The notes under the pieces: model-generated
Told to the model about the DNA's origin: nothing
Seen by the model: the letters and a program-made list of their open reading frames with translations, nothing else
The model's database searches: none
Shown here: positions 1 through 64,000 of the stretch, in pieces
Layout of the letters: each line of letters begins with the position of its first letter
How positions within the stretch are numbered: position 1 is the first letter of the stretch
From: an uncultured Oscillospiraceae bacterium
GTDB lineage: Bacteria; Bacillota; Clostridia; Oscillospirales; Oscillospiraceae
Assembly: GCA_947631865.1 (NCBI GenBank)
Contig: CANRNF010000002.1
Span: forward strand, 28,984-92,983
Length of the DNA stretch: 64,000 bases
Direction of reading: 5' to 3'
Translations under genes and position numbers: made by a program

Positions 1-1
1 G

Positions 2-289
2 GAAGAACAAACGGCCGGGGAGCCGGATACCAGTCCTGTGAGCCTGAACGAGGCGCTGACGGCGCTGTGGGAGCTGGCCGTGGCCCAGGATTGGCCCGGG
101 GCGGCGGACAGCCCGTTCCCCTATGACTGGGCGCTGGACGCGGGTATAGTGACCGGCGACGACTGGGCCCTGCCCATCGGCGACCCGGTGAGCCGGGAGG
201 GCCTGGCCACGTATCTTGCCCGGTACGGCCAGCTTTGCCCCGCCGCGCAGGAGACGGAGGAGGCAGAAGACACGGAAAACGCCGCGTAA
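2..289 (+). CDS. C-terminal end of an S-layer-homology-like surface protein (5' cut by window)
   Basis: The frame is open from base 2, so the protein begins outside the window; the first possible internal start is a GTG at 38. The visible 95 residues resemble one SLH module: a helix with LNEALTALWELA, then WALDAGIVTGD, then a PVSREGLATYLARYG helix. SLH modules anchor proteins non-covalently to the cell wall. After the module comes an acidic tail (ETEEAEDTENAA) and the stop. The family assignment rests on one degenerate module and is tentative. The giant Sel1 gene follows 42 bp downstream, probably as a separate unit with its own ribosome binding site. Confidence 0.5.
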   Translation, partial: EEQTAGEPDTSPVSLNEALTALWELAVAQDWPGAADSPFPYDWALDAGIVTGDDWALPIGDPVSREGLATYLARYGQLCPAAQETEEAEDTENAA

Positions 290-331
290 AATAATAGTTA
301 AGAAATAATAAACTTGGGAGGTACATACAAA

Positions 332-3300
332 ATGAAGCTTCGGAAGGTATTGGCATTCATCCTGGCGGCGGCCATGCTGCTGGGACTATGCACGGGCTGC
401 GGAAAAAAGCCCGAGGAGATGTATGACGAGGCCATGGAGGCCATAGACAGCGGCGACGCCGCCAAAGGCGAGGAGCTGCTGACCAAGGCGGCGGAGAAGG
501 ACTATGTCCCCGCCAGCGCCAAGCTGGGCTATATGTATGCCAGCGGCGACGGCGTGGAGAAGGACCTGGCCAAGGCCGCGGAGATGTACCAGAAGGCCGC
601 GGACGGCGGCGACGGCAAGAGCATGCTCTACCTGGGCACCATGTACCTCGCGGGCGATGGCGTGGAGAAAGACGAGGCCAAGGCCTTTGAGCTGCTCACC
701 CAGGCGGCGGAGCTGGTCCCCGAAGCCTATTTGAACCTGGGCATGGCTTACCACTTCGGTGTGGGCACGGAGAAGGACTACGCCAAGGCCGTAGAGTGCT
801 GGACCAAGGGCTTGGAGGAATGCGAGGAGGGACACCACACGACCTGGTGCGCCGCCAGCTTGGCCGAGTGCTATTACTACGGCATGGGCACGGAGCAGAG
901 CTTTGAAAAGGCCTTTGAACTGTTTTCCCAGACCGCGGAGGATGGCTACGCCCATTCCCAGCAGTATATGGGCCGGTTCTCTCAGTTCGGCTACGGTGTG
1001 GTGGACATAGACTATACCCAGGCGGCGGAGTGGTACCAGAAGGCCGCGGATGGCGGCGACGCGGGCGGCATGATATTCCTGGGCGACCTTTATGCGGCCG
1101 GCCAGGGTGTGGAAAAAGACGAGGCGAAGGCCGATGAGCTGTACGGCCAGGCGCTTAAGACGCTCACCGAGGCCGGCGAGGACGCGCGGTATGACAGCGG
1201 ATACTTCCTCCTGGGCTACATCTACAAAAACGGCCTGGGCGTGGAAGAAGACGCCGACAAGGCCCTGGAGTACTTCACTGCCTCTGCGGATATGGGCGAC
1301 CCGGACGGCATGTTCGACCTGGCCCGGTGCCATTACGACGCGGGCGAATACGACGAGGCCCTGGAGCTTTTCACCGAATGCGCGGATATGAACATGCCCG
1401 AGGCCATGGTGCAGCTTGGCTATATGTACGCCGCAGGCCAGGGCGTGGAGCTTGATTACGCCAAAGCTCTGGACCTTTTTGAGCAGGCCGAGGCCCTGGA
1501 CGACCCCTACGTGTGCTTCTACCTGGCCGACATGTACATGTACGGTCTGGCCGTGGAGGAGGACTATGTCAAGGCACGGGAGTACTATGAGCAGGTCCTG
1601 ACCATCCCCGAGACAGGCGACTTCGCCCTGGGCTACGCCGCGGAGAACGACGGCTGGTTCTATGAGTACGGCACGGGCGTGGAGCAGGATCAGGCCAAGG
1701 CCGAAGAGCTCTACGCTCAGGCTTTCGAAGCCGCCTCGGAGGACGAGGACTACAGCTACAACGCGCTGGTGCTGGGCTACCTTTACATGACCGGGGAGGG
1801 CGTGGAGCAGGACTATGAAAAGGCCCTGGAATACTTCACCGCCGCGGCGGAGGACGATATCTTCGAGGCCGAGTGCCAGGCAGGCGCGATATATCTCATG
1901 GGTCTCGGCACGGAGCAGGACGAGGCCAAGGGCCTGGAGATGCTGGAGGACGCGGCGGAGCGCGGCGTGCCCGAGGCTTATTACTATCTGGGCACCGCCT
2001 ATGCGGACGGCGACGGCGTGGAGCGGGACTACGCCAAGGCCCGGGAGCTCCTGGAACAGGGCGAGGCCTTGGGCGTCGCCGACGTCTGCTACTATCTGGC
2101 CGACATGTATATGTATGGCCTGGGCGTGGAGGAGGACTATGTCAAGGCGCGGGAGTACTACGAGCAGTCCATGATCCGCGCCCAGGGCGACGACGCGACT
2201 GTGGGCTACGCCGCGGAGAACGACGGCTGGTTCTATGAGTACGGCATGGGCGTGGAGATGGACAAGGCCAAGGCCTTCGAGCTCTACACCCAGTCGGCGG
2301 AGCTGGGCTATGTGGACGGCCAGACCTCCCTGGGCCGGTTCTATGACTACGGCTACGGCGTGGTGGACGTAGACGACGCCAAGGCGGCGGAGCTCTATGC
2401 CCAGGCCGCGGACCAGGGCGACGCCGAGGCCATGCTGTACCTGGCCTGGCTCTATGACTTCGGTCAGGGCGTGGAGCAGGATCAGGCCAAGGCCGAAGAG
2501 CTCTATGCCCAGGCTTTCGAGGCCGCCTCGGAAAACGAGGACTACAGCTACGACCAGCTGGTGCTGGGCTACCTTTATCTGGACGGCACCGGCGTGGAGC
2601 AGGACTATGCCAAGGCCCTGGAATACTTCACCGCCGCGGCGGAGGACGACATCTTCGAGGCCGCGTGCGAGGCGGGCACCCTGTATCTCGTGGGTCACGG
2701 CACAGAGAAGGACGAGGCAAAGGGCATTGAGTTGCTCCAGGACGCGGCAGAACACGGCGTGCCAGAGGCCATGTGCGGTCTGGGCTACGCCTATGCCTAT
2801 GGCGATGGCGTGGAGCGGGATGACGCCCAGGCGGTCCAGTGGCTCGAAAAGGCCGCGGACATGGGAAATGCCAACGCCATGAACCAGCTTGGCTATATGT
2901 ACGCCAACGGCGAGGGCGTGGAGCAGGACTGCGATAAGGCCCTGGAGATATTCACCCAGGTGGCGGCGTCGGACGCGTCCGATTATGACAGAGGCTATGC
3001 GCTGTACTGCCTGGGCTATATGTACGGACACGGCCTGGGCGTGGAGGAGGACGACGCCAAGGCCGTAGAGTATTACACCCAGGCGGCGGAGCTGGGCGAT
3101 ACGTCGGCCGTGGGCGAGCTGGGCGACGCCTATGCCCGCGGCAAGGGCGTGGAGCAGGACGGCGAGGAGGCCCTGAAGTGGTACGGCCAGGCCGCGGAGG
3201 CCGGTGACCCCGACGGCCTGGACTGCATGGGCGACATGTATTTCTGGGGCGACGGCGTGGACGTGGACAAGGCCAAAGCCTTCGACTACTACACCCAGGC

Positions 3301-6043
3301 CGCGGAGATGGGCGACCAGGACGCCCAGTTCCAGATGGGCCGGTTCTATGAAAACGGCTACGGCGTGGTGGACAAGGACACGACCCAGGCGGCGGCGTGG
3401 TACGAAAAGTCCGCCGGACAGGAGGATGCGGAGGGCATGCTGGCCCTGGCGCGGCTCTATATGGACGGCCGCGGCGTGGAGAAGGACGAAGCCAAGGCCG
3501 AGGAGATCATAAAGAGCCTGGTGGAGGACCTCACGGAGAAGGAGGAGACCGACACCCTCGCCCCCACGGAGAAGCGGGTGCTGGCCACCCTTTACGCCCA
3601 CGGCGGTGTCCTTGACAAGGACGAGGAAAAGGCCGCGGCCCTCTATGCCGAGGCGGCAGAGGCCGGCAATTACGAGGCGGTGGCCGCCCTGGCCTATGCG
3701 TATCGGCACGGCGTGGGCGTAGAGGAGGACGCCGCCAAAGCGGCGGAACTCTATGCCCAGGCGGCGGAGCACGGGGTCGACAGGGCCATGCTTCTGTTGG
3801 GCAACATGTATTACTGGGGCGAAGGGGTGGACCAGGACTACGGCAAGGCCCTGGAGTTCTACACCCAGGCGGCGGAACTGGACAACGCCGAAGCCCAGAA
3901 TGAACTGGGCACCATGTATTACAACGGCGACGGTGTGGACCAGGACTATGAAAAGGCCCTGGCGTATTTCGAGTGCGCCGCGGATGAGAACAACGAAGAC
4001 GAGATAAGATCCCGCGCGCTGTTCGATGCCGCCTATTTCTATCACTTCGGCCTGGGCACGGAAAAGGATATGGATAAGGCCGTGGAACTCTATGCCCAAG
4101 CGGCGGAACTGGGCGACGACTCCGCCGCGTACAACCTGGGCAGACTGTATGAAGACGGCGAGGAAGTGGAAAAGGACCCTGCCAAGGCCCTGCGATACTT
4201 TACCCAGTCGGCGGAGGCGGGCGACGCCCACGCCATGCGGAAGGTGGGCGACGCCTACATGTTCGCCGACGGCGCGGAGCTTGACAGGGCCAAAGCCCTG
4301 GAGTGGTACGAAAAGGCCGCGGACGCGGGCGGCGAGACCGGCCCGTACATGATCGGCTACTTCTATGAAAACGGCTACGGCGTGGTGGACATCGACCTGG
4401 CCAAGGCGGTCGAGTGGTACGAAAAGGCGGCGGAGAACGACCAGCCGGAGGCCATGTACAATCTGGCCAGATGCTATGCGCAGGGCCTGGGCGTGGAGCA
4501 GGACGAGGCCAAGGCCCAGGAGCTCTACGAGAGCCTGGCGGAGCAGCTCACCGCCGTAGACGAGGAGGAGCTCTCCGGCCGGGAGGCGCGTGTTCTCGCC
4601 TGCCTCTATGAACTGGGCCAGGGCGTGGAGAAGGACGAGGCCAAGTCCGCGGAGCTCATGGCCGCCGCCGCGGAAATGGATGACTGGCGGGCCGTGGACT
4701 ATCTTGGCCAGTTCTATTACTACGCCATCGGCGTGGAGCAGGACAAGGCAAAGGCCGCGGAACTCTACACCCGGGCGGCGGAGCACGGCGTGCCCGGGGC
4801 GATGTACAATCTGGGCACGATGTATCTCGCCGGCGACGGCGTGAGCCAAGACTACGCCCAGGCGCTGGCGTGGTTTGAAAAGGCGGCGGAGCAGCAGTTC
4901 CCCAACGCCTGTTACGCCCTGGGCTATATGTATGAGTTTGGCATCGGCGTGGAGCAGGACTACGACAAGGCCCTGGAATATTACGAAAAGGCGGCGGACC
5001 TGGGCGACGCCTACGCCATGGGCCAGCTGGGCTATATGTACCACGTGGGCCACGGCGTGGAGGCGGACCTGGCCAAGGCCGCGGAGTATTACGGCAAAGC
5101 CCTCGCCACAGGGGAGGGCAGCTCGATAGCGGCGTCCAACCTGGCCGGGATGTATCTCTATGGCGACGGCGTGGAGGTGGACAAGGACAGAGCCTTCGAG
5201 CTCTATAACCAGGCGCTGGAGAAGGACGAAGGGAACACCTCGGCCCTGGAGGCCATGGGGGAGTTCTACCTGTACGGCGAGGGCTCGGTGGAGCAGGACC
5301 TGGCCCAGGCGGCGGAGTTCTTTGAAAAGGCCGGAGCGGACGACGTGGAGGCTGCCTACTACCTGGCGAATCTCTATGAGCTGGGCTACGGCGTGGAGAA
5401 GGACGAGGCCAAGGCGGAGGAGATGTTTGCGGACCTGGCCGGCCGGCTCACGAAGGAGGAGGACCCGGACTCCGCCGAGCAGCGCATCCTGGCCTATCTC
5501 TATAAGTACGGCAAGGGCGTGGAGAAGGACGAGGCCAAGGCGGTGGAGCTGCTTTCCGCCGCCGTGGAGGATGACAACTACCAGGCGGCCGACTCTCTGG
5601 CGCGGTGCTATCACGACGGCGTGGGCGTGGAGAAGGATGAGGCCAAGGCGGTGGAGCTCTATGCGCTGGCCGCAGAGCATGGCGTCGCGTCTGCCGCCGG
5701 CGACCTGGGGGATATGTATTATCAGGGCGACGGCGTGGCCCAGGACTGCGAAGAGGCGGCCAAGTGGCTCCAGCTGGGCGCGGACATGGGCGACGCCTAC
5801 TGCCAGGGCTACCTGGGGTATCTGTATCTGGAAGGCGACGGCGTGGAACAGGACTACGGCGAGGCCCTCCGGCTCTTTGAGGAGGCCATGGACGAGGACG
5901 ACGAGTCCCTGTACGCCCTGGGCACGATCTATGAAAACGGCCTGGGCGTGGAGCCGGATATGGATAAGGCCATGGACTATTACACGCAGGCCGCGGACAG
6001 GGGCGTGGAGACCGCCGTCCAGCGGCTGGCAGAAGCGAAGTGA
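332..6043 (+). CDS. Giant Sel1-repeat (SLR) lipoprotein, about 1,900 aa
   Basis: The start is the ATG at 332, behind the GGGAGGT at 316-322. The N-terminus MKLRKVLAFILAAAMLLGL followed by CTGCGKK looks like a lipoprotein signal with the modified Cys near residue 23. The rest is an almost unbroken run of Sel1-like repeats of about 36 residues (consensus A..LGYMY..G.GVE.D..KA...Y..AAE.G), helical-hairpin units that usually scaffold protein-protein contacts. Typical Sel1 proteins have 5-15 units; this has roughly 45-50. A higher-order unit is visible: the variant YGYGVVD..., followed by a longer helix insert with ED or EE, recurs near nt 1,000, 2,350, 3,360, 4,370 and 5,280, so blocks of about 1 kb have been duplicated. 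Composition is very acidic and Ala-rich. A surface scaffold role is inference. Confidence 0.9.
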   Translation: MKLRKVLAFILAAAMLLGLCTGCGKKPEEMYDEAMEAIDSGDAAKGEELLTKAAEKDYVPASAKLGYMYASGDGVEKDLAKAAEMYQKAADGGDGKSMLYLGTMYLAGDGVEKDEAKAFELLTQAAELVPEAYLNLGMAYHFGVGTEKDYAKAVECWTKGLEECEEGHHTTWCAASLAECYYYGMGTEQSFEKAFELFSQTAEDGYAHSQQYMGRFSQFGYGVVDIDYTQAAEWYQKAADGGDAGGMIFLGDLYAAGQGVEKDEAKADELYGQALKTLTEAGEDARYDSGYFLLGYIYKNGLGVEEDADKALEYFTASADMGDPDGMFDLARCHYDAGEYDEALELFTECADMNMPEAMVQLGYMYAAGQGVELDYAKALDLFEQAEALDDPYVCFYLADMYMYGLAVEEDYVKAREYYEQVLTIPETGDFALGYAAENDGWFYEYGTGVEQDQAKAEELYAQAFEAASEDEDYSYNALVLGYLYMTGEGVEQDYEKALEYFTAAAEDDIFEAECQAGAIYLMGLGTEQDEAKGLEMLEDAAERGVPEAYYYLGTAYADGDGVERDYAKARELLEQGEALGVADVCYYLADMYMYGLGVEEDYVKAREYYEQSMIRAQGDDATVGYAAENDGWFYEYGMGVEMDKAKAFELYTQSAELGYVDGQTSLGRFYDYGYGVVDVDDAKAAELYAQAADQGDAEAMLYLAWLYDFGQGVEQDQAKAEELYAQAFEAASENEDYSYDQLVLGYLYLDGTGVEQDYAKALEYFTAAAEDDIFEAACEAGTLYLVGHGTEKDEAKGIELLQDAAEHGVPEAMCGLGYAYAYGDGVERDDAQAVQWLEKAADMGNANAMNQLGYMYANGEGVEQDCDKALEIFTQVAASDASDYDRGYALYCLGYMYGHGLGVEEDDAKAVEYYTQAAELGDTSAVGELGDAYARGKGVEQDGEEALKWYGQAAEAGDPDGLDCMGDMYFWGDGVDVDKAKAFDYYTQAAEMGDQDAQFQMGRFYENGYGVVDKDTTQAAAWYEKSAGQEDAEGMLALARLYMDGRGVEKDEAKAEEIIKSLVEDLTEKEETDTLAPTEKRVLATLYAHGGVLDKDEEKAAALYAEAAEAGNYEAVAALAYAYRHGVGVEEDAAKAAELYAQAAEHGVDRAMLLLGNMYYWGEGVDQDYGKALEFYTQAAELDNAEAQNELGTMYYNGDGVDQDYEKALAYFECAADENNEDEIRSRALFDAAYFYHFGLGTEKDMDKAVELYAQAAELGDDSAAYNLGRLYEDGEEVEKDPAKALRYFTQSAEAGDAHAMRKVGDAYMFADGAELDRAKALEWYEKAADAGGETGPYMIGYFYENGYGVVDIDLAKAVEWYEKAAENDQPEAMYNLARCYAQGLGVEQDEAKAQELYESLAEQLTAVDEEELSGREARVLACLYELGQGVEKDEAKSAELMAAAAEMDDWRAVDYLGQFYYYAIGVEQDKAKAAELYTRAAEHGVPGAMYNLGTMYLAGDGVSQDYAQALAWFEKAAEQQFPNACYALGYMYEFGIGVEQDYDKALEYYEKAADLGDAYAMGQLGYMYHVGHGVEADLAKAAEYYGKALATGEGSSIAASNLAGMYLYGDGVEVDKDRAFELYNQALEKDEGNTSALEAMGEFYLYGEGSVEQDLAQAAEFFEKAGADDVEAAYYLANLYELGYGVEKDEAKAEEMFADLAGRLTKEEDPDSAEQRILAYLYKYGKGVEKDEAKAVELLSAAVEDDNYQAADSLARCYHDGVGVEKDEAKAVELYALAAEHGVASAAGDLGDMYYQGDGVAQDCEEAAKWLQLGADMGDAYCQGYLGYLYLEGDGVEQDYGEALRLFEEAMDEDDESLYALGTIYENGLGVEPDMDKAMDYYTQAADRGVETAVQRLAEAK

Positions 6044-6100
6044 TGCTTTTTCCGGCCCATTGACCCTTATGTTTCTGCATTCAGACCATTCAGTTTAAGA

Positions 6101-6134
6101 CCTCCCTGCCGCAGACGCGGCAGGGAGGTTTTTC
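6101..6134 (+). terminator. Rho-independent terminator after the Sel1 gene
   Basis: A perfect 12-bp stem (CCTCCCTGCCGC with GCGGCAGGGAGG) and an AGAC loop are followed directly by TTTTTC. It lies 57 bp after the stop of the Sel1 gene. Confidence 0.9.
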
Positions 6135-6244
6135 GGTTTTCGGGGGCCTTTTTTTCCGGCCGAGGATGCAATTCGAGTCGTGATTTTGTCGATTCGAGAC
6201 AAACCGGTTGACAACTGGCCCGGAGCGTTCGATATTGTAACAGA

Positions 6245-6679
6245 GTGAACAGGACGATCAATCTCGTGGCGGAAAAAACCACGGAAAAGGCGCTGCAGGT
6301 GACCGTGGAACGATCCTGCCAGGAAATGGGCATCGATCTGGAGGATTTTTCCGTCTACCCCAACACCGATGTGATGTCCAACCGATACGACTTCCTCATT
6401 GAACCGATGCACGAGATCACGAAATTCGATATGGCAGCGCTGAAGGAAAGCATCTATAAGAATCTCTGTGAGGCGAACGTCAGGATCGTGTAATCCTTCG
6501 ACGAGCACAAACTGGATAAACCGGAGGTGTTCTTCCTGCAGCCGGAGACCTCTTTGCTTTACCACGATATGATGGTGTACCAGGGAGCGTCCATGAACCA
6601 GCTCAAGCCGGTGCGCGTCATCCTGAACGAGCGGCAGAGGAAATTCTTCTTTGGTCTTCTGCAGAAAATGGACGAATAA
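6245..6679 (+). pseudogene. Remnant of a GH3-family (auxin-responsive GH3-like) acyl-adenylating enzyme, C-terminal part
   Basis: One frame runs from 6245 to the TAA at 6677-6679 with a single in-frame TAA at 6491. Before the stop, NLVAEKTTEKALQ and DFSVYPNTDV match the C-terminal domain of bacterial GH3 proteins. After it, FFLQPETSLLYHDMMVYQG, NQLKPVRV and KFFFGLLQKMDE match the family's final segment. GH3 proteins are about 500-600 aa adenylate-forming ligases; about 145 codons survive and the whole N-terminal adenylation domain is absent. I find no clean continuation upstream. This is best read as a decayed 3' fragment that is not expressed as an enzyme. Confidence 0.65.
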
Positions 6680-6757
6680 GACGATCGCTTTTTACAGCGG
6701 CAAAGGACGCGAAGGAAAAAGCCATAACGTAAACGTTTTTTAAGCGGGGTAAGAAAC

Positions 6758-7850
6758 ATGAGCCTGATCGAACTGAAAAACATCACGAAGGACTTCGGCG
6801 CCACGCGGGTGCTGGAAAACGTGACCATGACTGTGGACAAGGGCGACGTGGTGGCCGTGGTGGGCAACTCCGGCTGCGGCAAGACCACGCTTTTGCGGTG
6901 CATGAACCTGCTGGAACGGCCCACAGCCGGGCAGGTGTTCATCGACGGGGAGGAACTGACGGCCAAGGGCGCGGACGTGGACCGCATCCGCCGGGCGCAT
7001 GGGCATGGTATATCAGCACTTTAACCTCTTCTCCCACCTGTCCGTGATGGAGAACGTGACCATGGCGCCCCGCCTCGTGAACCACATGCCGGCGGACGAG
7101 GCGAAGGAGCTGGGCATGCGGTATCTGCGCATGGTGGGCATGCAGGAGCGGGCGGACCGGCCCATCGGCCAGCTCTCCGGCGGCCAGAAACAGCGGGTGG
7201 CCATCGCCCGGTGCCTGGCCATGGAGCCGGAGGTGGTGCTCTTCGACGAGCCCACCAGCGCCCTTGACCCCACCATGGTGGACGAGGTGCTGGCGGTGAT
7301 CCGGAACCTGGTGAAAAACGGCCTGACCTGCGTCATCGTGACCCACGAGATGGACTTTGCCCGGAGCGTGGCCAGCCGGGTGGTGTTCCTGGCGGACGGG
7401 GGCATCTACGAGCAGGCGAGCCCGGAGGAGTTCTTCAACGCCCCCAAGGGGGAGAAGACGAAGGCCTTCGTCCGGCGGGTGAAGCTGTTTACATACGAAA
7501 GCGCCCTGCATGACCTGGACCTGTACACCCTGCTGGCCCAGATGCGCACCTATTGCGGCCGGTACGGCTTCTCCAGGCGGGCGGCGACCCGTGTCCAGCT
7601 GGTGACGGAGGAGCTGGTCACCTTCCTGCAGGAGCTGGGCGGCGCCGGGAAGGTGGTCGTGCAGGTCAGCTACGAGGAGAAGACCGGGCGGAAGGAGTTC
7701 GTCCTGCGGGACACGGTCCCCGGCGGGAACCACCTGGAGGATACCCGGCTGGACGAGCTGAGCTCCACCATCGTGAGAAACTGCGCCGGCGAGATCCAGT
7801 ACACCACGGAGAACGGCTACAACGTCCTGAGCCTGGATGTTCTGGAGTAA
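6758..7850 (+). pseudogene. Polar amino-acid ABC transporter ATP-binding protein, interrupted by one frameshift
   Basis: The first frame (from ATG 6758) gives the Walker A region GNSGCGKTTLL. The second frame continues with the Q-loop VYQHFNLF, signature LSGGQKQRVAIARCLA, Walker B VVLFDEPTSALDP and H-loop THEMDFA. The join is at GGG 6993-6995: dropping one G restores RRRMGMVYQH. All ATPase motifs are intact, so this is a very recent mutation or a base-calling error. After about residue 245 there is an unusual C-terminal extension of about 110 residues (AATRVQLVTEELVTFLQEL...), faintly like GHKL/anti-sigma-type ATPase helices but lacking the N-box Asn. It is the first gene of the cluster ATPase, four binding proteins, permease. 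Confidence 0.8.
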
Positions 7851-7943
7851 TTTCGACGGAACCGCTATTATACCCTCAAATACACGCATCGAAGGCCCCG
7901 TGGGCGTTTGAGATAAAATTTTTACAAGAAGGAGAACAAAAAC

Positions 7944-8780
7944 ATGAAGAAACTGATCGCCCTTGCGCTGGCGCTGGTCATGGCGCTGGCTCTGACCGTC
8001 CCCGCCCTGGCGGCGGAGGAGAAACCTAAGATGAAGCTCGGTACGCTGGAAATGCTGTCGCGGACGGAAGATGAGAGGAATTCCCTTACCGACGAGGTAG
8101 AAAACTCTGAGGACAACAAGTTCCCCCTGATGCAGCAGAATAACATACAGTACATCTGTTACAATACCCTTTCTGAGTTGCTGATGGCCCTGGACGCCGG
8201 ATACGTTGATGTGGTCCAGGCAGATGAGCCTATGGTGCAGTACGTCATCTCCCGGAACGACGCCTACGCCGAGTTCCAAGCCGCGGTAGAGCATCAGATA
8301 GAGTACAGCATGCTCTTCCTGGAGGAGGACGGGTTGCTGTGCGACCAGTTCAGCGAGGCTATCAAGGCCATGAAGGACGACGGCACCCTGGACACTCTGG
8401 CCGCGGAATACATCGACGGCGTGATCGCCGGCGAGGACCCGGAGGCCGTGGCGTTCCCCACCTTTGAGGGAGCGGACACCGTCACCGTGGCAGTGACCGG
8501 CGACGTGCCCCCCATGGACTACGTGGACGACACCGGCCATGCCGCCGGCTTCAACACCGCCGTGCTGGCCGAGATCGCCCAGCGGCTGGAGCTGAACATC
8601 GAGCTCATCCAGGTGGACTCCAGCGCCCGCTCCCTGGCCCTTTCCAGCGGCCGCGCCGACGTGGCCTTCTGGGTCCAAACCATTCTCACCTTTAATAAAA
8701 ACGATGTCCCCGAGGGAACGGTCGCCAGCGAGCCCTATTATGCCACTGAGCTCTGCGGCCTTACGCTGGCCGCCGAGTAA
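7944..8780 (+). CDS. Amino-acid ABC transporter substrate-binding protein, permuted SBP_bac_3 fold, copy 1 of 4
   Basis: The 278-aa product starts behind AAGGAG. The signal peptide MKKLIALALALVMALALT...ALA/AEE has no lipobox Cys, so the mature protein would be released by signal peptidase I. The order of SBP_bac_3 halves is swapped. The segment usually found late (MALDAGYVDVVQADEP..., LLCDQFSEAIKAMKDDGTLD) comes first. The usual N-terminal segment (VTVAVTGDVPPMDY, GFNTAVLAEIAQRL, SSGRADVAFW, SEPYYATELCGL) comes last. The first half is diverged from copies 2-3 while the last 100 residues are nearly the same in all four, so specificity may differ. It probably serves the permease at 11502. Confidence 0.85.
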   Translation: MKKLIALALALVMALALTVPALAAEEKPKMKLGTLEMLSRTEDERNSLTDEVENSEDNKFPLMQQNNIQYICYNTLSELLMALDAGYVDVVQADEPMVQYVISRNDAYAEFQAAVEHQIEYSMLFLEEDGLLCDQFSEAIKAMKDDGTLDTLAAEYIDGVIAGEDPEAVAFPTFEGADTVTVAVTGDVPPMDYVDDTGHAAGFNTAVLAEIAQRLELNIELIQVDSSARSLALSSGRADVAFWVQTILTFNKNDVPEGTVASEPYYATELCGLTLAAE

Positions 8781-8788
8781 CGAATCGG

Positions 8789-8807
8789 AGGCCCCAACGG
8801 GCTTTTG
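8789..8807 (+). terminator. Weak intergenic hairpin with T-run between binding-protein copies 1 and 2
   Basis: AGGCCC pairs with GGGCTT around a 4-nt loop and is followed by TTT. The same block (AGGCCC..GGGCTTTTGAGATAAA) recurs after copies 1 and 2, so gene and leader were duplicated together. It may trim transcription partially. Confidence 0.4.
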
Positions 8808-8839
8808 AGATAAAATTCATTCAAAAGGAGAAAAGAAAC

Positions 8840-9688
8840 ATGAAGAAACTGATCGCCCTTGCGCTGGCGCTGGTCATGGCGCTGGCTCTGACCGTCCCCG
8901 CCCTGGCGGCGGAGGAGAAGCCTTCGATGAAGGTCGGCATGCTGGAGCTGCTGGCCCAGTCGGAGCAGGAGATCAACGACATCGAGGATGAGTACAGTAC
9001 CACCGACGAGGCGGAGGCCCCGCTCAAGGAGAACGACGTTTCGCTCGTCTATTATCACAGCCTGGCCGAGCTGCTGATGGCCCTGGACGCCGGGTATATC
9101 GATCTGGCCCAGGCGGACGACCCCACGGTACAGTACGTCCTGTCCCGGAACGACGCATACGCCGAGAACCATCCCGCTCCCGAGATAGAGCAGGCGGTGG
9201 AATACAGCATGCTCTTCCTGGAGGAGGACGCCGAGCTCTGCGACAGCTTCAACGAGGCCATCACCGCCATGAAGGACGACGGCACCCTGGACGAGCTGGC
9301 CGCGGCACATATCGACGGCGTGATCGCCGGGGAGGACCCGGAGGCCGTGGCGTTCCCCTCCTTTGACGGCGCCGAGACCGTCACCGTGGCGGTGACCGGC
9401 GACGTGCCCCCCATGGACTATGTGGACGATACCGGCCATGCCGCGGGCTTCAACACTGCTGTTCTGGCTGAGATCGCCCAGCGGCTGGAAGTGAACATTG
9501 AGCTCATCCAGGTGGACAGCGGCGCCCGTGCCCTGGCCCTGGCCAGCGGCCGCGCGGACGTGGTCTTCTGGGCCCAGTCCTATACCGGTGAAGTCGCGAT
9601 AGCGGATCTGGACATCCCCGAGGGCACGGTGGCCAGCGAGCCCTATTATACCACTGTGCTCTGCGGCCTCGTGCAGGGCGCTGAGTAA
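8840..9688 (+). CDS. Amino-acid ABC transporter substrate-binding protein, permuted SBP_bac_3 fold, copy 2 of 4
   Basis: The product has 282 aa and the same signal peptide and swapped half-domain order as copy 1. From residue 25 to about residue 110 (EEKPSMKVGMLELLAQSEQE... to SRNDAYAE) it matches copy 3 residue for residue, then differs in a short insert (NHPAPEIEQAV), so the two copies were recently duplicated or gene-converted. The ligand-contact region of the second half (GDVPPMDYVDDTGHAAGF) is shared by all copies. No lipobox Cys. The ribosome binding site is AAAAGGAG at about 8823. Confidence 0.85.
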   Translation: MKKLIALALALVMALALTVPALAAEEKPSMKVGMLELLAQSEQEINDIEDEYSTTDEAEAPLKENDVSLVYYHSLAELLMALDAGYIDLAQADDPTVQYVLSRNDAYAENHPAPEIEQAVEYSMLFLEEDAELCDSFNEAITAMKDDGTLDELAAAHIDGVIAGEDPEAVAFPSFDGAETVTVAVTGDVPPMDYVDDTGHAAGFNTAVLAEIAQRLEVNIELIQVDSGARALALASGRADVVFWAQSYTGEVAIADLDIPEGTVASEPYYTTVLCGLVQGAE

Positions 9689-9696
9689 CAAATCAG

Positions 9697-9714
9697 AGGC
9701 CCCCACGGGCTTTT
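9697..9714 (+). terminator. Weak intergenic hairpin with T-run between binding-protein copies 2 and 3
   Basis: AGGCCC and GGGCTT pair around CCAC, followed by TT. It is the second copy of the intergenic block at 8789. Confidence 0.4.
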
Positions 9715-9746
9715 GAGATAAACACTATCAAAAGGAGAACAAAAGC

Positions 9747-10589
9747 ATGAAGAAGATCATCGCCCTTGCGCTGGCGCTGGTGATGGCGCTGGCCCTGACC
9801 GTCCCCGCCCTGGCGGCGGAGGAGAAGCCTTCCATGAAGGTCGGCATGCTGGAGCTGCTGGCCCAGTCGGAGCAGGAGATCAACGACATCGAGGATGAGT
9901 ACAGTACCACCGACGAGGCGGAGGCCCCGCTCAAGGAGAACGACGTTTCGCTCGTCTATTATCACAGCCTGGCCGAGCTGCTGATGGCCCTGGACGCCGG
10001 GTATATCGATCTGGCCCAGGCGGACGACCCCACGGTACAGTACGTCCTGTCCCGGAACGACGCCTATGCCGAGGAGCATCCCGAGATCGAGCATACGATA
10101 GCATACAGCATGCTCTTCCTGGAGGAGGATGGGTCGCTGCGCGACAGCTTCAACGAGGCCATCACCGCCATGAAGGACGACGGCACCCTGGATGATCTGG
10201 CCGCGGAATACATCGACGGCGTGATCGCCGGCGAGGACCCGGCTCCCGTGGCGTTCCCCACCTTTGACGGCGCCGAGACCGTCACCGTGGCCGTGACCGG
10301 CGACGTGCCTCCCATGGACTACGCGGACGACACCGGCCACGCCGCCGGCTTCAACACCGCCGTGCTGGCCGAGATCGCCCAGCGGTTGGAGATCAACATC
10401 GAGCTGGTCCAGGTGGACAGCGGCGCCCGTGCCCTGGCCCTTTCCAGCGGCCGCGCCGACGCGGCCTTCTGGGCCCGGTCCGCTGCCGCTGACCCCGTCA
10501 TTGAAGGGCTGGATATCCCCGAGGGCACCATCACCAGCGAGTCCTATTACTCCGCCGTGCAGTGCTCCCTTGTGCTGGCCGCCGAGTAA
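9747..10589 (+). CDS. Amino-acid ABC transporter substrate-binding protein, permuted SBP_bac_3 fold, copy 3 of 4
   Basis: The product has 280 aa, with signal peptide MKKIIALALALVMALALT and no lipobox. The first half is identical to copy 2 up to SRNDAYAE. Its second half has its own loop (RSAAADPVIEGLDIPEGT) before SYYSAVQCSLV. Half-domain order is swapped as in the other copies. It is followed by the strongest hairpin of the cluster, so copies 1-3 may be made in excess over copy 4 and the permease. Confidence 0.85.
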   Translation: MKKIIALALALVMALALTVPALAAEEKPSMKVGMLELLAQSEQEINDIEDEYSTTDEAEAPLKENDVSLVYYHSLAELLMALDAGYIDLAQADDPTVQYVLSRNDAYAEEHPEIEHTIAYSMLFLEEDGSLRDSFNEAITAMKDDGTLDDLAAEYIDGVIAGEDPAPVAFPTFDGAETVTVAVTGDVPPMDYADDTGHAAGFNTAVLAEIAQRLEINIELVQVDSGARALALSSGRADAAFWARSAAADPVIEGLDIPEGTITSESYYSAVQCSLVLAAE

Positions 10590-10598
10590 TACATTAGA

Positions 10599-10625
10599 GG
10601 CCCGGCGGTCTCCCGCCGGGCCTTT
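10599..10625 (+). terminator. Strong hairpin terminator or attenuator between binding-protein copies 3 and 4
   Basis: A perfect 10-bp stem, GGCCCGGCGG with CCGCCGGGCC, and a TCTC loop are followed by TTT. The T-run is short, so read-through into copy 4 and the permease is likely; this would give graded expression. Confidence 0.7.
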
Positions 10626-10657
10626 GAGGGAAACACTTTCAAAAGGAGTCCTGTAAC

Positions 10658-11497
10658 ATGAAAAAGATCATCGCCCTCGCGCTGGCGCTGGTGACGGCGC
10701 TGGCCCTGACCGTCCCCGCCCTGGCCGCGGGAGAGGGGTCCGAAATGCGGTTCGGTATGCTCACGAACCTGACGTTGAGCGAGGAAGAATTAAACGAAGT
10801 GACCGACAGGATCAAAACAGAGGAGCCTGACAGCAGGTTCCCTATGCTCAAAGAGTATGATGTGGAGACCGCTTATTATCATAGCCTTTCCGAGCTGCTG
10901 ATGGCCCTGGACGCCGGATATATCCAGCTCGCCGTAGTCGACGAGCCAACGGTGCAGTACGTCCTGTCCCGGAACGACGCCTATGCCGAGTTCCAGCCCC
11001 TGGCAGATCAGCCGATAGCGTATAGCATGCTCTTCCTGGAGGAGGACGCAGAACTCTGCGACAGCTTCAACGAGGCCATCAAGGCCATGGAGGACGACGG
11101 CACCCTGGACGCTTTGGTGGAGACCTATATCGACGGCGTGGTCGCCGGGGAGGACCCGGAGGCCGTGGCGTTTCCCGCCTTTGAGGGTGCCGAGACCGTC
11201 ACCGTGGCCGTGACCGGCGACGTGCCCCCCATGGACTACGTGGATGACGCCGGCGACGCCGCCGGCTTCAACACCGCCGTGCTGGCCGAGATCGCCCAGC
11301 GGCTGGGCGTGAACATCGAGCTGGTCCAGGTGGACAGCGGCGCCCGGACCCTGGCTCTTTCCAGCGGCCGTGCCGATGCAGTCTTCTGGGTCAAGAAGCA
11401 TATCTCCAGTGATACGAGCGAAGCCCCTGAGGGCACGGTGGAAAGCGAACCCTATTATACCACCCAGCTTTGCGATCTGGCGCTGAGCGCGGAGTAA
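10658..11497 (+). CDS. Amino-acid ABC transporter substrate-binding protein, permuted SBP_bac_3 fold, copy 4 of 4
   Basis: The 279-aa product is the most diverged copy in its first half (MRFGMLTNLTLSEEELNEVTDRIKTEE...), while the second half keeps VTVAVTGDVPPMDYVDDAGDAAGF and SEPYYTTQLCDL. The signal peptide lacks a lipobox Cys. The ribosome binding site AAAAGGAG precedes the ATG. The stop is 4 bp before the permease start, so translation is probably coupled to the permease. Confidence 0.85.
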   Translation: MKKIIALALALVTALALTVPALAAGEGSEMRFGMLTNLTLSEEELNEVTDRIKTEEPDSRFPMLKEYDVETAYYHSLSELLMALDAGYIQLAVVDEPTVQYVLSRNDAYAEFQPLADQPIAYSMLFLEEDAELCDSFNEAIKAMEDDGTLDALVETYIDGVVAGEDPEAVAFPAFEGAETVTVAVTGDVPPMDYVDDAGDAAGFNTAVLAEIAQRLGVNIELVQVDSGARTLALSSGRADAVFWVKKHISSDTSEAPEGTVESEPYYTTQLCDLALSAE

Positions 11498-11501
11498 AGC
11501 C

Positions 11502-12176
11502 ATGGGCTTTATTGAGAACTTTCAGAATATCCTGCTTTCCGGCAAGAACGCCGCCACCCTGGCGGCGGGCCTGTGGATGACGCTGAAGATCTCGGCGCTG
11601 TCCGTCATAGCGGGCACGCTGCTGGGGGCGCTGCTGTGCAAGCTCCGGACGGGCCGGTTCAAGCCCCTCCGGGGCCTGGCGGCGCTGTACATATCCATCG
11701 CCCGGGGCACGCCGGTGCTGATGCTGCTGATGCTGATGTACTATGTGGTGTTCGCCCGGGCGAAGGTTCCCGCCTACATCGTGGCGGTGACGGCATTCTC
11801 CCTCAACGTGGCGGCCTATATGGCCGAGGTCATGCGCACGGCGCTGATGGGCGTGGACCCCGGCGAGGTGGAGGCGGCCCGGACCCTGGGCCTCAGCCGG
11901 TGGCAGGCGTTTTTCCACGTGACTCTGCCCCAGGCGGTGGTCATGGCGAAGCCCACCTATCAGTCCACTATCATCAACCTGATCCAGTGGACCAGCGTGG
12001 TGGGCTATGTGACCATCACGGACCTCACCCGCGTGGTGAACAACATCTCTGCCCGGACCATGCAGCCGCTGTTCATGATCCTGGTGGGCATGGCCCTGTA
12101 TCTGGGCCTGTCCTACCTGGTGACCGGCATTTTCTGCCTCACCGGCCGGAAGAACGATAAAAAACAGAACGCATGA
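11502..12176 (+). CDS. Polar amino-acid ABC transporter permease (HisMQ family)
   Basis: The 224-aa integral membrane protein has about five hydrophobic helices. The EAA loop that docks on the ATPase is clear at VEAARTLGLSRWQAFFHVTLPQA (about residues 123-145). SIARGTPVLMLLMLMYYVVF is a family hallmark. Length is normal for a HisM/GlnP-type permease. Only one permease gene is present, so it likely forms a homodimer. It ends the amino-acid uptake cluster; the partner ATPase at 6758 is frameshifted in this assembly. Confidence 0.9.
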   Translation: MGFIENFQNILLSGKNAATLAAGLWMTLKISALSVIAGTLLGALLCKLRTGRFKPLRGLAALYISIARGTPVLMLLMLMYYVVFARAKVPAYIVAVTAFSLNVAAYMAEVMRTALMGVDPGEVEAARTLGLSRWQAFFHVTLPQAVVMAKPTYQSTIINLIQWTSVVGYVTITDLTRVVNNISARTMQPLFMILVGMALYLGLSYLVTGIFCLTGRKNDKKQNA

Positions 12177-12257
12177 CCCGGGACCGCCCCGGTCCAGGCC
12201 GGCGGCCGGAAAACAAAGGATACGAAAAAGGATTATTTTAGAGGAGGATCACAAAAA

Positions 12258-13445
12258 ATGAAAAAGCTGTTAGCTGTCATCCTGAGCGCGGTGCTCATGC
12301 TGGGCGCCTGCGCCTTTACGGAAGGCCCGGCGGCCGGCACCTGCTACTGCCTGTCCGGCATCTCCGTGGTGGCGGGGGAGACGAACATCGACCTGTCCGA
12401 CGTGGAGATCGGCGTGGACGTGATGGAGGGCGAGCCGGGCGCCGTGGTGGTGCACGTGGACAACGGCGAAGAGCATGTCTGCGAGATCGGAGTCACCCAG
12501 ATAGACGGCCTGTACATCATCCATCTCGACAGCCCCACCCTTGGCCACAAGGACTATGCCATCGACCCGGTCCTGGAGCTGTCCGAAGACCTGGACGATC
12601 TGCGCGACGCGCTGATCGAGAAGCTGCAGGGCATGGACACCCAGGCGGCGGCCCAGAGCATCTTTGACTTCTTTGACCGCGCGGAGGCGGCCGCGGTGCA
12701 GGCTGCCGAGGCCCCTGAGGTCACGGAGGCTCCCGTGGAGACCGCCGTACCCGAGGTCGTCATGAGCGGCGACATCACGGAGATACTGGAGGACAGCATC
12801 AATCCCGTGAGGACCGTCACCATCGACGAGGATATCACCGACGAGGATACCGGCGAGCTGCTGGTGCCCGCGGGTGACTATAAGGTGTCTTCCTTCACCG
12901 TGGATAAGGAGATCGTGCGCAGGCTGCTGGGCAATATGACCCTGAACGGCGCGCCTATCCCGAACGCCGAGATGCTGCTGGACGAGAACGCGGACGCCCA
13001 GCTGGTGGGCGCCATCTATGAAGGCCTGGACGATCCGGGAGCCGGCCTTGGCTATATGTTTATCACTGCTTCCGACGACGAGACCATGGGCTATAACGGC
13101 CTGTACTATATCCTGTCCACCGACGAGGACGGCAAGACTCTCGCCTTTGATATCCTCGGCGGCACCGGCGAGAGCAAAATGGAGGTGCAGTTCGCCCTGA
13201 ACGAGCACACCGTCGAGCACACGACCTTCGGTCCTGACGCTGTCGACATGGACAATATCATCAACGTCAGCGAGCTGGTCGCCGCCGGCGAGGAGAACCC
13301 GCTGCTGCCGGATCTGCAGGTGCTGCTGGGCGACGCCATCGCGGCGGCCCTCGCCCCCATGGCGGCGCAGTTCCCCATGGATGAGTTCTCCGTGGATGAG
13401 TTTTCTATGGATGATTTCCCCATGGAGGAAGTCCCCGCGGAATAA
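12258..13445 (+). CDS. Lipoprotein of unknown function
   Basis: The 395-aa product starts behind GAGGAGG. MKKLLAVILSAVLMLGAC is a lipoprotein signal with LGAC lipobox. After it come an apparent beta-rich domain (about 25-120), an Ala/Pro/Val/Glu linker (about 145-170, AEAPEVTEAPVETAVPEV), a second domain (about 172-345), and a tail of short acidic repeats (MDEFSVDEFSMDDFPMEE). I recognise no enzymatic motif. It sits between the amino-acid transporter and the secreted dipeptidase, which would fit an envelope role in peptide or amino-acid scavenging, but that is inference. Confidence 0.75.
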   Translation: MKKLLAVILSAVLMLGACAFTEGPAAGTCYCLSGISVVAGETNIDLSDVEIGVDVMEGEPGAVVVHVDNGEEHVCEIGVTQIDGLYIIHLDSPTLGHKDYAIDPVLELSEDLDDLRDALIEKLQGMDTQAAAQSIFDFFDRAEAAAVQAAEAPEVTEAPVETAVPEVVMSGDITEILEDSINPVRTVTIDEDITDEDTGELLVPAGDYKVSSFTVDKEIVRRLLGNMTLNGAPIPNAEMLLDENADAQLVGAIYEGLDDPGAGLGYMFITASDDETMGYNGLYYILSTDEDGKTLAFDILGGTGESKMEVQFALNEHTVEHTTFGPDAVDMDNIINVSELVAAGEENPLLPDLQVLLGDAIAAALAPMAAQFPMDEFSVDEFSMDDFPMEEVPAE

Positions 13446-13465
13446 GCGCGTAAAGTCTTTTCGTG

Positions 13466-13500
13466 TGCGGCGGCCCGGGTCTGCGATCCCGGCCGCCGCA
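13466..13500. other. Long GC-rich hairpin in the gap between the lipoprotein and dipeptidase genes
   Basis: TGCGGCGGCC at 13466 pairs with GGCCGCCGCA ending at 13500, with further pairing inside and one bulge. No T-run follows, so it is a poor intrinsic terminator. It may stabilise mRNA ends. Confidence 0.5.
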
Positions 13501-13550
13501 TATGCTCCGGCGGGACGTATAAGCAACAAATTATCATGAGGAGAAACCAA

Positions 13551-15302
13551 ATGAAATATCTGAAGAAGCTCGTGACCGTGCTCCTTGTGGCGGCGCTGGT
13601 GGTCTCCCTGGGCGGCAGCGCCCTGGCCTGCACCACCATCGCGGCCGGCAAGGACGCCACCGCCGACGGCTCCGTTTTGGTCGCCCATACCTGCGACGGC
13701 TGGTACGACCACCGCATCCAGATCGTGGAGGGCGGTACCCACGAAGAGGGCGAGATGGTCGATATCTATAACGACCCCTGCGCCGATACCAGAGCGGTCC
13801 CTGAGTTAGTCGGCCAGATCCCGCAGGCCCCCGAGACCTATACCTACTTCAACATCGCGTATCCCTTCATGAACGAGAAGGGCGTCGTCATCAGCGAGTT
13901 CACCTGGGGCGGCACCGATGAGGTTTTCTGCCCTAACGGTATGATGGTCATCGCGAACCTGGAGCAGATCGGCCTGGCCCGCGCCGCCACCGCCAGGGAG
14001 TGCGTGCAGGTCATGGGCGAGTTCGCCGAGCAGTATGGCTACTGCGACGGCGGCGAGTGCCTGCTGGTCGCCGACAACAACGAGGTGTGGATCTTCGAGA
14101 TCTGCGGCGGCGGCCCGCAGTGGACGGCCGACAGCGGCGCGCCCGGCGCCCACTGGGCTGCCCGCCGGCTGCCCGACGACCAGGTCTTTGTCGGCGCCAA
14201 CCGCTCCCGCATGGGCGTGATCGACTTTGACGATCCCGACAACTTCATGTGGTCCACCGACATCACCGCCCTGCCCGAGCAGCTCGGCTGGTGGAAGGAA
14301 GGGGAGGAGTTCAATTATTCCAAGCTCTTCAATCCCGAGCCCTATGGCTATGAGTTCTATGCCAGCCGCCGTGAGTGGCGCGCGTTCAGCCTGCTGGCGC
14401 CCTCCCAGGACTTCCAGGTCCTCGGCCGCCAGGATCACTATGACTTCTCCATCACGCCCGACGAGCCTGTGACCGTCCAGAACATCATGGACATCTACAG
14501 CGACCACCTGGAAGGCACCGAATATGACTTGACCCAGGGCTTGGCCGCCGGCCCGTTCCATGACCCCACCCGCTGGCAGGGCGGCGCCAAGCCCGAGGCC
14601 GCGGCTGAGGAGGACTGGGAGCGCGCGATCGCCCAGTACCGCTGCAGCTACAGCTTCGTTGCCGAGCTCCGTCCCGACCTGCCGGGCGAGATCGGCAGCC
14701 TCATGTGGTTCGGCGAGGACGCCCCCGACACCACCGTTTACGTGCCTATATACGCCGGCACCACCGAGGTGCCCGCGGAGTGGTCCACCGGCGACCGCTA
14801 CCACTTCGATCCCAGCTGCGCCTGGTGGGCCTTCAACTTTGTGAACAACTGGGCCAACCTCCGCTGGGACGCCATGTATGCCGACATCCGCGCCGAGAAG
14901 GCCAAGTATGAGGACGAGTTCTTCGCCAGCCACGCCGATGTGGAGGCCGAGGCTCTCGAACTCTACAACGCCGGCGACATCGACGGCGCCAGGGCCGTGC
15001 TGACCGAGTATGTCAACGACAACATGAACAAGGTCAACGAGGGCTGGTGGGACTTCGCCTGGACGCTGGTCGGCCGCTATCAGGACGGCATGGTCGTGGG
15101 CGACGGCTACGGCGGCAGCGCCGGGGCCTCCGATTATCCCAGCGAATGGATGGAGGAGGTCGGCCGCAATCAGGTCGGCGCGGCCGCAGGCGGCAACGCC
15201 GGTGACGATTACGAGACCCCCGGGTATCCCACCGATTGGCTGGAAGCGGTCGGCTATGGTCAGACCAGCCTCGCCGACAAGGCCGATTTGGGCATCGAGT
15301 GA
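13551..15302 (+). CDS. Secreted C69-family dipeptidase (PepD-like)
   Basis: The start chosen is ATG 13551, because GAGGAGA lies just upstream; an in-frame ATG at 13536 would contain that site. The 583-aa product has signal peptide MKYLKKLVTVLLVAALVVSL ending ALA, directly before CTTIAAGKDATADGSVLVAH. In family C69 the N-terminal Cys is the Ntn-hydrolase nucleophile, so signal cleavage alone would expose it. WEICGGG-type (IFEICGGGPQW) and RSRMGVIDF segments also fit the family. The tail holds two repeats (YPSEWMEEVGRNQ and YPTDWLEAVGYGQ) not usual for C69. It probably releases dipeptides at the cell surface for the neighbouring transporter; that link is inference. Confidence 0.85.
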   Translation: MKYLKKLVTVLLVAALVVSLGGSALACTTIAAGKDATADGSVLVAHTCDGWYDHRIQIVEGGTHEEGEMVDIYNDPCADTRAVPELVGQIPQAPETYTYFNIAYPFMNEKGVVISEFTWGGTDEVFCPNGMMVIANLEQIGLARAATARECVQVMGEFAEQYGYCDGGECLLVADNNEVWIFEICGGGPQWTADSGAPGAHWAARRLPDDQVFVGANRSRMGVIDFDDPDNFMWSTDITALPEQLGWWKEGEEFNYSKLFNPEPYGYEFYASRREWRAFSLLAPSQDFQVLGRQDHYDFSITPDEPVTVQNIMDIYSDHLEGTEYDLTQGLAAGPFHDPTRWQGGAKPEAAAEEDWERAIAQYRCSYSFVAELRPDLPGEIGSLMWFGEDAPDTTVYVPIYAGTTEVPAEWSTGDRYHFDPSCAWWAFNFVNNWANLRWDAMYADIRAEKAKYEDEFFASHADVEAEALELYNAGDIDGARAVLTEYVNDNMNKVNEGWWDFAWTLVGRYQDGMVVGDGYGGSAGASDYPSEWMEEVGRNQVGAAAGGNAGDDYETPGYPTDWLEAVGYGQTSLADKADLGIE

Positions 15303-15430
15303 TCGGGACCTGACTACAGAGACGGCTGCCTTCCCAGAACGGGAAGGCAGTCTGCCGGGGATTGCGGGCGAGGGGGATTTGGTATATACTGCTGTCATAA
15401 CGAGCATTTGACGGCGGAGGTGACGGCAGC

Positions 15431-16243
15431 GTGTTCCCCTTTATGAGATTTGACCGGCCGGGTCCGGGCGTGGACCCAAACGCGCCCCGCAAAAAGGGCT
15501 TTGCCCGCTGGAGAGAGATAGCCGGGCGGGACTTCGGGGCGTTCTGGATCAGCGGCCTTGTGGCTTTCGTGGCCATGATCCCCTGGTTTTTCGGCATGTA
15601 CTTTTCCGTGAACAGCCATCTGCTGCTGGTGCTGATCGCCGTATGCATCCTGGGCGGGATGCTGGCCAGCCCCTTCTGGAGCGCGTTGATGGACATGCTG
15701 CTGCGGAGCCTGCGGGACGAGCCGCTGATGTTCTCCTATAACTGGCGGGACGCCCTGCGGAAAAACGGCCGGCAGAGCCTGCTTCCGGGAGCTCTGTGTG
15801 CGCTGGTGTTCGGGCTGCAGTACTTTATCTTCCGCCACGTGGCCCCCGGCGGGTCGGGGATGCTCATCCTGGTCCTGCTGCTGGCTGGAACGGTGCTCAC
15901 TACCGGCTTTTTTCTGTGGATGTGGGCGCTGATACCGCTGTTCGACCAGCCCTTTCCCGTGCTCGCTAAAAACGCCCTGTTCCTGACGCTGGGACACTTG
16001 CTCCCCACCCTGGGGGCGGCGCTTCTGTGCCTTGTCTATCTCGCGCTGGTGATGGTCTTTCTCCCGGTGAGCATGCTGGTGGTGGTCATCACCAACCTGT
16101 GGCTGCCCCTGTCCGGCGGGCTCATGGTGATTTACGCCCATCTTGACAAGGCCTTCGATCTGGAAAACGCCATCCGCGCCCTGCATGAACAGCGCGCCGA
16201 GGAATACGCTGCCAGAGCGAAGGAAGACGAACCGAAAGAATAA
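15431..16243 (+). CDS. DUF624 / YesL-like membrane protein
   Basis: The GTG start follows GGAGGTG. The 270-aa protein has about five to six membrane helices and begins with the family pattern GRDFGAFWISGLVAFVAMIPWF. YesL-like proteins often accompany sugar ABC transporters and YesM/YesN systems of plant-glycan loci; function is unknown. A convergent glycan-use operon ends just beyond a shared terminator, and both may belong to the same regulon although transcribed apart. Confidence 0.75.
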   Translation: MFPFMRFDRPGPGVDPNAPRKKGFARWREIAGRDFGAFWISGLVAFVAMIPWFFGMYFSVNSHLLLVLIAVCILGGMLASPFWSALMDMLLRSLRDEPLMFSYNWRDALRKNGRQSLLPGALCALVFGLQYFIFRHVAPGGSGMLILVLLLAGTVLTTGFFLWMWALIPLFDQPFPVLAKNALFLTLGHLLPTLGAALLCLVYLALVMVFLPVSMLVVVITNLWLPLSGGLMVIYAHLDKAFDLENAIRALHEQRAEEYAARAKEDEPKE

Positions 16244-16248
16244 AGGAA

Positions 16249-16280
16249 GGACCTCTTGTGTGCACACAAGAGGTCCTGAT
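16249..16280. terminator. Bidirectional terminator between convergent operons
   Basis: GGACCTCTTGTG and CACAAGAGGTCC form a perfect 12-bp stem around TGCA. TGATTTAG follows on the plus strand, and TTCCTTTATT follows on the minus strand. It separates the DUF624 gene from the leftward operon. Confidence 0.8.
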
Positions 16281-16961
16281 TTAGTTTAGGGGCGTGGCGC
16301 CCTGGGTGAGAGCTGCCCACAGCTCGTCGATGGCCGCCGCGTATGCCGGGTCGGCCCGGCCTCCGGGGACGCACCGGCCGATATAGAGACCCTCTGGCAG
16401 CGCCTGACCGCCCAGGTCAAGGCCCGCCAGCACGGGGCAGTCCTTGACGGCGTAGACCATGTTCCGCCAGTTTGCCGCGTCGTAGGCGTTCTCCTCGCCG
16501 GGGGCGGTGCCGTCCAGATAGCATAGCGCGCCGATCCGGCGCTGGAAGCCCTCCGGGTCCTCCAGGAGGAACAGATTTGCCCCGCCGGCGTCATAGATGA
16601 AGCCGGTCATGAGGGTGATACCTGCCATCTGGGCGTTCATGTCCGCCGGGGCAGCGCCTTCCCGCAGGTCCACGGCGAACTGTTCCAGCGCCACCGTGAC
16701 TTTGCCGTCCCCATCCCGGTCGGGGCAGAAGCCCTCCAGCGCCTTTGTGAGCGCGGCGGCGGTGTCCGGCGGCAGCTCCTGGACGGCCGCGCAGCCCACC
16801 CGCATATCCGGCTCCTTTTGGCCGAAAAACTGCGCGGCGCACACGGCGCCGATGGCGGCCAGGACCAGGATGAGCAGCACGATCTTCCAATGGTAATACC
16901 ACCAGTTTTTGGCCCGCGCCCCGCGGGCGTTTTTCATGCCGTCAGGGCGATCAGATGGCAT
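16281..16961 (-). CDS. Membrane-anchored protein of unknown function, last gene of the glycan operon
   Basis: The 226-aa protein starts at 16961 behind AAGGAG. One N-terminal membrane helix (about residues 25-50, WWYYHWKIVLLILVLAAIGA) is followed by an extracellular domain with MRVGCAAVQELPPDTAAALT and several DRDGDG/ANW segments. The open frame extends further upstream, but that part overlaps the DUF2264 gene in another frame and has shadow-like composition. I do not recognise the domain. Confidence 0.7.
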   Translation of the reverse strand: MPSDRPDGMKNARGARAKNWWYYHWKIVLLILVLAAIGAVCAAQFFGQKEPDMRVGCAAVQELPPDTAAALTKALEGFCPDRDGDGKVTVALEQFAVDLREGAAPADMNAQMAGITLMTGFIYDAGGANLFLLEDPEGFQRRIGALCYLDGTAPGEENAYDAANWRNMVYAVKDCPVLAGLDLGGQALPEGLYIGRCVPGGRADPAYAAAIDELWAALTQGATPLN

Positions 16962-16989
16962 AGACGCGCGCTCCTTTTCCTGGGATCGG

Positions 16990-18720
16990 TCACTCCGCAC
17001 GGGAGGTGACAAGAGTTTCCAGTTCCACTGTGCCGGGCTGGATGTCATACCGCACCGCCGGGATGACGGTGTTGGGGCTGTAGAGGCTGGTATTGGGCCA
17101 GGCCTCCAGGACGACGCCCTCGCCGCCGCCCTCCTGGGAGAGGACACGGCAGGCGGCATGGCCGTTGCGGGCCTCAGCCTCGGCCCCATCCGCCCGCTGG
17201 GCGAAGCCGGGGGCGAACTTGGGCACCGCGAAGCCGCAGTCATAGGCGGCGCAGGCGATGTCGCTCTCCACGGTATGGCGGCGGATGTGCCCGCCCTCGC
17301 AGGGGATGAGCTCCGTGGTGACGCGCACGCCGGGCATAGGCCGCCAGTCGCTGACCAGGCGGTCGGCATAGAGCCGAAAGCTCTCGCTGTGGCGGCGGAC
17401 GAAGGTCCAGCCACCGTCCTTGCCCGGCAGCACAAAGGCCAGCATGCTGTCCGGCGCGGTCTGTTCTAAGTTTACATAACTTCTGCTAGCGGAGAAGCCG
17501 AAGCGGGTATTGTAGCAGAACTTGGCGTATTTTTCCGCGAACTGGCCGTGCTCGGAATATTCCACCTCACCGGCGGCGTAGGCGTTGAGCTGGCCGTCGG
17601 GCAGGCGCTGGAGCAGGAGCCCCGTGGAGGGCTGGGGGTATACGCCCGGGGCGGCGATGTCCGCCGGCAGCGGCGCGGCCTCGGCCCGCCAGAAGGGGTG
17701 ATCCTCCGGCAGGGCCAGCAGCAGGAAGCTCTTCATGCCCCAGTAGGGGCTGCCGGGGGCGTTGTACCGCTCGGACATGTACAGGTCGGGATAGCAGTAG
17801 CCGATGGTGAGCACCCCGTCCCGGTCCAGGATGGGTCTCTCCAGCCACCACTGCAAGTTCCGCACGATGATGCCCTTCATCACGGGAAGGGGCAGGGGCT
17901 CCAGCCCCGCCCAGACGCAGGCGGAATAGAACGCGCACTGGCCGAACCGGTAGATGAGGCTCCGGCCGTAGGGGAGGGCGGCGCCGTTTTCATCGAACCA
18001 GGCGGCAAAGCTGACGCCGAATTCCATGGCCCGCCGGCGGTATATGGCCGCCCGCTCCGGGTCCTTTTCCGCCGCGAACACGCTGTAGAGGATGCCATAA
18101 TATTGGAGCGCCCAGGGGATATAGTAGTCCTTCTGGGGCTTGACGTCCGCCGGACCGTCCGTATACCAGCCGTCGGAGACGTACCAATCGTCCATCTCCT
18201 GCAGGTCCTTTTCCACGGTCTCGCCGTCGAAGGGCATGCCCACCCGTTCCAGGGCCAGATTCACCAGCACCCGGAAGAACAGCCAGTTGCAGTGGGGGAC
18301 GAAGTGCTCGTTGATGGAGTAGAGCCACCGGGCCAGGTCCCGCTTTGCCCCAACCTCCAGGGGCTCCCAGACGATCTGGGGCACCTCCAGGATGGCGCAG
18401 GCGATGGCGGCCATCTCCACGAAGCACTGGTCGTAGTCTTTCGTGTCCCCCCAGTATTCCGGGCCAGCCGGGTCCGTCCCGGCGGCCAGGCCCTTTTGGT
18501 AGACGGCCTCCATCTCCGGCCAGCGGCCGCCCCCCAGCCAGAAGGGGGCCAGAGCCCACAGAGGCCGGGAAAAGCCCTCCAGGCCGATGGCGGGTTTATC
18601 ATAGGTGACGCCGGTCTCGCCCAGCATCAGCCGCGCCCCGCCGGGGGAATAGAGAGGGACCAGCGGGTCCAGCAGCTTATGCATCAGGGCGGCAAAGTCT
18701 TTTCTGTCGTTCAGCTTCAT
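16990..18720 (-). CDS. DUF2264 domain protein, putative glycan-active enzyme
   Basis: The start chosen is ATG 18720 (MKLNDRKDFAALMHKLLDPLV), behind a GGTGAG, 5 bp after the stop of the GH88 gene. The 576-aa product has no signal peptide. GFSRPLWALAPFWLGGG, a WYVSDGWYTDG segment and YYIPWALQYYGILYS are typical of DUF2264, an (alpha/alpha)6-barrel-like family seen beside GH88/GH105 and lyases in rhamnose- and uronate-rich glycan loci. A role on imported oligosaccharides is inferred from context and cytoplasmic location. Confidence 0.85.
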   Translation of the reverse strand: MKLNDRKDFAALMHKLLDPLVPLYSPGGARLMLGETGVTYDKPAIGLEGFSRPLWALAPFWLGGGRWPEMEAVYQKGLAAGTDPAGPEYWGDTKDYDQCFVEMAAIACAILEVPQIVWEPLEVGAKRDLARWLYSINEHFVPHCNWLFFRVLVNLALERVGMPFDGETVEKDLQEMDDWYVSDGWYTDGPADVKPQKDYYIPWALQYYGILYSVFAAEKDPERAAIYRRRAMEFGVSFAAWFDENGAALPYGRSLIYRFGQCAFYSACVWAGLEPLPLPVMKGIIVRNLQWWLERPILDRDGVLTIGYCYPDLYMSERYNAPGSPYWGMKSFLLLALPEDHPFWRAEAAPLPADIAAPGVYPQPSTGLLLQRLPDGQLNAYAAGEVEYSEHGQFAEKYAKFCYNTRFGFSASRSYVNLEQTAPDSMLAFVLPGKDGGWTFVRRHSESFRLYADRLVSDWRPMPGVRVTTELIPCEGGHIRRHTVESDIACAAYDCGFAVPKFAPGFAQRADGAEAEARNGHAACRVLSQEGGGEGVVLEAWPNTSLYSPNTVIPAVRYDIQPGTVELETLVTSRAE

Positions 18721-18725
18721 GGTGC

Positions 18726-19889
18726 TCACCAGTAAGGCTTCCAATCCCGGGTATAGCGGGTCAGGGCCTCCATGTAGAAGTAGTCGCCCCAGCTGACGCA
18801 CTCGTCCACGCCCTCCTGGGTGCAGGTGTTGTAGGGGCTCTTTTTGCTGTAGGTGCCGTGGCGCACAAGGCCGATACCGGCGGGGCCCTCTTTGACCGCG
18901 CACAGGCTGGAGACGCTGGAGAGCATCTGCCCGGCCAGGGTGCGGAACGCTTCCGCCTCGTCGGGGGAGACGAACTTGGCCGCCTCCAGCAGGCCGCAGG
19001 CCACGATGGAGGCCGAGGAGGAGTCCCAGGGCTCGTCGTCGCCGGTGGTGAAGGTCATGTCCCAGTAGGGGATCATGTTGGCCGGCAGCTGGTCCAGGTA
19101 ATAGGCCAGCACCCGGCGGAAGGCGTCCAGATACTCCGGCCGGTGGGTGTAGGTGTAGCTGATGGCCGTGCCGTATACGCCCCAGGCCTGGCCCCGGGCC
19201 CAGCAGCTGTCGTCCTTGTAGCCCTGGCAGGTGACGCCCCGGACGGGCGCGCCGGTGACCGGGTCCATAAAGAAGGTGTGGTAGGTGCTGCCGTCGGGGC
19301 GGATGGAGTTGGCAAGGCAGGTGGCCACATGCCTATGGGCCAGGTCGGCGTAATGGCCGTCGCCGCTCACGTCCGTGGCCCAATAAAGCAGGGGCACGTT
19401 CAGCAGGCAGTCGATGATATACCGGTAGTTGTCGGCGGCGCCCAGCGCCCCCCAGGCCTGGATGAAGCCGCCCTTCTCCTGGAAACGGGAGCAGAGCTGG
19501 TCCGCGGCCAGAAGGGCCGCTTTCTTCGCCTTTTCAGAGCCGGTGAGCTTATAGGCGGACACGCAGCTGAGGCTGTAGAGAAAGCCCATGTCGTGGTGGT
19601 CCACCTCGATCTTGTTCTCGATGCGGTACAGGAAGCTGTCCACCAGGTGCAGGGCGGCATCTTTAAAAGCCTCGTCGCCGGTGTGCTCATAGGCAAGCCA
19701 TATCTCCCCCGGCCAGAAGCCGCATGTCCACTGGACGTTGTCGCAGGCGGGGTAGATGTCGTTCACGCTGGAGTGGTTCTGGCAGCGGTCGGTGAAAAGG
19801 GGCAGGTTCTGCCGCACAAGACCCACCGCCGTGTCCAAGGCCTGGGCAGCCTGGGCGCGGGTGAGCGGGGAAATGTCAAAAGTTTTCAT
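18726..19889 (-). CDS. GH88 unsaturated glucuronyl hydrolase
   Basis: The 387-aa product matches the usual GH88 length of 370-400. It hydrates the C4-C5 double bond left by polysaccharide lyases and releases the unsaturated uronic acid. HHDMGFLYSLSCVSAYKLTG places one catalytic Asp at residue 100 and NYRYIIDCLLNVPLLYWA the other at 160; the 60-residue spacing agrees with the Asp pair of Bacillus UGL. CWARGQAWGVYGTAISY and DSSSASIVACGL are further family signatures. No signal peptide, so it acts in the cytoplasm on oligosaccharides brought in by the adjacent ABC transporter. Confidence 0.92.
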   Translation of the reverse strand: MKTFDISPLTRAQAAQALDTAVGLVRQNLPLFTDRCQNHSSVNDIYPACDNVQWTCGFWPGEIWLAYEHTGDEAFKDAALHLVDSFLYRIENKIEVDHHDMGFLYSLSCVSAYKLTGSEKAKKAALLAADQLCSRFQEKGGFIQAWGALGAADNYRYIIDCLLNVPLLYWATDVSGDGHYADLAHRHVATCLANSIRPDGSTYHTFFMDPVTGAPVRGVTCQGYKDDSCWARGQAWGVYGTAISYTYTHRPEYLDAFRRVLAYYLDQLPANMIPYWDMTFTTGDDEPWDSSSASIVACGLLEAAKFVSPDEAEAFRTLAGQMLSSVSSLCAVKEGPAGIGLVRHGTYSKKSPYNTCTQEGVDECVSWGDYFYMEALTRYTRDWKPYW

Positions 19890-19970
19890 GGCGATCCCTC
19901 AAAAAAGGGGCGGGGACATGGGGCAGCTATTGAAACCGCCGCGTGCCCCCGCCGGGTAGTTAAGTTGATA

Positions 19971-20840
19971 TTACCCCTTCAGGCCCGTGGACGCAATACC
20001 CTGCACGAAGTATTTCTGCAGGGACAGGAACACGATGAGCACCGGTATCAGCGCGATGACCGACGCGGCCATGATGAGGCCGTACTCCGCGGAGTACTGG
20101 CTGATGAACATGCGAAGGCCGATCTGGATGGTCTTCAGCTCGTTCTTGGTGAGGTAGATCAGGGGCCCCAAAAAGTCGTTCCAGGTGTTGACGAAGGTGA
20201 AGATCACCAGCGTGGACACCGCGGGCAGCGACAGGGGGAGCATGATCTTGGCGTAGATGCCGTACTCGGACAGGCCGTCGATACGGGCCGCCTCGCACAG
20301 CTCCGTGGGCACGCCCTCATAGAACTGCTTCATCAGGAACACGCCGAAGGCGGAGAAGGCCTGCAGCAGGATGATGGCCAGGTGGGTGTTATTGAGGTGC
20401 CAGGCCCGCATCATCATGAACTGGGGCACCATGTACGCCTGCCAGGGCACGGCGATGGTGGCGATGTAGCCCAGAAACAGGATGTTCTTGCCCCGGAACT
20501 GGAGCTTCGCAAAGGCATAGGCCGCAAAGCTGGAGGTGAGCACCTGCAGGAAGGTCACCACCACCGTCAGGAAGGCGGTGTTCTTGATGAAGGTCAGCAG
20601 GGGGATCTTGGTCCAGATGTCTATGTAGTTCTGGGGCCGGGGGTTGGAGGGTATCCACTCGATGGGGAAGGTGAACACGTCCTTGTTCATCTTGAAGGAC
20701 GCGGAGATCATCCACACGAAGGGGACCAGCATCAGCGCGGCGATGAGGATGAGCAGGATGTAGATGAACGTCATCGCGATGGCGTGGTTGCGCCTGCGGG
20801 AGCTGTTTTTGATCATTGCGGTCGGTTCAGACATTTTCAC
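19971..20840 (-). CDS. Carbohydrate ABC transporter permease, MalG/YtcP type (CUT1)
   Basis: The 289-aa membrane protein has about six helices. The EAA loop is ELCEAARIDGLSEYGIYAKIMLPLSLPAVSTL, and it ends YFVQGIASTGLKG, the characteristic C-terminus of CUT1 MalG-type permeases. It forms a heterodimer with the permease upstream, 13 bp away. No ATPase gene is present in the locus; CUT1 systems of Clostridia commonly share a genomic MsmK-like ATPase encoded elsewhere. Confidence 0.93.
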   Translation of the reverse strand: MKMSEPTAMIKNSSRRRNHAIAMTFIYILLILIAALMLVPFVWMISASFKMNKDVFTFPIEWIPSNPRPQNYIDIWTKIPLLTFIKNTAFLTVVVTFLQVLTSSFAAYAFAKLQFRGKNILFLGYIATIAVPWQAYMVPQFMMMRAWHLNNTHLAIILLQAFSAFGVFLMKQFYEGVPTELCEAARIDGLSEYGIYAKIMLPLSLPAVSTLVIFTFVNTWNDFLGPLIYLTKNELKTIQIGLRMFISQYSAEYGLIMAASVIALIPVLIVFLSLQKYFVQGIASTGLKG

Positions 20841-20853
20841 ACATCCTCCTTCC

Positions 20854-21765
20854 TCAGTTGTCGCCGGAAGCGCCCTTGAACTGGATGAGGGTTATGATCA
20901 GCACCAGGATGAACAGGACCATGGAGATGGCGCTGGCATAGCCGTACTTGGGCGTATTCACGAAGGCCACGTTGTAGATGTCGTACACCAGGGTGATGGT
21001 GGCGTTGCCGGGACCGCCCTGGGTGATCATGTACATCTGGTCATATACCTTGAAGGAGGAGATGGTCAGCATGATGACCACGAAGAAGGTGGTGGGGCGG
21101 AGCTGGGGCAGCGTCACGTTCCAGAAGGTGTGCCACCGGTTGGCCCCGTCCAGGCTGGCCGCCTCTTTCAGGTCCGGGTTGATGCCCTGCAGGCCCGCCA
21201 GGTATATGACCATGTAATAGCCCATGTTCTTCCACACGCTGAACAGGATGACGGTGATCATGGCCGTATCCTTGCCCGCCGCCCAGCGGGGCAGATTCTC
21301 CACGCCCAGGCGGGACAGGATCATGTTGATCGGACCCATGGAGGGGCTGAAGATCATATTCCACACCGCGGCCACCGCCACCAGCGAGGCCACGTAGGGG
21401 AAGAAGGATACCGTGCGGAAGAAGTTGCGCAGCTTCACGTTCTGGTTCAGCAGGATCGCGAGGCCCAGGGAGCATATCAGCGTCAGCGGTACCGTGCCCA
21501 GGGAAAAGACGATGGTGTTGACGAAGGCCTTTTTGAAGACCCTGTCGCCCAGCAGGTCCTTGAAGTTCTGCAGGCCGATGAACTCGATGTCATGCACGCC
21601 GTCCCACTTGCAGAAGGCCAGGGCGATGGCGAACACCATGGGCACCAGGGTGATGACGCAGAAGCCGATGAAGTTGGGAGCGATGAAGCTGTAGGCCACC
21701 AGGTTGCTGCGCAGGGCCTTTTTGCTTTTTCGTTTTACCGCCAGTTGGGTGTTATCTCTTGACAT
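20854..21765 (-). CDS. Carbohydrate ABC transporter permease, MalF/YtcQ-partner type (CUT1)
   Basis: The 303-aa membrane protein has a cytoplasmic basic N-terminus (KRKSKKALRSN), then YSFIAPNFIGFCVITLVPM and six helices. The EAA loop is LKEAASLDGANRWHTFWNVTLPQLRPT, and the end reads TLVYDIYNVAFVNTPKYGYASAIS, typical of the MalF-type subunit. It is second in the operon after the binding protein. Confidence 0.93.
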   Translation of the reverse strand: MSRDNTQLAVKRKSKKALRSNLVAYSFIAPNFIGFCVITLVPMVFAIALAFCKWDGVHDIEFIGLQNFKDLLGDRVFKKAFVNTIVFSLGTVPLTLICSLGLAILLNQNVKLRNFFRTVSFFPYVASLVAVAAVWNMIFSPSMGPINMILSRLGVENLPRWAAGKDTAMITVILFSVWKNMGYYMVIYLAGLQGINPDLKEAASLDGANRWHTFWNVTLPQLRPTTFFVVIMLTISSFKVYDQMYMITQGGPGNATITLVYDIYNVAFVNTPKYGYASAISMVLFILVLIITLIQFKGASGDN

Positions 21766-21800
21766 AGGCGACCTCCTGACATGTTTTCAGGAAATGGAGA

Positions 21801-21828
21801 GCGGGACGGGCGAATACGCCCGCCCCGC
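21801..21828 (-). terminator. GC-rich hairpin between binding protein and permease genes
   Basis: GCGGGACGGGCG and CGCCCGCCCCGC pair (one mismatch) around AATA in the 97-bp gap. There is no T-run on the minus strand, so it more likely stabilises the 3' end of a binding-protein mRNA than terminates. Such stems commonly give excess binding protein over permease. Confidence 0.5.
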
Positions 21829-21862
21829 CTGATAAGTTACCGCAGAAACGTTTAGGTCACGA

Positions 21863-23128
21863 TCAGCCGTTCAGGATGTCCTGGACCTGCTCGTTCATGT
21901 TGGCGATGCCCTCGTCCACGGTCTCAGCGCCGGTCATGATGGCGTCATGCTCGGTGTTGAGGACGGTCTCGATCTCGCTGGCCTTGTCGGTCAGAGGCAT
22001 CTCCAGATACACCGCCACGGTGTTCAGAGCCTCCACGGAGGCCTCGTCATCGGGGAAGCCCGGGGTAGCGGCAATGATCTGGTTGATGTCGGGGGAGCTG
22101 ACGGCGGGGAAGGTGCCGGTGCCGGCCAGGATGGCGGCGGCCTCAGCGGAGGCGCACCAGTCGACGAAGTCGATGGCCAGATCCTTCTTCTCGGAGTTGA
22201 CGTTGACGGCAAGGCTGGTCACGGTGCCCAGGGTGGTGCCGGCCTCGACCCCTTCGGGATGGGGATACTTGACCATGCCGAAGTTGACGGGCTCCACGCC
22301 GTTGGCCTCGGCCTCGGCGTTATAGGTCTGCAGGGTAGCCAGGAACCAGCTGCCCATGTTGCACATGGCGGCCTGGCCGTTCTCGAACACGCCGCTGTAG
22401 TGAGCGCCGCTGGTCTTGGCCTCGCCGTAGTCCATGACGATGCCGTCTTCCTGCTCAGCCAGGACCATCTCGTAGTAGGGCTTCAGGAAGTCATAGGTGC
22501 CGTCGATGATGGAGTGCTCGCCATCCAGGATGCCGAACAGGGTCACGTCGGAGCGCCAGGTGTGATAGTGGTTGCCGTAGACCTTCTCGGCGCCCTCGCC
22601 GGAGGTCATCTGGCGGGCCAGCGCGTCGAACTCCTCCATGGTCATGTCGTTGGTGGGATAGTCAACGCCCGCGGCGTCGAACAGGTCCTTGTTGTAGAAC
22701 AGGACCCAGAAGTCGGACCGGAAGGGAACGGCGTAGAAGTTGCCGTCAGCGGCGGTCAGCTGCTCCAGGATGCCGCCGAAGCTCTCCACGGGGGTGGTGA
22801 GGTGGTCGTTCATGGGCTCCAGAACTTCCAGGTTGATCAGGTTGGCATAGCCGGGGATGTCCTTGATGGACAGCACGTCCAGCTCGCCGTTGCCGCCGGC
22901 CAGCTGGGTGGCCAGGCTGGTCATGTAGTCGGTGGAGCCGAGGTCGACGATCTCGATCTTGACGCCCTCATGGCTGGCCTCATAGCCGTCGGCCAGGGCC
23001 TGCCAGTAGGCGGTGGACTCCAGGTCCCACAGGGCCCAGGTCAGGGTCTCCTCCTCCGCGGCCATCGCGGGGATCGCCAGGGAGAAGCACATCATCAGAG
23101 CAAGGACAAGAGCAAGAAGTTTGCGCAT
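21863..23128 (-). CDS. Carbohydrate ABC transporter substrate-binding protein (family 1)
   Basis: The start chosen is the ATG at 23128, 9 nt after a GGAGG; the ATG at 23137 would touch that site. The 421-aa product has signal peptide MRKLLALVLALMMCFSLAIPAMA/AEEE and no lipobox Cys at the cleavage point, so as in the amino-acid transporter the binding proteins of this organism seem not to be classical lipoproteins. ESTAYWQALADGYEASHEGVKIEIV and GNFYAVPFRSDFWVLFYNKDLFDAAGV are family-1 solute-binding motifs. It leads the leftward operon and is the likely receptor for rhamnose/uronate oligosaccharides. Confidence 0.92.
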   Translation of the reverse strand: MRKLLALVLALMMCFSLAIPAMAAEEETLTWALWDLESTAYWQALADGYEASHEGVKIEIVDLGSTDYMTSLATQLAGGNGELDVLSIKDIPGYANLINLEVLEPMNDHLTTPVESFGGILEQLTAADGNFYAVPFRSDFWVLFYNKDLFDAAGVDYPTNDMTMEEFDALARQMTSGEGAEKVYGNHYHTWRSDVTLFGILDGEHSIIDGTYDFLKPYYEMVLAEQEDGIVMDYGEAKTSGAHYSGVFENGQAAMCNMGSWFLATLQTYNAEAEANGVEPVNFGMVKYPHPEGVEAGTTLGTVTSLAVNVNSEKKDLAIDFVDWCASAEAAAILAGTGTFPAVSSPDINQIIAATPGFPDDEASVEALNTVAVYLEMPLTDKASEIETVLNTEHDAIMTGAETVDEGIANMNEQVQDILNG

Positions 23129-23282
23129 GGTGTTCATCCTCCAATTAAAATGTATTTTGCCGGCAGGCATGCCCGCCGACCCTTTCTGGTCTGATTTTAA
23201 TGTATGATTGTGATAAAAAGGCATGGTATTTTTCAAGAAAAACCATATAATTTTTACGGTTTTGGTCCATTATTCCTGAAAA

Positions 23283-23311
23283 CATATAATATTTCTCGCA
23301 AAACATGTAAA
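23283..23311 (-). promoter_or_regulatory. Candidate promoter of the leftward transporter/GH88 operon
   Basis: On the minus strand TTTACA (23311-23306), a 17-bp spacer and TATATG (23288-23283) lie in the AT-rich patch, about 150 bp before the binding-protein start. The -10 match is moderate. Confidence 0.4.
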
Positions 23312-23378
23312 ATTTCCGTTTCACCAAAACGCACGGTCGGAACGGGGACCCATTTTGTGCGCTTTGCGCAAGTTTTCC

Positions 23379-23408
23379 TTGACAGGGCGAGAGATGGTGG
23401 GATACCAT
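23379..23408 (+). promoter_or_regulatory. Candidate promoter of the YesM/YesN-rhamnose operon
   Basis: A perfect TTGACA at 23379-23384 is followed after 18 bp by TACCAT (23403-23408; 4 of 6). It is about 40 bp before the kinase start, giving a short leader with GAGGGGAGGG as ribosome binding site. Confidence 0.5.
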
Positions 23409-23448
23409 AAATTTAATAGATACGCCGGGAGAGGGGAGGGACGCCGCT

Positions 23449-25257
23449 GTGGAAAAAGGCAGAAGGATGCGCCGGGGAAGCATCCAGCGGCGGGTGCTCC
23501 TGCTGGCGCTGGTGTTCACCCTCTTGGCGGCGGCGGTCATCGCCGTTGGCAGCGCCAGGGTGATGGCGGCCCGGCTGGAGAGCACGGCTTTCCGCTCGGC
23601 GGAGTACGCTCTGGAGACTGCCTCCTCTGCCGTCCGCAGCGGGATAGACGAGGTGGACTCTCTGGCCGCCTGGTGCTCGGCGGATCCCTCCATCCGCACA
23701 TGGCTTTTGGAGGGCGGCAGCCAGTCGAGAAAGCAGAACGTGTACATCACCCTCACGGGCAAGTTCAACTCCATGCGGGCGGCGCCCTATTTACAGCACT
23801 TCGTCCTCTTCAGCGCCGACGGCAGCTACATGAGCTTCGGTACCTACAGCAGCCAGGTCGCCGTGAATCTGGGCAGCGAGGAGGCCCGCGCGTCCCTGCC
23901 CGGCTTCGGAGAGGAGGAAAGCTGGCGGCAGATCGTGTCCGACCCCCTGGTGCTGGCCAGCCGTGCGCCGGACAGCATCCCCATCGTCCGGGCCCTCACC
24001 AACGCAAACGGACACATGGGCCGGGTCTGCATCGGCGTGTCCCCGTCCCTCATCACCGACGCCCTGCGCACCATCAGCCTCACCGACGGCGGGCGGCTCT
24101 ACTGGAGGATGGGGGGCATGCTCTACGCGGTGGAGGAGGGAAAGCTCACCCAGGCGGAGCCTATGACGGACTTGGAACCGTATGCCATGCGCTCCGACGA
24201 GACCCTCTCTCCCGACACGGAGCTTTTTAAGACGGAGCGGGACGGGCAGGACCTCTATATAGTGAGCCGCCCGGTGGGGGTGCATGACCTATATCTCGTG
24301 GAGACCATGCCCCGGCCCGTGTACGCCGGCATGGTCGGCGCGCTGTTGTCGCCCGCGGCGGCCAGCTTGCTGGTGATATTCCTCCTGGGCGTGGTGCTGG
24401 CGGCGATGCTCCATAAGCAGGTGGCCGAACCGGTGGTGGCCCTGCGCCGCCGGATAGAGCGTATCAGCGCCGGGGACTTCACGGTGGACCCGGATATCGA
24501 GTGGAACAACGAGATGGGGGACATCGGCCGGGGCCTGAATCAGGTGTCCCGGAGCATCACCGCCCTCATGGACAAGCGCATCGAGGACGAGAAGCAGAAG
24601 CAGGATATGGAATACCGTATGCTGCAAAATCAGATCAACCCCCACTTCATCTATAACGCCCTCAACAGCATCAAGTGGATGGCGGCCATCCAGCACGCCC
24701 CCGGTATCGAGGAGATGGTGACGGCCCTGTCCCGGCTTTTGAAGAGCGTTTCCAAGGGCAACGAGCGGCTGGTGCCGCTCTATGAGGAGTTCGCGCTGCT
24801 GAACGACTATTTCACCATCGAGCAGTACCGCTACGGGGGCACCATCACCCTGGACGTGGACTACATCGAGGACGAGGCCCTGGCGAGGGAGTGCCTCATC
24901 CCCCGGTTTACCCTCCAGCCCCTGGTGGAGAACGCCATCTTCCACGGTATCGAGCCCAAGGGCCGGGCCGGGGAGATACGCCTCACGGTGACCCGGGAGC
25001 GGGAGAGCGGGGACGTGCTGCTTAAGCTCCACGACGACGGCGTGGGCATGACGGCGGAGCAGGCGGAAAAGGCTCTTTCCGAGCCCAGCCCCGAGGAGGC
25101 GGCAGCCAAGTTCCGCCATGTGGGCATGTGGAACGTCCACAGGCGGCTGCAGTATATCTTCGGGGAAGCCTATGGCCTGGCCATTGAGAGCACGCCCGGC
25201 GTGGGCACCACCGTCACGGTCCGGCTGCCTGGCCGGGAGGGGGAGGGGAGAGAATGA
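23449..25257 (+). CDS. YesM/LytS-type sensor histidine kinase
   Basis: The GTG start follows GAGGGGAGGG. The 602-aa product has one membrane helix near residues 17-35, an extracellular sensor of about 260 residues, a second helix (about 297-320), a HAMP domain (VVALRRRIERISAGDFTV), and the HisKA_7TM-like core with phospho-acceptor His399 in QINPHFIYNALNSIKWM. The ATPase part has LVENAIFHGIEPKG and DDGVGM. This family senses extracellular glycans and signals to an AraC-type regulator; the regulator gene overlaps by 4 bp (ATGA), so they are translated together. Confidence 0.92.
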   Translation: MEKGRRMRRGSIQRRVLLLALVFTLLAAAVIAVGSARVMAARLESTAFRSAEYALETASSAVRSGIDEVDSLAAWCSADPSIRTWLLEGGSQSRKQNVYITLTGKFNSMRAAPYLQHFVLFSADGSYMSFGTYSSQVAVNLGSEEARASLPGFGEEESWRQIVSDPLVLASRAPDSIPIVRALTNANGHMGRVCIGVSPSLITDALRTISLTDGGRLYWRMGGMLYAVEEGKLTQAEPMTDLEPYAMRSDETLSPDTELFKTERDGQDLYIVSRPVGVHDLYLVETMPRPVYAGMVGALLSPAAASLLVIFLLGVVLAAMLHKQVAEPVVALRRRIERISAGDFTVDPDIEWNNEMGDIGRGLNQVSRSITALMDKRIEDEKQKQDMEYRMLQNQINPHFIYNALNSIKWMAAIQHAPGIEEMVTALSRLLKSVSKGNERLVPLYEEFALLNDYFTIEQYRYGGTITLDVDYIEDEALARECLIPRFTLQPLVENAIFHGIEPKGRAGEIRLTVTRERESGDVLLKLHDDGVGMTAEQAEKALSEPSPEEAAAKFRHVGMWNVHRRLQYIFGEAYGLAIESTPGVGTTVTVRLPGREGEGRE

Positions 25258-26519
25258 TCCGGGTATATCTTGCGGACGACGAGCCCCTGGTCCTCATCGG
25301 GATGCAGGGAATATTGGACTGGTCCAGCCTGGGCTATGAGATCGTGGGCACGGCCTCCAACGGCGCGGACGCCCTGCGGGACGTGGAGGCCCTCCACCCG
25401 GACATCGTGATCACGGACATCATGATGCCCCTGATGGACGGGCTGGAACTGGCGGAGACCTGCCGGAAGAGGGATCCCACCCTGCCGGTGTTCATCATCC
25501 TCACCAGCTACGAGCAGGTCGACTACATGAAGCGCAGCATCCGATTTGGGGCTGTGGAGTATCTGAACAAGATGGACCTGACGGCCCAGAGCCTGCGGGC
25601 GGCATTGGAGCGGGCCCGGAAGGCCGTGGAGAAGGAGATGGTCCTGCGGGCGCCGGCGGCGCCGCCGGCGGGGAGCGTGGATATGTACCGGGAGCGGTTT
25701 TTCCTGCAGCTCTACGGCGGCTTCTTCACGGAGCGGGAGACCTTCGACCGGGCGGCGGAGGAGCTGAGCCTTACGTTCGACGCGCCCTTTTACACCGTGG
25801 CGCTGGCGGAGCTTCAATGCTCCGATGAGGAGACGGCCCGGTCCCCCGGCCTGAGCGCCGGCGTCACCGGCATGGCGGCCAAGACCATGCCCCGGTATAT
25901 GCCCTGCTGGGTGACCGGGCTGGATCTGCGGCATTTTTCCGTGCTGATCCCCCTGCAGGACCGGCAGGGCCTGACGGAGCAGCTAAGGCCCGTGCTGGAG
26001 AAGACGGGGGAGATACTTTATAAGTATTTCAGCACGCCCCTCTATTGGGTGGTGGGCCCGCCGGTGGCGGACATCCTGCAAGCCGGCCGGAGCCAGCAGG
26101 CGGCCATGGACGCCCTGCCCCTGCTGGGGGCGGCGAGGCCGGTATGCTTCTGCCCGGAAACTCCCGCCGGTTCCCCTGACAGCCGGACGCGGCTGGTGGC
26201 CCAGGCCCAGGAGTATATCCGCCGGAACCTGAATAAGCGCCTGTCCCTGAACGACGTGGCCTCCGCCTTCAACTTCAGCCCCAACTATCTCAGCCAGATG
26301 TTCTCCCAGAACGGGCGGAGCTTCGTGGAGTTCGTCACCAGCGCCCGCATCGAGGCGGCCAAGCACCTGATGGCATCCACGGACATGAAGATATACGAGA
26401 TCAGCGAGCGGGTGGGCTTTGACAGCGCCTTCTATTTCAGCAAGGTGTTCAAGAAGCTGGAGGGCGTCAGCCCCCGGGAGTATATGAAAAAGCTGAGGGA
26501 TCAGGTCGATGATACGTGA
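25254..26519 (+). CDS. YesN-type response regulator with AraC DNA-binding domain
   Basis: The 421-aa product has an N-terminal receiver with phospho-acceptor Asp55 in DIVITDIMMPLMDGLEL and Lys in EYLNKMDL, a middle region of about 170 residues, and a C-terminal pair of AraC helix-turn-helices (LSLNDVASAFNFSPNYLSQMF and EISERVGFDSAFYFSKVFKK). It is phosphorylated by the overlapping kinase and probably activates both glycan operons. Its 3' end overlaps the heparinase-like gene by 11 bp. Confidence 0.93.
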   Translation: MIRVYLADDEPLVLIGMQGILDWSSLGYEIVGTASNGADALRDVEALHPDIVITDIMMPLMDGLELAETCRKRDPTLPVFIILTSYEQVDYMKRSIRFGAVEYLNKMDLTAQSLRAALERARKAVEKEMVLRAPAAPPAGSVDMYRERFFLQLYGGFFTERETFDRAAEELSLTFDAPFYTVALAELQCSDEETARSPGLSAGVTGMAAKTMPRYMPCWVTGLDLRHFSVLIPLQDRQGLTEQLRPVLEKTGEILYKYFSTPLYWVVGPPVADILQAGRSQQAAMDALPLLGAARPVCFCPETPAGSPDSRTRLVAQAQEYIRRNLNKRLSLNDVASAFNFSPNYLSQMFSQNGRSFVEFVTSARIEAAKHLMASTDMKIYEISERVGFDSAFYFSKVFKKLEGVSPREYMKKLRDQVDDT

Positions 26520-28332
26520 ACTTCTGGAAAAGAGCGCCTGGACGGCCCAAAAGCCCCGCCTGGCCCCGGCCGTGGGGAGCGGGGCGTGGAAGGCGCTCCC
26601 GGCTGCGGAGCGAATGCTCGCGGCGGGGGACGAGGCGCTGCGCACGGCAAAAAAGCCGCCCATATTGCCCTTAAAGCTGTGGCTGGCCTATACGGAGCGG
26701 GGCGACCGGACAGGTTATGAGACGCCCTACTTCGCCCGGCGGCGGACGCTGTGCGATCTCGTGATGGCGGAGTGCGTCTCCGGCCGGGGGCGGTATATCC
26801 CCGCCATCGCGGACTATCTGTGGGCCATCTGCGAGGAGAGCGCCTGGCAGCTGCCCGCCCACAACGTGTACGTGAGAGACACGCCGGCCCTTCCCCTGCC
26901 GGACATAAAGCGGCCGGTGGTTGACCTGTTCGCCGCGGAGACGGGGGCCACGATGGCGCTGGCCCGCTTGCTGCTGGGCCGTGAGCTGGACAAGCATGCC
27001 CCCGGACTGGCCGGGCGGGTGAGGGGTGAGGTCCGCCGGCGGGTGCTGCGGCCCTATCTTAACGACCACTTCTGGTGGATGGCGGACACGGATGATCCCA
27101 GGGACAAGCCCGTGTGCAACTGGACCCCCTGGTGCACCCAGAACGTGCTGCTGGCCGCGGCGGCGCTGCTGCCGGCCCGGGCATTGCCTCCCTATGTGAA
27201 CAAAGCGGCGGCGGGGCTGGACAGCTTTCTTGCCGAATATGGCCAGGACGGCTGCTGCAACGAGGGGGCCCAATATTACGGTCACGCGGCGCTGACGCTT
27301 TATAGCGCCCTGGAGCTTATGTGCCAAATGGCGCCGGGGGTGTTGGACGACCTGTGGAAGGAGCCGAAGCTGCGCCACATGGCGGAGTACATCGTACATA
27401 TGCACGTGGCGGGGCCTTACTATCTCAATTTCGCCGACTGCAGCCCCCTGGCGGGGCGGCGGGGCGCGCGGGAATATCTGTTCGCCAAGCGGGTGGGCAG
27501 CGAGTCCCTGCGGACCCTGGCGGCTATGGATGCGGCGGAGGAGGCCCGGGAAAACCCCGCGGACAACTCCGGGGGCATCAGCCTCTATGAGCGCATCCAG
27601 ACCGCTTTCGCGGAGGAGGAGATGCTGGCCGAGGCGGAAGAGCATAAGGGCCGGCCCATCCCCGCCGCGCCGGATATATGGTACCCCAGCGTGGGGGTGC
27701 TCTCCGTCCGGCGGGGGGCCTATATGCTGGGGGCCAAGGCCGGCTGCAACGACGACAGCCACAACCACAACGACACAGGCAGTCTCATCCTCTATAAGGA
27801 CGGCCGGCCCCTGCTCATCGACGTGGGCGTGGAGAGCTATACCGCCAAGACCTTCAGCGACCGGCGCTATGAGATATGGACCATGCAGTCCAGCTGGCAC
27901 AACCTGCCGGAATTCGACCCGGCGGGCGGGCAATACCAGCAGCTGCCCGGCCCGGACGCCCGGGCGGAGCATGTGGAGGTGGACCCGGACCTTTCCGGCA
28001 TATCCATGGACATTGCCGCGGCCTATGGGCCTGTACCGGGGCTGGGGAGCTACCGCCGGCGGATGGCCCTTGACGCCTCGGGTCTTACAGTAGAGGAAGC
28101 CACCGACTATCCGGGTGCTGTCGCCCTCAGCCTCATGAGCGCCGAAAAGCCGGAGGCAGAGGGAGATACCGTCCGCTTCGGGACGCTGGGCCAGGCCGTG
28201 GTGCGCGGCGCGGACCGCATCACATGGGAGGCGGTCCCTGTCCGGGATGAGCGGCTGCGGGCGGCCTGGCCGGAGACGATCTACCGGACGCGGATATATT
28301 TCACCGGCAAAGTGAAAGTGGAAGTGCGTTAA
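26509..28332 (+). CDS. Heparinase II/III-like protein, putative intracellular uronate lyase
   Basis: The 607-aa product has no signal peptide. An N-terminal (alpha/alpha) toroid part carries CNWTPWCTQNVLLAAAALL and CCNEGAQYYGHAALTLYSALELM. The C-terminal beta part has the Hepar_II_III signature CNDDSHNHNDTGSLILYKDG followed by RPLLIDVGVESYTAKTF. Members cleave uronate glycans by beta-elimination, leaving unsaturated ends, which is the substrate GH88 of the divergent operon needs. Cytoplasmic location implies that it acts on imported oligosaccharides. Exact substrate is unknown; clustering with rhamnose genes suggests a rhamnose-glucuronate glycan. Confidence 0.85.
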   Translation: MIRELLEKSAWTAQKPRLAPAVGSGAWKALPAAERMLAAGDEALRTAKKPPILPLKLWLAYTERGDRTGYETPYFARRRTLCDLVMAECVSGRGRYIPAIADYLWAICEESAWQLPAHNVYVRDTPALPLPDIKRPVVDLFAAETGATMALARLLLGRELDKHAPGLAGRVRGEVRRRVLRPYLNDHFWWMADTDDPRDKPVCNWTPWCTQNVLLAAAALLPARALPPYVNKAAAGLDSFLAEYGQDGCCNEGAQYYGHAALTLYSALELMCQMAPGVLDDLWKEPKLRHMAEYIVHMHVAGPYYLNFADCSPLAGRRGAREYLFAKRVGSESLRTLAAMDAAEEARENPADNSGGISLYERIQTAFAEEEMLAEAEEHKGRPIPAAPDIWYPSVGVLSVRRGAYMLGAKAGCNDDSHNHNDTGSLILYKDGRPLLIDVGVESYTAKTFSDRRYEIWTMQSSWHNLPEFDPAGGQYQQLPGPDARAEHVEVDPDLSGISMDIAAAYGPVPGLGSYRRRMALDASGLTVEEATDYPGAVALSLMSAEKPEAEGDTVRFGTLGQAVVRGADRITWEAVPVRDERLRAAWPETIYRTRIYFTGKVKVEVR

Positions 28333-28353
28333 AGCATTCAGGAGGGAAGACAA

Positions 28354-29169
28354 ATGCCACAGGAACCCATCAAGCTGAAGATACTGGACGCGGCGGGCCG
28401 GGTGCTTCTGACAGCCCCGGCGGCGGAGCAGGTGAGCCTCGTCTACGCCAACGCCTATGCCCCCGGAGACCGGGTGGCCCTGGAGATCGGCCAGCCGGGG
28501 CAGTACTGCGTGGTGCAGTTCGAGGACACCATGCCTCCGGCACTGATATACGTGGTGAAAAGGGAGATCAACTTCGCAATCCCCTTTGGGGAACAGGCCA
28601 GCGTCTTTAATCCCAAGAGCTTCACCGGCTCCTGCCATGTGGTCCGGGCCCGGCTGGCGGAGCCGGAGGAGATCGCCGCCCGGCGGAACCTGGCCTTCGA
28701 TCCCTACGACAGCCACGGCGACACCGGGTTTTATCCCCATGCCGCCGCCAATGTGGAGACCCGGGGGGAGGCGGTGTTCGCCGCCCGCAACGCCATCGAC
28801 GGCGTATATGAAAACGACGCCCACGGCGTCTGGCCCTACCAGAGCTGGGGCATCAACCGGGACCCCAACGCCGCGCTGACCCTCTCCTTTGGCCGGCCGG
28901 TGACGGTAGACGAGCTGCGCCTCACCCTGCGGGCGGATTTTCCCCACGACAGCTGGTGGACCAGCGCCACGGTCCGCTTCAGCGACGGGAGCGAGGAGAC
29001 TCTTTCCCTGCGCCGGGACGCCGCCCCCCAGCGGTTCCCCATCGCGCCCCGCACGGTCACGGAGCTGACGCTCTTTAAGCTCATCAAGGCGGACGACCCC
29101 AGCCCCTTCCCGGCCCTGACCCAGATCGAGGCCTGGGGCACCGAGACGCCGGCAAGTGATCCAATATAG
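28354..29169 (+). CDS. Discoidin (F5/8 type C)-like domain protein
   Basis: The 271-aa product, start behind GGAGGGAAG, has no signal peptide. The N-terminal half (about 1-115) is a beta-rich region with VYVVKREINFAIPFGEQASVFNPKSF. The C-terminal half looks like a discoidin module: NLAFDPYD, AARNAIDGVYENDAHGVWPYQSWGINRDP, ALTLSFGRPVTVDELRL, WWTSATVRFSDG. Such modules bind carbohydrate. Here it would bind cytoplasmic oligosaccharides or assist the preceding lyase-like protein, which is inference. Confidence 0.65.
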   Translation: MPQEPIKLKILDAAGRVLLTAPAAEQVSLVYANAYAPGDRVALEIGQPGQYCVVQFEDTMPPALIYVVKREINFAIPFGEQASVFNPKSFTGSCHVVRARLAEPEEIAARRNLAFDPYDSHGDTGFYPHAAANVETRGEAVFAARNAIDGVYENDAHGVWPYQSWGINRDPNAALTLSFGRPVTVDELRLTLRADFPHDSWWTSATVRFSDGSEETLSLRRDAAPQRFPIAPRTVTELTLFKLIKADDPSPFPALTQIEAWGTETPASDPI

Positions 29170-29187
29170 ACAGGGAGGACGGATACG

Positions 29188-29502
29188 ATGATACGCAAGG
29201 GGTTCAAAATGAAGCTGTATCCCGGCATGGCAGAGGAGTACGCCCGGCGGCACAACGCCCTCTGGCAGGAGATGCGGGATATGATCCACGAGTATGGCGG
29301 GCACAATTACTCCATCTATCTGGACGTGGAGACCAACGTGCTCTACGGCTATATCGAGATCGAGGACGAGGCGCGCTGGGCCGCGTCGGCGGATACGCCC
29401 ATCAACCGCAAGTGGTGGGACTACATGGCCGATATCATGGACACGAATCCGGACAACAGCCCCGTCTCCACGGACCTGCTGCCGGTGTTCCACCTGGACT
29501 GA
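29188..29502 (+). CDS. rhaM: L-rhamnose mutarotase
   Basis: The 104-aa product is the standard RhaM length. It interconverts alpha and beta anomers of L-rhamnose. MIRKGFKMKLYPGMAEEYARRHN has the family's conserved Tyr and His, and NYSIYLDVETNVLYGYIEIEDE and NRKWWDYMADIMDTNPDNSPV complete the dimeric ferredoxin-like fold. It begins the rhamnose part of the operon, 18 bp after the discoidin-like gene. Confidence 0.93.
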   Translation: MIRKGFKMKLYPGMAEEYARRHNALWQEMRDMIHEYGGHNYSIYLDVETNVLYGYIEIEDEARWAASADTPINRKWWDYMADIMDTNPDNSPVSTDLLPVFHLD

Positions 29503-29535
29503 CAGCGGCTGAATAATACCGACAGGGGTGATGAT

Positions 29536-29622
29536 ATGCTACACCATGTCGCGCGGTTTCGCGCAAGCGGGAGCGCGACCGGTATTTTTGGGTATAACAG
29601 CGCGCAGCGTCTGTTATACCAT
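29536..29622 (+). repeat. 75-bp structured insertion inside the 5' end of rhaB
   Basis: ATGCTACACCAT (29536-29547) resembles CTGTTATACCAT (29611-29622), like a duplicated target. Between them lie GTCGCGC (29548-29554) with its inverse GCGCGAC (29573-29579), and GTATAACAG (29592-29600) with its perfect inverse CTGTTATAC (29611-29619). Length is 25 codons exactly, so frame is kept. Confidence 0.6.
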
Positions 29623-30888
29623 CTAGCCATCGACATCGGCGCGTCGTCGGGCCGGCACATCGTGGGCTGGCGGGAGGACGGCGAGCTGAGGACAAAAGAG
29701 GTCCATCGCTTTCCCAACGGGCCAAATGAGCGGGACGGCCACCTGACCTGGGACGTGGCCGCGCTGCTGGCGGAGGTCCGCATCGGTATCGAAAAGGCCA
29801 AAGCGGAATTTGGCTCCATCGAGAGCCTGGCCATCGACACCTGGGGCGTGGATTATGTGCTGCTCCGGGGGGAGGAAGAAGTCCTCCCCTGCTACGCCTA
29901 CCGGGACAGCCGCACCGAGGCGGTCATTGAAAAAGTCCACGAAAGAATGCCCTTCGGGGAGCTCTATCGCCGCACCGGCTGCCAGTTCCAGCCCTTCAAT
30001 ACCATTTACCAGATCTATGCGGACAAGCTCTCCGGCCGGCTGGAGGGCGTCACGGACATGCTGATGCTGCCGGAGTACCTGCTCTGGAAGCTCTGCGGCG
30101 TCAAAGCGAGGGAGTACACCAACGCCACCACCACCGGCATGGTGAACGCCAAGACCGGAGAATTCGACCTGGAGACAGCGGACGCCCTGGGCCTGCCCCG
30201 GACGCTGTTTCCAAAACTCCAGCAGCCGGGAACGGTCATCGGGGAATATGAGGGGATCCAATGCGTCCTCTGCGCCACCCACGACACCGGCTCGGCGGTG
30301 GAGGGCATCCCCATGGAGGGGAACGAGCCCTACATATCCTCCGGCACCTGGTCCCTGCTGGGGGTGAAGACACCAAAGCCCATCACGGATGAGGCCAGCC
30401 GCGCCGCCAACTATTCCAACGAGGGCGGCGTGGGGTATGACCGCTACCAGAAGAACATCATGGGCATGTGGCTGGTGAATCAGCTCCAAAAGGAGCTATG
30501 CCCGGACACGCCCTTCCCGGAGATCGTGAAGATGGCGGAGGCAAGTACATGCAACCTCACCGTGGACGCCAACGCCCCCGGGTTCCTGGCCCCGGAGAGC
30601 ATGGTGGCCGCTTTTGACCAGGCGGCGGGCGGGGTCCTCAAGGCCACTGGCGATTACTTCCGCTGCGCCTATGCAAGCCTGGCCCTCAGCTACCGGGACG
30701 CTATCCGGGAGCTGGAACGGAACACCGGGACGTGCTATAATAAGCTCTACATCGTGGGCGGCGGGGCGAAAAACGCCTTTCTGAACCGCCTGACGGAACA
30801 GGCCACGGGCCTTGAAGTGGTGGCCCTGCCCATCGAGGCCACGGCCCTGGGCAACTTAAAAGTACAAATGGAGGCAGTGTCATGTTAG
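29536..30888 (+). CDS. rhaB: L-rhamnulokinase with an in-frame N-terminal insertion
   Basis: The 450-aa product phosphorylates L-rhamnulose to rhamnulose-1-phosphate. The FGGY-kinase pattern begins at YHLAIDIGASSGRHIVGW, and GTWSLLG, WLVNQLQKEL and YIVGGGAKNAFLNRL follow. Family members start at MxYHLAIDIG. Here the start (ATG 29536 behind AGGGGTG) is followed by 25 extra codons holding two inverted repeats, then the expected sequence. The C-terminus stops soon after EATALGN, about 20-30 residues short of usual, and overlaps the next start by 7 bp. Confidence 0.9.
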   Translation: MLHHVARFRASGSATGIFGYNSAQRLLYHLAIDIGASSGRHIVGWREDGELRTKEVHRFPNGPNERDGHLTWDVAALLAEVRIGIEKAKAEFGSIESLAIDTWGVDYVLLRGEEEVLPCYAYRDSRTEAVIEKVHERMPFGELYRRTGCQFQPFNTIYQIYADKLSGRLEGVTDMLMLPEYLLWKLCGVKAREYTNATTTGMVNAKTGEFDLETADALGLPRTLFPKLQQPGTVIGEYEGIQCVLCATHDTGSAVEGIPMEGNEPYISSGTWSLLGVKTPKPITDEASRAANYSNEGGVGYDRYQKNIMGMWLVNQLQKELCPDTPFPEIVKMAEASTCNLTVDANAPGFLAPESMVAAFDQAAGGVLKATGDYFRCAYASLALSYRDAIRELERNTGTCYNKLYIVGGGAKNAFLNRLTEQATGLEVVALPIEATALGNLKVQMEAVSC

Positions 30889-32303
30889 TCCAGACCAAAG
30901 CGAGAGTGGGCGTGTTCGCCATCGCCCTGGGGGCCTATCTGCCCCAGTTCCCCTCTCTGGTGCCCGAGTTCGAGGGGCAGTATGCCGACTTCAAAAAGCG
31001 CATCCCCGACACCGTGGAGCTCATAGACGGCGGCCTCGTCACCACCAAGGAACTGGCCATGGCCGCCGGGGACAGGTTCCGGGCCGCGGACGTGGACCTG
31101 GTGATCTTGCAGCTTCTGACCTACGCCACCAGCTACAATATGCTCCCCGCCGTGCGGGACCTGGACGTGCCCGTGGTGCTGGTGAACCTGCAGAAGAAGC
31201 GGGCCCCCGATTACGAGCACACCGACACGGCCACATGGCTGGGCCAGCTCTATGCCTGCGGAGCCGTGGGCGAGATGGTGGCGGATTTAGAGCGGGCCGG
31301 GAAACGCCACGCGGTGATCACCGGCGTGGTGGAGGGCGGCGACGACCACGCCCAGGCGGAGATAGAGGACTGGTGCCGGGCCGCCCAGGTGCGCCGCCGC
31401 TTTCGGGATACGAACCTGGCCCAGATCGGCCGGCCCTATCCCGGGATGATGGACCTCTACATCGACGAGACCAACCTCTACCACCGCATGGGCCTTTATA
31501 CCAAGCAGTTCGACTGGGAGAAGATGTGGGCCATCGCGGACGATGTGACCGACGAGGCCGCCATCCGGGCCAAGGCGCAGGACATCCTGGACACCTTCGA
31601 CATCGAGGGCGGCGGGACCATCGAGAAGGTCTGGGACATGGCAAAGTACGTGGTGGCCTTCGAGCAGTGGGTGAAGGACGAGCAGCTGGCCTTCGTGGCC
31701 TCCCACTACGACGGCTTCGCCCAGGGCGTGGCCGGGAAGCTGGACAGCATGCTCATCCCCGCCTTCTCCATGCTCATCAAGCAGGGCACGGCCTGCGCCG
31801 TGGAGGGGGACATCAAGGTGGCCATGGCCATGAGCATCCTCAAGACCATCGCCGGGACGGGGCAGCTTTCCGAGATGTACTCCATCGACTTCGACGAGGA
31901 CATCTGCATCATCGGCCACTCCGGCTCCGGGGACGCGGACATCTCCCAGGCGCGAAAGCCCACCATGAAGATCGTCCCCGTGTTCCACGGCAAGACCGGC
32001 GGCGGATACCTGACCCAGTTCTATCCCCCCACCGGGCCGGTGACGTATCTGGGCATCACCCAGGACCGGGACGGACACTTCAAGTTCGTCGCCGCCGAGG
32101 GCGTCAACGAGCCCGGGCCCATCTTCACCTTCGGGGACACCAACATGCGCACCCGGTTCACCTGCGGGGCCCGGGAGTTCTGCGACAGGTGGAGCGAGGC
32201 CGGCCCCACCCACCACATGGCCGCCGCCGTGGGCCGGCATATCGACACCATCCTGAAAGTTGCTAAAATATTCAATGTCCCCGTGGACGTGATCACGAGA
32301 TAA
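30882..32303 (+). CDS. L-fucose/L-arabinose isomerase-family protein, probable rhamnose isomerase of this operon
   Basis: The 473-aa product resembles the fucose/arabinose isomerase fold: RVGVFAIALGAYLPQFP, DVDLVILQLLTYATSYNMLPAVRD, AVEGDIKVAMAMSILKTIAGTGQLSEMYSIDFDED and ICIIGHSGSGDADIS. The late Glu and Asp metal-binding region and HHMAAAVGRHIDTILKVAKIFN are typical. No canonical rhaA is present in the operon, and this gene takes the place between kinase and aldolase, so it probably converts L-rhamnose to L-rhamnulose. That substrate is inferred from context only. Confidence 0.82.
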   Translation: MLVQTKARVGVFAIALGAYLPQFPSLVPEFEGQYADFKKRIPDTVELIDGGLVTTKELAMAAGDRFRAADVDLVILQLLTYATSYNMLPAVRDLDVPVVLVNLQKKRAPDYEHTDTATWLGQLYACGAVGEMVADLERAGKRHAVITGVVEGGDDHAQAEIEDWCRAAQVRRRFRDTNLAQIGRPYPGMMDLYIDETNLYHRMGLYTKQFDWEKMWAIADDVTDEAAIRAKAQDILDTFDIEGGGTIEKVWDMAKYVVAFEQWVKDEQLAFVASHYDGFAQGVAGKLDSMLIPAFSMLIKQGTACAVEGDIKVAMAMSILKTIAGTGQLSEMYSIDFDEDICIIGHSGSGDADISQARKPTMKIVPVFHGKTGGGYLTQFYPPTGPVTYLGITQDRDGHFKFVAAEGVNEPGPIFTFGDTNMRTRFTCGAREFCDRWSEAGPTHHMAAAVGRHIDTILKVAKIFNVPVDVITR

Positions 32304-32315
32304 GGAGAGAGCACC

Positions 32316-33128
32316 ATGAAAGACATCCTCACCGCCCCATTCATGACGGAGATGATCCGTTGTGCCACGAATATGTACGCCCACGGCTGGGACGAGCGCA
32401 ACGGGGGCAACATCAGCCTGCTGCTGGACGAGGCGGAAGTAAGCGATTATGTAAACTTAAACGCCGTCGTCCGCACGCTCCCCACGGGCTTTGAGGCCCC
32501 GGCCCTGGACGGGAAGTATTTTCTCGTCACCGGCACGGGCAAGTATTTCAAGAACGTGCAGTACGCCCCCGACGTGAACCTGGGCCTGGTGCGCCTCACG
32601 GACAAGGGGGCCACGGCGGAGCTTCTCTGGGGCTTCACCGACGGCGGCAAATTCACCAGCGAGTTTCCCGCCCACATGATGAGCCACGCCGCGCGGCTGG
32701 CGGTGGACCCGGCCAACCGGGTCATCATGCACTGTCACCCGGCGAATTTACTCGCCATGACCTACGTCCACGACCTGGACGAGCGGTCCTTCACCAGGAC
32801 TCTCTGGCAGATGTGCACCGAGTGCATCGTGGTGTTCCCGGACGGGGTGAACGTGCTGCCCTGGATGCTCTGCGGGACGAACGAGATAGGCATTGCCACG
32901 GCGGAGAAGATGGCCAGCGCCCGGCTTGTGGTCTGGGCCCAGCACGGCATCTATGGCGCGGGCAAGGACCTGGACGAGACCTTCGGTCTCATCGAGACAG
33001 CGGAGAAGGCGGCGGAGATCTGGATGAAGATCGCCCATCTGCCTATCAAGCAGACCCTTACAGATGACCAGCTGCGCCTGCTGGCGGAGCATTTCCACGT
33101 GGACCCCCGGGCGGGGTATCTGGCGTAA
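32316..33128 (+). CDS. rhaD: L-rhamnulose-1-phosphate aldolase
   Basis: The 270-aa class II aldolase splits rhamnulose-1-phosphate into dihydroxyacetone phosphate and L-lactaldehyde. GWDERNGGNISLLLDE, YFLVTGTGKYFKN and the zinc site HCHPANLLAM match RhaD, as does WAQHGIYGAGKDLDETFGLIETAEKAAEI, whose His is the third zinc ligand. Start follows AAGGAGAG, 12 bp after the isomerase stop. Confidence 0.95.
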   Translation: MKDILTAPFMTEMIRCATNMYAHGWDERNGGNISLLLDEAEVSDYVNLNAVVRTLPTGFEAPALDGKYFLVTGTGKYFKNVQYAPDVNLGLVRLTDKGATAELLWGFTDGGKFTSEFPAHMMSHAARLAVDPANRVIMHCHPANLLAMTYVHDLDERSFTRTLWQMCTECIVVFPDGVNVLPWMLCGTNEIGIATAEKMASARLVVWAQHGIYGAGKDLDETFGLIETAEKAAEIWMKIAHLPIKQTLTDDQLRLLAEHFHVDPRAGYLA

Positions 33129-33171
33129 GAGCGAAAAACCAAAATCCATCATATATCAGGAGGAACACACA

Positions 33172-34317
33172 ATGGCAAATCGCATCGTACTGAACAACGT
33201 ATCCTATCACGGCGCAGGGGCCGTGGCCGAGATCGGCAACGAGCTGGTCGCCCACGGCTGCAAAAAGGTCTTCATCGCCTCCGGCAACCATGTGGTCAAG
33301 TCCGGCCAGATCGACTCCATCCTGAACGCCCTGAAGGAAAAGGGCATGGACTACACCATCTTCACGGACATCAAGCCCAACCCCACCATCGAGAACGTCC
33401 AGGCCGGTGTGGCCGCCTTCAAGGCCTTCGGCGCGGACAGCATCGTGGCCGTGGGCGGCGGCTCCGTTATGGACACCGCCAAGGCCATCGGCGTCATCAT
33501 CACGAACCCCGAGTTCGCCGACGTGCGCTCCCTGGAGGGCGTGGCCCCCACCAAGAACCACGCCGTGTTCACCATCGCCGTGCCCACCACCGCCGGCACC
33601 GCCGCCGAGGTCACCATCAACTACGTCATCACCGACGTGGAGCGCAAGCGCAAGTTCGTCTGCGTGGACGTGCACGACATCCCCGACGTGGCCATCGTGG
33701 ACCCGGATATGATGCTGTCCATGCCCGAGAGCCTCACTGCCGCCACCGGCATGGACGCGCTGACCCACGCCATCGAGGGCTACACCACCGCCGCGGCCTG
33801 GCAGATGACCGACATGTTCCACCTGGAGGCCATCCGGCTCATCTCCGCGAATCTGCGCGCCGCCCAGAAGAACGACCCCGAAGGCCGCAAGGGCATGGCC
33901 CTGGGCCAGTATATCGCCGGCATGGGCTTTTCCAACGTGGGCCTGGGCATCGCCCACTCCATGGCCCACACCCTGGGCGCGGTGTACGACACGCCCCACG
34001 GCGTGGCCTGCGCCATGATGCTGCCCATCGTGATGGAGTATAACGCCGACGCCACGGGTGAGAAGTACCGGGAGATCGCCCGTGCCATGGGCGTGAAGGG
34101 CGTGGACGATATGAGCCAGGCCGAGTACCGGGCCGCCGCCATCGAGGCGGTGAAAAAGCTGTCCGCCGACGTGGGCATCCCCGCGAAGCTGGACAAGCTG
34201 CGCGAGGAGGACCTGGACTTCCTGGCCCAGTCCGCCGCGGCGGACGCCTGCGCTCCCGGCAACCCCAAGCCCGCCACCGTGGAGGACTTCAAGGCCCTGT
34301 TCCGCAAGATCATGTGA
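33172..34317 (+). CDS. fucO: Lactaldehyde reductase, iron-dependent alcohol dehydrogenase
   Basis: The start is ATG 33172 behind AGGAGGA; the open frame extends upstream into rhaD but that is not coding. The 381-aa product reduces L-lactaldehyde from rhaD to 1,2-propanediol. VGGGSVMDTAKAIG binds NAD, and metal ligands lie in GMDALTHAIEGY, HSMAHTLGAVYDTPHG and the preceding Asp region. Last gene of the operon; a terminator follows within 25 bp. Confidence 0.93.
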   Translation: MANRIVLNNVSYHGAGAVAEIGNELVAHGCKKVFIASGNHVVKSGQIDSILNALKEKGMDYTIFTDIKPNPTIENVQAGVAAFKAFGADSIVAVGGGSVMDTAKAIGVIITNPEFADVRSLEGVAPTKNHAVFTIAVPTTAGTAAEVTINYVITDVERKRKFVCVDVHDIPDVAIVDPDMMLSMPESLTAATGMDALTHAIEGYTTAAAWQMTDMFHLEAIRLISANLRAAQKNDPEGRKGMALGQYIAGMGFSNVGLGIAHSMAHTLGAVYDTPHGVACAMMLPIVMEYNADATGEKYREIARAMGVKGVDDMSQAEYRAAAIEAVKKLSADVGIPAKLDKLREEDLDFLAQSAAADACAPGNPKPATVEDFKALFRKIM

Positions 34318-34338
34318 GAGCATGAATGACACGATGCG

Positions 34339-34372
34339 CCGCCCGGCGGGATCCCCCGCCGGGCGGCTTCTT
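34339..34372 (+). terminator. Terminator of the rhamnose operon
   Basis: CCGCCCGGCGGG and CCCGCCGGGCGG form a perfect 12-bp stem with loop ATCC, then CTTCTT. Confidence 0.85.
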
Positions 34373-34493
34373 CAATAGGTCTCCAGGCGCTGAATAACTG
34401 CACTGCGTTGATTTTTCTTCCTGCGTATTTTCTATATGGGCCGGTAAATTGTCGTTGCTCCAAAGTCCGTAATACCAAGGGTTTGAGAAAAGG

Positions 34494-34535
34494 GCGAAAC
34501 CATATTCCGATAAAAAGTTCGGAAAATGGTTCCGC
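34494..34535. repeat. Imperfect 17-bp inverted repeat
   Basis: GCGAAACCATATTCCGA pairs with TCGGAAAATGGTTCCGC (15 of 17) around an 8-nt loop TAAAAAGT. A T-rich stretch follows. It could be a terminator, a MITE end or an operator. Confidence 0.5.
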
Positions 34536-34762
34536 TTCAGTTTTCGGTTAAATCTTGGTTAATCCTTGATCACCTTCATTCGCGCCTCTTTCTTGGACAC
34601 TCTGCCCCGTCCAATCTTCTATAATTCTTTAATATATTGGTGCAGTGCCAATAACATTAATAATCAGTCCATGTGTTGCAGTTCCTAATGTTCTCCAGTG
34701 CTGACGTGCATAGGTGCCCTCCGACGTCGGGTTGGAGATTCAAACTCTCGATTTCGCTTTTA

Positions 34763-34861
34763 TTTACACGCTTGCACCAATTTCCTAATAATGCACCACT
34801 TTTTTCAAATTGCACCAATTTTCCATTAAGGCTCAGCATTCTACACGGTTGCACCAATTTC
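34763..34861 (+). repeat. Iteron-like TGCACCAATTT repeats, left end of the island
   Basis: TTGCACCAATTTCC at 34772, TGCACCACTTTT at 34791, TTGCACCAATTTTCC at 34810 and TTGCACCAATTTC at 34849 are spaced by about 19, 19 and 39 bp, that is one or two turns of a 19-20 bp period. TTTACACG at 34763 and TACACGG at 34842 precede two copies. The same motifs occur in opposite orientation at 62464-62603. Arrays like this form transposase-binding ends in IS21-like and Tn7/Mu-like elements. Confidence 0.6.
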
Positions 34862-35085
34862 AATGTTGAAGTTCCTGGCCCACGTTCTTCGGATGCCGCG
34901 GACTCCCACGGGGTCATCCTCTATCATCCTCTATCGTCGGGTCATCTCAACGGCATATCTCTCTATTATATATCGTTTCGTAATACATTATTGCTTCTGC
35001 CGGCCAATGGATGCTGTAGCTTTTTACTCGTATGTCCCGATTAGTTCTCCTTTCGTGTAAAATGGATGAAAGGAGGGAATAGAAA

Positions 35086-35925
35086 ATGTTTCTCATAGAA
35101 AGAGCAGAGTTGGAAAGCTTCCGGGCGTATCTGCAGGAACGGGAGTGTAGCGCCGCGACGGTGGCCAAGTACATGCGTGATGTGAGGCAGCTGGCAGAGT
35201 TCTGCGGCGGGAGGGTCGAAGATAAGGGCACGCTCATCGCGTTCAAGGAGGAACTGCAGACGCGGGGGTATGCCGCGTCCAGCGTCAATTCCATGCTGGC
35301 TTCGGTAAACTGTTATCTGGCCTTTGCCGGCCGCATTGAGTGGAAGCTGCGGTATCTGAAGATCCAGAGGACGAACTTTGTCTGCAAGGAGAAAGAACTG
35401 ACTGAGCAGGAGTATCACAAGCTGGTGGAGATGGCCAGAGCGATGGGGGACAGCCGCCTGGCGATGCTGGTGCAGACGATCTGCGCCACGGGCATCCGGG
35501 TGAGCGAGGTGCGGGCCATCACGGTGGAGAGCCTGCGGACCGGGCAAGCGGAGATACGGAACAAGGGACGCATCCGGATCATCCTGCTTCCTAAGAGGCT
35601 GTGCGCGAACCTTTTAAAATACTGCCGGGAAAGAGGGATATCCCGTGGCCATGTATTCGTGACAAGGAGCGGACGTCCCATGGACCGGAGCAACATATGG
35701 AAGATGATGAAGCGGCTGGGGCAGTTGGCGAAGGTGGGAACGGCGAAGGTGTTTCCCCATAACCTGCGGCACCTGTTTGCAAGAACATACTATAAGGCCT
35801 ATAAGGACATCGTGCGTCTGGCGGACATCCTCGGTCACGCCAGCGTGGATACCACGCGTATCTATACCATTCGGACGGGAAAAGAACAGCAGCGGCAGAT
35901 AGAGCGCCTGCCGCTGCTGTTATAG
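35086..35925 (+). CDS. Tyrosine recombinase, probable invertase of the adjacent promoter switch
   Basis: The 279-aa product has an N-terminal SAM-like core-binding domain (about 1-95, SFRAYLQERECSAATVAKYMRDVRQLAEFC) and a catalytic domain with the full set of residues: Arg138 (GIRVSEVR), His225 and Arg228 (HNLRHLF), His251 (LGHASVDTTRIY) and nucleophile Tyr260. It is short, like XerC/D-type and phase-variation invertases, without the arm-binding domain of phage integrases. Its stop is 12 bp before the first of two 24-bp inverted repeats, each built as two 10-bp inverted arms about a 4-bp centre, as expected for its recombination sites. The role as DNA invertase is inferred. Confidence 0.9.
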   Translation: MFLIERAELESFRAYLQERECSAATVAKYMRDVRQLAEFCGGRVEDKGTLIAFKEELQTRGYAASSVNSMLASVNCYLAFAGRIEWKLRYLKIQRTNFVCKEKELTEQEYHKLVEMARAMGDSRLAMLVQTICATGIRVSEVRAITVESLRTGQAEIRNKGRIRIILLPKRLCANLLKYCRERGISRGHVFVTRSGRPMDRSNIWKMMKRLGQLAKVGTAKVFPHNLRHLFARTYYKAYKDIVRLADILGHASVDTTRIYTIRTGKEQQRQIERLPLLL

Positions 35926-35936
35926 AAAACAGTATA

Positions 35937-35960
35937 ACCACATAATTGGCATTATGTGGT
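35937..35960 (+). repeat. Left recombination site (IRL) of the invertible promoter
   Basis: Arms ACCACATAAT and ATTATGTGGT flank the asymmetric centre TGGC. The exact reverse complement is at 36262-36285. Homology does not extend beyond 24 bp on either side. Confidence 0.92.
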
Positions 35961-35996
35961 CATACCTAGATAAAACATTGTCGCACACTTTAAGGA

Positions 35997-36025
35997 ATTA
36001 TACATTGTTTCAAGCTTATTGTCAA
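35997..36025 (-). promoter_or_regulatory. Perfect consensus sigma-70-type promoter inside the invertible segment
   Basis: On the minus strand TTGACA (36025-36020), exactly 17 bp, then TATAAT (36002-35997). Transcription would start near 35990 and run leftward across IRL, antisense to the recombinase gene. No comparable plus-strand promoter is seen in the segment; the best is an extended -10 TGTTATATT at 36177-36185 without a -35. Confidence 0.88.
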
Positions 36026-36147
36026 CAAAACCAGACCCTCCAAATACTTGAAACCACTAGATTATCTAAGTTGTAACTATTTTTGTAACTATATATTGAT
36101 GTATAGGTGCAGACTTTTCTAGGTGCGCCTATTGCCTCTTGTCATCA

Positions 36148-36180
36148 TCCCCCATCATCTAATGTGGGGGACATTTTGTT
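36148..36180 (+). terminator. Terminator-like hairpin inside the invertible segment
   Basis: TCCCCCA and TGGGGGA pair (7 bp, 10-nt loop), followed by CATTTTGTT. In the present orientation it would stop read-through from the recombinase into the operon; after inversion it would lie upstream of the promoter in reverse. Confidence 0.5.
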
Positions 36181-36261
36181 ATATTGAGCCGTTTCGCGAG
36201 GTTCCGGTGCCGAGAGCTCACAATTAGTATTTTGGATATGAAGCTATCACCGCACCAAAGT

Positions 36262-36285
36262 ACCACATAATGCCAATTATGTGGT
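36262..36285 (-). repeat. Right recombination site (IRR) of the invertible promoter
   Basis: Arms ACCACATAAT and ATTATGTGGT flank centre GCCA, the exact reverse complement of IRL. It ends just before the AAGGGGG ribosome binding site (36287-36293) of the helicase gene, so inversion changes only the promoter, not the translation signal. Confidence 0.92.
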
Positions 36286-36300
36286 GAAGGGGGTCAGCGC

Positions 36301-38832
36301 GTGGGCATCGAACTGTATCCGCATAACGAAAAAGCCTATCGCGCCGTGCGGAAAATGCTGGACGAAAAGGGGCTCGCCGCCGTGGTCCATCCCACGGGGA
36401 CGGGCAAGTCCTTTATTGCCTTCAAACTGTGCGAGGACAACCCGGATAAGACCATCTGCTGGCTGTCCCCCAGTGAGTACATATTCAAAACCCAGCTTGA
36501 GAACGTGAAAACCTCCTCCGGCTATGAGCCGGAGAACATTGAGTTTTATACCTATGCCAAGCTCATGAATATGAGCGAGTCTGAGATAGCGGATATTCAG
36601 CCGGATATCATCGTGTTCGACGAGTTTCACCGCGCCGGCGCGGCCCAGTGGTCATTGGGAGTCGAGAGACTGCGCAGGATGTATCCCTCTGTCCCGATGT
36701 TGGGCCTGTCGGCTACGGCAGTGCGTTACCTTGATAATAAGCGAGATCTATGTGAGGAGCTTTTCAGCGGTTGTGTGGCCAGTGAGATGAGCCTGGGCGA
36801 GGCCATCGTCCGAGGCATCCTGCCTGCGCCCAAGTATGTGATGGCGTCGTTCGTGTACCAGAACGAACTGGAGCGGCTCAAGGAGCGGATATACAAAGCA
36901 CGCAACAGGGCGGTCCGCAGCGCTGCGGAGCAGTATTACGAGGCGCTGCGGCGGGCGCTGGAGAAAGCGGACGGCCTGGACGTGATCTTCGACAAGCACA
37001 TGACCGACCGGACCGGCAAGTATATTGTGTTTACCTCCAACATCCATGCCATGCGGGAATGCATGAGCCATGTGCCCGATTGGTTCGGCAGATTGGATGC
37101 GGAGCCGCATGTGTATTGGTTCTATACCCTGCAGCCGGATACACTGTCATCCTTTGAGGCCTTCAAAGTCGATGACGATGATACCCATCTGCGCCTGCTG
37201 TTCTGTATCGACGCGCTGAACGAGGGCGTCCATGTGGCGGATGTGGACGGTGTGATCCTGTTCCGGCCTACCGTCTCGCCCATCATCTATAAGCAGCAGA
37301 TCGGGCGGGCACTGTCCGCAGGGAAGACTGACACGCCTGTGATCTTTGACATCGTCAACAACTTTGAGGGGCTGTACAGCATCGGGTACATCGAGGAAGA
37401 GATGCGGACGGCGGTCACCTATTACAGAAGTTTTGGGGACGACAAGAAGATCATCACGGAGAGATTCAAGGTGGTGGATGAGGTCCGGGATTGCCGGCAG
37501 CTTTTTAACGCGCTGGAAGAGACGCTGTCGGCAACTTGGGATACGATGTACGACCGCGCGCGGCAGTACTTTGAAACATATGGCGATCTTGATGTCCCGG
37601 ATAAATACAAGACGCAGGATGGGCTGTCCCTTGGGTTGTGGATCACCACCCAGCGGCGGGTGTACAAGCACGAGCAATCCGGGATTCTGGGCGAAGACCG
37701 CATTGCGAAGCTGAACGCCATTGGAATGGAGTGGGATTCCTTTTCGGACCGTTCCTGGAAACGCCACTATGAATGTGCCCAGGCGTACTACAGGCGTTAC
37801 GGCGACCTGCGCGTCCCTACTGGATATATGACGGAGGAGGGCGTCCAGTTGGGGAGATGGATATCGAACCTCCGCACATACCGCAAGAATAATATCAAGT
37901 CGCGTTTTTTATCACCGGAACGGATACAGGCGTTGGACGATATTGGGATGTTCTGGAACGTCCCAGACTACCAGTGGGAAATAAATTACGCCGCTGCGAT
38001 GCGATATCACAGAGCGTACGGAGACTTGGATGTTCCGGCCGCTTATGTTGACTCTGAAAGGGTCCGGCTGGGCCAGTGGCTGAATAAAATGCGTACATTT
38101 AGGAAGAACGGGTCCTCTGGGTTGACGGAGGAACAGATAGCAAAGCTTGATGAGCTGGGCATGATCTGGGAAAAGGGCAGGGATCGAAAATGGGAGATCG
38201 GTTACGCGGCTGCGAAGGAATACTATGACCGGAACGGGCATTTGGCTGTGCCGTATGTATACGAGTCCCCCTCGGGTTTCAAGCTTGGTAACTGGATTTC
38301 TGACCAGAGAGAACAATTCCGAAAAGGAAAGATGAAACAGGATCGGATCGACCGACTGAACGCCATTGGAATGAAGTGGGATGTTCTCAGTGTGCACTGG
38401 GAGCAGAACTACTTGGAAGCGCAGCGCTATTACCAGGAGCACGGCGATTTGAACGTGCCGGCGAGATATAAAACGGACAGCGGCTTTGGCCTGGGCGCCT
38501 GGATTCGGAACATGCGGCAGGCCCGGCAGGAAGAGAATGAGAGCCGGCGGCTCACTCAAGAGCAGATCGTCCGGCTGGACGCCATCGGGATGGAGTGGGG
38601 CGACAGCTATGACAACCAGTGGGACCGGGCGTATGCGGAGGCGGCCAGCTATTACCGCCAGCACGGAACGCTGGATATGCCGGTGGCGTATAAGTCTCCG
38701 GACGGCCTGGCGCTGGGCCGATGGGTCCAGTGGCAGCGGTATGCTCTGCAGGATACGGAGAGGAAAGAGTCTCCACGGGCGGTGAAGCGCCGGGAAATGC
38801 TTAACAAGATCGGCATGAACTGGGGCGCGTAG
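36301..38832 (+). CDS. DEAD/DEAH-box helicase with tandem helicase-associated (HA) domains
   Basis: The GTG start lies 7 nt after AAGGGGG. The 843-aa product has a Superfamily 2 core: Walker A HPTGTGKSF (Lys36), DEFH box (107-110), SAT-like LGLSATAVRYL, a second RecA domain with FTSNIHAM and QIGRALSAGK. From about residue 415 there are six HA repeats of about 68 aa (W...Y..A..YY...GDL.VP..Y....G..LG.WI...R). HA domains are thought to bind nucleic acid. It is the first gene under the invertible promoter. Its role with a polysaccharide operon is unknown: possibilities are RNA or DNA remodelling during long-operon expression, recombination control, or defence. Confidence 0.9.
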   Translation: MGIELYPHNEKAYRAVRKMLDEKGLAAVVHPTGTGKSFIAFKLCEDNPDKTICWLSPSEYIFKTQLENVKTSSGYEPENIEFYTYAKLMNMSESEIADIQPDIIVFDEFHRAGAAQWSLGVERLRRMYPSVPMLGLSATAVRYLDNKRDLCEELFSGCVASEMSLGEAIVRGILPAPKYVMASFVYQNELERLKERIYKARNRAVRSAAEQYYEALRRALEKADGLDVIFDKHMTDRTGKYIVFTSNIHAMRECMSHVPDWFGRLDAEPHVYWFYTLQPDTLSSFEAFKVDDDDTHLRLLFCIDALNEGVHVADVDGVILFRPTVSPIIYKQQIGRALSAGKTDTPVIFDIVNNFEGLYSIGYIEEEMRTAVTYYRSFGDDKKIITERFKVVDEVRDCRQLFNALEETLSATWDTMYDRARQYFETYGDLDVPDKYKTQDGLSLGLWITTQRRVYKHEQSGILGEDRIAKLNAIGMEWDSFSDRSWKRHYECAQAYYRRYGDLRVPTGYMTEEGVQLGRWISNLRTYRKNNIKSRFLSPERIQALDDIGMFWNVPDYQWEINYAAAMRYHRAYGDLDVPAAYVDSERVRLGQWLNKMRTFRKNGSSGLTEEQIAKLDELGMIWEKGRDRKWEIGYAAAKEYYDRNGHLAVPYVYESPSGFKLGNWISDQREQFRKGKMKQDRIDRLNAIGMKWDVLSVHWEQNYLEAQRYYQEHGDLNVPARYKTDSGFGLGAWIRNMRQARQEENESRRLTQEQIVRLDAIGMEWGDSYDNQWDRAYAEAASYYRQHGTLDMPVAYKSPDGLALGRWVQWQRYALQDTERKESPRAVKRREMLNKIGMNWGA

Positions 38833-38883
38833 CGAAACAGCGATCTTGAGCAGTCTGCTTTGGATAAAGGGGCAAAAATATAT

Positions 38884-40869
38884 TTGGATAAGGACAGAGA
38901 GAAAAGAGGAATAGAACACTGGCAGCTGGTGAACGTGGGACTGGCGGTGTATGATGCCTTCGCGGTCAGCCTGTCGTTTTTCCTGGCGCTATGGCTGCGG
39001 TTCGATTGCCGGTATTCGGAGATACCGGGGGTCTATATCTCGGCATATCTGCATTTCATCCCATTTTATATAGTGGCCTGCCTCATCGTGTTCTGGTGCT
39101 GCAAGCTGTACCAGAGCATCTGGCGGTTCGCCAGCATGAACGAGATGCTGCGGACCATTGTGGCGACAGTCATCACATTTGTGATCCACACGGCGGGTAT
39201 TATCTTGTTCGTCCACCGCATGCCGGTTACCTATTACTTTGTGGGCATCATTTTGCAGTTTGCGGCGACAATAGGGATTCGGTATTCCTACCGATTTGTA
39301 CTGCTTCTGCGTGAAAACCGCTCTAAGGCACAGGATGGCCACCGGGTGATGCTGATAGGCGCCGGGCAGGCAGGCCATATGGTCCTGCGAGATTTGACAG
39401 CTGCGGAGGAGAACACGGACCAGATTTGCTGCATTATCGATGACAACCCTAATAAATGGGGCCGGTACATTGAGGGCGTGAAGGTGGTAGGCGGTCGGGA
39501 TGATATCCTGTCCCAAGTGGAGAAATACCACATCGACAAAATCTATTTGGCCATCCCCAGCGCGTCTGCGGAGACGAGGCGGGACATCCTGAACATCTGC
39601 AAGGAGACGGGCTGCGAGCTGAAGACGCTGCCGGGTATCTACCAACTGGTGAACGAGGACGTGGGCGTGCGGGACATGCAGGCCGTGTCCATGGAGGACC
39701 TTCTGGGTCGGGAGCCGGTGAAGGTGAACATGAAAGAGGTCTTCGACTATCTGTCCGGGAAGGTGATCCTGGTGACAGGGGGCGGCGGCTCCATCGGCAG
39801 CGAGCTCTGCCGGCAGATAGCAGATCATAAGCCGAAGCAGCTGATTATCTTCGACGTGTATGAGAACAACGCCTATAACATCCAGCTGGAGCTGCAGGAG
39901 AGATACCCGAAGCTGGACCTGGTGACACTGATCGGCTCTGTGCGGGACAGCCGGCGGATAGACCAGGTGTTTGCGGAATACGAACCGGAGGTGGTGTTCC
40001 ATGCGGCGGCGCACAAGCACGTGCCGCTGATGGAGACCAGCCCCTGCGAGGCCATCAAGAACAACGCCGTCGGTACATACAAGACGGCCTATGCGGCCAT
40101 CCACCACGGTTGCAGGCGATTCGTGCTCATCAGCACGGACAAGGCGGTGAATCCCACCAATGTAATGGGGGCGTCCAAGCGGCTTTGCGAGATGGTGATC
40201 CAGATGTTCGACCGGAAGATCAAGGCGGGGAAGGCGGACGAGATACCGGCGCTTTATACCCACACGGGGGACGAGTACGGCGGCGGTCATGTCTACACGC
40301 AGGATGCGGTGAACACGGAGTTCGCGGCGGTGCGGTTCGGCAACGTGCTGGGGAGCAATGGGTCGGTGGTGCCTATCTTCCAGCGGCAGATCGCTAAGGG
40401 CGGGCCAGTGACAGTGACCCACCCGGACATCATCCGGTATTTCATGACCATCCCGGAGGCGGTGAGCCTGGTGCTGCAGACCAGCGTCTACGCCCGGGGA
40501 GGCGAGATATTCGTGCTGGACATGGGCAACCCGGTGAAGATAGACACGCTGGCGCGGAACCTCATAAAGCTGTCGGGGTACAAGCCGGACGTGGACATCA
40601 AGATCGAGTACACGGGCCTGCGTCCCGGCGAGAAGCTCTATGAGGAGCGGCTGATGGCGGAAGAGGGCCTTCGCAAGACGGCCAACGACCTCATCAACAT
40701 CGGAAGCCCGCTGGAGTTTGATGACGACGAATTCCTGCGGCAGATGGACAAGCTGATGGACGCGGCGTATGCCAACGATACGGCGGAGATGCTGCCCATC
40801 CTGAGTGAGATGGTGACGACATATAAGCCGGCAAAGAGGGCAGAACTGGAACATGCAAAAGCGGTTTGA
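38884..40869 (+). CDS. Membrane UDP-N-acetylglucosamine 4,6-dehydratase-type protein (PglF/WbpM/CapD family)
   Basis: The start chosen is TTG 38884, 11 nt after AAAGGGG (38866-38872); TTG 38860 is an alternative. The protein of about 660 aa has four membrane helices in the first 130 residues, then a CoA-binding-like Rossmann domain (MLIGAGQAGHMVLRDL) and an SDR domain with VTGGGGSIGSELCRQI. The catalytic region is STDKAVNPTNVMGASKR, with Met in place of the usual SDR Tyr, as in 4,6-dehydratases of the WbpM/PglF type. It makes UDP-4-keto-6-deoxy-GlcNAc, substrate of the aminotransferase at 43016. Confidence 0.92.
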   Translation: MDKDREKRGIEHWQLVNVGLAVYDAFAVSLSFFLALWLRFDCRYSEIPGVYISAYLHFIPFYIVACLIVFWCCKLYQSIWRFASMNEMLRTIVATVITFVIHTAGIILFVHRMPVTYYFVGIILQFAATIGIRYSYRFVLLLRENRSKAQDGHRVMLIGAGQAGHMVLRDLTAAEENTDQICCIIDDNPNKWGRYIEGVKVVGGRDDILSQVEKYHIDKIYLAIPSASAETRRDILNICKETGCELKTLPGIYQLVNEDVGVRDMQAVSMEDLLGREPVKVNMKEVFDYLSGKVILVTGGGGSIGSELCRQIADHKPKQLIIFDVYENNAYNIQLELQERYPKLDLVTLIGSVRDSRRIDQVFAEYEPEVVFHAAAHKHVPLMETSPCEAIKNNAVGTYKTAYAAIHHGCRRFVLISTDKAVNPTNVMGASKRLCEMVIQMFDRKIKAGKADEIPALYTHTGDEYGGGHVYTQDAVNTEFAAVRFGNVLGSNGSVVPIFQRQIAKGGPVTVTHPDIIRYFMTIPEAVSLVLQTSVYARGGEIFVLDMGNPVKIDTLARNLIKLSGYKPDVDIKIEYTGLRPGEKLYEERLMAEEGLRKTANDLINIGSPLEFDDDEFLRQMDKLMDAAYANDTAEMLPILSEMVTTYKPAKRAELEHAKAV

Positions 40870-40924
40870 GCAGAAGATATGGCTGTCCTCCCCGCGATGC
40901 ACGGGGAGGAGCTGGCATACATAG
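40853..40924 (+). pseudogene. 5' remnant of a DegT aminotransferase gene
   Basis: ATGCAAAAGCGGTTTGAGCA... encodes MQKRFEQKIWLSSP and then, after loss of one base near 40894, the equivalents of MHGEELAYI. This matches the start of the aminotransferase at 43016 (KRFKEKLWLSSPTMHGEELAYI) at DNA level and then stops. It overlaps the end of the dehydratase gene. It marks where a methyltransferase-plus-aminotransferase cassette entered beside or within an ancestral dehydratase-aminotransferase pair. Confidence 0.7.
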
Positions 40925-40947
40925 CGAAGGAGGATTAGGAGAACACG

Positions 40948-41659
40948 ATGAAAAAGGATCTGAATTCCCGCGCCGTTAATAAGGAATTTGTGAAAGACGT
41001 GATTGAATGGGATGTGAATAACTGGTGGAGAGCCGTTACGTTTTGGGGCAAAATATACCCAATGCAGGATTTATCCGGAAAGAAAGTTCTTGATATAGGG
41101 GGAAGAAATGGAGGCCTTTCCCTGTATTTTGCTTTAAAAGGCGCGGATGTAATATGTTCGGATATTAATGAATCCGGATTTGATAAGGCAAGAGAACTTC
41201 ATAGAAAATACAATATTCAATCAAAAATATCATATGAAATAATAGATGCAACGAAGATACCGTATGAATCATATTTTGATGTCGTGTGTTTCAAATCTGT
41301 TGTGGGGGGGGGTAGGACGTAATAATAATTTTGAAAGGCAGAAGGAAATGATGGGGAGCATTTATAACTCATTAAAAAAGGACGGCGTCCTATTATTTGC
41401 TGAAAATCTAAAAGCGACTATGATCCATCAGGTATTGAGAAAAACATTTGCAAAGAAAAATTGGAGATATATATCTTTGGAAGAGGCGCTGCAATTAGCG
41501 GGGCCATTCTCAGAGACGAGTTATAAAACTTTTGGGTTTCTTGGCGTGCTTGGACGAAATCAGTGGTTGAATAATGCTTTGAGTGCAATAGATAACTTGT
41601 TTGATAGATGTTTAAAGGAACAATATAAATATATTATTTCGTGTGTATGTAGAAAATAG
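40948..41659 (+). pseudogene. SAM-dependent methyltransferase, out of frame at a G9 tract (phase-off or assembly error)
   Basis: The frame from ATG 40948 gives the class I motif KVLDIGGRNGGLSLYFALKGADVICSDINESGF and ends at a TAA soon after the G9 run 41304-41312. With eight Gs the reading continues as FKSVVGGVGRNNNFERQKEMMGSIYNSLKKDGVLLFAENL to the stop at 41659, a normal methyltransferase of about 237 aa. The motif VGGVGRNNN spans the tract, so G8 is the functional length. The gene is AT-rich compared with its neighbours, which suggests recent transfer. It probably methylates a sugar. Confidence 0.82.
41304..41312 (+). repeat. G9 homopolymer in the methyltransferase gene
   Basis: Nine G then TA. 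Nine gives a frameshift; eight restores the conserved reading frame. Confidence 0.85.
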
Positions 41660-41719
41660 AAGTACGTATATACCGGCAAATAACCATGAGGAAATATCTT
41701 AGTTTATGGTGGGATACAT

Positions 41720-42967
41720 ATGGAGAAGCGAATGATCCCATTCAGCCCGCCGGATATCAGCGAGCTGGAGATACAGGAAGTGGCGGAGACGCTGCGGTCG
41801 GGCTGGATAACCACCGGCCCGCGGACAAAGGAGCTTGAAAAATGCCTGGCGGCCTATATCGGCGTAGACAAGGCTGTGTGCCTGAACTCGGCAACGGCGG
41901 CGGAGGAGCTGAATCTGCGGATGCTGGGCATCGGCGAGGGCGACGAAGTCATCGTGCCGGCCTATACATACACCAGCTCCGCCGCCGCGGCGATCCATGT
42001 GGGCGCAAAGGTCGTGTTCATCGACTCCCAGCCAGGCTCCGCGGAGATGGACTATAACGCCATGGAAGCGGCCATCAACGAGCGGACGAAGGCCATCGTG
42101 CCGGTGGATCTGGGCGGCGTGGTGTGCGATTATGACCGCGTTTTTTCGGTGGTGGAGCGTAAGAGAGGGTTGTTCCGACCGTCCGGCAATACGGACCTGG
42201 GCCGGCGGCTGCAAAAGGCGCTGGGGCGCGTGGCCGTGGTGGCCGACTGCGCCCATGCGTTGGGTTCAGTGTGGCACGGAAATAAAGCGGGAGCTATCGC
42301 GGACTTTTCCAGTTTCAGCTTCCACGCGGTGAAGAATTTCACCACGGCAGAGGGCGGCGCCAGCACTTGGCGGAGCATACCAGGGATTGATGACGAAGAG
42401 CTCTATAAATGGTTCCAGCTGTATTCCCTGCATGGGCAGTCAAAGGACGCGTTGGCCAAAACGAAGCTGGGCGCTTGGGAGTATGACATCGTCGCGCCGC
42501 TTTATAAATGCAATATGACGGACATCATGGCGGCCATCGGCCTGAAACAGCTAGAGCGGTATGAGGGACTGCTGGCCCGGCGGCGGGAGATTATATCCCG
42601 CTATGACGCGATGTGCGACGAATTGGGCGTAGAGCATATCGTTCACAGCGGTGAGGACTTTCAGTCCTGCGGGCATCTTTATATCACGCGCGTTCCCAGG
42701 GCGGACGATGGCTGCCGCCGGGAGATCATCACGAAAATGGCGGAGCGGGGCGTGGCCTGCAATGTGCACTATAAGCCCCTGCCGATGATGACAGCCTATA
42801 AGGCACTGGGGTGGGATATCAAAGACTTTCCCAACGCTTACAAGCTGTATGAAAACGAGATCACTCTGCCGCTGCACACGAAGCTGGCGGATGAGGATGC
42901 GGAGTATGTGATGGAGAACTTCAAAGGCGTACTGAAAGATGTCGTGGGGGGGGGTACCTTCCTCTGA
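41720..42967 (+). CDS. DegT/DnrJ/EryC1 PLP aminotransferase with G9 tract at its 3' end
   Basis: The 415-aa product converts a keto sugar to an amino sugar. The N-terminus is MIPFSPPDISELEIQEVAETLRSGWITTGPRT, with PLP-site motifs NSATAAEELNLRMLGIGEGDEVIVPAYTYTSSA, DCAHALGS and the PLP Lys in SFHAVKNFTTAEGG. At 42946-42954 a G9 run gives a short end (VVGGGTFL). With eight Gs the frame would instead run 17 codons further to TGA 43017-43019 and overlap the next ATG by 4 bp. It came in with the methyltransferase cassette. Confidence 0.9.
   Translation: MEKRMIPFSPPDISELEIQEVAETLRSGWITTGPRTKELEKCLAAYIGVDKAVCLNSATAAEELNLRMLGIGEGDEVIVPAYTYTSSAAAAIHVGAKVVFIDSQPGSAEMDYNAMEAAINERTKAIVPVDLGGVVCDYDRVFSVVERKRGLFRPSGNTDLGRRLQKALGRVAVVADCAHALGSVWHGNKAGAIADFSSFSFHAVKNFTTAEGGASTWRSIPGIDDEELYKWFQLYSLHGQSKDALAKTKLGAWEYDIVAPLYKCNMTDIMAAIGLKQLERYEGLLARRREIISRYDAMCDELGVEHIVHSGEDFQSCGHLYITRVPRADDGCRREIITKMAERGVACNVHYKPLPMMTAYKALGWDIKDFPNAYKLYENEITLPLHTKLADEDAEYVMENFKGVLKDVVGGGTFL
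42946..42954 (+). repeat. G9 homopolymer at the 3' end of the first aminotransferase gene
   Basis: Nine G then TACC. Tract length decides between two C-termini and whether the gene overlaps (ATGA) the next start. Confidence 0.85.
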
Positions 42968-43015
42968 GGTAATCCTTTTCAAAGAGATCGTGCCGCGTAA
43001 GAAAGCGGAGGCGGC

Positions 43016-44290
43016 ATGATGAAGCGGTTTAAGGAAAAGCTTTGGCTGTCTTCTCCGACGATGCATGGGGAGGAACTGGCATACATAGAGCAGGCCATCC
43101 GGGCCAACTGGGTATCCACGGTGGGAGAGAACATCAACGAGCTGGAGCGGATGATTGCTGGGTATGTGGGCGTGGAGCACGCGGTGGCGCTGTCCAGCGG
43201 GACGGCGGCGCTGCATCTGTGCATGAAGCTGGCTGGAGAGCGCCTGAACCCAGGCGCGAAGCCGGGCAAAGCATTGGAGGGCATGCGGGTGTTCTGCTCG
43301 GACATGACCTTCGACGCCAGCGTGAACCCGGTGGTGTATGAGGGCGGCGAGCCGGCCTTCATCGATACGGAGGCCGATACCTGGAACATGGACCCGGCGG
43401 CGCTGGAAAAGGCCTTCGGGATGTACCCGGACGTGAAGCTGGTGGTGCTGGTCCATCTGTATGGCGTGCCGGCGAAGATGGACGAGATCGTATCCATCTG
43501 CCGGGCCCATGGGGCGCTGATCGTGGAGGACGCGGCGGAGGCCCTGGGGGCGGAGTACCGCGGTGACATCGTGAGCGGCAGGTGCGGCAGCTTCGGGGAC
43601 TTTATTGCCGTCAGCTTCAACGGGAACAAGATCGTGACGGGCAGCTCCGGCGGGATGTTTTTGACCAACGGCCGGTCTGACGCGGACAAGGTGCGCAAGT
43701 GGAGCACCCAGAGCCGGGAGGACGCGCCCTGGTACCAGCATGAGGAGCTGGGGTACAACTACCGGATGAGCAACATCATCGCGGGGCTTGCCAGGGGGAA
43801 CATGCTGCATGTCGACGAGCACATCGCCCAGAAGAAGGCTATTTACGAGCGATATAAGGAAGGGTTTGGGGACCTGCCCGTTGTGATGAATCCCTTTGAA
43901 GAAATGAGCAGCCCCAACTACTGGCTGAGCTGTATGCTGATCGATGAAAGTGCCATGTGCCGGCAGGAGCGTGGCGAAAAGCGGGCGCTGTACATCTCCG
44001 AGCCGGGCAAGAGCTGCCCGACGGAGATATTGGAGACGCTGGCGGCGTGCAACGCGGAGGGACGGCCCATCTGGAAGCCCATGCACATGCAGCCCATCTA
44101 CCGGATGGATCCGTTTGTGACGCGCCAGGGAAACGGCCGGGCGCGGAGCAACGCGTACATAGACGAGGGCATCATCACGGACGTGGGGGCGGACATCTTC
44201 CGGCGGGGGCTGTGCCTGCCCAGCGACAACAAGATGACCCCGGAGCAGCAGGATAGAGTGATAGAGATCGTCAGGGAGTGTTTTGCTTGA
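43016..44290 (+). CDS. DegT-family aminotransferase, probable UDP-4-amino-4,6-dideoxy-sugar aminotransferase (PglE/LegC-like)
   Basis: The 424-aa product has KRFKEKLWLSSPTMHGEELAYIEQAIRANWVST at its start, SSGTAALHLCMKLAG, EDAAEALGAEYRG and the PLP Lys in SFNGNKIVTGSSGGM. The family aminates the 4-keto product of PglF-type dehydratases. Together with the gene at 38884 and the sugar transferase that follows, this suggests a bacillosamine-like first sugar. The original neighbour was probably the dehydratase, as the 5' remnant at 40853 shows. Confidence 0.9.
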   Translation: MMKRFKEKLWLSSPTMHGEELAYIEQAIRANWVSTVGENINELERMIAGYVGVEHAVALSSGTAALHLCMKLAGERLNPGAKPGKALEGMRVFCSDMTFDASVNPVVYEGGEPAFIDTEADTWNMDPAALEKAFGMYPDVKLVVLVHLYGVPAKMDEIVSICRAHGALIVEDAAEALGAEYRGDIVSGRCGSFGDFIAVSFNGNKIVTGSSGGMFLTNGRSDADKVRKWSTQSREDAPWYQHEELGYNYRMSNIIAGLARGNMLHVDEHIAQKKAIYERYKEGFGDLPVVMNPFEEMSSPNYWLSCMLIDESAMCRQERGEKRALYISEPGKSCPTEILETLAACNAEGRPIWKPMHMQPIYRMDPFVTRQGNGRARSNAYIDEGIITDVGADIFRRGLCLPSDNKMTPEQQDRVIEIVRECFA

Positions 44291-45030
44291 CAGATACAAC
44301 GGTACATACCAAACACAAGCCATACGGGCCCTATGAAAAGTACTTCAAACGGCCGCTGGATATGGTGTGCGCGTTGCTGGCGATGGTCGTGTTCTGTTGG
44401 CTGTATGCGCTCGTGGCGGTGCTGGTACGGGTGAAGCTTGGGAACCCGGTGCTGTTCACCCAGCCGCGGCCGGGGAAGGATGAGAAGATTTTTAAGCTGT
44501 ATAAATTCCGGACGATGACGGATGAACGGGATGAGAACGGCGAGCTGCTGCCGGACGAGGTGCGGCTGACGAAGTTCGGAAAGCTGTTGCGCTCCACGAG
44601 TTTGGACGAGATGCCGGAGGCCATCAATATCCTGAAGGGCGACATGAGCGTGGTGGGGCCGCGGCCGCAACTGGTCCGGGATATGGTGTTCATGACGCCG
44701 GAGCAGAGGCGGCGGCACTGTGTCCGACAGGGGCTGACCGGCATGGCCCAGGTGAATGGTAGAAATGGGATCGGCTGGGAGGAGCGTTTTGCCTGGGATC
44801 TGAAGTATGTGGAGAAGATCACCTTCCTGGGCGATGTGAAGATCGTCTGCAGGACAGTGCTGAAAGCCTTTGTCCGACAGGAGGGCATCACGGAGGGCGA
44901 TATGGCCACGTCCCAGGATCTGGGGGATTATCTTCTTCAGCGTGGAGCGGTTGACCAGGCTGAATATGATAGTTTGATGTGCCGGGCCAGGGAAATGTAT
45001 CCTCGGCCCAACGCCGCTGTTAGGAGTTGA
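44287..45030 (+). CDS. Initiating undecaprenyl-phosphate sugar-1-phosphate transferase (PglC/WcaJ family)
   Basis: The start chosen is TTG 44287, 8 nt after AGGGAG and overlapping the previous stop; GTG 44278 is an alternative. The product of about 247 aa has one re-entrant membrane helix (YFKRPLDMVCALLAMVVFCWLYALVAVLV), the catalytic region LFTQPRPGKDEKIFKLYKFRTM, DELPE-like LDEMPEAINILKGDMSVVGPRP and GLTGMAQVNGRNG. It loads the first sugar phosphate on the lipid carrier. The C-terminus is about 45 residues longer than PglC. Confidence 0.93.
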   Translation: MTDTTVHTKHKPYGPYEKYFKRPLDMVCALLAMVVFCWLYALVAVLVRVKLGNPVLFTQPRPGKDEKIFKLYKFRTMTDERDENGELLPDEVRLTKFGKLLRSTSLDEMPEAINILKGDMSVVGPRPQLVRDMVFMTPEQRRRHCVRQGLTGMAQVNGRNGIGWEERFAWDLKYVEKITFLGDVKIVCRTVLKAFVRQEGITEGDMATSQDLGDYLLQRGAVDQAEYDSLMCRAREMYPRPNAAVRS

Positions 45031-45107
45031 GATGATTTGGTGAATGAGTTCTCAAGGAACAACTCATGCTTTTGTAAACAATTCGGAAAAACAGAGGAGC
45101 TTACAGC

Positions 45108-46805
45108 ATGAGAAGAGTTTTGGTAACCTCTACAAATACATCGATGCATGAGTTTTTGCTTCCGCATATCAAATGCCTGATTGAAAACGGATATGTGGTC
45201 GAAATAGCCTGTTCCCATGTTGCCGGACGTTTTGAACAACTGAACGAGGCGGTCGGGGAAGAGGTAAAGGTACATCGCGTCAACTTATATAGAAGCCCGG
45301 TCAGGATCGGTAACCTGAAAGGATTGCGAGAGCTCAGGCAGATCATCCGGGATGGGCATTTTGACCTGATCTGGACCAACGAGCCGGTGATGGGCGTGAT
45401 GACCAGACTGGCCGCCATACCGGCGCGGAGAACCGGGACAAAGGTCCTCTATATGGCCCACGGCTTCCATTTCTTTCATGGTGCGCCCCTGAAAAACTGG
45501 CTGCTGTATTACCCTGTTGAGAAGATCATGTCGGTCTGGACCGACATTCTGGTCACTATCAACCAGGAAGATTATGCTTTGGCAAAGAAAAAGATGCACG
45601 CAAAACAAGTAGAGTACATTCCCGGAATAGGAGTAGATACAAATAGGTTCTTCCCGGATGCGGTGACAGAGGGTAAGAAAGACGCGATCAGACGCTCGCT
45701 GGGATTGGAACGCGGCGACAAAATGCTTCTCTCAGTCGGCGAGCTGATCCCCAGGAAAAATCATGAAGTTGTGATCCGGGCCCTTGCCGAGCTAAGGGCT
45801 CCCAGCATCAAGTATTACATCTGCGGAGAGGGTGAGCTACGGCCGGAGCTGGAGGCGCTGATCGAAAAACTGGGGCTTGAAGGCTCCGTGTTTTTGTTAG
45901 GCTACCGTGAAGATATCCCCCAACTCTGTGCGTGCGCGGATCTGTTTATTATGCCGTCCCTCCAGGAAGGCCTGCCGGTAGCGCTGATGGAAGCGCTCGC
46001 TTCCAAGACGCCGGCGATATGCGCAAACATTCGTGGGAATACGGATCTGATCGCAGGAAAGAACGCGCTCTTTGAGTGTAGAGACGTTTCCGGCGCGGCG
46101 GCGAAGATCACGGAATACCTCACAGAGCCTCATGATGATGAGGTCGAACGCAATTACGAAAATATAAAGAGATTTGACCTTGAGAGCGTCAAAGAAAGCG
46201 TCAAAAAACTAGCGGGGGGGGGTATTCACCGAGTCTATAGAGCGCAGGAACTAAGACGTTCGCTTGATATACCGCTGGACGCGTTTGTCTTGCTGTCGGT
46301 CGGGGAGCTCCAGGAGCGGAAGAACCACATCGTAGCGATCGAGGCCCTCCATCAGCTAAACCTGCCGAATGTGTACTATATCATCGCTGGGCGGGGAGAA
46401 CTCAAGGATAAATACGAGAAACTGATCGCGCAATACGGCATGAACGGGACGGTAAGGCTTCTTGGATACAGGAATGATATAGATCAGCTGTGCGCTGCGG
46501 CCGACTGTTTCGTGCACCCCTCGATCAGAGAGGGGTTTGGGATCGCGCCGATGGAGGCGATGGTCAGCGGACTGCCGCTGATAACCGCTGACATCAATGG
46601 TATGAAGGATTATACAAAGGACGGCGTCACTGGCTGCTGTGTCGATCCCCGCTCAGTGGAGGAAGTGTGCACGGCCATCACAAGGATGTACGAAGATCCT
46701 GCGTTCCGAAGTGAATGCAGCAGAAATAATCGCGAGATCGCAAAAAAATATGGTATAGATATCAGTAAAAAAGAAGTGCTGAACATTATTAATGGGGTCT
46801 GGTGA
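45108..46805 (+). CDS. Fusion of a complete GT4 glycosyltransferase and the C-terminal half of a second one, joined at a G9 tract
   Basis: Residues 1-368 are a full EpsD-like GT4 enzyme (HGFHFFHGAPLKNWLLY, GIGVDTNRFFPDAV, LLSVGELIPRKNHEVVIRALAEL, PSLQEGLPVALMEAL). Then G9 (46214-46222) encodes three Gly. Residues 373-565 repeat only the C-terminal Rossmann half of another GT4 (LLSVGELQERKNHIVAIEALH, HPSIREGFGIAPMEAM). Eight or ten Gs would end the first enzyme within about 15 codons, at a normal length. In the present frame the extra half-domain lacks its acceptor domain and is probably inactive or regulatory. Confidence 0.85.
   Translation: MRRVLVTSTNTSMHEFLLPHIKCLIENGYVVEIACSHVAGRFEQLNEAVGEEVKVHRVNLYRSPVRIGNLKGLRELRQIIRDGHFDLIWTNEPVMGVMTRLAAIPARRTGTKVLYMAHGFHFFHGAPLKNWLLYYPVEKIMSVWTDILVTINQEDYALAKKKMHAKQVEYIPGIGVDTNRFFPDAVTEGKKDAIRRSLGLERGDKMLLSVGELIPRKNHEVVIRALAELRAPSIKYYICGEGELRPELEALIEKLGLEGSVFLLGYREDIPQLCACADLFIMPSLQEGLPVALMEALASKTPAICANIRGNTDLIAGKNALFECRDVSGAAAKITEYLTEPHDDEVERNYENIKRFDLESVKESVKKLAGGGIHRVYRAQELRRSLDIPLDAFVLLSVGELQERKNHIVAIEALHQLNLPNVYYIIAGRGELKDKYEKLIAQYGMNGTVRLLGYRNDIDQLCAAADCFVHPSIREGFGIAPMEAMVSGLPLITADINGMKDYTKDGVTGCCVDPRSVEEVCTAITRMYEDPAFRSECSRNNREIAKKYGIDISKKEVLNIINGVW
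46214..46222 (+). repeat. G9 homopolymer at a glycosyltransferase fusion junction
   Basis: Nine G then TATT. The in-frame state joins two GT4 pieces; other lengths separate them. Confidence 0.85.
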
Positions 46806-46866
46806 GGACCACGCCTCCGGGCCGACAGACCAAATATAAAGTTATACTGCAAAGGAGCGACTGCAA

Positions 46867-47592
46867 ATGATAACCCCGAAAATGATCAAGGAAAAATCAA
46901 TGACGGCGGAGAAAAAGAAAATTAGTCACAACAACTACTTTCCTCGCTTTGTTCTTCGGCCGGTCAGTTACGTGCTCACGGTCCCGTTTCTGGAGGCGGG
47001 CGTGTCCGCAAATATGGTATCGTTCCTGTCGATCTTTGTCAGCATCGCGGCGTTTATCCTGCTTGGTTTTACCCCTGGGAAGGCAGCGCAGATCGCCGGT
47101 GTGCTGATGTTCTTTCTGTGGTGCGTTATGGACTGCGTGGATGGGAATATAGCGCGCTACACCGGGAAGGCGTCAGCACATGGAGTGCTGTGGGATGCCG
47201 CGGCGGGGTATGTGTCGCTGCCGTTGATGTACTTTTCCATGGGGGTGAGCGTCATGAACATGGGAAAGGGCGTCTTTCCACTGGTCGTGCCGGACTATTA
47301 TTATGTGGTGCTGGGCGCCCTGACGGCGATGTTTACGCTATATCCGAGACTTGTCCTGCACAAAAAGGAAGCAATGTTCACGGAAAGCGTAGGCAAGGAG
47401 TTTACAGATAAGACGACCTACTCTATGGCAGAGAATATCATGCTCAACCTGACTTCTTCTACCGGCTTTTTGACGCCGATCATGCTCGTGGCTGTCATAT
47501 TTGATCTGGGCAGGGAATTCACCTTGGCGTATTTCCTGATCCACTTGGCTATCACGCTCGTATCCATGATGAGAATCATGAAAGAGGATTGA
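46867..47592 (+). CDS. CDP-alcohol phosphatidyltransferase-family membrane protein
   Basis: The 241-aa integral membrane protein moves a phospho-alcohol from a CDP-alcohol to an acceptor hydroxyl. The signature is nearly complete: DCVDGNIARYTGKASAHGVLWDAAAGY gives D-x2-DG-x2-AR-x8-G-x3-D, but the fourth Asp (expected four residues later) is Gly. That Asp is thought to act as base, so activity is uncertain. In this operon it could use CDP-choline or a related product of the genes at 56347 and 57047. Confidence 0.82.
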   Translation: MITPKMIKEKSMTAEKKKISHNNYFPRFVLRPVSYVLTVPFLEAGVSANMVSFLSIFVSIAAFILLGFTPGKAAQIAGVLMFFLWCVMDCVDGNIARYTGKASAHGVLWDAAAGYVSLPLMYFSMGVSVMNMGKGVFPLVVPDYYYVVLGALTAMFTLYPRLVLHKKEAMFTESVGKEFTDKTTYSMAENIMLNLTSSTGFLTPIMLVAVIFDLGREFTLAYFLIHLAITLVSMMRIMKED

Positions 47593-47645
47593 CGGCGGAA
47601 GCCCCTTGTTTACGGCAGAAATTTGGATGAAATGAGAGAGTATCT

Positions 47646-48719
47646 ATGAATGTGCTTGTTGTAGGCGCGGGCATTGCTGGCGCTGTTACGGCGCGGCGGC
47701 TTGCGGAAGAGAACGGCCATCATGTCCTGATCGTTGAAAAGCGGGATCATATCGGCGGATACTGCTATGACTATCGCAGCGAGGAAGGGATATTGGTCCA
47801 TAAGTACGGACCGCATATTTTCCGTACGCAGTCGAAAAAAGTATGGGACTATCTGTCCAGATTCACGCAGTGGCACGACTATCAGCACAAGGTCCTGGCG
47901 AACGTCAACGGCCATTTTTATCCTATGCCGATAAACCTTGACACGGTCAACCGCTTTCTTGGAACGAACTATTCATCCAAAGAGGCGGAGGAATTCTTTG
48001 CCCGGAGCCGGACGGCGAGCGGGACGATCCACAGTGTAAAAGACGTGATCGAGAGCCAGATCGGCCCGGAGTTTTATCATGCTTTTTTTGAGGGTTACAC
48101 AGAGAAACAGTGGGGCGCGCCCTGCGAACAGCTGCCCGCGGAGATCGTCGCGCGTATTCCGATCCGCAGCGGCCGGGATGATAGATACTTCATCCATAAG
48201 TATCAGGCGATGCCCAAGGATGGATACACCCAGATGATTCGCCGTATCCTGGACCATCCTAATATACATGTTTTGCTGAACACTGACTACAGACAGATCA
48301 AAGACCTGGGTGGTTTTTCCCATATTTATTGCAGCGCTCCCATCGACGAATATTACGACTATCGGTATGGCCGGCTCCCCTATCGCGGCGTGAGGTTTGA
48401 ATTCTTCACACTCCCGTGCAAACAGTATCAGCCAGTGGCGGTGGTCAACTATCCGAACAACTATGACTACACGCGGATAACGGAATTCAAGCATTTTTAT
48501 ATCAATAACACAAAGAATACGGTGATAGCGAAAGAGTACCCGGGGGGGGGTACTTTGGAACCGTCCTATCCTATCCCTACGGAGGAAAACAAAGAGCTCT
48601 ACCAGAAGTATTCGCGGCTCGCAGACGAAGCGACTACATTTATCGGCAGGCTGGGAGAGTATCGGTATTACAGCATCGATCAGATCGTAGAGAGCATTCT
48701 GGGCATGGAGCTCGTTTAA
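47646..48719 (+). CDS. glf: UDP-galactopyranose mutase, first copy
   Basis: The 357-aa flavoenzyme makes UDP-galactofuranose. FAD site VVGAGIAGAVTARRLAEENGHHVLIVEKRDHIGG, substrate region GPHIFRTQSKKVWDYLSRF, YTEKQWG and the C-terminal GRLGEYRYYSIDQ are all present. At 48542-48550 a G9 run encodes GGG before TLEPSYPIPTEENKELYQKY, in frame. This copy is clearly different in sequence from the second one at 60405, so they did not arise by recent duplication. Confidence 0.93.
   Translation: MNVLVVGAGIAGAVTARRLAEENGHHVLIVEKRDHIGGYCYDYRSEEGILVHKYGPHIFRTQSKKVWDYLSRFTQWHDYQHKVLANVNGHFYPMPINLDTVNRFLGTNYSSKEAEEFFARSRTASGTIHSVKDVIESQIGPEFYHAFFEGYTEKQWGAPCEQLPAEIVARIPIRSGRDDRYFIHKYQAMPKDGYTQMIRRILDHPNIHVLLNTDYRQIKDLGGFSHIYCSAPIDEYYDYRYGRLPYRGVRFEFFTLPCKQYQPVAVVNYPNNYDYTRITEFKHFYINNTKNTVIAKEYPGGGTLEPSYPIPTEENKELYQKYSRLADEATTFIGRLGEYRYYSIDQIVESILGMELV
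48542..48550 (+). repeat. G9 homopolymer inside glf copy 1
   Basis: Nine G then TACT, in frame. A change of one G would replace the last roughly 57 residues, including the FAD-binding GRLGEYRYY region. Confidence 0.85.
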
Positions 48720-48759
48720 ACCGGCGCGAAAACGCGGTAAAGGTGATAGGAGACTGAAC

Positions 48760-49758
48760 ATGGAGAAACTGCTGACCATATCCGTCGCGGCATACAACGT
48801 GGAGCAATACCTTGAACAGACATTGGCGTCCCTGAACGACAGCCGGTTTTTGGACGACATTGAGGTCTTGGTCGTTGACGACGGGTCGAAGGACGGAACG
48901 AAAGACATCGCGCTGAAGTATCAGGCTATGGCGCCGGATACATTCCGCTATGTGGGCAAAGAGAACGGCGGCCACGGTTCCACGATCAACATGGGCATGA
49001 AGCTGGCGACCGGGAAGTATTTCCGCGTGCTGGACGGAGACGACTGGGTAGATACAAACGGCTTTGCCAGGTATATCGAAGCGCTGAGTTCGTCCGATGC
49101 GGATCTGGTCCTCACGCAGCTCGTAAGAGTCAAGGGAGCGGAGGAGAAGCTGCGTGTCGGCGCGAAGGGCATGGAGAGCGGCCGGGTATACACATGGGAT
49201 GACGACATTTATGTAAACCAGACGACGCTGGGCGTGACGACGATCAAAACGTCGCTGTTGAAAGAAAACGGGGTCCATATCACGGAAAACTGCTATTACG
49301 TGGACATGGAGTTTACGATCTGGATGTGTGCCCTCTCCCGGACTATCCAAAGCTTGGATATACCGGTCTATATGTACAGAGTAGGCACCGTGACGCAGAG
49401 CACGAACAAGAACAACAGGATCAAAAATATCGCGATGCAGGAGAAAGTGTCCCGCAGCGTTACGTTGATGTATGAGCAGTTCCGAAAGAAGGACGATTTT
49501 AGGGGGTTAAAAAGGGATGTCATCTTCCGCCGCGTTGCACAATCGGTAGGTGCCACAGTGAGATCCTATCTGTTGATGGACGACGCCGCAAAGGTGAAGG
49601 AGAATGTGGCCCGTTTTGAGGAGTCTATCCGTGCGCTGTCTCAGGACGTATATGATGAACTTGGCAAGAGCAGGTTTTTCCGCTTCCTTCGATATAAGAA
49701 TTATATGCTGCTGCCTGTCATGAGCAGGGCGTTTAAGGTATGGATCAAATTGCGATAA
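48760..49758 (+). CDS. GT2 family glycosyltransferase
   Basis: The 332-aa GT-A enzyme starts MEKLLTISVAAYNVEQYLEQTLASL, with DDGSKDGTKDIA, GKENGGHGSTINMGMKLATGKYFRVLDGDDWVD carrying the DxD-type metal site, and a later MDMEFTIW segment (YVDMEFTIWMC). It adds one sugar to the lipid-linked repeat unit. Start behind GATAGGAG. Confidence 0.92.
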   Translation: MEKLLTISVAAYNVEQYLEQTLASLNDSRFLDDIEVLVVDDGSKDGTKDIALKYQAMAPDTFRYVGKENGGHGSTINMGMKLATGKYFRVLDGDDWVDTNGFARYIEALSSSDADLVLTQLVRVKGAEEKLRVGAKGMESGRVYTWDDDIYVNQTTLGVTTIKTSLLKENGVHITENCYYVDMEFTIWMCALSRTIQSLDIPVYMYRVGTVTQSTNKNNRIKNIAMQEKVSRSVTLMYEQFRKKDDFRGLKRDVIFRRVAQSVGATVRSYLLMDDAAKVKENVARFEESIRALSQDVYDELGKSRFFRFLRYKNYMLLPVMSRAFKVWIKLR

Positions 49759-49777
49759 GAAACGGGGATAGGAAATA

Positions 49778-50821
49778 ATGAACTATTATGTGCAGGAGAC
49801 GCCGTACGCGAAACAGATGAGAGGTGCTTGGGGCAAGGCACATGGAGACATAAATATAATATTGTCAAATATGGGCTATAAAGCCTTGGAGATGCCGAAG
49901 AGTAAGAGAAACAGCCTCATCAATAGAGCGATACGGCAAGGAACCGTTTATTTCCGATGGAAGAAATTGCTGAAGGTTCTCGAACCAGGTGACACCTTGG
50001 TCGTTCAGCATCCGCCTCTGGAAAACACAGTGTTGTTTCCCTATATCGTAAAACGAGCAGACAAAATGCACATAAAGGTCATTCTCATCATCCATGATTT
50101 GGCCAGCTTGCTCAAAGTGACATTTCCAAAAAAGATAATATTTGCTTCTGTAGATCGAAAAGTATTTGCAGAGGTAGATCACATTATAGCACACAACGAG
50201 AGCATGATAAGGAAACTGGCGGACAATACACCCAAAATGATCCCGCTGGAGATATTTGATTATCTCATTGATGGATTTGATCCAAACAGAGCAGATAAGG
50301 GTGCTATCCGCAAGGACCTGCCGATCATAATTGCAGGAAATCTGAATCCTCAAAAGACCGGATATCTGTATGACCTTCCCGAAGATTGTCAGTACAACGT
50401 ATATGGTGTTGGATTCATCGATGAAGGGAAGGAGAATATCCACTATATGGGAAGCTTTCCGCCGGAGGACCTTCCGTATGTATTGAGCGGCAGTTTTGGC
50501 CTGGTATGGGATGGCGACAGCGGCGCTACCTGCAGCGGGATCTATGGGGAGTACATGAAAATCAATAATCCTCATAAGACATCGCTGTATCTGGCCTCCG
50601 GCGTTCCAGTGATCATATGGCGCGAAGCGGCGATGGCGGATTTTATATTGAAAAATCACTGCGGTATCGCTGTGGATTCCTTATCTGAGATCGCGCCGAT
50701 CATCCGGCAGATGACGGAAGAGGAGTACGAAGAACTCAAACGTAATGCCGGCCTGGTCGGGGAGAGACTGCGGAGTGGGTATTATATGAGGAACGCCATC
50801 CAAAAGGCAATTTCCGGATGA
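49778..50821 (+). CDS. Galactofuranosyltransferase-like GT-B glycosyltransferase
   Basis: The 347-aa product matches the Gtf3/WefE-like family that transfers galactofuranose or glucose in streptococcal-type glycans: YAKQMRGAWGKAHGDIN, GDTLVVQHPPLENT, IHDLASL, VYGVGFIDEGKENIHYMGSFPPEDLP, GSFGLVWDGDS, and GEYMKINNPHKTSLYLASGVPVI. It likely uses UDP-Galf from the glf genes. From here base composition turns AT-rich. Confidence 0.85.
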   Translation: MNYYVQETPYAKQMRGAWGKAHGDINIILSNMGYKALEMPKSKRNSLINRAIRQGTVYFRWKKLLKVLEPGDTLVVQHPPLENTVLFPYIVKRADKMHIKVILIIHDLASLLKVTFPKKIIFASVDRKVFAEVDHIIAHNESMIRKLADNTPKMIPLEIFDYLIDGFDPNRADKGAIRKDLPIIIAGNLNPQKTGYLYDLPEDCQYNVYGVGFIDEGKENIHYMGSFPPEDLPYVLSGSFGLVWDGDSGATCSGIYGEYMKINNPHKTSLYLASGVPVIIWREAAMADFILKNHCGIAVDSLSEIAPIIRQMTEEEYEELKRNAGLVGERLRSGYYMRNAIQKAISG

Positions 50822-50890
50822 CAAGGCCACTACTGCAGAACCAATGACCGGCAGGTCGGGAAATATAAACATATTGGTCGGGGTGTACTT

Positions 50891-52234
50891 GTGTTTCAAT
50901 TGATTCTATGGGTCTTTTGGCTTTTGCTGCTGCTGTGTATCGCTTACGGCACATCGCCAAGGATCGTCTTGACTCCCCAGTTTTGTTTCATCGCAGGATT
51001 TATCCCACAAGCAATATACGCATTTTTCTATCAAAGGGCTTGGGATTTGAACTTCTCTTTGCAGACGTTGCTTGTGCTTTTCAGTGGAACGGGGATATTT
51101 CTTGCCGTTTCGCTACTGTCGCAGGTGCTATATAGAAAACTGCATAGAGGAACATATAGCCCCGTCATCAATAGACGTGAGTATAGAAGCGAGAAGAATA
51201 CAGATGAAGCGGGGATCACAATCGAAAGATGGAAACTGTATTTCTTTTTAGCCTTTCAGGTTATTGTCATCTTGATCAACATAATGTATATGATGCGGCT
51301 GGGAAAAGGAAGTACATTGGCGGAGAATATCTATAATATCCGCGTGATGGACGTTACCGGGAACGATTCTGTAAAATTTCCTTGGTTGCTGATAATTTGT
51401 CGAAGGGTTATTTCTGCGTCGATCTATTTTTTTGTTTATGTGTTTGTATATGGATGCGTGTATCGGGATAGAAGCAATAGAACGATATTGCTGATCATCG
51501 GTATATTTGGAGTCATATTTTCCCTGCTAAGTGGTGGTCGGGCTTCGGTGCTCCTAATTGGTGCTTCCATTCTATTTGATGCGTATTTTATATATGGGCA
51601 GAAGAAACACTGGGGGGAAAATATAAAATTCAAAACGATCGTAAAAGTCATAATTCTGTTGGCCATTTTGCTCCTTGTTTTTCAGTCTGCCGGGAGCCTT
51701 TTGGGGCGTAAAAGTACCAGTGATGCTTGGTATTATATTGCTAAATACCTTTCTGCACAACTCAAGAATCTGGGTATTTTTATAAGAAACGGTGATTTTG
51801 GTGCTGACTTTGCTCATTCAAATACTCTTATTGGGTTATCTAATCTGCTGAATAAAATAGGGATCTCGCAATACTATCATCAAGTTGATCTGCCATTTTT
51901 GTCGATTAACGGACGCAGTCTTGGCAATGTGTATACGATTTTTTATTCTTTCCTCTATGATGGAGGATATGTCGCACACATTTTCTATACCGCGCTTACA
52001 GCGGTTATCTGCCAAATCATTTATCATAAAGCTATCAGAAACCGCAAAGGAAAAGCTTTGAATATTGCGCTGATATTATATTCCTATATGATGTTCTCAG
52101 TTCTTTTCTCTTTTTTTGGCAATTTCTTTTACGAATCTTTTTTAGGGTATGGAACGATCGAGAATTTCATTATAATAGCAATTCTTTCATATTTTTTTAC
52201 GAGAGTAAGGATTCGCGTTCGAGTAAAGTTCTGA
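50891..52234 (+). CDS. wzy: Oligosaccharide repeat-unit polymerase (Wzy-like)
   Basis: The GTG start follows GGTCGGGGTG. The 447-aa protein has about ten or more hydrophobic helices and a large external loop (about 280-350). FSLLSGGRASVLL with its Arg and the later SFLYDGGYVAH fit the O-antigen polymerase / EpsG-type fold, which shows little sequence conservation. It is strongly AT-rich compared with the genes around it, as is usual for wzy. It polymerises the units flipped by the Wzx at 54319. Confidence 0.85.
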   Translation: MFQLILWVFWLLLLLCIAYGTSPRIVLTPQFCFIAGFIPQAIYAFFYQRAWDLNFSLQTLLVLFSGTGIFLAVSLLSQVLYRKLHRGTYSPVINRREYRSEKNTDEAGITIERWKLYFFLAFQVIVILINIMYMMRLGKGSTLAENIYNIRVMDVTGNDSVKFPWLLIICRRVISASIYFFVYVFVYGCVYRDRSNRTILLIIGIFGVIFSLLSGGRASVLLIGASILFDAYFIYGQKKHWGENIKFKTIVKVIILLAILLLVFQSAGSLLGRKSTSDAWYYIAKYLSAQLKNLGIFIRNGDFGADFAHSNTLIGLSNLLNKIGISQYYHQVDLPFLSINGRSLGNVYTIFYSFLYDGGYVAHIFYTALTAVICQIIYHKAIRNRKGKALNIALILYSYMMFSVLFSFFGNFFYESFLGYGTIENFIIIAILSYFFTRVRIRVRVKF

Positions 52235-52271
52235 CATGATTTTGATCAATTGTATTTAAGGTGGTGATACT

Positions 52272-54305
52272 ATGGGCCGCTCTGTTTTGTCGTGGATTAA
52301 ATCAGCGGTGAAGAGAAAACCGATAATCAGAAATTACGTATATGGTAATCGTGTATACCGTAAATATATAAGATCCTTTAAATCTACCAGGCGGGTCGAT
52401 TTTCTGATAAGCGACAGGAAGTTTGTTTATTTGTTTCCTGTAAAAAAGGGCAAAGCGTACCAGCTGGCAAAGCTTTTTCGTCTGGTGCAGATATGCCCCG
52501 TTGAAAACAGGTCTTTCTTTTATTCGATCGACTGCTGTAAAGCGGCCGAGGACACCAACCGTCTGCTGGACAACTATACAGTGGACATTGCTTGCCTTGT
52601 GAAGGACCATCTGCATCTTGAACAGGATGCGCCGGATGACGAGTACGCTGAAGAATTGCGTATCTTATTGGATGCGCTTCGGGGCTACTTGTCGCGATGC
52701 AGGGAAGAAGGGGCTGTTTGTGAACGCTTTGATAAGCAGCTCACGGCGATCGGCTCCCTGTTTGAGCGTCCGGCGGAGAGTTTCTTTGAGGCGCTGCAGA
52801 GGATATTGTTCTATAACCAGTTCCTCTGGCAGACCGGTCATACGCTCAACGGCCTGGGACATTTGGACTGGATTTTGGACGGCCTGTACCGTCATGATCT
52901 GAAGACCGGTGTTTTAACGCGCCAGGACGCCAAAGAGCTGATCAAGGACTTTTTCCGCGCCCTCCATGAGTACTACTGGTTCAAAAGCGCGGTGCTGGTG
53001 GGGGATACCGGCCAGATCATCATCCTTGGCGGCCGGGCACAGGATGGAAAATATCGCTGCAATGATCTGACGTATTTGTTTATAGAGGCGGCCAGGGAGC
53101 TTCGGATGCCGGATCCAAAGGTGCTGCTGCGATGCACGGCGGATATGCCGGAGGACCTGCTGGAGGCGGCGATAAATTGCATTGCCACCGGCATAGGCGC
53201 GCCGCTGCTGTCCAACGATGACGCGGTCATCCCCGCTATGCGCAGCTGCGGCTATGAGGAAACGGACGTATATAATTATGGGACCTCCGCCTGCTGGGAG
53301 CCGCTGGTGCCAGGGATGAGCTGCGAGGCGAACAATATCGCCTCCCTGAATTTTGCGGTCCCGTTCACGCAGATGCTGACGTCCTCCCGCTTTGACAGTA
53401 GCTTGTCCTTGGGGGATGTGCTGTCGCTCTATGAGGAGTATTTGGCGCGATATATCCGTGACCTGTTGACCCCTCTGACGAAACTCGAATTTGAGCAGGA
53501 CCCGCTCTTGTCGCTGGCAAGCCCCTCCGCCATGGAGCGGCACGCTGGCTTCACCAGGGGAGGTGCCAAATATAACGGCCTTGGCCTTACCTCTGTGGGC
53601 CTGGGAACGGTCGTCAATTCCCTGCTGAATCTGCAAAAGCTGGTCTTTTCCGAAAAACACTATACGCTGCGGGAGCTGGATGATCTTCGGAAGGAGGATT
53701 TCGCGGGCCACGACACGCTGCTCAGGGAGATGAAGGATCTGCGGCCCTGCTTTGGGTGCGACGACGATCAGGTGGTGGAGCTGACGAAGGGGATCATCCG
53801 TTTTGCCAGCGGTGAATTCGGAAGGTATCAGACAAAATATGGCGGGCGGTTCAAATTCGGCCTCAGCTCCCCAGGCTATATCTCCGATGCGGCGAAAGTC
53901 CCGGCTACCTTTGACGGCCGGCGCAGCGGTGATCCGTTCAGCGTGCATATCTCCTGCGGCGTCGCCGTGCCGACGACGGAGCTGCTGTCCTTCGCCATGA
54001 AGCTGGATTATAACGACGACCGGCTCAACGGCAACGTGATCGACTTCATCACGTCGCCGGGCATGCTGACGCAGAATGTCGGCAAATACGCCGCGCTTCT
54101 CCGCGCGGGGTTCGCGGGAGGCATCTTCCAGCTACAGATGAACGTGGTGGACAGTAAGACGCTGATCGCCGCGAAGGCGGACCCGACGCTGTTCCCCAAT
54201 CTGGTGGTGCGGGTCTGGGGGTTCAGCGCGTATTTCAACGACCTGCCGGAGGCATATAAGGACGTTCTGATCGCCCGGGCCATTGAGAGCGAAAAAGTGG
54301 CGTGA
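52272..54305 (+). CDS. Glycyl radical enzyme of unknown substrate, eliminase-like active site
   Basis: The 677-aa product (usual range 750-860) has the radical-site motif RVWGFSAYF with glycyl Gly650, 27 residues from the end. The catalytic loop is YGTSACWEPLVPG with Cys341 and Glu343; the C-x-E pattern is that of diol dehydratases and C-N/C-O lyases, not of pyruvate formate-lyase (CC). The first 60 residues are basic and unlike other family members (WIKSAVKRKPIIRNYVYG). A cognate activase is at 59568. Position between wzy and wzx indicates that it makes or trims a building block of the polysaccharide. Reaction unknown. Confidence 0.88.
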   Translation: MGRSVLSWIKSAVKRKPIIRNYVYGNRVYRKYIRSFKSTRRVDFLISDRKFVYLFPVKKGKAYQLAKLFRLVQICPVENRSFFYSIDCCKAAEDTNRLLDNYTVDIACLVKDHLHLEQDAPDDEYAEELRILLDALRGYLSRCREEGAVCERFDKQLTAIGSLFERPAESFFEALQRILFYNQFLWQTGHTLNGLGHLDWILDGLYRHDLKTGVLTRQDAKELIKDFFRALHEYYWFKSAVLVGDTGQIIILGGRAQDGKYRCNDLTYLFIEAARELRMPDPKVLLRCTADMPEDLLEAAINCIATGIGAPLLSNDDAVIPAMRSCGYEETDVYNYGTSACWEPLVPGMSCEANNIASLNFAVPFTQMLTSSRFDSSLSLGDVLSLYEEYLARYIRDLLTPLTKLEFEQDPLLSLASPSAMERHAGFTRGGAKYNGLGLTSVGLGTVVNSLLNLQKLVFSEKHYTLRELDDLRKEDFAGHDTLLREMKDLRPCFGCDDDQVVELTKGIIRFASGEFGRYQTKYGGRFKFGLSSPGYISDAAKVPATFDGRRSGDPFSVHISCGVAVPTTELLSFAMKLDYNDDRLNGNVIDFITSPGMLTQNVGKYAALLRAGFAGGIFQLQMNVVDSKTLIAAKADPTLFPNLVVRVWGFSAYFNDLPEAYKDVLIARAIESEKVA

Positions 54306-54318
54306 GATCGGCGGAGAT

Positions 54319-55764
54319 ATGCAGAGAAAAAATGTCAAACTGAATTATATATATAACGTTTCCTATCAGATACTGCTGCTCGCCGCACCGCTGCTCACGG
54401 CGCCCTATCTGTCCCGGGTGCTGGAGCCGGACGGCGTGGGCACGGCCAGCTATGTGGAATCCATCGTGGCGTATTTCACACTGTTCGCTACTATGGGCAT
54501 CTCCACCTATGGGCAGAGAGAGATATCCTATGTCCAGGACGACACGGAAAAGCGAAGCCAGGTTTTTTGGAATACAAAAGTGCTGGGCTTTTGTACGTCC
54601 GCAGTGGCGGCAGCGGTATATGTAGCCTTCGCGGCGCTGAAACAGGAACTGTCCACGCTGTATCTTATCCTGTCGCTGAATCTGGCGGCGGTATTCTTTG
54701 ACATTACCTGGTTTTTCCAGGGGATGGAGGAGTTCGGCAAGACCGTAACACGCAACGCGGCCTTCAAGCTCTTGCAGCTCGCGTATATTTTCCTCTTTGT
54801 CAAAACAAAAGAGGATCTGCCGCTTTATGTGATGGGGCTGGGCCTGTTCACGACGCTGGGGAATCTGTCTCTGTGGGCGTACCTGCCACGATATGTCAGG
54901 AGGGTCAAGCTGAGTGAACTGCATCCGTTTCGGGATGTAAAGGTGGTCTGGTCCCTGTTCATCCCTACCATCGCCGTTCAGATATATACCGTCCTTGACA
55001 AGACCATGATCGGCATGATCACAGGCAGCTCCTTTGAGAATGGCTACTATGAACAGGCGATTAAGATATCCAAAATGCTGATGTCGGTGGTGACGGCACT
55101 GGGCACGGTGATGGTGCCGCGGGTGGGCAGCCTTTTCGGAAAGGGAGAGGCGTTCGAGGTCCGCCGGCTGATGTACCGGAGCTACCGGTTCGTCTGGTTT
55201 CTGGGCATCCCTCTGTGCTTTGGCGTCATCATGGCTGCCGGTAATTTCGTCCCCTGGTTCTTCGGACCGGGATATGAAAAGGTCATCCCGCTTTTGCAGA
55301 TACTGTCGCTGCTGATCCTGGCGATCGGGATCAACAATGTGACGGGCGTTCAGTATTTTATCCCAACGAAGCGACAGAACCTGTTCACCCTGACGGTGAT
55401 CATAGGGGCGTGTACGAATTTCGTTCTGAATATGATACTGATCCGCTGGATACAGTCCGCCGGCGCGGCGATTGCGTCAGTGGCGGCGGAGACGGTCATT
55501 GCTGTGGTGCAGCTGGTGATCGTGCGAAAAGAGCTGCCGCCGGGCAAGGTGCTGAGCGAGGGCGTCCACTACTTTATCGCCGGGGCGGTCATGGTCCTTG
55601 TGCTTTTGCCTCTCTGCCGCCGGCTGTCGCCGTCTGTGCTGCACACGGCGATGATCGTGGCCTGCGGCGCGGCGACCTATTTTCTGACGCTGCTCGTGGA
55701 GCGGGACGAGTTTCTCCTGGCCAATGTCAGAGGTGTTCTGAAAAAACTGCACATCAGCCGCTGA
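54319..55764 (+). CDS. wzx: Wzx-type polysaccharide flippase (MOP superfamily)
   Basis: The start chosen is ATG 54319 (MQRKNVKLNYIYNVSYQILLL); TTG 54283 would overlap the previous gene by 23 bp. The product of about 481 aa has twelve to fourteen membrane helices with the family opening NVSYQILLLAAPLLTAPYLSRVLEPDGVGTASYVES and FFDITWFFQGMEEF. It flips lipid-linked repeat units to the outside. Wzx and Wzy together define a Wzx/Wzy-dependent pathway; no Wzz or tyrosine-kinase gene is seen in the window. Confidence 0.92.
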   Translation: MQRKNVKLNYIYNVSYQILLLAAPLLTAPYLSRVLEPDGVGTASYVESIVAYFTLFATMGISTYGQREISYVQDDTEKRSQVFWNTKVLGFCTSAVAAAVYVAFAALKQELSTLYLILSLNLAAVFFDITWFFQGMEEFGKTVTRNAAFKLLQLAYIFLFVKTKEDLPLYVMGLGLFTTLGNLSLWAYLPRYVRRVKLSELHPFRDVKVVWSLFIPTIAVQIYTVLDKTMIGMITGSSFENGYYEQAIKISKMLMSVVTALGTVMVPRVGSLFGKGEAFEVRRLMYRSYRFVWFLGIPLCFGVIMAAGNFVPWFFGPGYEKVIPLLQILSLLILAIGINNVTGVQYFIPTKRQNLFTLTVIIGACTNFVLNMILIRWIQSAGAAIASVAAETVIAVVQLVIVRKELPPGKVLSEGVHYFIAGAVMVLVLLPLCRRLSPSVLHTAMIVACGAATYFLTLLVERDEFLLANVRGVLKKLHISR

Positions 55765-55805
55765 GGGTCACAGATCGAAATGATGAATACGACAGAAAAA
55801 AAGCT

Positions 55806-56308
55806 AGAGGTGCGCTTGGGTGTGACTATCTGGAGCATAGGGCTGAGTTGGACGCGCTGACGGATAGGGTGGTGTATACAGGCCTGATAGACGCATACTT
55901 CTACTACCGTTTTGGGCCGCTGGAATACCGCTCAGTGCGGTTTGGGACAGAGGTGCTGGAAAGCCCAACTTCCAGGGGGACGCGGCGGTGAACTACACTG
56001 ACCGGGAGACGCCCTGGACGCGGATCATTGAGCACAAGTGGTTCCAGTTCAGGAAGGACGATGCAGGCAACGACGCCGAGACGGTGATCAGCCGGGCGTA
56101 CAGCAGCGAATAGAAGCTTGGGGACGAGCCCTATTATCCGGTGAACTGTGAGAAGAACAGTGCTCTATACGGGCAATACAAGGTATTGGCAGAGCTGGAG
56201 AAGGACGTTATATTCGGCTGCCTGCTGGGCGTGTATAAGTATTATGACATGGACCAGGTCATCGCCGCCGCGCTCGAGATGAGTGCAGGGAAACTTCAAG
56301 GGCGATAA
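55806..56308 (+). pseudogene. 3' half of a decayed UDP-galactopyranose mutase gene
   Basis: Reading across two or more frames gives VRLGVTIW, RAELDALTDRVVYTGLIDAYF, LEYRSVRFGTEVLESP, AVNYTDRETPWTRIIEHKWFQFR and YKYYDMDQVIAAALEMS. These match the glf at 60405 from about residue 205 to the end. Frameshifts lie near 55825 and 55975, and a TAG interrupts at about 56112. It is a leftover of an earlier glf, probably after recombination with the intact copy about 4.6 kb downstream. Confidence 0.85.
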
Positions 56309-56346
56309 GGGGAAAACGAACAGAGCTTCATTATTGGAGGTGACGC

Positions 56347-57066
56347 ATGAATACAGCGATTGTTCTTGCGGGCGGCATTGGAGTACGTGTCGGCGCCGGA
56401 ATACCAAAACAATTCATAGAGGTGCTCGGAAAGCCCATAATGATCTACACGCTTGAGGTGTTTGAAGAAGAACCTTTGATCGATGAGATCGTTTTTGTGT
56501 GCGTTGAAACACATATGGAACTTGCCAGAAGCTACATCAAAAAATACGGACTTTCAAAAGTGGCAACATATGTGAAGGGTGGCGTAGATTTTACTCATTC
56601 CTGCATAAATGGAATGAGCGCTTTGCGGAATAGGTGCGCTCCGGATGATATTGTGGTTATAACATCCGCAGACAGGCCGTTCATCACGCGGGAGGAGATA
56701 GATGATTCTATTGCTGTCTGCCGGGAACACGGCTCCGGTATCGCGGCAAGGGACTGTGCAATATGTATGTTTATGGTCGGGGGGGACAGAACGCATTCAA
56801 GCAACTATCAGCGAGACAATCTGGTCCAAATAGCCACGCCGTGGACATTTCGTTATGGACCGCTGATGGAAGCCCTTGACAGGTATGACGCAGGTAAACT
56901 GCCTTCCTGCGAACCCTATCCTCCGGCGATCTTCACTGCCGCAGGCAACAAGGCCTATTTTTCGCACGCAAAGCCGGGAAATATCAAGATCACAGAAAAA
57001 ACAGATGTTGCTTTGATGGAGCAACTCATAAAGGAGAGACAGAGAAATGAATCAGGAAAGCTTTGA
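56347..57066 (+). CDS. IspD/TarI-like cytidylyltransferase
   Basis: The 239-aa product has the nucleotide-binding start AIVLAGGIGVRVGAGIPKQFIEVLGKPIMIYTLEVFE, then DEIVFVC, the metal-site region ITSADRPFITREEI, and a late KITEKTDVALMEQL. IspD-type enzymes of wall and capsule loci make CDP-ribitol, CDP-glycerol-like or CDP-methylerythritol products. The context favours a CDP-alcohol for the polysaccharide. It overlaps the next gene by 20 bp. A G7 run at 56779-56785 lies in frame. Confidence 0.88.
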   Translation: MNTAIVLAGGIGVRVGAGIPKQFIEVLGKPIMIYTLEVFEEEPLIDEIVFVCVETHMELARSYIKKYGLSKVATYVKGGVDFTHSCINGMSALRNRCAPDDIVVITSADRPFITREEIDDSIAVCREHGSGIAARDCAICMFMVGGDRTHSSNYQRDNLVQIATPWTFRYGPLMEALDRYDAGKLPSCEPYPPAIFTAAGNKAYFSHAKPGNIKITEKTDVALMEQLIKERQRNESGKL

Positions 57067-58690
57067 AATGATGAAAAAAGGCGTATCAGAGAGCGGCGTA
57101 GTTCCTCCTGAACTTGCTGAATACCGTGTTGATAATGCTGTGATCCTTGCGGCCGGCGTTACAAAGGAAACGATCTACGCACCGCCAAAAGGGCTGTTTC
57201 TTATTGATGGCGTTCCTATCATTGAACGCCAGATTTGTCAGTTAAAGGAAGCTGGGATCCATGAGATTTATATCGTGGTTGGCTATAAAAAGGAGATGTA
57301 CTTCTATCTGGAGGAGAAGTACGGCGTCAAGCTGATCGGAAATCCCCGCCTTGATAAGAACAACATATACTCTCTGTATCTGGCAAGGGACCATTTGAAA
57401 AACAGCTATGTCTGTGCGTGCGATTACTATTACAAAGAAAACCCGTTCTCCCCCTTTGAATTCAGAGCGTATTATGCCACTGCATACTTTTCTGACGCCA
57501 GCAAGAAGTTCGTTGTCAAGACCAACCACAAGGGGAGGATCATTGACCTTCTGCCTGGGGCCCCGGAAGGGGAGTGCATTCACGGTATAGCGTATTTTGA
57601 CAAAGAGTTTTCGACCTCCTTCGTAGAGTTCATGGAAGAAGAAATCGATGAGTACCGTGTCGAGGCGTTATTCTGGCAGGAGTTTTTCGCACGCCACATT
57701 GACGATTTGGATCTTTATGCCAAGCATTGCGAACAGAGCGCGGTTTTGGAATTCAACGATCTGAGAGCCTTGAGATCGATAAACCTACTTTTTGTTGACA
57801 GCATAAGCACACAGATTGTAAGGAATATCTGCAGGGAACTTTTATGTAATGAAGAAGATATAACATACGTTGATGTTCTTGACGCGGGTCACTCCAACAC
57901 TACTTTTAAGGTCGTCGCAAAGGGCAAAGACTATGTTTACCGCTATCCAGGCGTCAGCGGAAAGTACATTTTCAATAAAGAACGGGAGGTTTTTTTGAAC
58001 AAGCTCGCGAAAAAGCTGGGTATTGATAATACGCTGTTATTCATCGATGGGAGCGGTCATAAACTGTCGGTGTTCGTCCACAATGCCCATCCTCTTGATC
58101 CGAACAATAGAGATGAGATCCGAGCGCTGGGAAGGCTGGTGCGAACGCTTCACGACTATGATGTCTCTGATGAGGAAAAGGAAAAGTATGCGTTCGACCC
58201 GCTGGTAGAGGCCGACCGGCTGCTTCGTTCGTCATGCGTGAGCAAGGACAATCTTTTTGAAGTGTTCAGGGATATTCGGGCAGCCGTTCATAAAATCAGT
58301 GCGGCGCTGGAGGGAGACCATTTCAGAAAAGCGATATGTCATGGTAATTTGAACTCCAACAACTGTCTTATTACCGATCATTCCTTCGACCTTATCGACT
58401 GGGAGGCCTCTGGATATTACGACGTCGCTTATGACTTTCCTTTTCTTGGGAACTACGATTTCAGAGAAGAAGACCTGCGGACCTATCTTGGAGGGTATTT
58501 TGACCGGGAGCCTACAGAGGATGAATACCGCCACTGGCTCTGCTGCCGGGCGATCCAATACTGGTATTACACCTGCTGGGCGATCTATAAGGAAAGCGTG
58601 AACGAAGACTGCGGCAATCTTCTGCTTGTCTTTTATGAGGACTGCAAAAAGGCAGTGGCTCTCGCGCAGCGGTACATCGAGTTCAGGTGA
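57047..58690 (+). CDS. Fused LicC-like nucleotidyltransferase and LicA/choline-kinase-like phosphotransferase
   Basis: The 547-aa product has two domains. Residues about 28-250 are a nucleotidyltransferase: VILAAGVTKETIYAPPKGLFLIDGVPIIERQICQLKEAGI, EEKYGVKLIGNPRLDKNNIYSLYLARDHL. Residues about 265-547 are choline-kinase-like: VLDAGHSNTTFKVVAKGKDYVYRYPG, ICHGNLNSNNCLI, and Mg-site LIDWEASGYYDVAYDF. The Brenner motif H-x-D-x4-N reads HGNLNSNN: the catalytic Asp is Asn, so kinase activity is doubtful. LicA and LicC together make CDP-choline from choline; here an amino alcohol or its CDP form is the likely ligand. Confidence 0.88.
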   Translation: MNQESFEMMKKGVSESGVVPPELAEYRVDNAVILAAGVTKETIYAPPKGLFLIDGVPIIERQICQLKEAGIHEIYIVVGYKKEMYFYLEEKYGVKLIGNPRLDKNNIYSLYLARDHLKNSYVCACDYYYKENPFSPFEFRAYYATAYFSDASKKFVVKTNHKGRIIDLLPGAPEGECIHGIAYFDKEFSTSFVEFMEEEIDEYRVEALFWQEFFARHIDDLDLYAKHCEQSAVLEFNDLRALRSINLLFVDSISTQIVRNICRELLCNEEDITYVDVLDAGHSNTTFKVVAKGKDYVYRYPGVSGKYIFNKEREVFLNKLAKKLGIDNTLLFIDGSGHKLSVFVHNAHPLDPNNRDEIRALGRLVRTLHDYDVSDEEKEKYAFDPLVEADRLLRSSCVSKDNLFEVFRDIRAAVHKISAALEGDHFRKAICHGNLNSNNCLITDHSFDLIDWEASGYYDVAYDFPFLGNYDFREEDLRTYLGGYFDREPTEDEYRHWLCCRAIQYWYYTCWAIYKESVNEDCGNLLLVFYEDCKKAVALAQRYIEFR

Positions 58691-58751
58691 GATGAATAAG
58701 TCCGTGATCGTATAGCGAGACCTAAATTTAATTCACTAAAGGAGAAATGTT

Positions 58752-59549
58752 GTGAAGCTTTGGTTTTTGAACACTGGCTATTTGGAAACAGATAAAAACA
58801 ATGTCGTTGGATGCAGTGTCATCGGCACATACAGCCATCCGCACATTCAAAACGAGTGGATCAAACTGCCGGTCATGGCGTTCCTCCTTGAAACAGAAGA
58901 CGGCTACATCCTCTATGACACGGGCAGCAACCCGGATGCGATGAAGGGGTATTGGCCGAAGAATCTGCAGGAGATCTATCCGCTTTACCAGAAGGCGGAA
59001 GAACGTTTGGCGGACCAGCTCGCTCTTTGCGGCGTGAAACCGGAAGATATAAAGAAGGTCGTCATTTCTCACATGCATTTAGATCATGCGGGCGGCCTGT
59101 ACCTGTTCCCGCACGCGGATATTTATGTTCCGAAGCAGGATTATGAGTATGCGCAGGTCATGGTCCATAAAAATCCAGATCCCGCACTGCATGGCGGGTA
59201 TGTCAAAGCGGACTGTGAGGCGCCGGCCAACTATGTTTTGGTCGACCACGATATGGAACTGGCGAAGGGCGTTGAATTGATCTGCCTGCCGGGGCATACG
59301 CCGGACCTGTTGGGCGTTGTTGTCCATCTTGACAGCCAGACGATCATCCTGCCGCAGGATGCGGTCTACACGACGGAAGTTTACGGGCCGCCCGCTAAGG
59401 GCTCAGGTCTGTGCTATGACAGCGTCAGCTATTTCAGATCCATTGAGAAAATTAGAGGGCTTCAGAAGCTGTACAACGCCTTGGTCATCCCGGCTCATGA
59501 CTGGGAGTTCAGCAAAACCATTCGCTTTGCCCCTGATTTTTACGAGTGA
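58752..59549 (+). CDS. Metallo-beta-lactamase-fold hydrolase, AHL-lactonase-like family
   Basis: The GTG start follows AAAGGAGAAA. The 265-aa product has the di-metal motif SHMHLDHAGGL (HxHxDH), CLPGHTPD for the next His, and LPQDAVY for the bridging Asp, closing with VIPAHDWEF. N-terminal LKLPVMAFLLETEDGYILYDTG fits the N-acyl-homoserine-lactonase-like branch, which includes many general lactone and phosphodiester hydrolases. It lies just before the glycyl radical activase and may work on the same metabolite. Quorum quenching is not supported by context. Confidence 0.85.
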   Translation: MKLWFLNTGYLETDKNNVVGCSVIGTYSHPHIQNEWIKLPVMAFLLETEDGYILYDTGSNPDAMKGYWPKNLQEIYPLYQKAEERLADQLALCGVKPEDIKKVVISHMHLDHAGGLYLFPHADIYVPKQDYEYAQVMVHKNPDPALHGGYVKADCEAPANYVLVDHDMELAKGVELICLPGHTPDLLGVVVHLDSQTIILPQDAVYTTEVYGPPAKGSGLCYDSVSYFRSIEKIRGLQKLYNALVIPAHDWEFSKTIRFAPDFYE

Positions 59550-59567
59550 TGAGGTCCTCTGGCCAGG

Positions 59568-60392
59568 ATGCCCCTGAACAAGAAAGATGATATGGACGAG
59601 CAGATCCTGATAACGAATATCCAGCGCTTTTCCCTGCATGACGGTCCGGGGATACGCACGACCGTGTTTTGTAAGGGCTGTGGAGTGCGCTGCCCATGGT
59701 GTGCCAACCCTGAGAATTTGGAGCCAAGACCGGAGGACTATGTGAAGGACGGCGTGCCGGGAACATACGGTCGGTATATTTCCTGTGAGGAGTTGGTCCG
59801 GGAGGTCATGAAAGACGAGCTGTTCTATCGCCAGCGCGGCAGTGGAGAGGGTCTGGACGGGTTGCCAGGAGGCGTGACCTATTCCGGGGGGGAGCCGCTT
59901 TTGCAGGCAGACAGACTGGAGCCGGTGTTTCGCGCGCTGAAAGAAGCGGGCATACACCAGTGCGTGGAGACGAGCCTTTTTGTTCCGGAAGAGCGGCTGG
60001 ATCTGGCGATGCGATACATCAACTTGTTCTATGTGGACATCAAGATACTGGACGAAGAACGGTGTAAGGCCATTCTGTATGGGGATCTGGAACAGTATTT
60101 GATCAACGTGGGAATACTTTTTTCCGCAGAAAAGCCGATAGTTTTTCGCATCCCGGTCATTGGAGGCTTTACCGACAGCGCGGAGAACCGCAGAATGGTC
60201 ATAGAGCTGATAAAACAATACAGTCCAATGAAGGTGGAACTGATTAAGGAACACAATTTGGGACAAAGCAAATACATCTCCCTTGGAAAGTCGCCGCTGG
60301 AACTGCATACGGTGACAGACGAGTTTATGGAACAGTATAAAGACGCAGTGGTAAAGACCGCGGGCGTGCCTACGGAAGCCTGCAAGATATAG
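59568..60392 (+). CDS. Radical-SAM glycyl radical enzyme activase (PflA-like)
   Basis: The 274-aa product starts at ATG 59568 (ATG 59592 is possible). RFSLHDGPGIRTTVFCKGC is followed by the CX3CX2C cluster motif CGVRCPWC, then VTYSGGEPLLQ and a DIKI segment. It is close to PflA length and has only a short insert after the cluster, so it lacks the extra ferredoxin-like clusters of many glycyl radical activases. It should install the radical on Gly650 of the enzyme at 52272; they are 5.3 kb apart in the same operon, with no other candidate partner in the window. Confidence 0.93.
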   Translation: MPLNKKDDMDEQILITNIQRFSLHDGPGIRTTVFCKGCGVRCPWCANPENLEPRPEDYVKDGVPGTYGRYISCEELVREVMKDELFYRQRGSGEGLDGLPGGVTYSGGEPLLQADRLEPVFRALKEAGIHQCVETSLFVPEERLDLAMRYINLFYVDIKILDEERCKAILYGDLEQYLINVGILFSAEKPIVFRIPVIGGFTDSAENRRMVIELIKQYSPMKVELIKEHNLGQSKYISLGKSPLELHTVTDEFMEQYKDAVVKTAGVPTEACKI

Positions 60393-60404
60393 GGAACAGT
60401 TGAA

Positions 60405-61526
60405 ATGAGATATGACTATTTGATAGTCGGCGCCGGCCTGTATGGCGCCGTATTTGCCCAGCAGGCGAAGGCCGCGGGCAAGTCTGTGCTGGTCGTGGAC
60501 AAGCGGCAGCATATCGCAGGGAACGTGTATACGGAGGATGTGGAGGGTATCCATGTACATAAATACGGCGCCCACATCTTCCATACAAACGATAAGCGCG
60601 TCTGGGACTATGTGAATCAGTTCGCCATATTTAACCGATTCACCAACAGCCCAGTGGCCAATTATAAGGGAGAGCTGTATTCACTGCCGTTCAACATGTA
60701 CACCTTCAATAAGATGTGGGGCGTGGTGACGCCGGAGGAGGCGGCGGCGAAGATCGACGAGCAGCGGAAGGCCGTCGGTATCACAGAGCCAAAAAACCTG
60801 GAGGAACAGGCCATCTCCTTAGTTGGCACCGACATCTATGAAAAGCTGGTGAAGGGCTACACGGAAAAGCAGTGGGGCCGGCCCAGCAGGGAGCTTCCTG
60901 CCTTCATCATCAAGCGACTGCCGGTACGGCTGACTTTCGACAACAACTACTTCAACGCCCTCTATCAGGGCATCCCCGTTGGCGGTTACACGAAGATGGT
61001 GGCCAATATGCAGGAGGGTATAGAGGTGCGCCTCGGTGTGGAGTACTTGGCGCACAAGGTTGAGCTGGACGCGCTGGCGGAGAAGGTGGTGTATACTGGT
61101 CCGATCGACGCCTACTTCGGCTATGAGCTGGGGGCGCTGGAGTATCGCTCTGTGCGATTCGAGACCGAGGTGCTGGATAAACCTAATTTCCAGGGGAACG
61201 CGGCGGTGAATTACACGGACCAGGAGACGCCATGGACACGGATCATTGAACACAAGTGGTTCCAGTTTGGCAAGGACGATGACGGAAACGATTTGTCCAA
61301 GACGGTGATCAGCCGGGAGTACAGCAGCGAGTGGCGGCCAGGTGACGAACCCTACTACCCCGTGAACGACGAAAGAAACAGCACCCTGTACAGGCAGTAC
61401 AAGGCGCTGGCAGAGCGGCAAAGGAACGTCATATTCGGAGGCCGCCTGGGCGAGTATAAGTATTACGATATGGATCAGGTCATTGCCACCGCGCTGGATG
61501 TGAGTGAGCGGGAACTGAAGAGATGA
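60405..61526 (+). CDS. glf: UDP-galactopyranose mutase, second copy
   Basis: The 373-aa product is of the common bacterial type: DYLIVGAGLYGAVFAQQAKAAGKSVLVVDKRQHIAGNVYTE, HKYGAHIFHTNDKRVWDYVNQF, YTEKQWGRP, NYTDQETPWTRIIEHKWF, and GRLGEYKYYDMDQVI. It is the probable parent or sibling of the decayed copy at 55806. It closes the polysaccharide gene series. Confidence 0.95.
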   Translation: MRYDYLIVGAGLYGAVFAQQAKAAGKSVLVVDKRQHIAGNVYTEDVEGIHVHKYGAHIFHTNDKRVWDYVNQFAIFNRFTNSPVANYKGELYSLPFNMYTFNKMWGVVTPEEAAAKIDEQRKAVGITEPKNLEEQAISLVGTDIYEKLVKGYTEKQWGRPSRELPAFIIKRLPVRLTFDNNYFNALYQGIPVGGYTKMVANMQEGIEVRLGVEYLAHKVELDALAEKVVYTGPIDAYFGYELGALEYRSVRFETEVLDKPNFQGNAAVNYTDQETPWTRIIEHKWFQFGKDDDGNDLSKTVISREYSSEWRPGDEPYYPVNDERNSTLYRQYKALAERQRNVIFGGRLGEYKYYDMDQVIATALDVSERELKR

Positions 61527-61779
61527 TCTGAAGATATCTTTGCTGATATGAGTCGCTGGTGACCCATTCGCCAACAACCCCCGATATACGCGATATCAAT
61601 ATTCTTTTGTGGCATCTGCATATGGTACCTTGCTAAAAAGAGACCAATGAAATATGCGGGTGATAGCAGGATAATTGAGATAAACTTCCTGAAGTACATA
61701 TCATGGTGTACACCTCATGTTCTCGTTTGAATTCTGACGAAAGAAGTGTGACTCCATAAGGAAATACTATTGGTATGCG
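61527..61779. other. Short non-coding stretch after glf
   Basis: About 250 bp without a supported gene, terminator or consensus promoter. Confidence 0.5.
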
Positions 61780-62019
61780 TTGAAGAAAGTTACCCACGAC
61801 AGCATCCTCCATACCAGAACTACTGTACTGAAAATCAGTCAGGAACAGATGTCTGCAAAGCTCCACATGAGCGTCAGGTCCTATGCCTATCTGGAAAGCG
61901 GCGCATCCTACTGCAGCGCGCTCACGCTGATGCTCTATTTTCTCTTCTACTGCCCGGATGTATCTGAATTCTTATCAGGGCTACGGGCAGAGTTCGAGAA
62001 GGTGGATGAGGCAGCATGA
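61780..62019 (+). CDS. Small XRE-like helix-turn-helix protein
   Basis: The TTG start (MKKVTHDSILHTRTTVLKISQEQM...) has no strong ribosome binding site; a remnant is possible. The 79-aa product contains an XRE-type HTH: ISQEQMSAKLHMSVRSYAYLESGASYCSALTLMLYFLF. The stop overlaps the next ATG by 4 bp. It could regulate the island or be a leftover of a mobile element. Confidence 0.6.
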   Translation: MKKVTHDSILHTRTTVLKISQEQMSAKLHMSVRSYAYLESGASYCSALTLMLYFLFYCPDVSEFLSGLRAEFEKVDEAA

Positions 62020-62129
62020 GAGTAAAGAAGCCGGTCTGGTCAAGACAAGTTGAGATCATTCCACGATCGCTTTACAATCTTCTGCTACTCTCAGCAGGGT
62101 TTCGATTGGCAAACCAGTCGTTGAGGTAA
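62016..62129 (+). CDS. Tiny basic ORF (37 aa) between HTH and zinc-ribbon genes
   Basis: MRVKKPVWSRQVEIIPRSLY... begins at the ATGA overlap with the HTH gene and ends in TAATG, overlapping the next start. The chained overlaps suggest translational coupling, but coding status is uncertain. Confidence 0.35.
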   Translation: MRVKKPVWSRQVEIIPRSLYNLLLLSAGFRLANQSLR

Positions 62130-62293
62130 TGTCTTTTCACACTGTATTTGGAGATGATACCTATTACCATGTATGTCCCGCCTGCCATGTGACATTGGAG
62201 CGGGAGTTCATGTCCTACTGTGACCGCTGTGGGCAGCATCTGGATTGGAGAGGGTACAAAAGCGCGAGGGTCATCTTTCCTGGCCGACATTGA
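62129..62293 (+). CDS. 54-aa zinc-ribbon-like protein
   Basis: MSFHTVFGDDTYYHVCPACH, then CDRCGQHLDWRGY: two CxxC knuckles 16 residues apart, as in zinc ribbons. Start is the ATG of TAATG, behind GAGG. Function unknown. Similar small ribbon proteins occur beside HTH genes on mobile islands of Clostridia. Confidence 0.5.
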   Translation: MSFHTVFGDDTYYHVCPACHVTLEREFMSYCDRCGQHLDWRGYKSARVIFPGRH

Positions 62294-62378
62294 TCCGCAA
62301 ACGATCATAATGTGAGGTTCACTGCCGTAATCATTCCAAAAGCACAGAACAGCATCCCACACAATGCGGGTACAAACA

Positions 62379-62404
62379 AAAGGCTGCGAGAGATCGCAGC
62401 CTTT
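62379..62404. terminator. Terminator hairpin after the small ORFs
   Basis: AAAGGCTGCGA pairs with TCGCAGCCTTT around GAGA. A-run before and T-run after make it usable in both directions. Confidence 0.75.
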
Positions 62405-62463
62405 GTCATTGGAGATGGAAAACCAGGGGTTATGCCCGTGGCTCAAAGAAGCCCATTGCGCCA

Positions 62464-62603
62464 ATTTTTGATTATCCGTGTATAAATGGAAAACGGGCAC
62501 TTTTGTGAATATCCGTGTAAATTTGAGCTATCCGTGTAAAATTGGTGCAGAGGGCTATTTTGGCCAAAAGTAGCTCAAAACAGCATAGTATAAAATTGGT
62601 GCA
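62464..62603 (-). repeat. Iteron-like repeats, right end of the island
   Basis: AAAATTGGTGCA at 62538-62549 and 62592-62603 is the inverse of the left-end motif TGCACCAATTTT. ATCCGTGTA recurs at 62474, 62511 and 62530 (37 and 19 bp apart), the inverse of TACACGGAT. With the left array this forms inverted ends of about 27.8 kb starting TG and ending CA. Confidence 0.6.
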
Positions 62604-62650
62604 CTTTGGGCCTGTGAAACGACGCTGCAAAAGGAAAACCGACGCAGATA

Positions 62651-62687
62651 ATGAAAGACACCCCCGAATAACGGGGATGTCTTTCAT
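62651..62687. terminator. Hairpin upstream of the tRNA region
   Basis: ATGAAAGACACCCC and GGGGATGTCTTTCAT pair with one mismatch; TTGGTT follows. Probable terminator. Confidence 0.55.
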
Positions 62688-62728
62688 TTGGTTGCACGCC
62701 ACACAATCTCCAGTGCGACGTGATAACG

Positions 62729-62804
62729 TGGTGGAGACGAAGGGATTCGAACCCTCGACCTCTCGGATGCGAACCGAACGCTCTCCCAGCTGAGCTACGC
62801 CCCC
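62729..62804 (-). tRNA. tRNA-Ala (anticodon CGC)
   Basis: The cloverleaf is complete on the minus strand: acceptor GGGGGCG with CGTCTCC (including the G3-U70 pair that marks alanine tRNA), D-stem GCTC/GAGC, anticodon loop TTCGCAT, T-arm GAGGG-TTCGAAT-CCCTT, discriminator A, and an encoded CCA at 62729-62731. Confidence 0.92.
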
Positions 62805-62849
62805 ATATTGTCGATTTATTCAGTTTTAGATGTGAACGCTATGCCTAGC

Positions 62850-62911
62850 GGAGTGGTCGCTCAAAACTGCCAGCTCTTACAAGAGCCTCCTCCCAGCTGA
62901 GCTACGCCCCC
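62850..62911 (-). pseudogene. tRNA-like remnant 1
   Basis: On the minus strand, GGGGGCGTAGCTCAGCTGGG matches the 5' half of the tRNA-Ala, followed by a stem with loop CTTGTAA (Thr-like TGT anticodon), but no T-arm or acceptor 3' strand can be formed. Confidence 0.6.
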
Positions 62912-62940
62912 ACGAGTTTCCAATATTTTCAAATTTTGCT

Positions 62941-62988
62941 GCCAGGGATGCGAACCGGACGCCAGAGCGTTCGAGCTACGCCCCTCGC
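62941..62988 (-). pseudogene. tRNA-like remnant 2
   Basis: On the minus strand GGGGCGTAGCTCGAACGCTC then GTCCGGTTCGCATCCCTGGC: pieces of a D-arm and an anticodon arm with CGC loop joined with a deletion. Not foldable as a tRNA. Confidence 0.55.
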
Positions 62989-63035
62989 AGCCGCTAGAGC
63001 ATTATACCACAAATTCGGGATTTGTAAAGTCCCCC

Positions 63036-63064
63036 TTGATAAAAATCGGGCCATGGCGTATAAT
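63036..63064 (+). promoter_or_regulatory. Promoter of the SRP RNA
   Basis: TTGATA (63036-63041), 17 bp, TATAAT (63059-63064); start expected near 63071, at the 5' end of the RNA. Confidence 0.85.
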
Positions 63065-63070
63065 ACCCGC

Positions 63071-63346
63071 AGGAGCTGTACTAGTCGGGGAGCCAGCGGT
63101 GCCCTGTACCCGCAATCCGCTATAGCGGGGACGAACTCCTGCCCCCGGATATCCGGTGTATCGCCTGACCGCGGCAAGTAGCGTTGAAGGCTTGGTCTTG
63201 CGCAACGGACGCCTGTGAACCATGTCAGGCGGGGAACCGAGCAGCATTAAGCGGAATCGTCCGTGTGCCGCGAGGTCGCTGGGTCTGAGCCAACTACGGC
63301 GGTAACGGATGGATCGGGTATACAAAGGCAGGTGTACGGCTCTTTT
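63071..63346 (+). ncRNA. ffs: Signal recognition particle RNA, large Gram-positive type
   Basis: About 275 nt. The ends pair (GAGCTGTAC at 63073 with GTACGGCTC at 63334, then TTTT). The Alu-type domain is seen at GGTGCCCTGTACCCGCAATCC. The conserved domain IV that binds Ffh is GAACCATGTCAGG, GGAA loop and GAGCAGCATTAAG near 63217-63255. It lies directly before dnaX, the same order as scr-dnaX in Bacillus and other Firmicutes. Confidence 0.93.
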
Positions 63347-63352
63347 AATATT

Positions 63353-63382
63353 CGTTTGAAAGGAGCAGGCTCCTTTCAAACG
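63353..63382. repeat. Perfect hairpin 1 of four between SRP RNA and dnaX
   Basis: CGTTTGAAAGGAG and CTCCTTTCAAACG (13 bp) around CAGG. No T-run follows. Confidence 0.7.
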
Positions 63383-63391
63383 AGAGAGATG

Positions 63392-63437
63392 CGGCTCACA
63401 TACGCGCACTCGCTGCGCTCGCACACTTTGTGAGCCG
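63392..63437. repeat. Hairpin 2 of four between SRP RNA and dnaX
   Basis: CGGCTCACA and TGTGAGCCG (9 bp) enclose a GC-rich, itself palindromic stretch (CGCTGCGCTCG). Confidence 0.65.
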
Positions 63438-63443
63438 AGAAGA

Positions 63444-63476
63444 ATGATTTCCGAGGTACACGCCCTCGGAAATCAT
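63444..63476. repeat. Perfect hairpin 3 of four between SRP RNA and dnaX
   Basis: ATGATTTCCGAGG and CCTCGGAAATCAT (13 bp) with a 7-nt loop; ATCCAATTTTATT follows, so it may terminate weakly. Confidence 0.7.
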
Positions 63477-63487
63477 ATCCAATTTTA

Positions 63488-63507
63488 TTCGCGTCTGCGG
63501 ACGCGAA
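63488..63507. repeat. Perfect hairpin 4 of four between SRP RNA and dnaX
   Basis: TTCGCGTC and GACGCGAA (8 bp) around TGCG, about 30 bp before the dnaX start. Confidence 0.65.
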
Positions 63508-63536
63508 CTCTGCGAGGCTGGAACAAAGAGCTGACG

Positions 63537-64000
63537 ATGTACCAAGCGTTGTACAGAAAATGGCGGCCGCTGACTTTTGACGATGTGGTGGGCCAGGAAC
63601 ATATCACCAGCACGCTGAAGCGGCAGGTGGAGACGGGAAGGCTTTCCCACGCCTACCTGTTCAGCGGCACCCGGGGCACGGGCAAGACCACCTGTGCCCG
63701 CATTTTGGCGCGGGCGGTGAATTGCGAGCACCCGGTGAACGGCAACCCCTGCAACCAGTGCGCCTCCTGCCGGGGCATCCTGGACGAGAGCATCCTGGAC
63801 GTGGTGGAGCTGGACGCGGCCAGCCACAACGGCGTGGACGACGTGCGGGCCCTGCGGGACGAGGCGGTGTTCTCGCCCGCCAGCGTGAAAAAACGCGTGT
63901 ACATCATCGACGAGGCCCATTCCCTGGCCACGTCCTCCATGGCGTTCAACGCCCTTTTGAAGATACTGGAGGAGCCGCCGGAGCACGTGATGTTCATCCT
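63537..64000 (+). CDS. dnaX: DNA polymerase III subunits gamma/tau (3' end outside window)
   Basis: The start is ATG 63537 (MYQALYRKWRPLTFDDVVGQEHI), the near-invariant DnaX opening. Visible: Walker A SGTRGTGKTTCARILARAVNC, the zinc module CEHPVNGNPCNQCASC, ELDAASHNGVDDVR, Walker B VYIIDEAHSL and NALLKILEEPPEHVMFIL. It is the clamp-loader ATPase of chromosomal replication. The frame is open to the window edge. Position after the SRP RNA is conserved in Firmicutes. Confidence 0.96.
   Translation, partial: MYQALYRKWRPLTFDDVVGQEHITSTLKRQVETGRLSHAYLFSGTRGTGKTTCARILARAVNCEHPVNGNPCNQCASCRGILDESILDVVELDAASHNGVDDVRALRDEAVFSPASVKKRVYIIDEAHSLATSSMAFNALLKILEEPPEHVMFI

Follow-up and report, generated by a model that had tools for sequence, protein, structure and literature searches.

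A predicted invertible promoter with an adjoining Xer-like recombinase upstream of a helicase-headed, likely capsule-type operon in an uncultured Oscillospiraceae bacterium

In the window (i.e., the whole 64-kb stretch of DNA analyzed here), a tyrosine recombinase gene is followed by a pair of inverted repeats that enclose a promoter and by a long series of genes on the same strand. The recombinase and the features of the putative switch are as follows, with positions counted from the first nucleotide of the window.

35086..35925, + strand: tyrosine recombinase of 279 aa, Xer-like, predicted invertase of the switch (Pfam Phage_integrase, 9e-24, and SAM_1)
35937..35960, + strand: left recombination site, arms ACCACATAA and TTATGTGGT around the 6-bp centre TTGGCA (sequence)
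35961..36261, no strand: predicted invertible segment of 301 bp, with its promoter facing the recombinase (OFF) in the assembly (repeat and promoter scans)
35997..36025, − strand: sigma-70-type consensus promoter TTGACA-N17-TATAAT (12 of 12 positions)
36148..36181, + strand: terminator-like hairpin with a T-rich tail, facing the operon when the segment is OFF (relaxed scan)
36262..36285, + strand: right recombination site, whose centre TGCCAA is the exact reverse complement of the left centre (sequence)
36287..36293, + strand: AAGGGGG, resembling a ribosome-binding site (sequence)

The two 24-bp repeats, which the original prediction had described as exact and as enclosing 301 bp, are indeed 100% complementary. 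Each of them is itself a near-palindrome (left, ACCACATAA-TTGGCA-TTATGTGGT; right, ACCACATAA-TGCCAA-TTATGTGGT), in which two 9-bp arms surround a 6-bp centre and the asymmetry of the centre alone gives the site its direction; we take this geometry to be of the dif type. At up to three mismatches the palindromic site occurs just twice in the 64-kb window, while shuffled sequences contained on average 0.01 copies and none of 100 shuffles contained two, which rules out a chance origin of the repeats. The minus-strand promoter matches the consensus at 12 of 12 positions (36025..35997) with a 17-bp spacer and points away from the operon. A 15-nt stretch containing AAGGGGG separates the right repeat from the GTG start codon of the first operon gene at 36301, and after inversion the −10 element would end at 36225, 75 nt before that GTG. 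The repeats and their spacing, the promoter and its distance from the GTG after inversion agree with what had been proposed, except that the recombinase gene ends 11 bp, and not 12 bp, before the left repeat; the dif-like design of the sites goes beyond that proposal. The stem of the hairpin (36148-36171) passed a relaxed terminator scan but failed a stricter one. This plus-strand hairpin, the helicase nature of the first operon gene and nine further cassettes in the genome had all escaped the original prediction.

The recombinase is encoded by an open, full-length frame. Its best NCBIfam model is XerA_Arch, a model that also names integron integrases and for which the protein scores below the cut-off, and its best relative of known structure is XerC-like (PDB 4a8e, 1e-21). 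R138, K160, H225, R228, H251 and Y260, which we take to be the catalytic residues, are kept in the alignment with 4a8e, as expected from the earlier claim of a complete catalytic set.

Downstream of the switch lie 20 genes on the same strand:

36301..38832, + strand: first operon gene, SF2 helicase of 843 aa with six HA repeats (Pfam HA, 4.9e-117 over six stretches, ResIII and Helicase_C; RadD/XPB-like core by fold)
38860..40869, + strand: nucleotide-sugar dehydratase/epimerase family protein (Pfam Polysacc_synt_2)
40948..41659, + strand: methyltransferase-like open reading frame (Pfam) and an overlapping small open reading frame without a Pfam match
41720..44290, + strand: two DegT/DnrJ-family aminotransferases (Pfam)
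44278..45030, + strand: bacterial sugar transferase (Pfam Bac_transf)
45108..46805, + strand: glycosyltransferase, group 1 (Pfam)
46867..47592, + strand: CDP-alcohol phosphatidyltransferase family protein (Pfam)
47646..50821, + strand: UDP-galactopyranose mutase, family 2 glycosyltransferase and, below the cut-off, a galactofuranosyltransferase-like protein (domain matches)
50891..52234, + strand: oligosaccharide repeat-unit polymerase, Wzy-like (TIGR04370, 2.3e-37, over the cut-off)
52272..54305, + strand: glycyl radical enzyme, PFL-like (domain matches)
54283..55764, + strand: flippase, Wzx-like (Polysacc_synt match)
56347..61526, + strand: cytidylyltransferase, nucleotidyltransferase/choline-kinase-like fusion, metallo-hydrolase, glycyl-radical activase and second UDP-galactopyranose mutase (domain matches)

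The content of these genes is that of a polysaccharide locus and, together with their number, fits the proposed capsule-like locus of at least 20 genes. A gap of 582 nt (55765-56346), however, separates the last five of them from the rest, so that the 20 genes may form one transcript or more than one. We noticed that the locus carries two UDP-galactopyranose mutase genes (47646-48719 and 60405-61526) as well as a short PFL-like glycyl radical enzyme (52272-54305) with a radical-SAM activase (59568-60392). The PFL-like enzyme scores far under the cut-offs of all named equivalogs, and glycyl radical chemistry is unusual for a capsule operon. Elsewhere in the window, an open frame of 1909 aa with 39 Sel1 repeat matches (314-6043) is overlapped by an opposite-strand frame of 1764 aa.

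Queried with the recombinase and switch region, the genome of this probable gut bacterium showed paralogues on many contigs. Ten cassettes of this design, the one in the window counted, are present in it. In each of them an inverted site pair starts 4-15 nt after the recombinase stop codon and encloses 239-301 bp, and in all ten the promoter matches 11 or 12 of the 12 consensus positions. The promoter points toward the recombinase (OFF) in six cassettes (the window and, named after their contigs, C1a, C15, C108, C39 and C58) and toward the target gene (ON) in the other four (C1b, C106, C96 and C115). A whole-genome scan at up to three mismatches returned 23 sites, compared to none for a reversed control pattern; 20 of the 23 form the ten pairs, and the other three have more diverged partners. 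Since the genome is a 150-contig assembly that is 87% complete, near-duplicate cassettes could reflect a mixture of strains. The cassettes of C106, C96 and C115 (loci L011, L012 and L017) are 94-95% alike in two comparisons, are all ON, have one centre in common and are followed by two helicase genes in a row and then by a Wzz-like gene (Pfam-confirmed in L017); they represent either a tandem array or a strain mixture. The genome also holds a sister site type, ACCACAGAA-N6-TTCTGTGGT, at L018, L020 and L103 (contigs C14, C59 and C23), and the recombinases of C14 and C59 are 57 and 52% identical, respectively, to that of the window.

Among other genomes, represented by one genome per species, 35 relatives of the recombinase were found, and in 30 of these the gene is closely followed by an inverted site pair; of the remaining five, L074 shows no site and four lie on contigs that stop at most 212 nt from the gene. 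These 30 loci and the ten cassettes of the window's own genome make up the 40 two-site loci considered below; two single-site cases (L111 and G239), four loci at contig ends (L049, L056, L065 and L066) and L074 were left out of the pair counts. Recombinase intactness was checked in all 40: 39 of the genes are full-length and open, and the 40th, in C115, is cut by the contig end. The enclosed segments measure 155-374 bp and contain no open frame longer than 71 aa, and every one of them has a promoter-like sequence that matches at least 9 of 12 consensus positions (at least 11 of 12 in 30 segments). When orientation was assigned by the best promoter, 31 loci were OFF and 9 ON; with promoters of at least 11 of 12 only, the numbers were 21 and 9. 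Few members of the taxonomic family have the site: with up to one mismatch allowed, it occurs in 9 of 300 sampled genomes, the window's own included.

What lies behind these switches varies. The first switched gene encodes the same HA-repeat helicase in 12 of the 40 loci, including the window, and elsewhere a giant secreted-type protein (such as in C1a and C15), an Rrf2-type regulator or other proteins. The Rrf2-type regulator follows the switch in seven Mediterraneibacter loci (L057, L059, L068, L069, L071, L072 and L073; assigned by Pfam in L071 and by similarity in the remaining six), and the output of these switches may thus be a regulon, not a single operon. In five loci (L043, L046, L051, L052 and L058), one end or both carry an additional tandem site, whose centre is that of the inner pair. 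A phage origin of the switch was considered and rejected: an exact-arm scan of viral contigs led to one contig, L127, which is itself a cassette with a recombinase and matched centres, and all the recombinase relatives in phage records fall below 60% identity (74 records), the best being 42% identical over 97%. In plasmid records, relatives of 45-52% identity are accompanied by site pairs in L128, L130 and L131 (4 of 926 records examined); a further plasmid locus, L129, had no site at up to five mismatches and was left out of the counts. It should be noted that L130 (NZ_OY725740.1), a 335-kb record labelled as a plasmid, carries nusG, secE and rpmG and may therefore be a piece of a chromosome.

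The centres of the sites turned out to be matched and mostly private to each locus. Although the sites in the 40 loci were located by their arms alone, the two centres of every locus are exact reverse complements of each other; mismatches within loci thus amount to 0 of 240 centre positions vs. 29 of 720 arm positions, the latter spread over 20 loci. Thirty-one different centres occur in the 40 loci, beginning with T (34) or C (6) and ending mostly with A (31). In the wider collection, centres match between the two ends in 55 of 56 pairs, or in 53 of 54 arm-selected pairs when L100 and L102, which came from an inverted-repeat search and so match by construction, are excluded. The one mismatched centre (C23, same genome) adjoins a recombinase broken into several frames and comes with two arm mismatches; this is a single case, in which an assembly error is possible. 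Centres also appear to change in concert. C1a and its ortholog L044, 98% identical over 7.5 kb, have the centres TCGGTA and TCAGTA, respectively, with the one base changed at both ends, a pattern expected if strands are repeatedly exchanged across the centre, and the difference between the centres of the window and L040 is likewise present at both ends. Within the window's own genome, cassettes have a centre in common only in two groups of similar copies, C96/C106/C115 (segments at least 99.7% identical) and C108/C58/C39 (86-100%), so that not every locus has a barcode to itself. The arms vary with the recombinase subfamily, ACCACAGAA being found with the C14 type.

Further analyses of the 40 segments revealed intrinsic terminators on the strand opposite to the promoter, where they face the operon when the segment is OFF. 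In a strict scan such terminators were detected in 15 segments, compared to 1.1 expected from shuffles, and 25 segments failed it; a terminator on the promoter's own strand was detected in 5.

Both orientations are found among homologous segments. In two Mediterraneibacter metagenome-assembled genomes, the 277-bp segments of L071 and L072 are 100% identical but inverted, with flanking identities of 95.6% along 6.9 kb and 99.5% along 421 bp. C1a and C106 have oppositely oriented segments with 90% identity along their full length, and those of the window and C1b are 78% identical over 172 bp, also in opposite orientation. The closest orthologs of the window locus, L040 and L041, are both OFF. 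Given these observations and the arrangement in the window, where inverted repeats flank a consensus-matching promoter upstream of the target operon, we infer that inversion also takes place at the window locus itself. We consider it most likely that the 301-bp promoter segment is inverted at its exact 24-bp sites by the adjoining Xer-like recombinase, switching the helicase-headed, likely capsule-type operon on and off, and the proposed invertible promoter assembled in the OFF state is thus supported both by the anatomy of the window and by the related cassettes.

The recombinase would cut where the arms meet the 6-bp centre (TTGGCA / TGCCAA) and, as the dif-like geometry suggests, the strands would be exchanged between the two sites. 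In the ON state, the transcript would begin about 70 nt upstream of the GTG of the helicase gene and extend into the polysaccharide genes. In the OFF state, the promoter would face the recombinase gene, and the terminator-like hairpin, then facing the operon, would likely block read-through. As the 6-bp centre differs between loci, private centres likely prevent recombination among most of the ten switches.

The proximity of gene and sites points to one recombinase per locus. Action in trans is nevertheless conceivable, since a capsule promoter of Phocaeicola vulgatus still inverts beside a defective recombinase, as described in the parts of PMC13114119 covered here, and since, according to the covered portion of PMC12632263, a single global invertase (Mpi) serves seven capsule loci in B. 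fragilis. A distant paralogue or master invertase could similarly invert the segment in the window, the adjoining gene being idle or otherwise used, and nine close paralogues, one of them cut by a contig end, stand beside the same site type in the genome. We regard this as unlikely, because 30 of the 35 relatives are followed directly by a site pair and the contigs of four more end soon after the gene, the arms change with the recombinase subfamily (ACCACAGAA with the C14 type), and the sole cassette with a broken recombinase, albeit one case, has mismatched centres. Less probable still, and in our view very unlikely, is that the window locus is a relic in which the repeats and recombinase are kept while the segment has become fixed OFF in the lineage, leaving the operon silent or otherwise promoted. 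No inverted copy of the exact window segment was seen, its closest orthologs are OFF too, and C23, with its broken recombinase, mismatched centre and two arm mismatches, indicates that decay does happen; against decay in the window are its open and full-length recombinase, the exact 24-bp sites with matching centres and the concerted difference from L040 at both ends. That the sites serve the integration and excision of a mobile element, as integron- or IMEX-like dif-like sites, instead of a promoter switch is extremely improbable, because, despite the resemblance of recombinase and site to Xer/dif and the integron integrases named by the best NCBIfam model, the sites are inverted pairs (20 of the 23 genome sites in ten pairs), which would invert rather than excise, and the 40 short segments carry promoter-like sequences in place of longer open frames.

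The helicase at the head of the switched operon belongs to a very large family, with at least 5312 proteins at E ≤1e-40 (8000 scored), and HA-repeat helicases were listed in at least 4 of 117 genomes of the order and at least 5 of 243 genomes of the class, the window's own genome in both. A helicase-only search, made without regard to switches, scored 8 of 10 candidates in that genome and 4 of 14 in G633, so that further helicase loci may exist. In the window's own genome, five helicases lie directly behind a switch (in the window, C1b, C106, C96 and C115; that of C1b is known from a separate comparison and was not in the list of the helicase search), three more are second in tandem at C106, C96 and C115, and for one, on C16 and amid sugar genes, no switch was found.

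At least 11 helicase loci were listed outside that genome, two of which (L124 and L125) are cut at the contig end. A long inverted repeat was found upstream of the helicase in 8 of the 9 readable loci: its right arm lies 2-73 nt before the helicase start in seven (L100, L113, L120, L121, L122, L123 and L126), one gene intervenes in L102, and L101 has no inverted repeat upstream of the helicase. The inverted-repeat scores at the eight loci range from 16 to 29 vs. maxima of 10-14 in 30 shuffles per region, and a repeat within 150 nt of the start was found for 7 of 9 helicases vs. 0 of 80 neighbouring control genes in the same stretches. The switches linked to helicases are of two distinct kinds. 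The first is that of the window, to which L100 and L102 belong with recombinases 44 and 41% identical, respectively, to the window's. The second (L120, L121, L122 and L126) has the sites TTAAGT-N5-ACTTAA or near, again with matched, locus-specific centres, and a phage-type integrase with a different N-terminal domain inside the repeats (Pfam tested in L120); the integrase of L121 is oriented opposite to those of L120 and L122. In L113 and L123, short promoter segments are flanked by TTAAG-containing repeats, and the part seen contains no recombinase. Loci in which a bacterial sugar transferase gene lies downstream of the helicase are the window, L010, L040, L100, L101, L102, L120, L121, L122 and L124; in its place, L125 has an Alg14-like gene and L126 a dehydrogenase-cytidylyltransferase gene.

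By predicted fold, the helicase core matches not only RadD, XPB and restriction translocases but also RIG-I-type RNA helicases; because the model is modest (pLDDT 79, pTM 0.43), only the match to an SF2 core was used. PADLOC matches are partial (the best being a type IV restriction enzyme, 1.5e-16, and PbeA, 1.3e-11) and identified no defence system, so that a defence helicase was not adopted as an assignment, and a DNA-repair or defence factor that is switched together with the capsule is a possibility. Alternatively, and hypothetically, the HA-repeat helicase could be an operon-specific elongation factor. Each of the six genomes searched gave a single NusG match and thus no additional NusG-like factor comparable to UpxY. 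In the open-licence literature, we found no report joining the helicase associated domain with capsular polysaccharide. A helicase-domain gene of P. vulgatus interrupts a polysaccharide locus headed by upxY, in the account given by the covered parts of PMC13114119, an arrangement that differs from the helicase-headed loci described here.

The switches share features with several known systems and differ from each of them. Like Xer/dif, they combine a single Xer-like recombinase with the geometry CATAA-N6-TTATG, which we liken to dif. In contrast to Xer/dif, the sites are paired, inverted and arm-symmetric and bracket a promoter beside their own recombinase; inverted pairs, and a recombinase that scores below the equivalog cut-offs, do not indicate dimer resolution. 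The likeness to the capsule promoters of Bacteroidaceae is closer, for there, too, in the sections of PMC12632263 covered, a promoter lies between inverted repeats before a capsule operon, several loci occur per genome and a regulatory gene is often first. Recombinase genes are also frequently upstream of invertible promoters in Bacteroidaceae, as far as PMC13114119 was covered. Unlike Mpi, one global invertase acting on unlinked switches that have none of their own, every cassette here carries its own recombinase, and unlike operons that begin with UpxY, a NusG-like antiterminator, the window operon begins with an SF2 helicase with HA repeats. Clostridial switches are known as well. In Clostridioides difficile, according to the portion of PMC9286219 covered, invertible switches likewise have short inverted repeats, the pdcB switch containing an invertible promoter; RecV is required for at least two switches (flg and cmr), and the recombinase for pdcB is given as unidentified. 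The present cassettes differ in that the recombinase is directly adjacent and the cargo consists of capsule-type genes or giant surface-type proteins. Inverton group 139 with invertase group 35 of hCom2, a defined gut community, is clostridial (32 of 33) and has a nearby tyrosine recombinase; the two members for which coordinates are given are 255 and 257 bp long, and reads from the group revealed shifts in orientation (PMC11892184, in the parts covered). Compared by description, motif aside, this group possibly belongs to the same family as the window switch; the main text of PMC11892184 does not contain the word helicase, and the parts covered make no mention of locus-specific centres.

Invertible capsule promoters, best known from Bacteroides, and clostridial invertons are thus already known. 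In the literature covered, what appears to be new are private centres that evolve in concert, ten self-contained cassettes of the same type in one genome and capsule loci headed by a helicase. As a tentative and more doubtful extension of the inversion itself, we propose that Clostridia possess a battery of orthogonal, barcoded capsule and surface-protein switches, in which each recombinase would recognize the shared arms, recombination would be confined to sites with the same 6-bp centre and strand exchange, by repeatedly copying one end to the other, would make the centres evolve in concert, and that the HA-repeat helicase, joined to two distinct kinds of inverted-repeat switch, may be a clostridial counterpart of UpxY, i.e., a DNA-translocating, operon-specific factor for elongation or anti-termination that is produced solely in the ON state. 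If confirmed, the site rule of shared arms and a private centre would explain why the chromosome is not scrambled although it carries many near-identical recombinases and would predict cross-talk between loci that share a centre, such as C96/C106/C115. It would also make matched vs. mismatched centres a read-free sign of live vs. dead switches and would provide recombinase sites that are orthogonal to one another. That HA-repeat helicases repeatedly come first in switched capsule loci suggests a concrete and testable role for a very large protein family.
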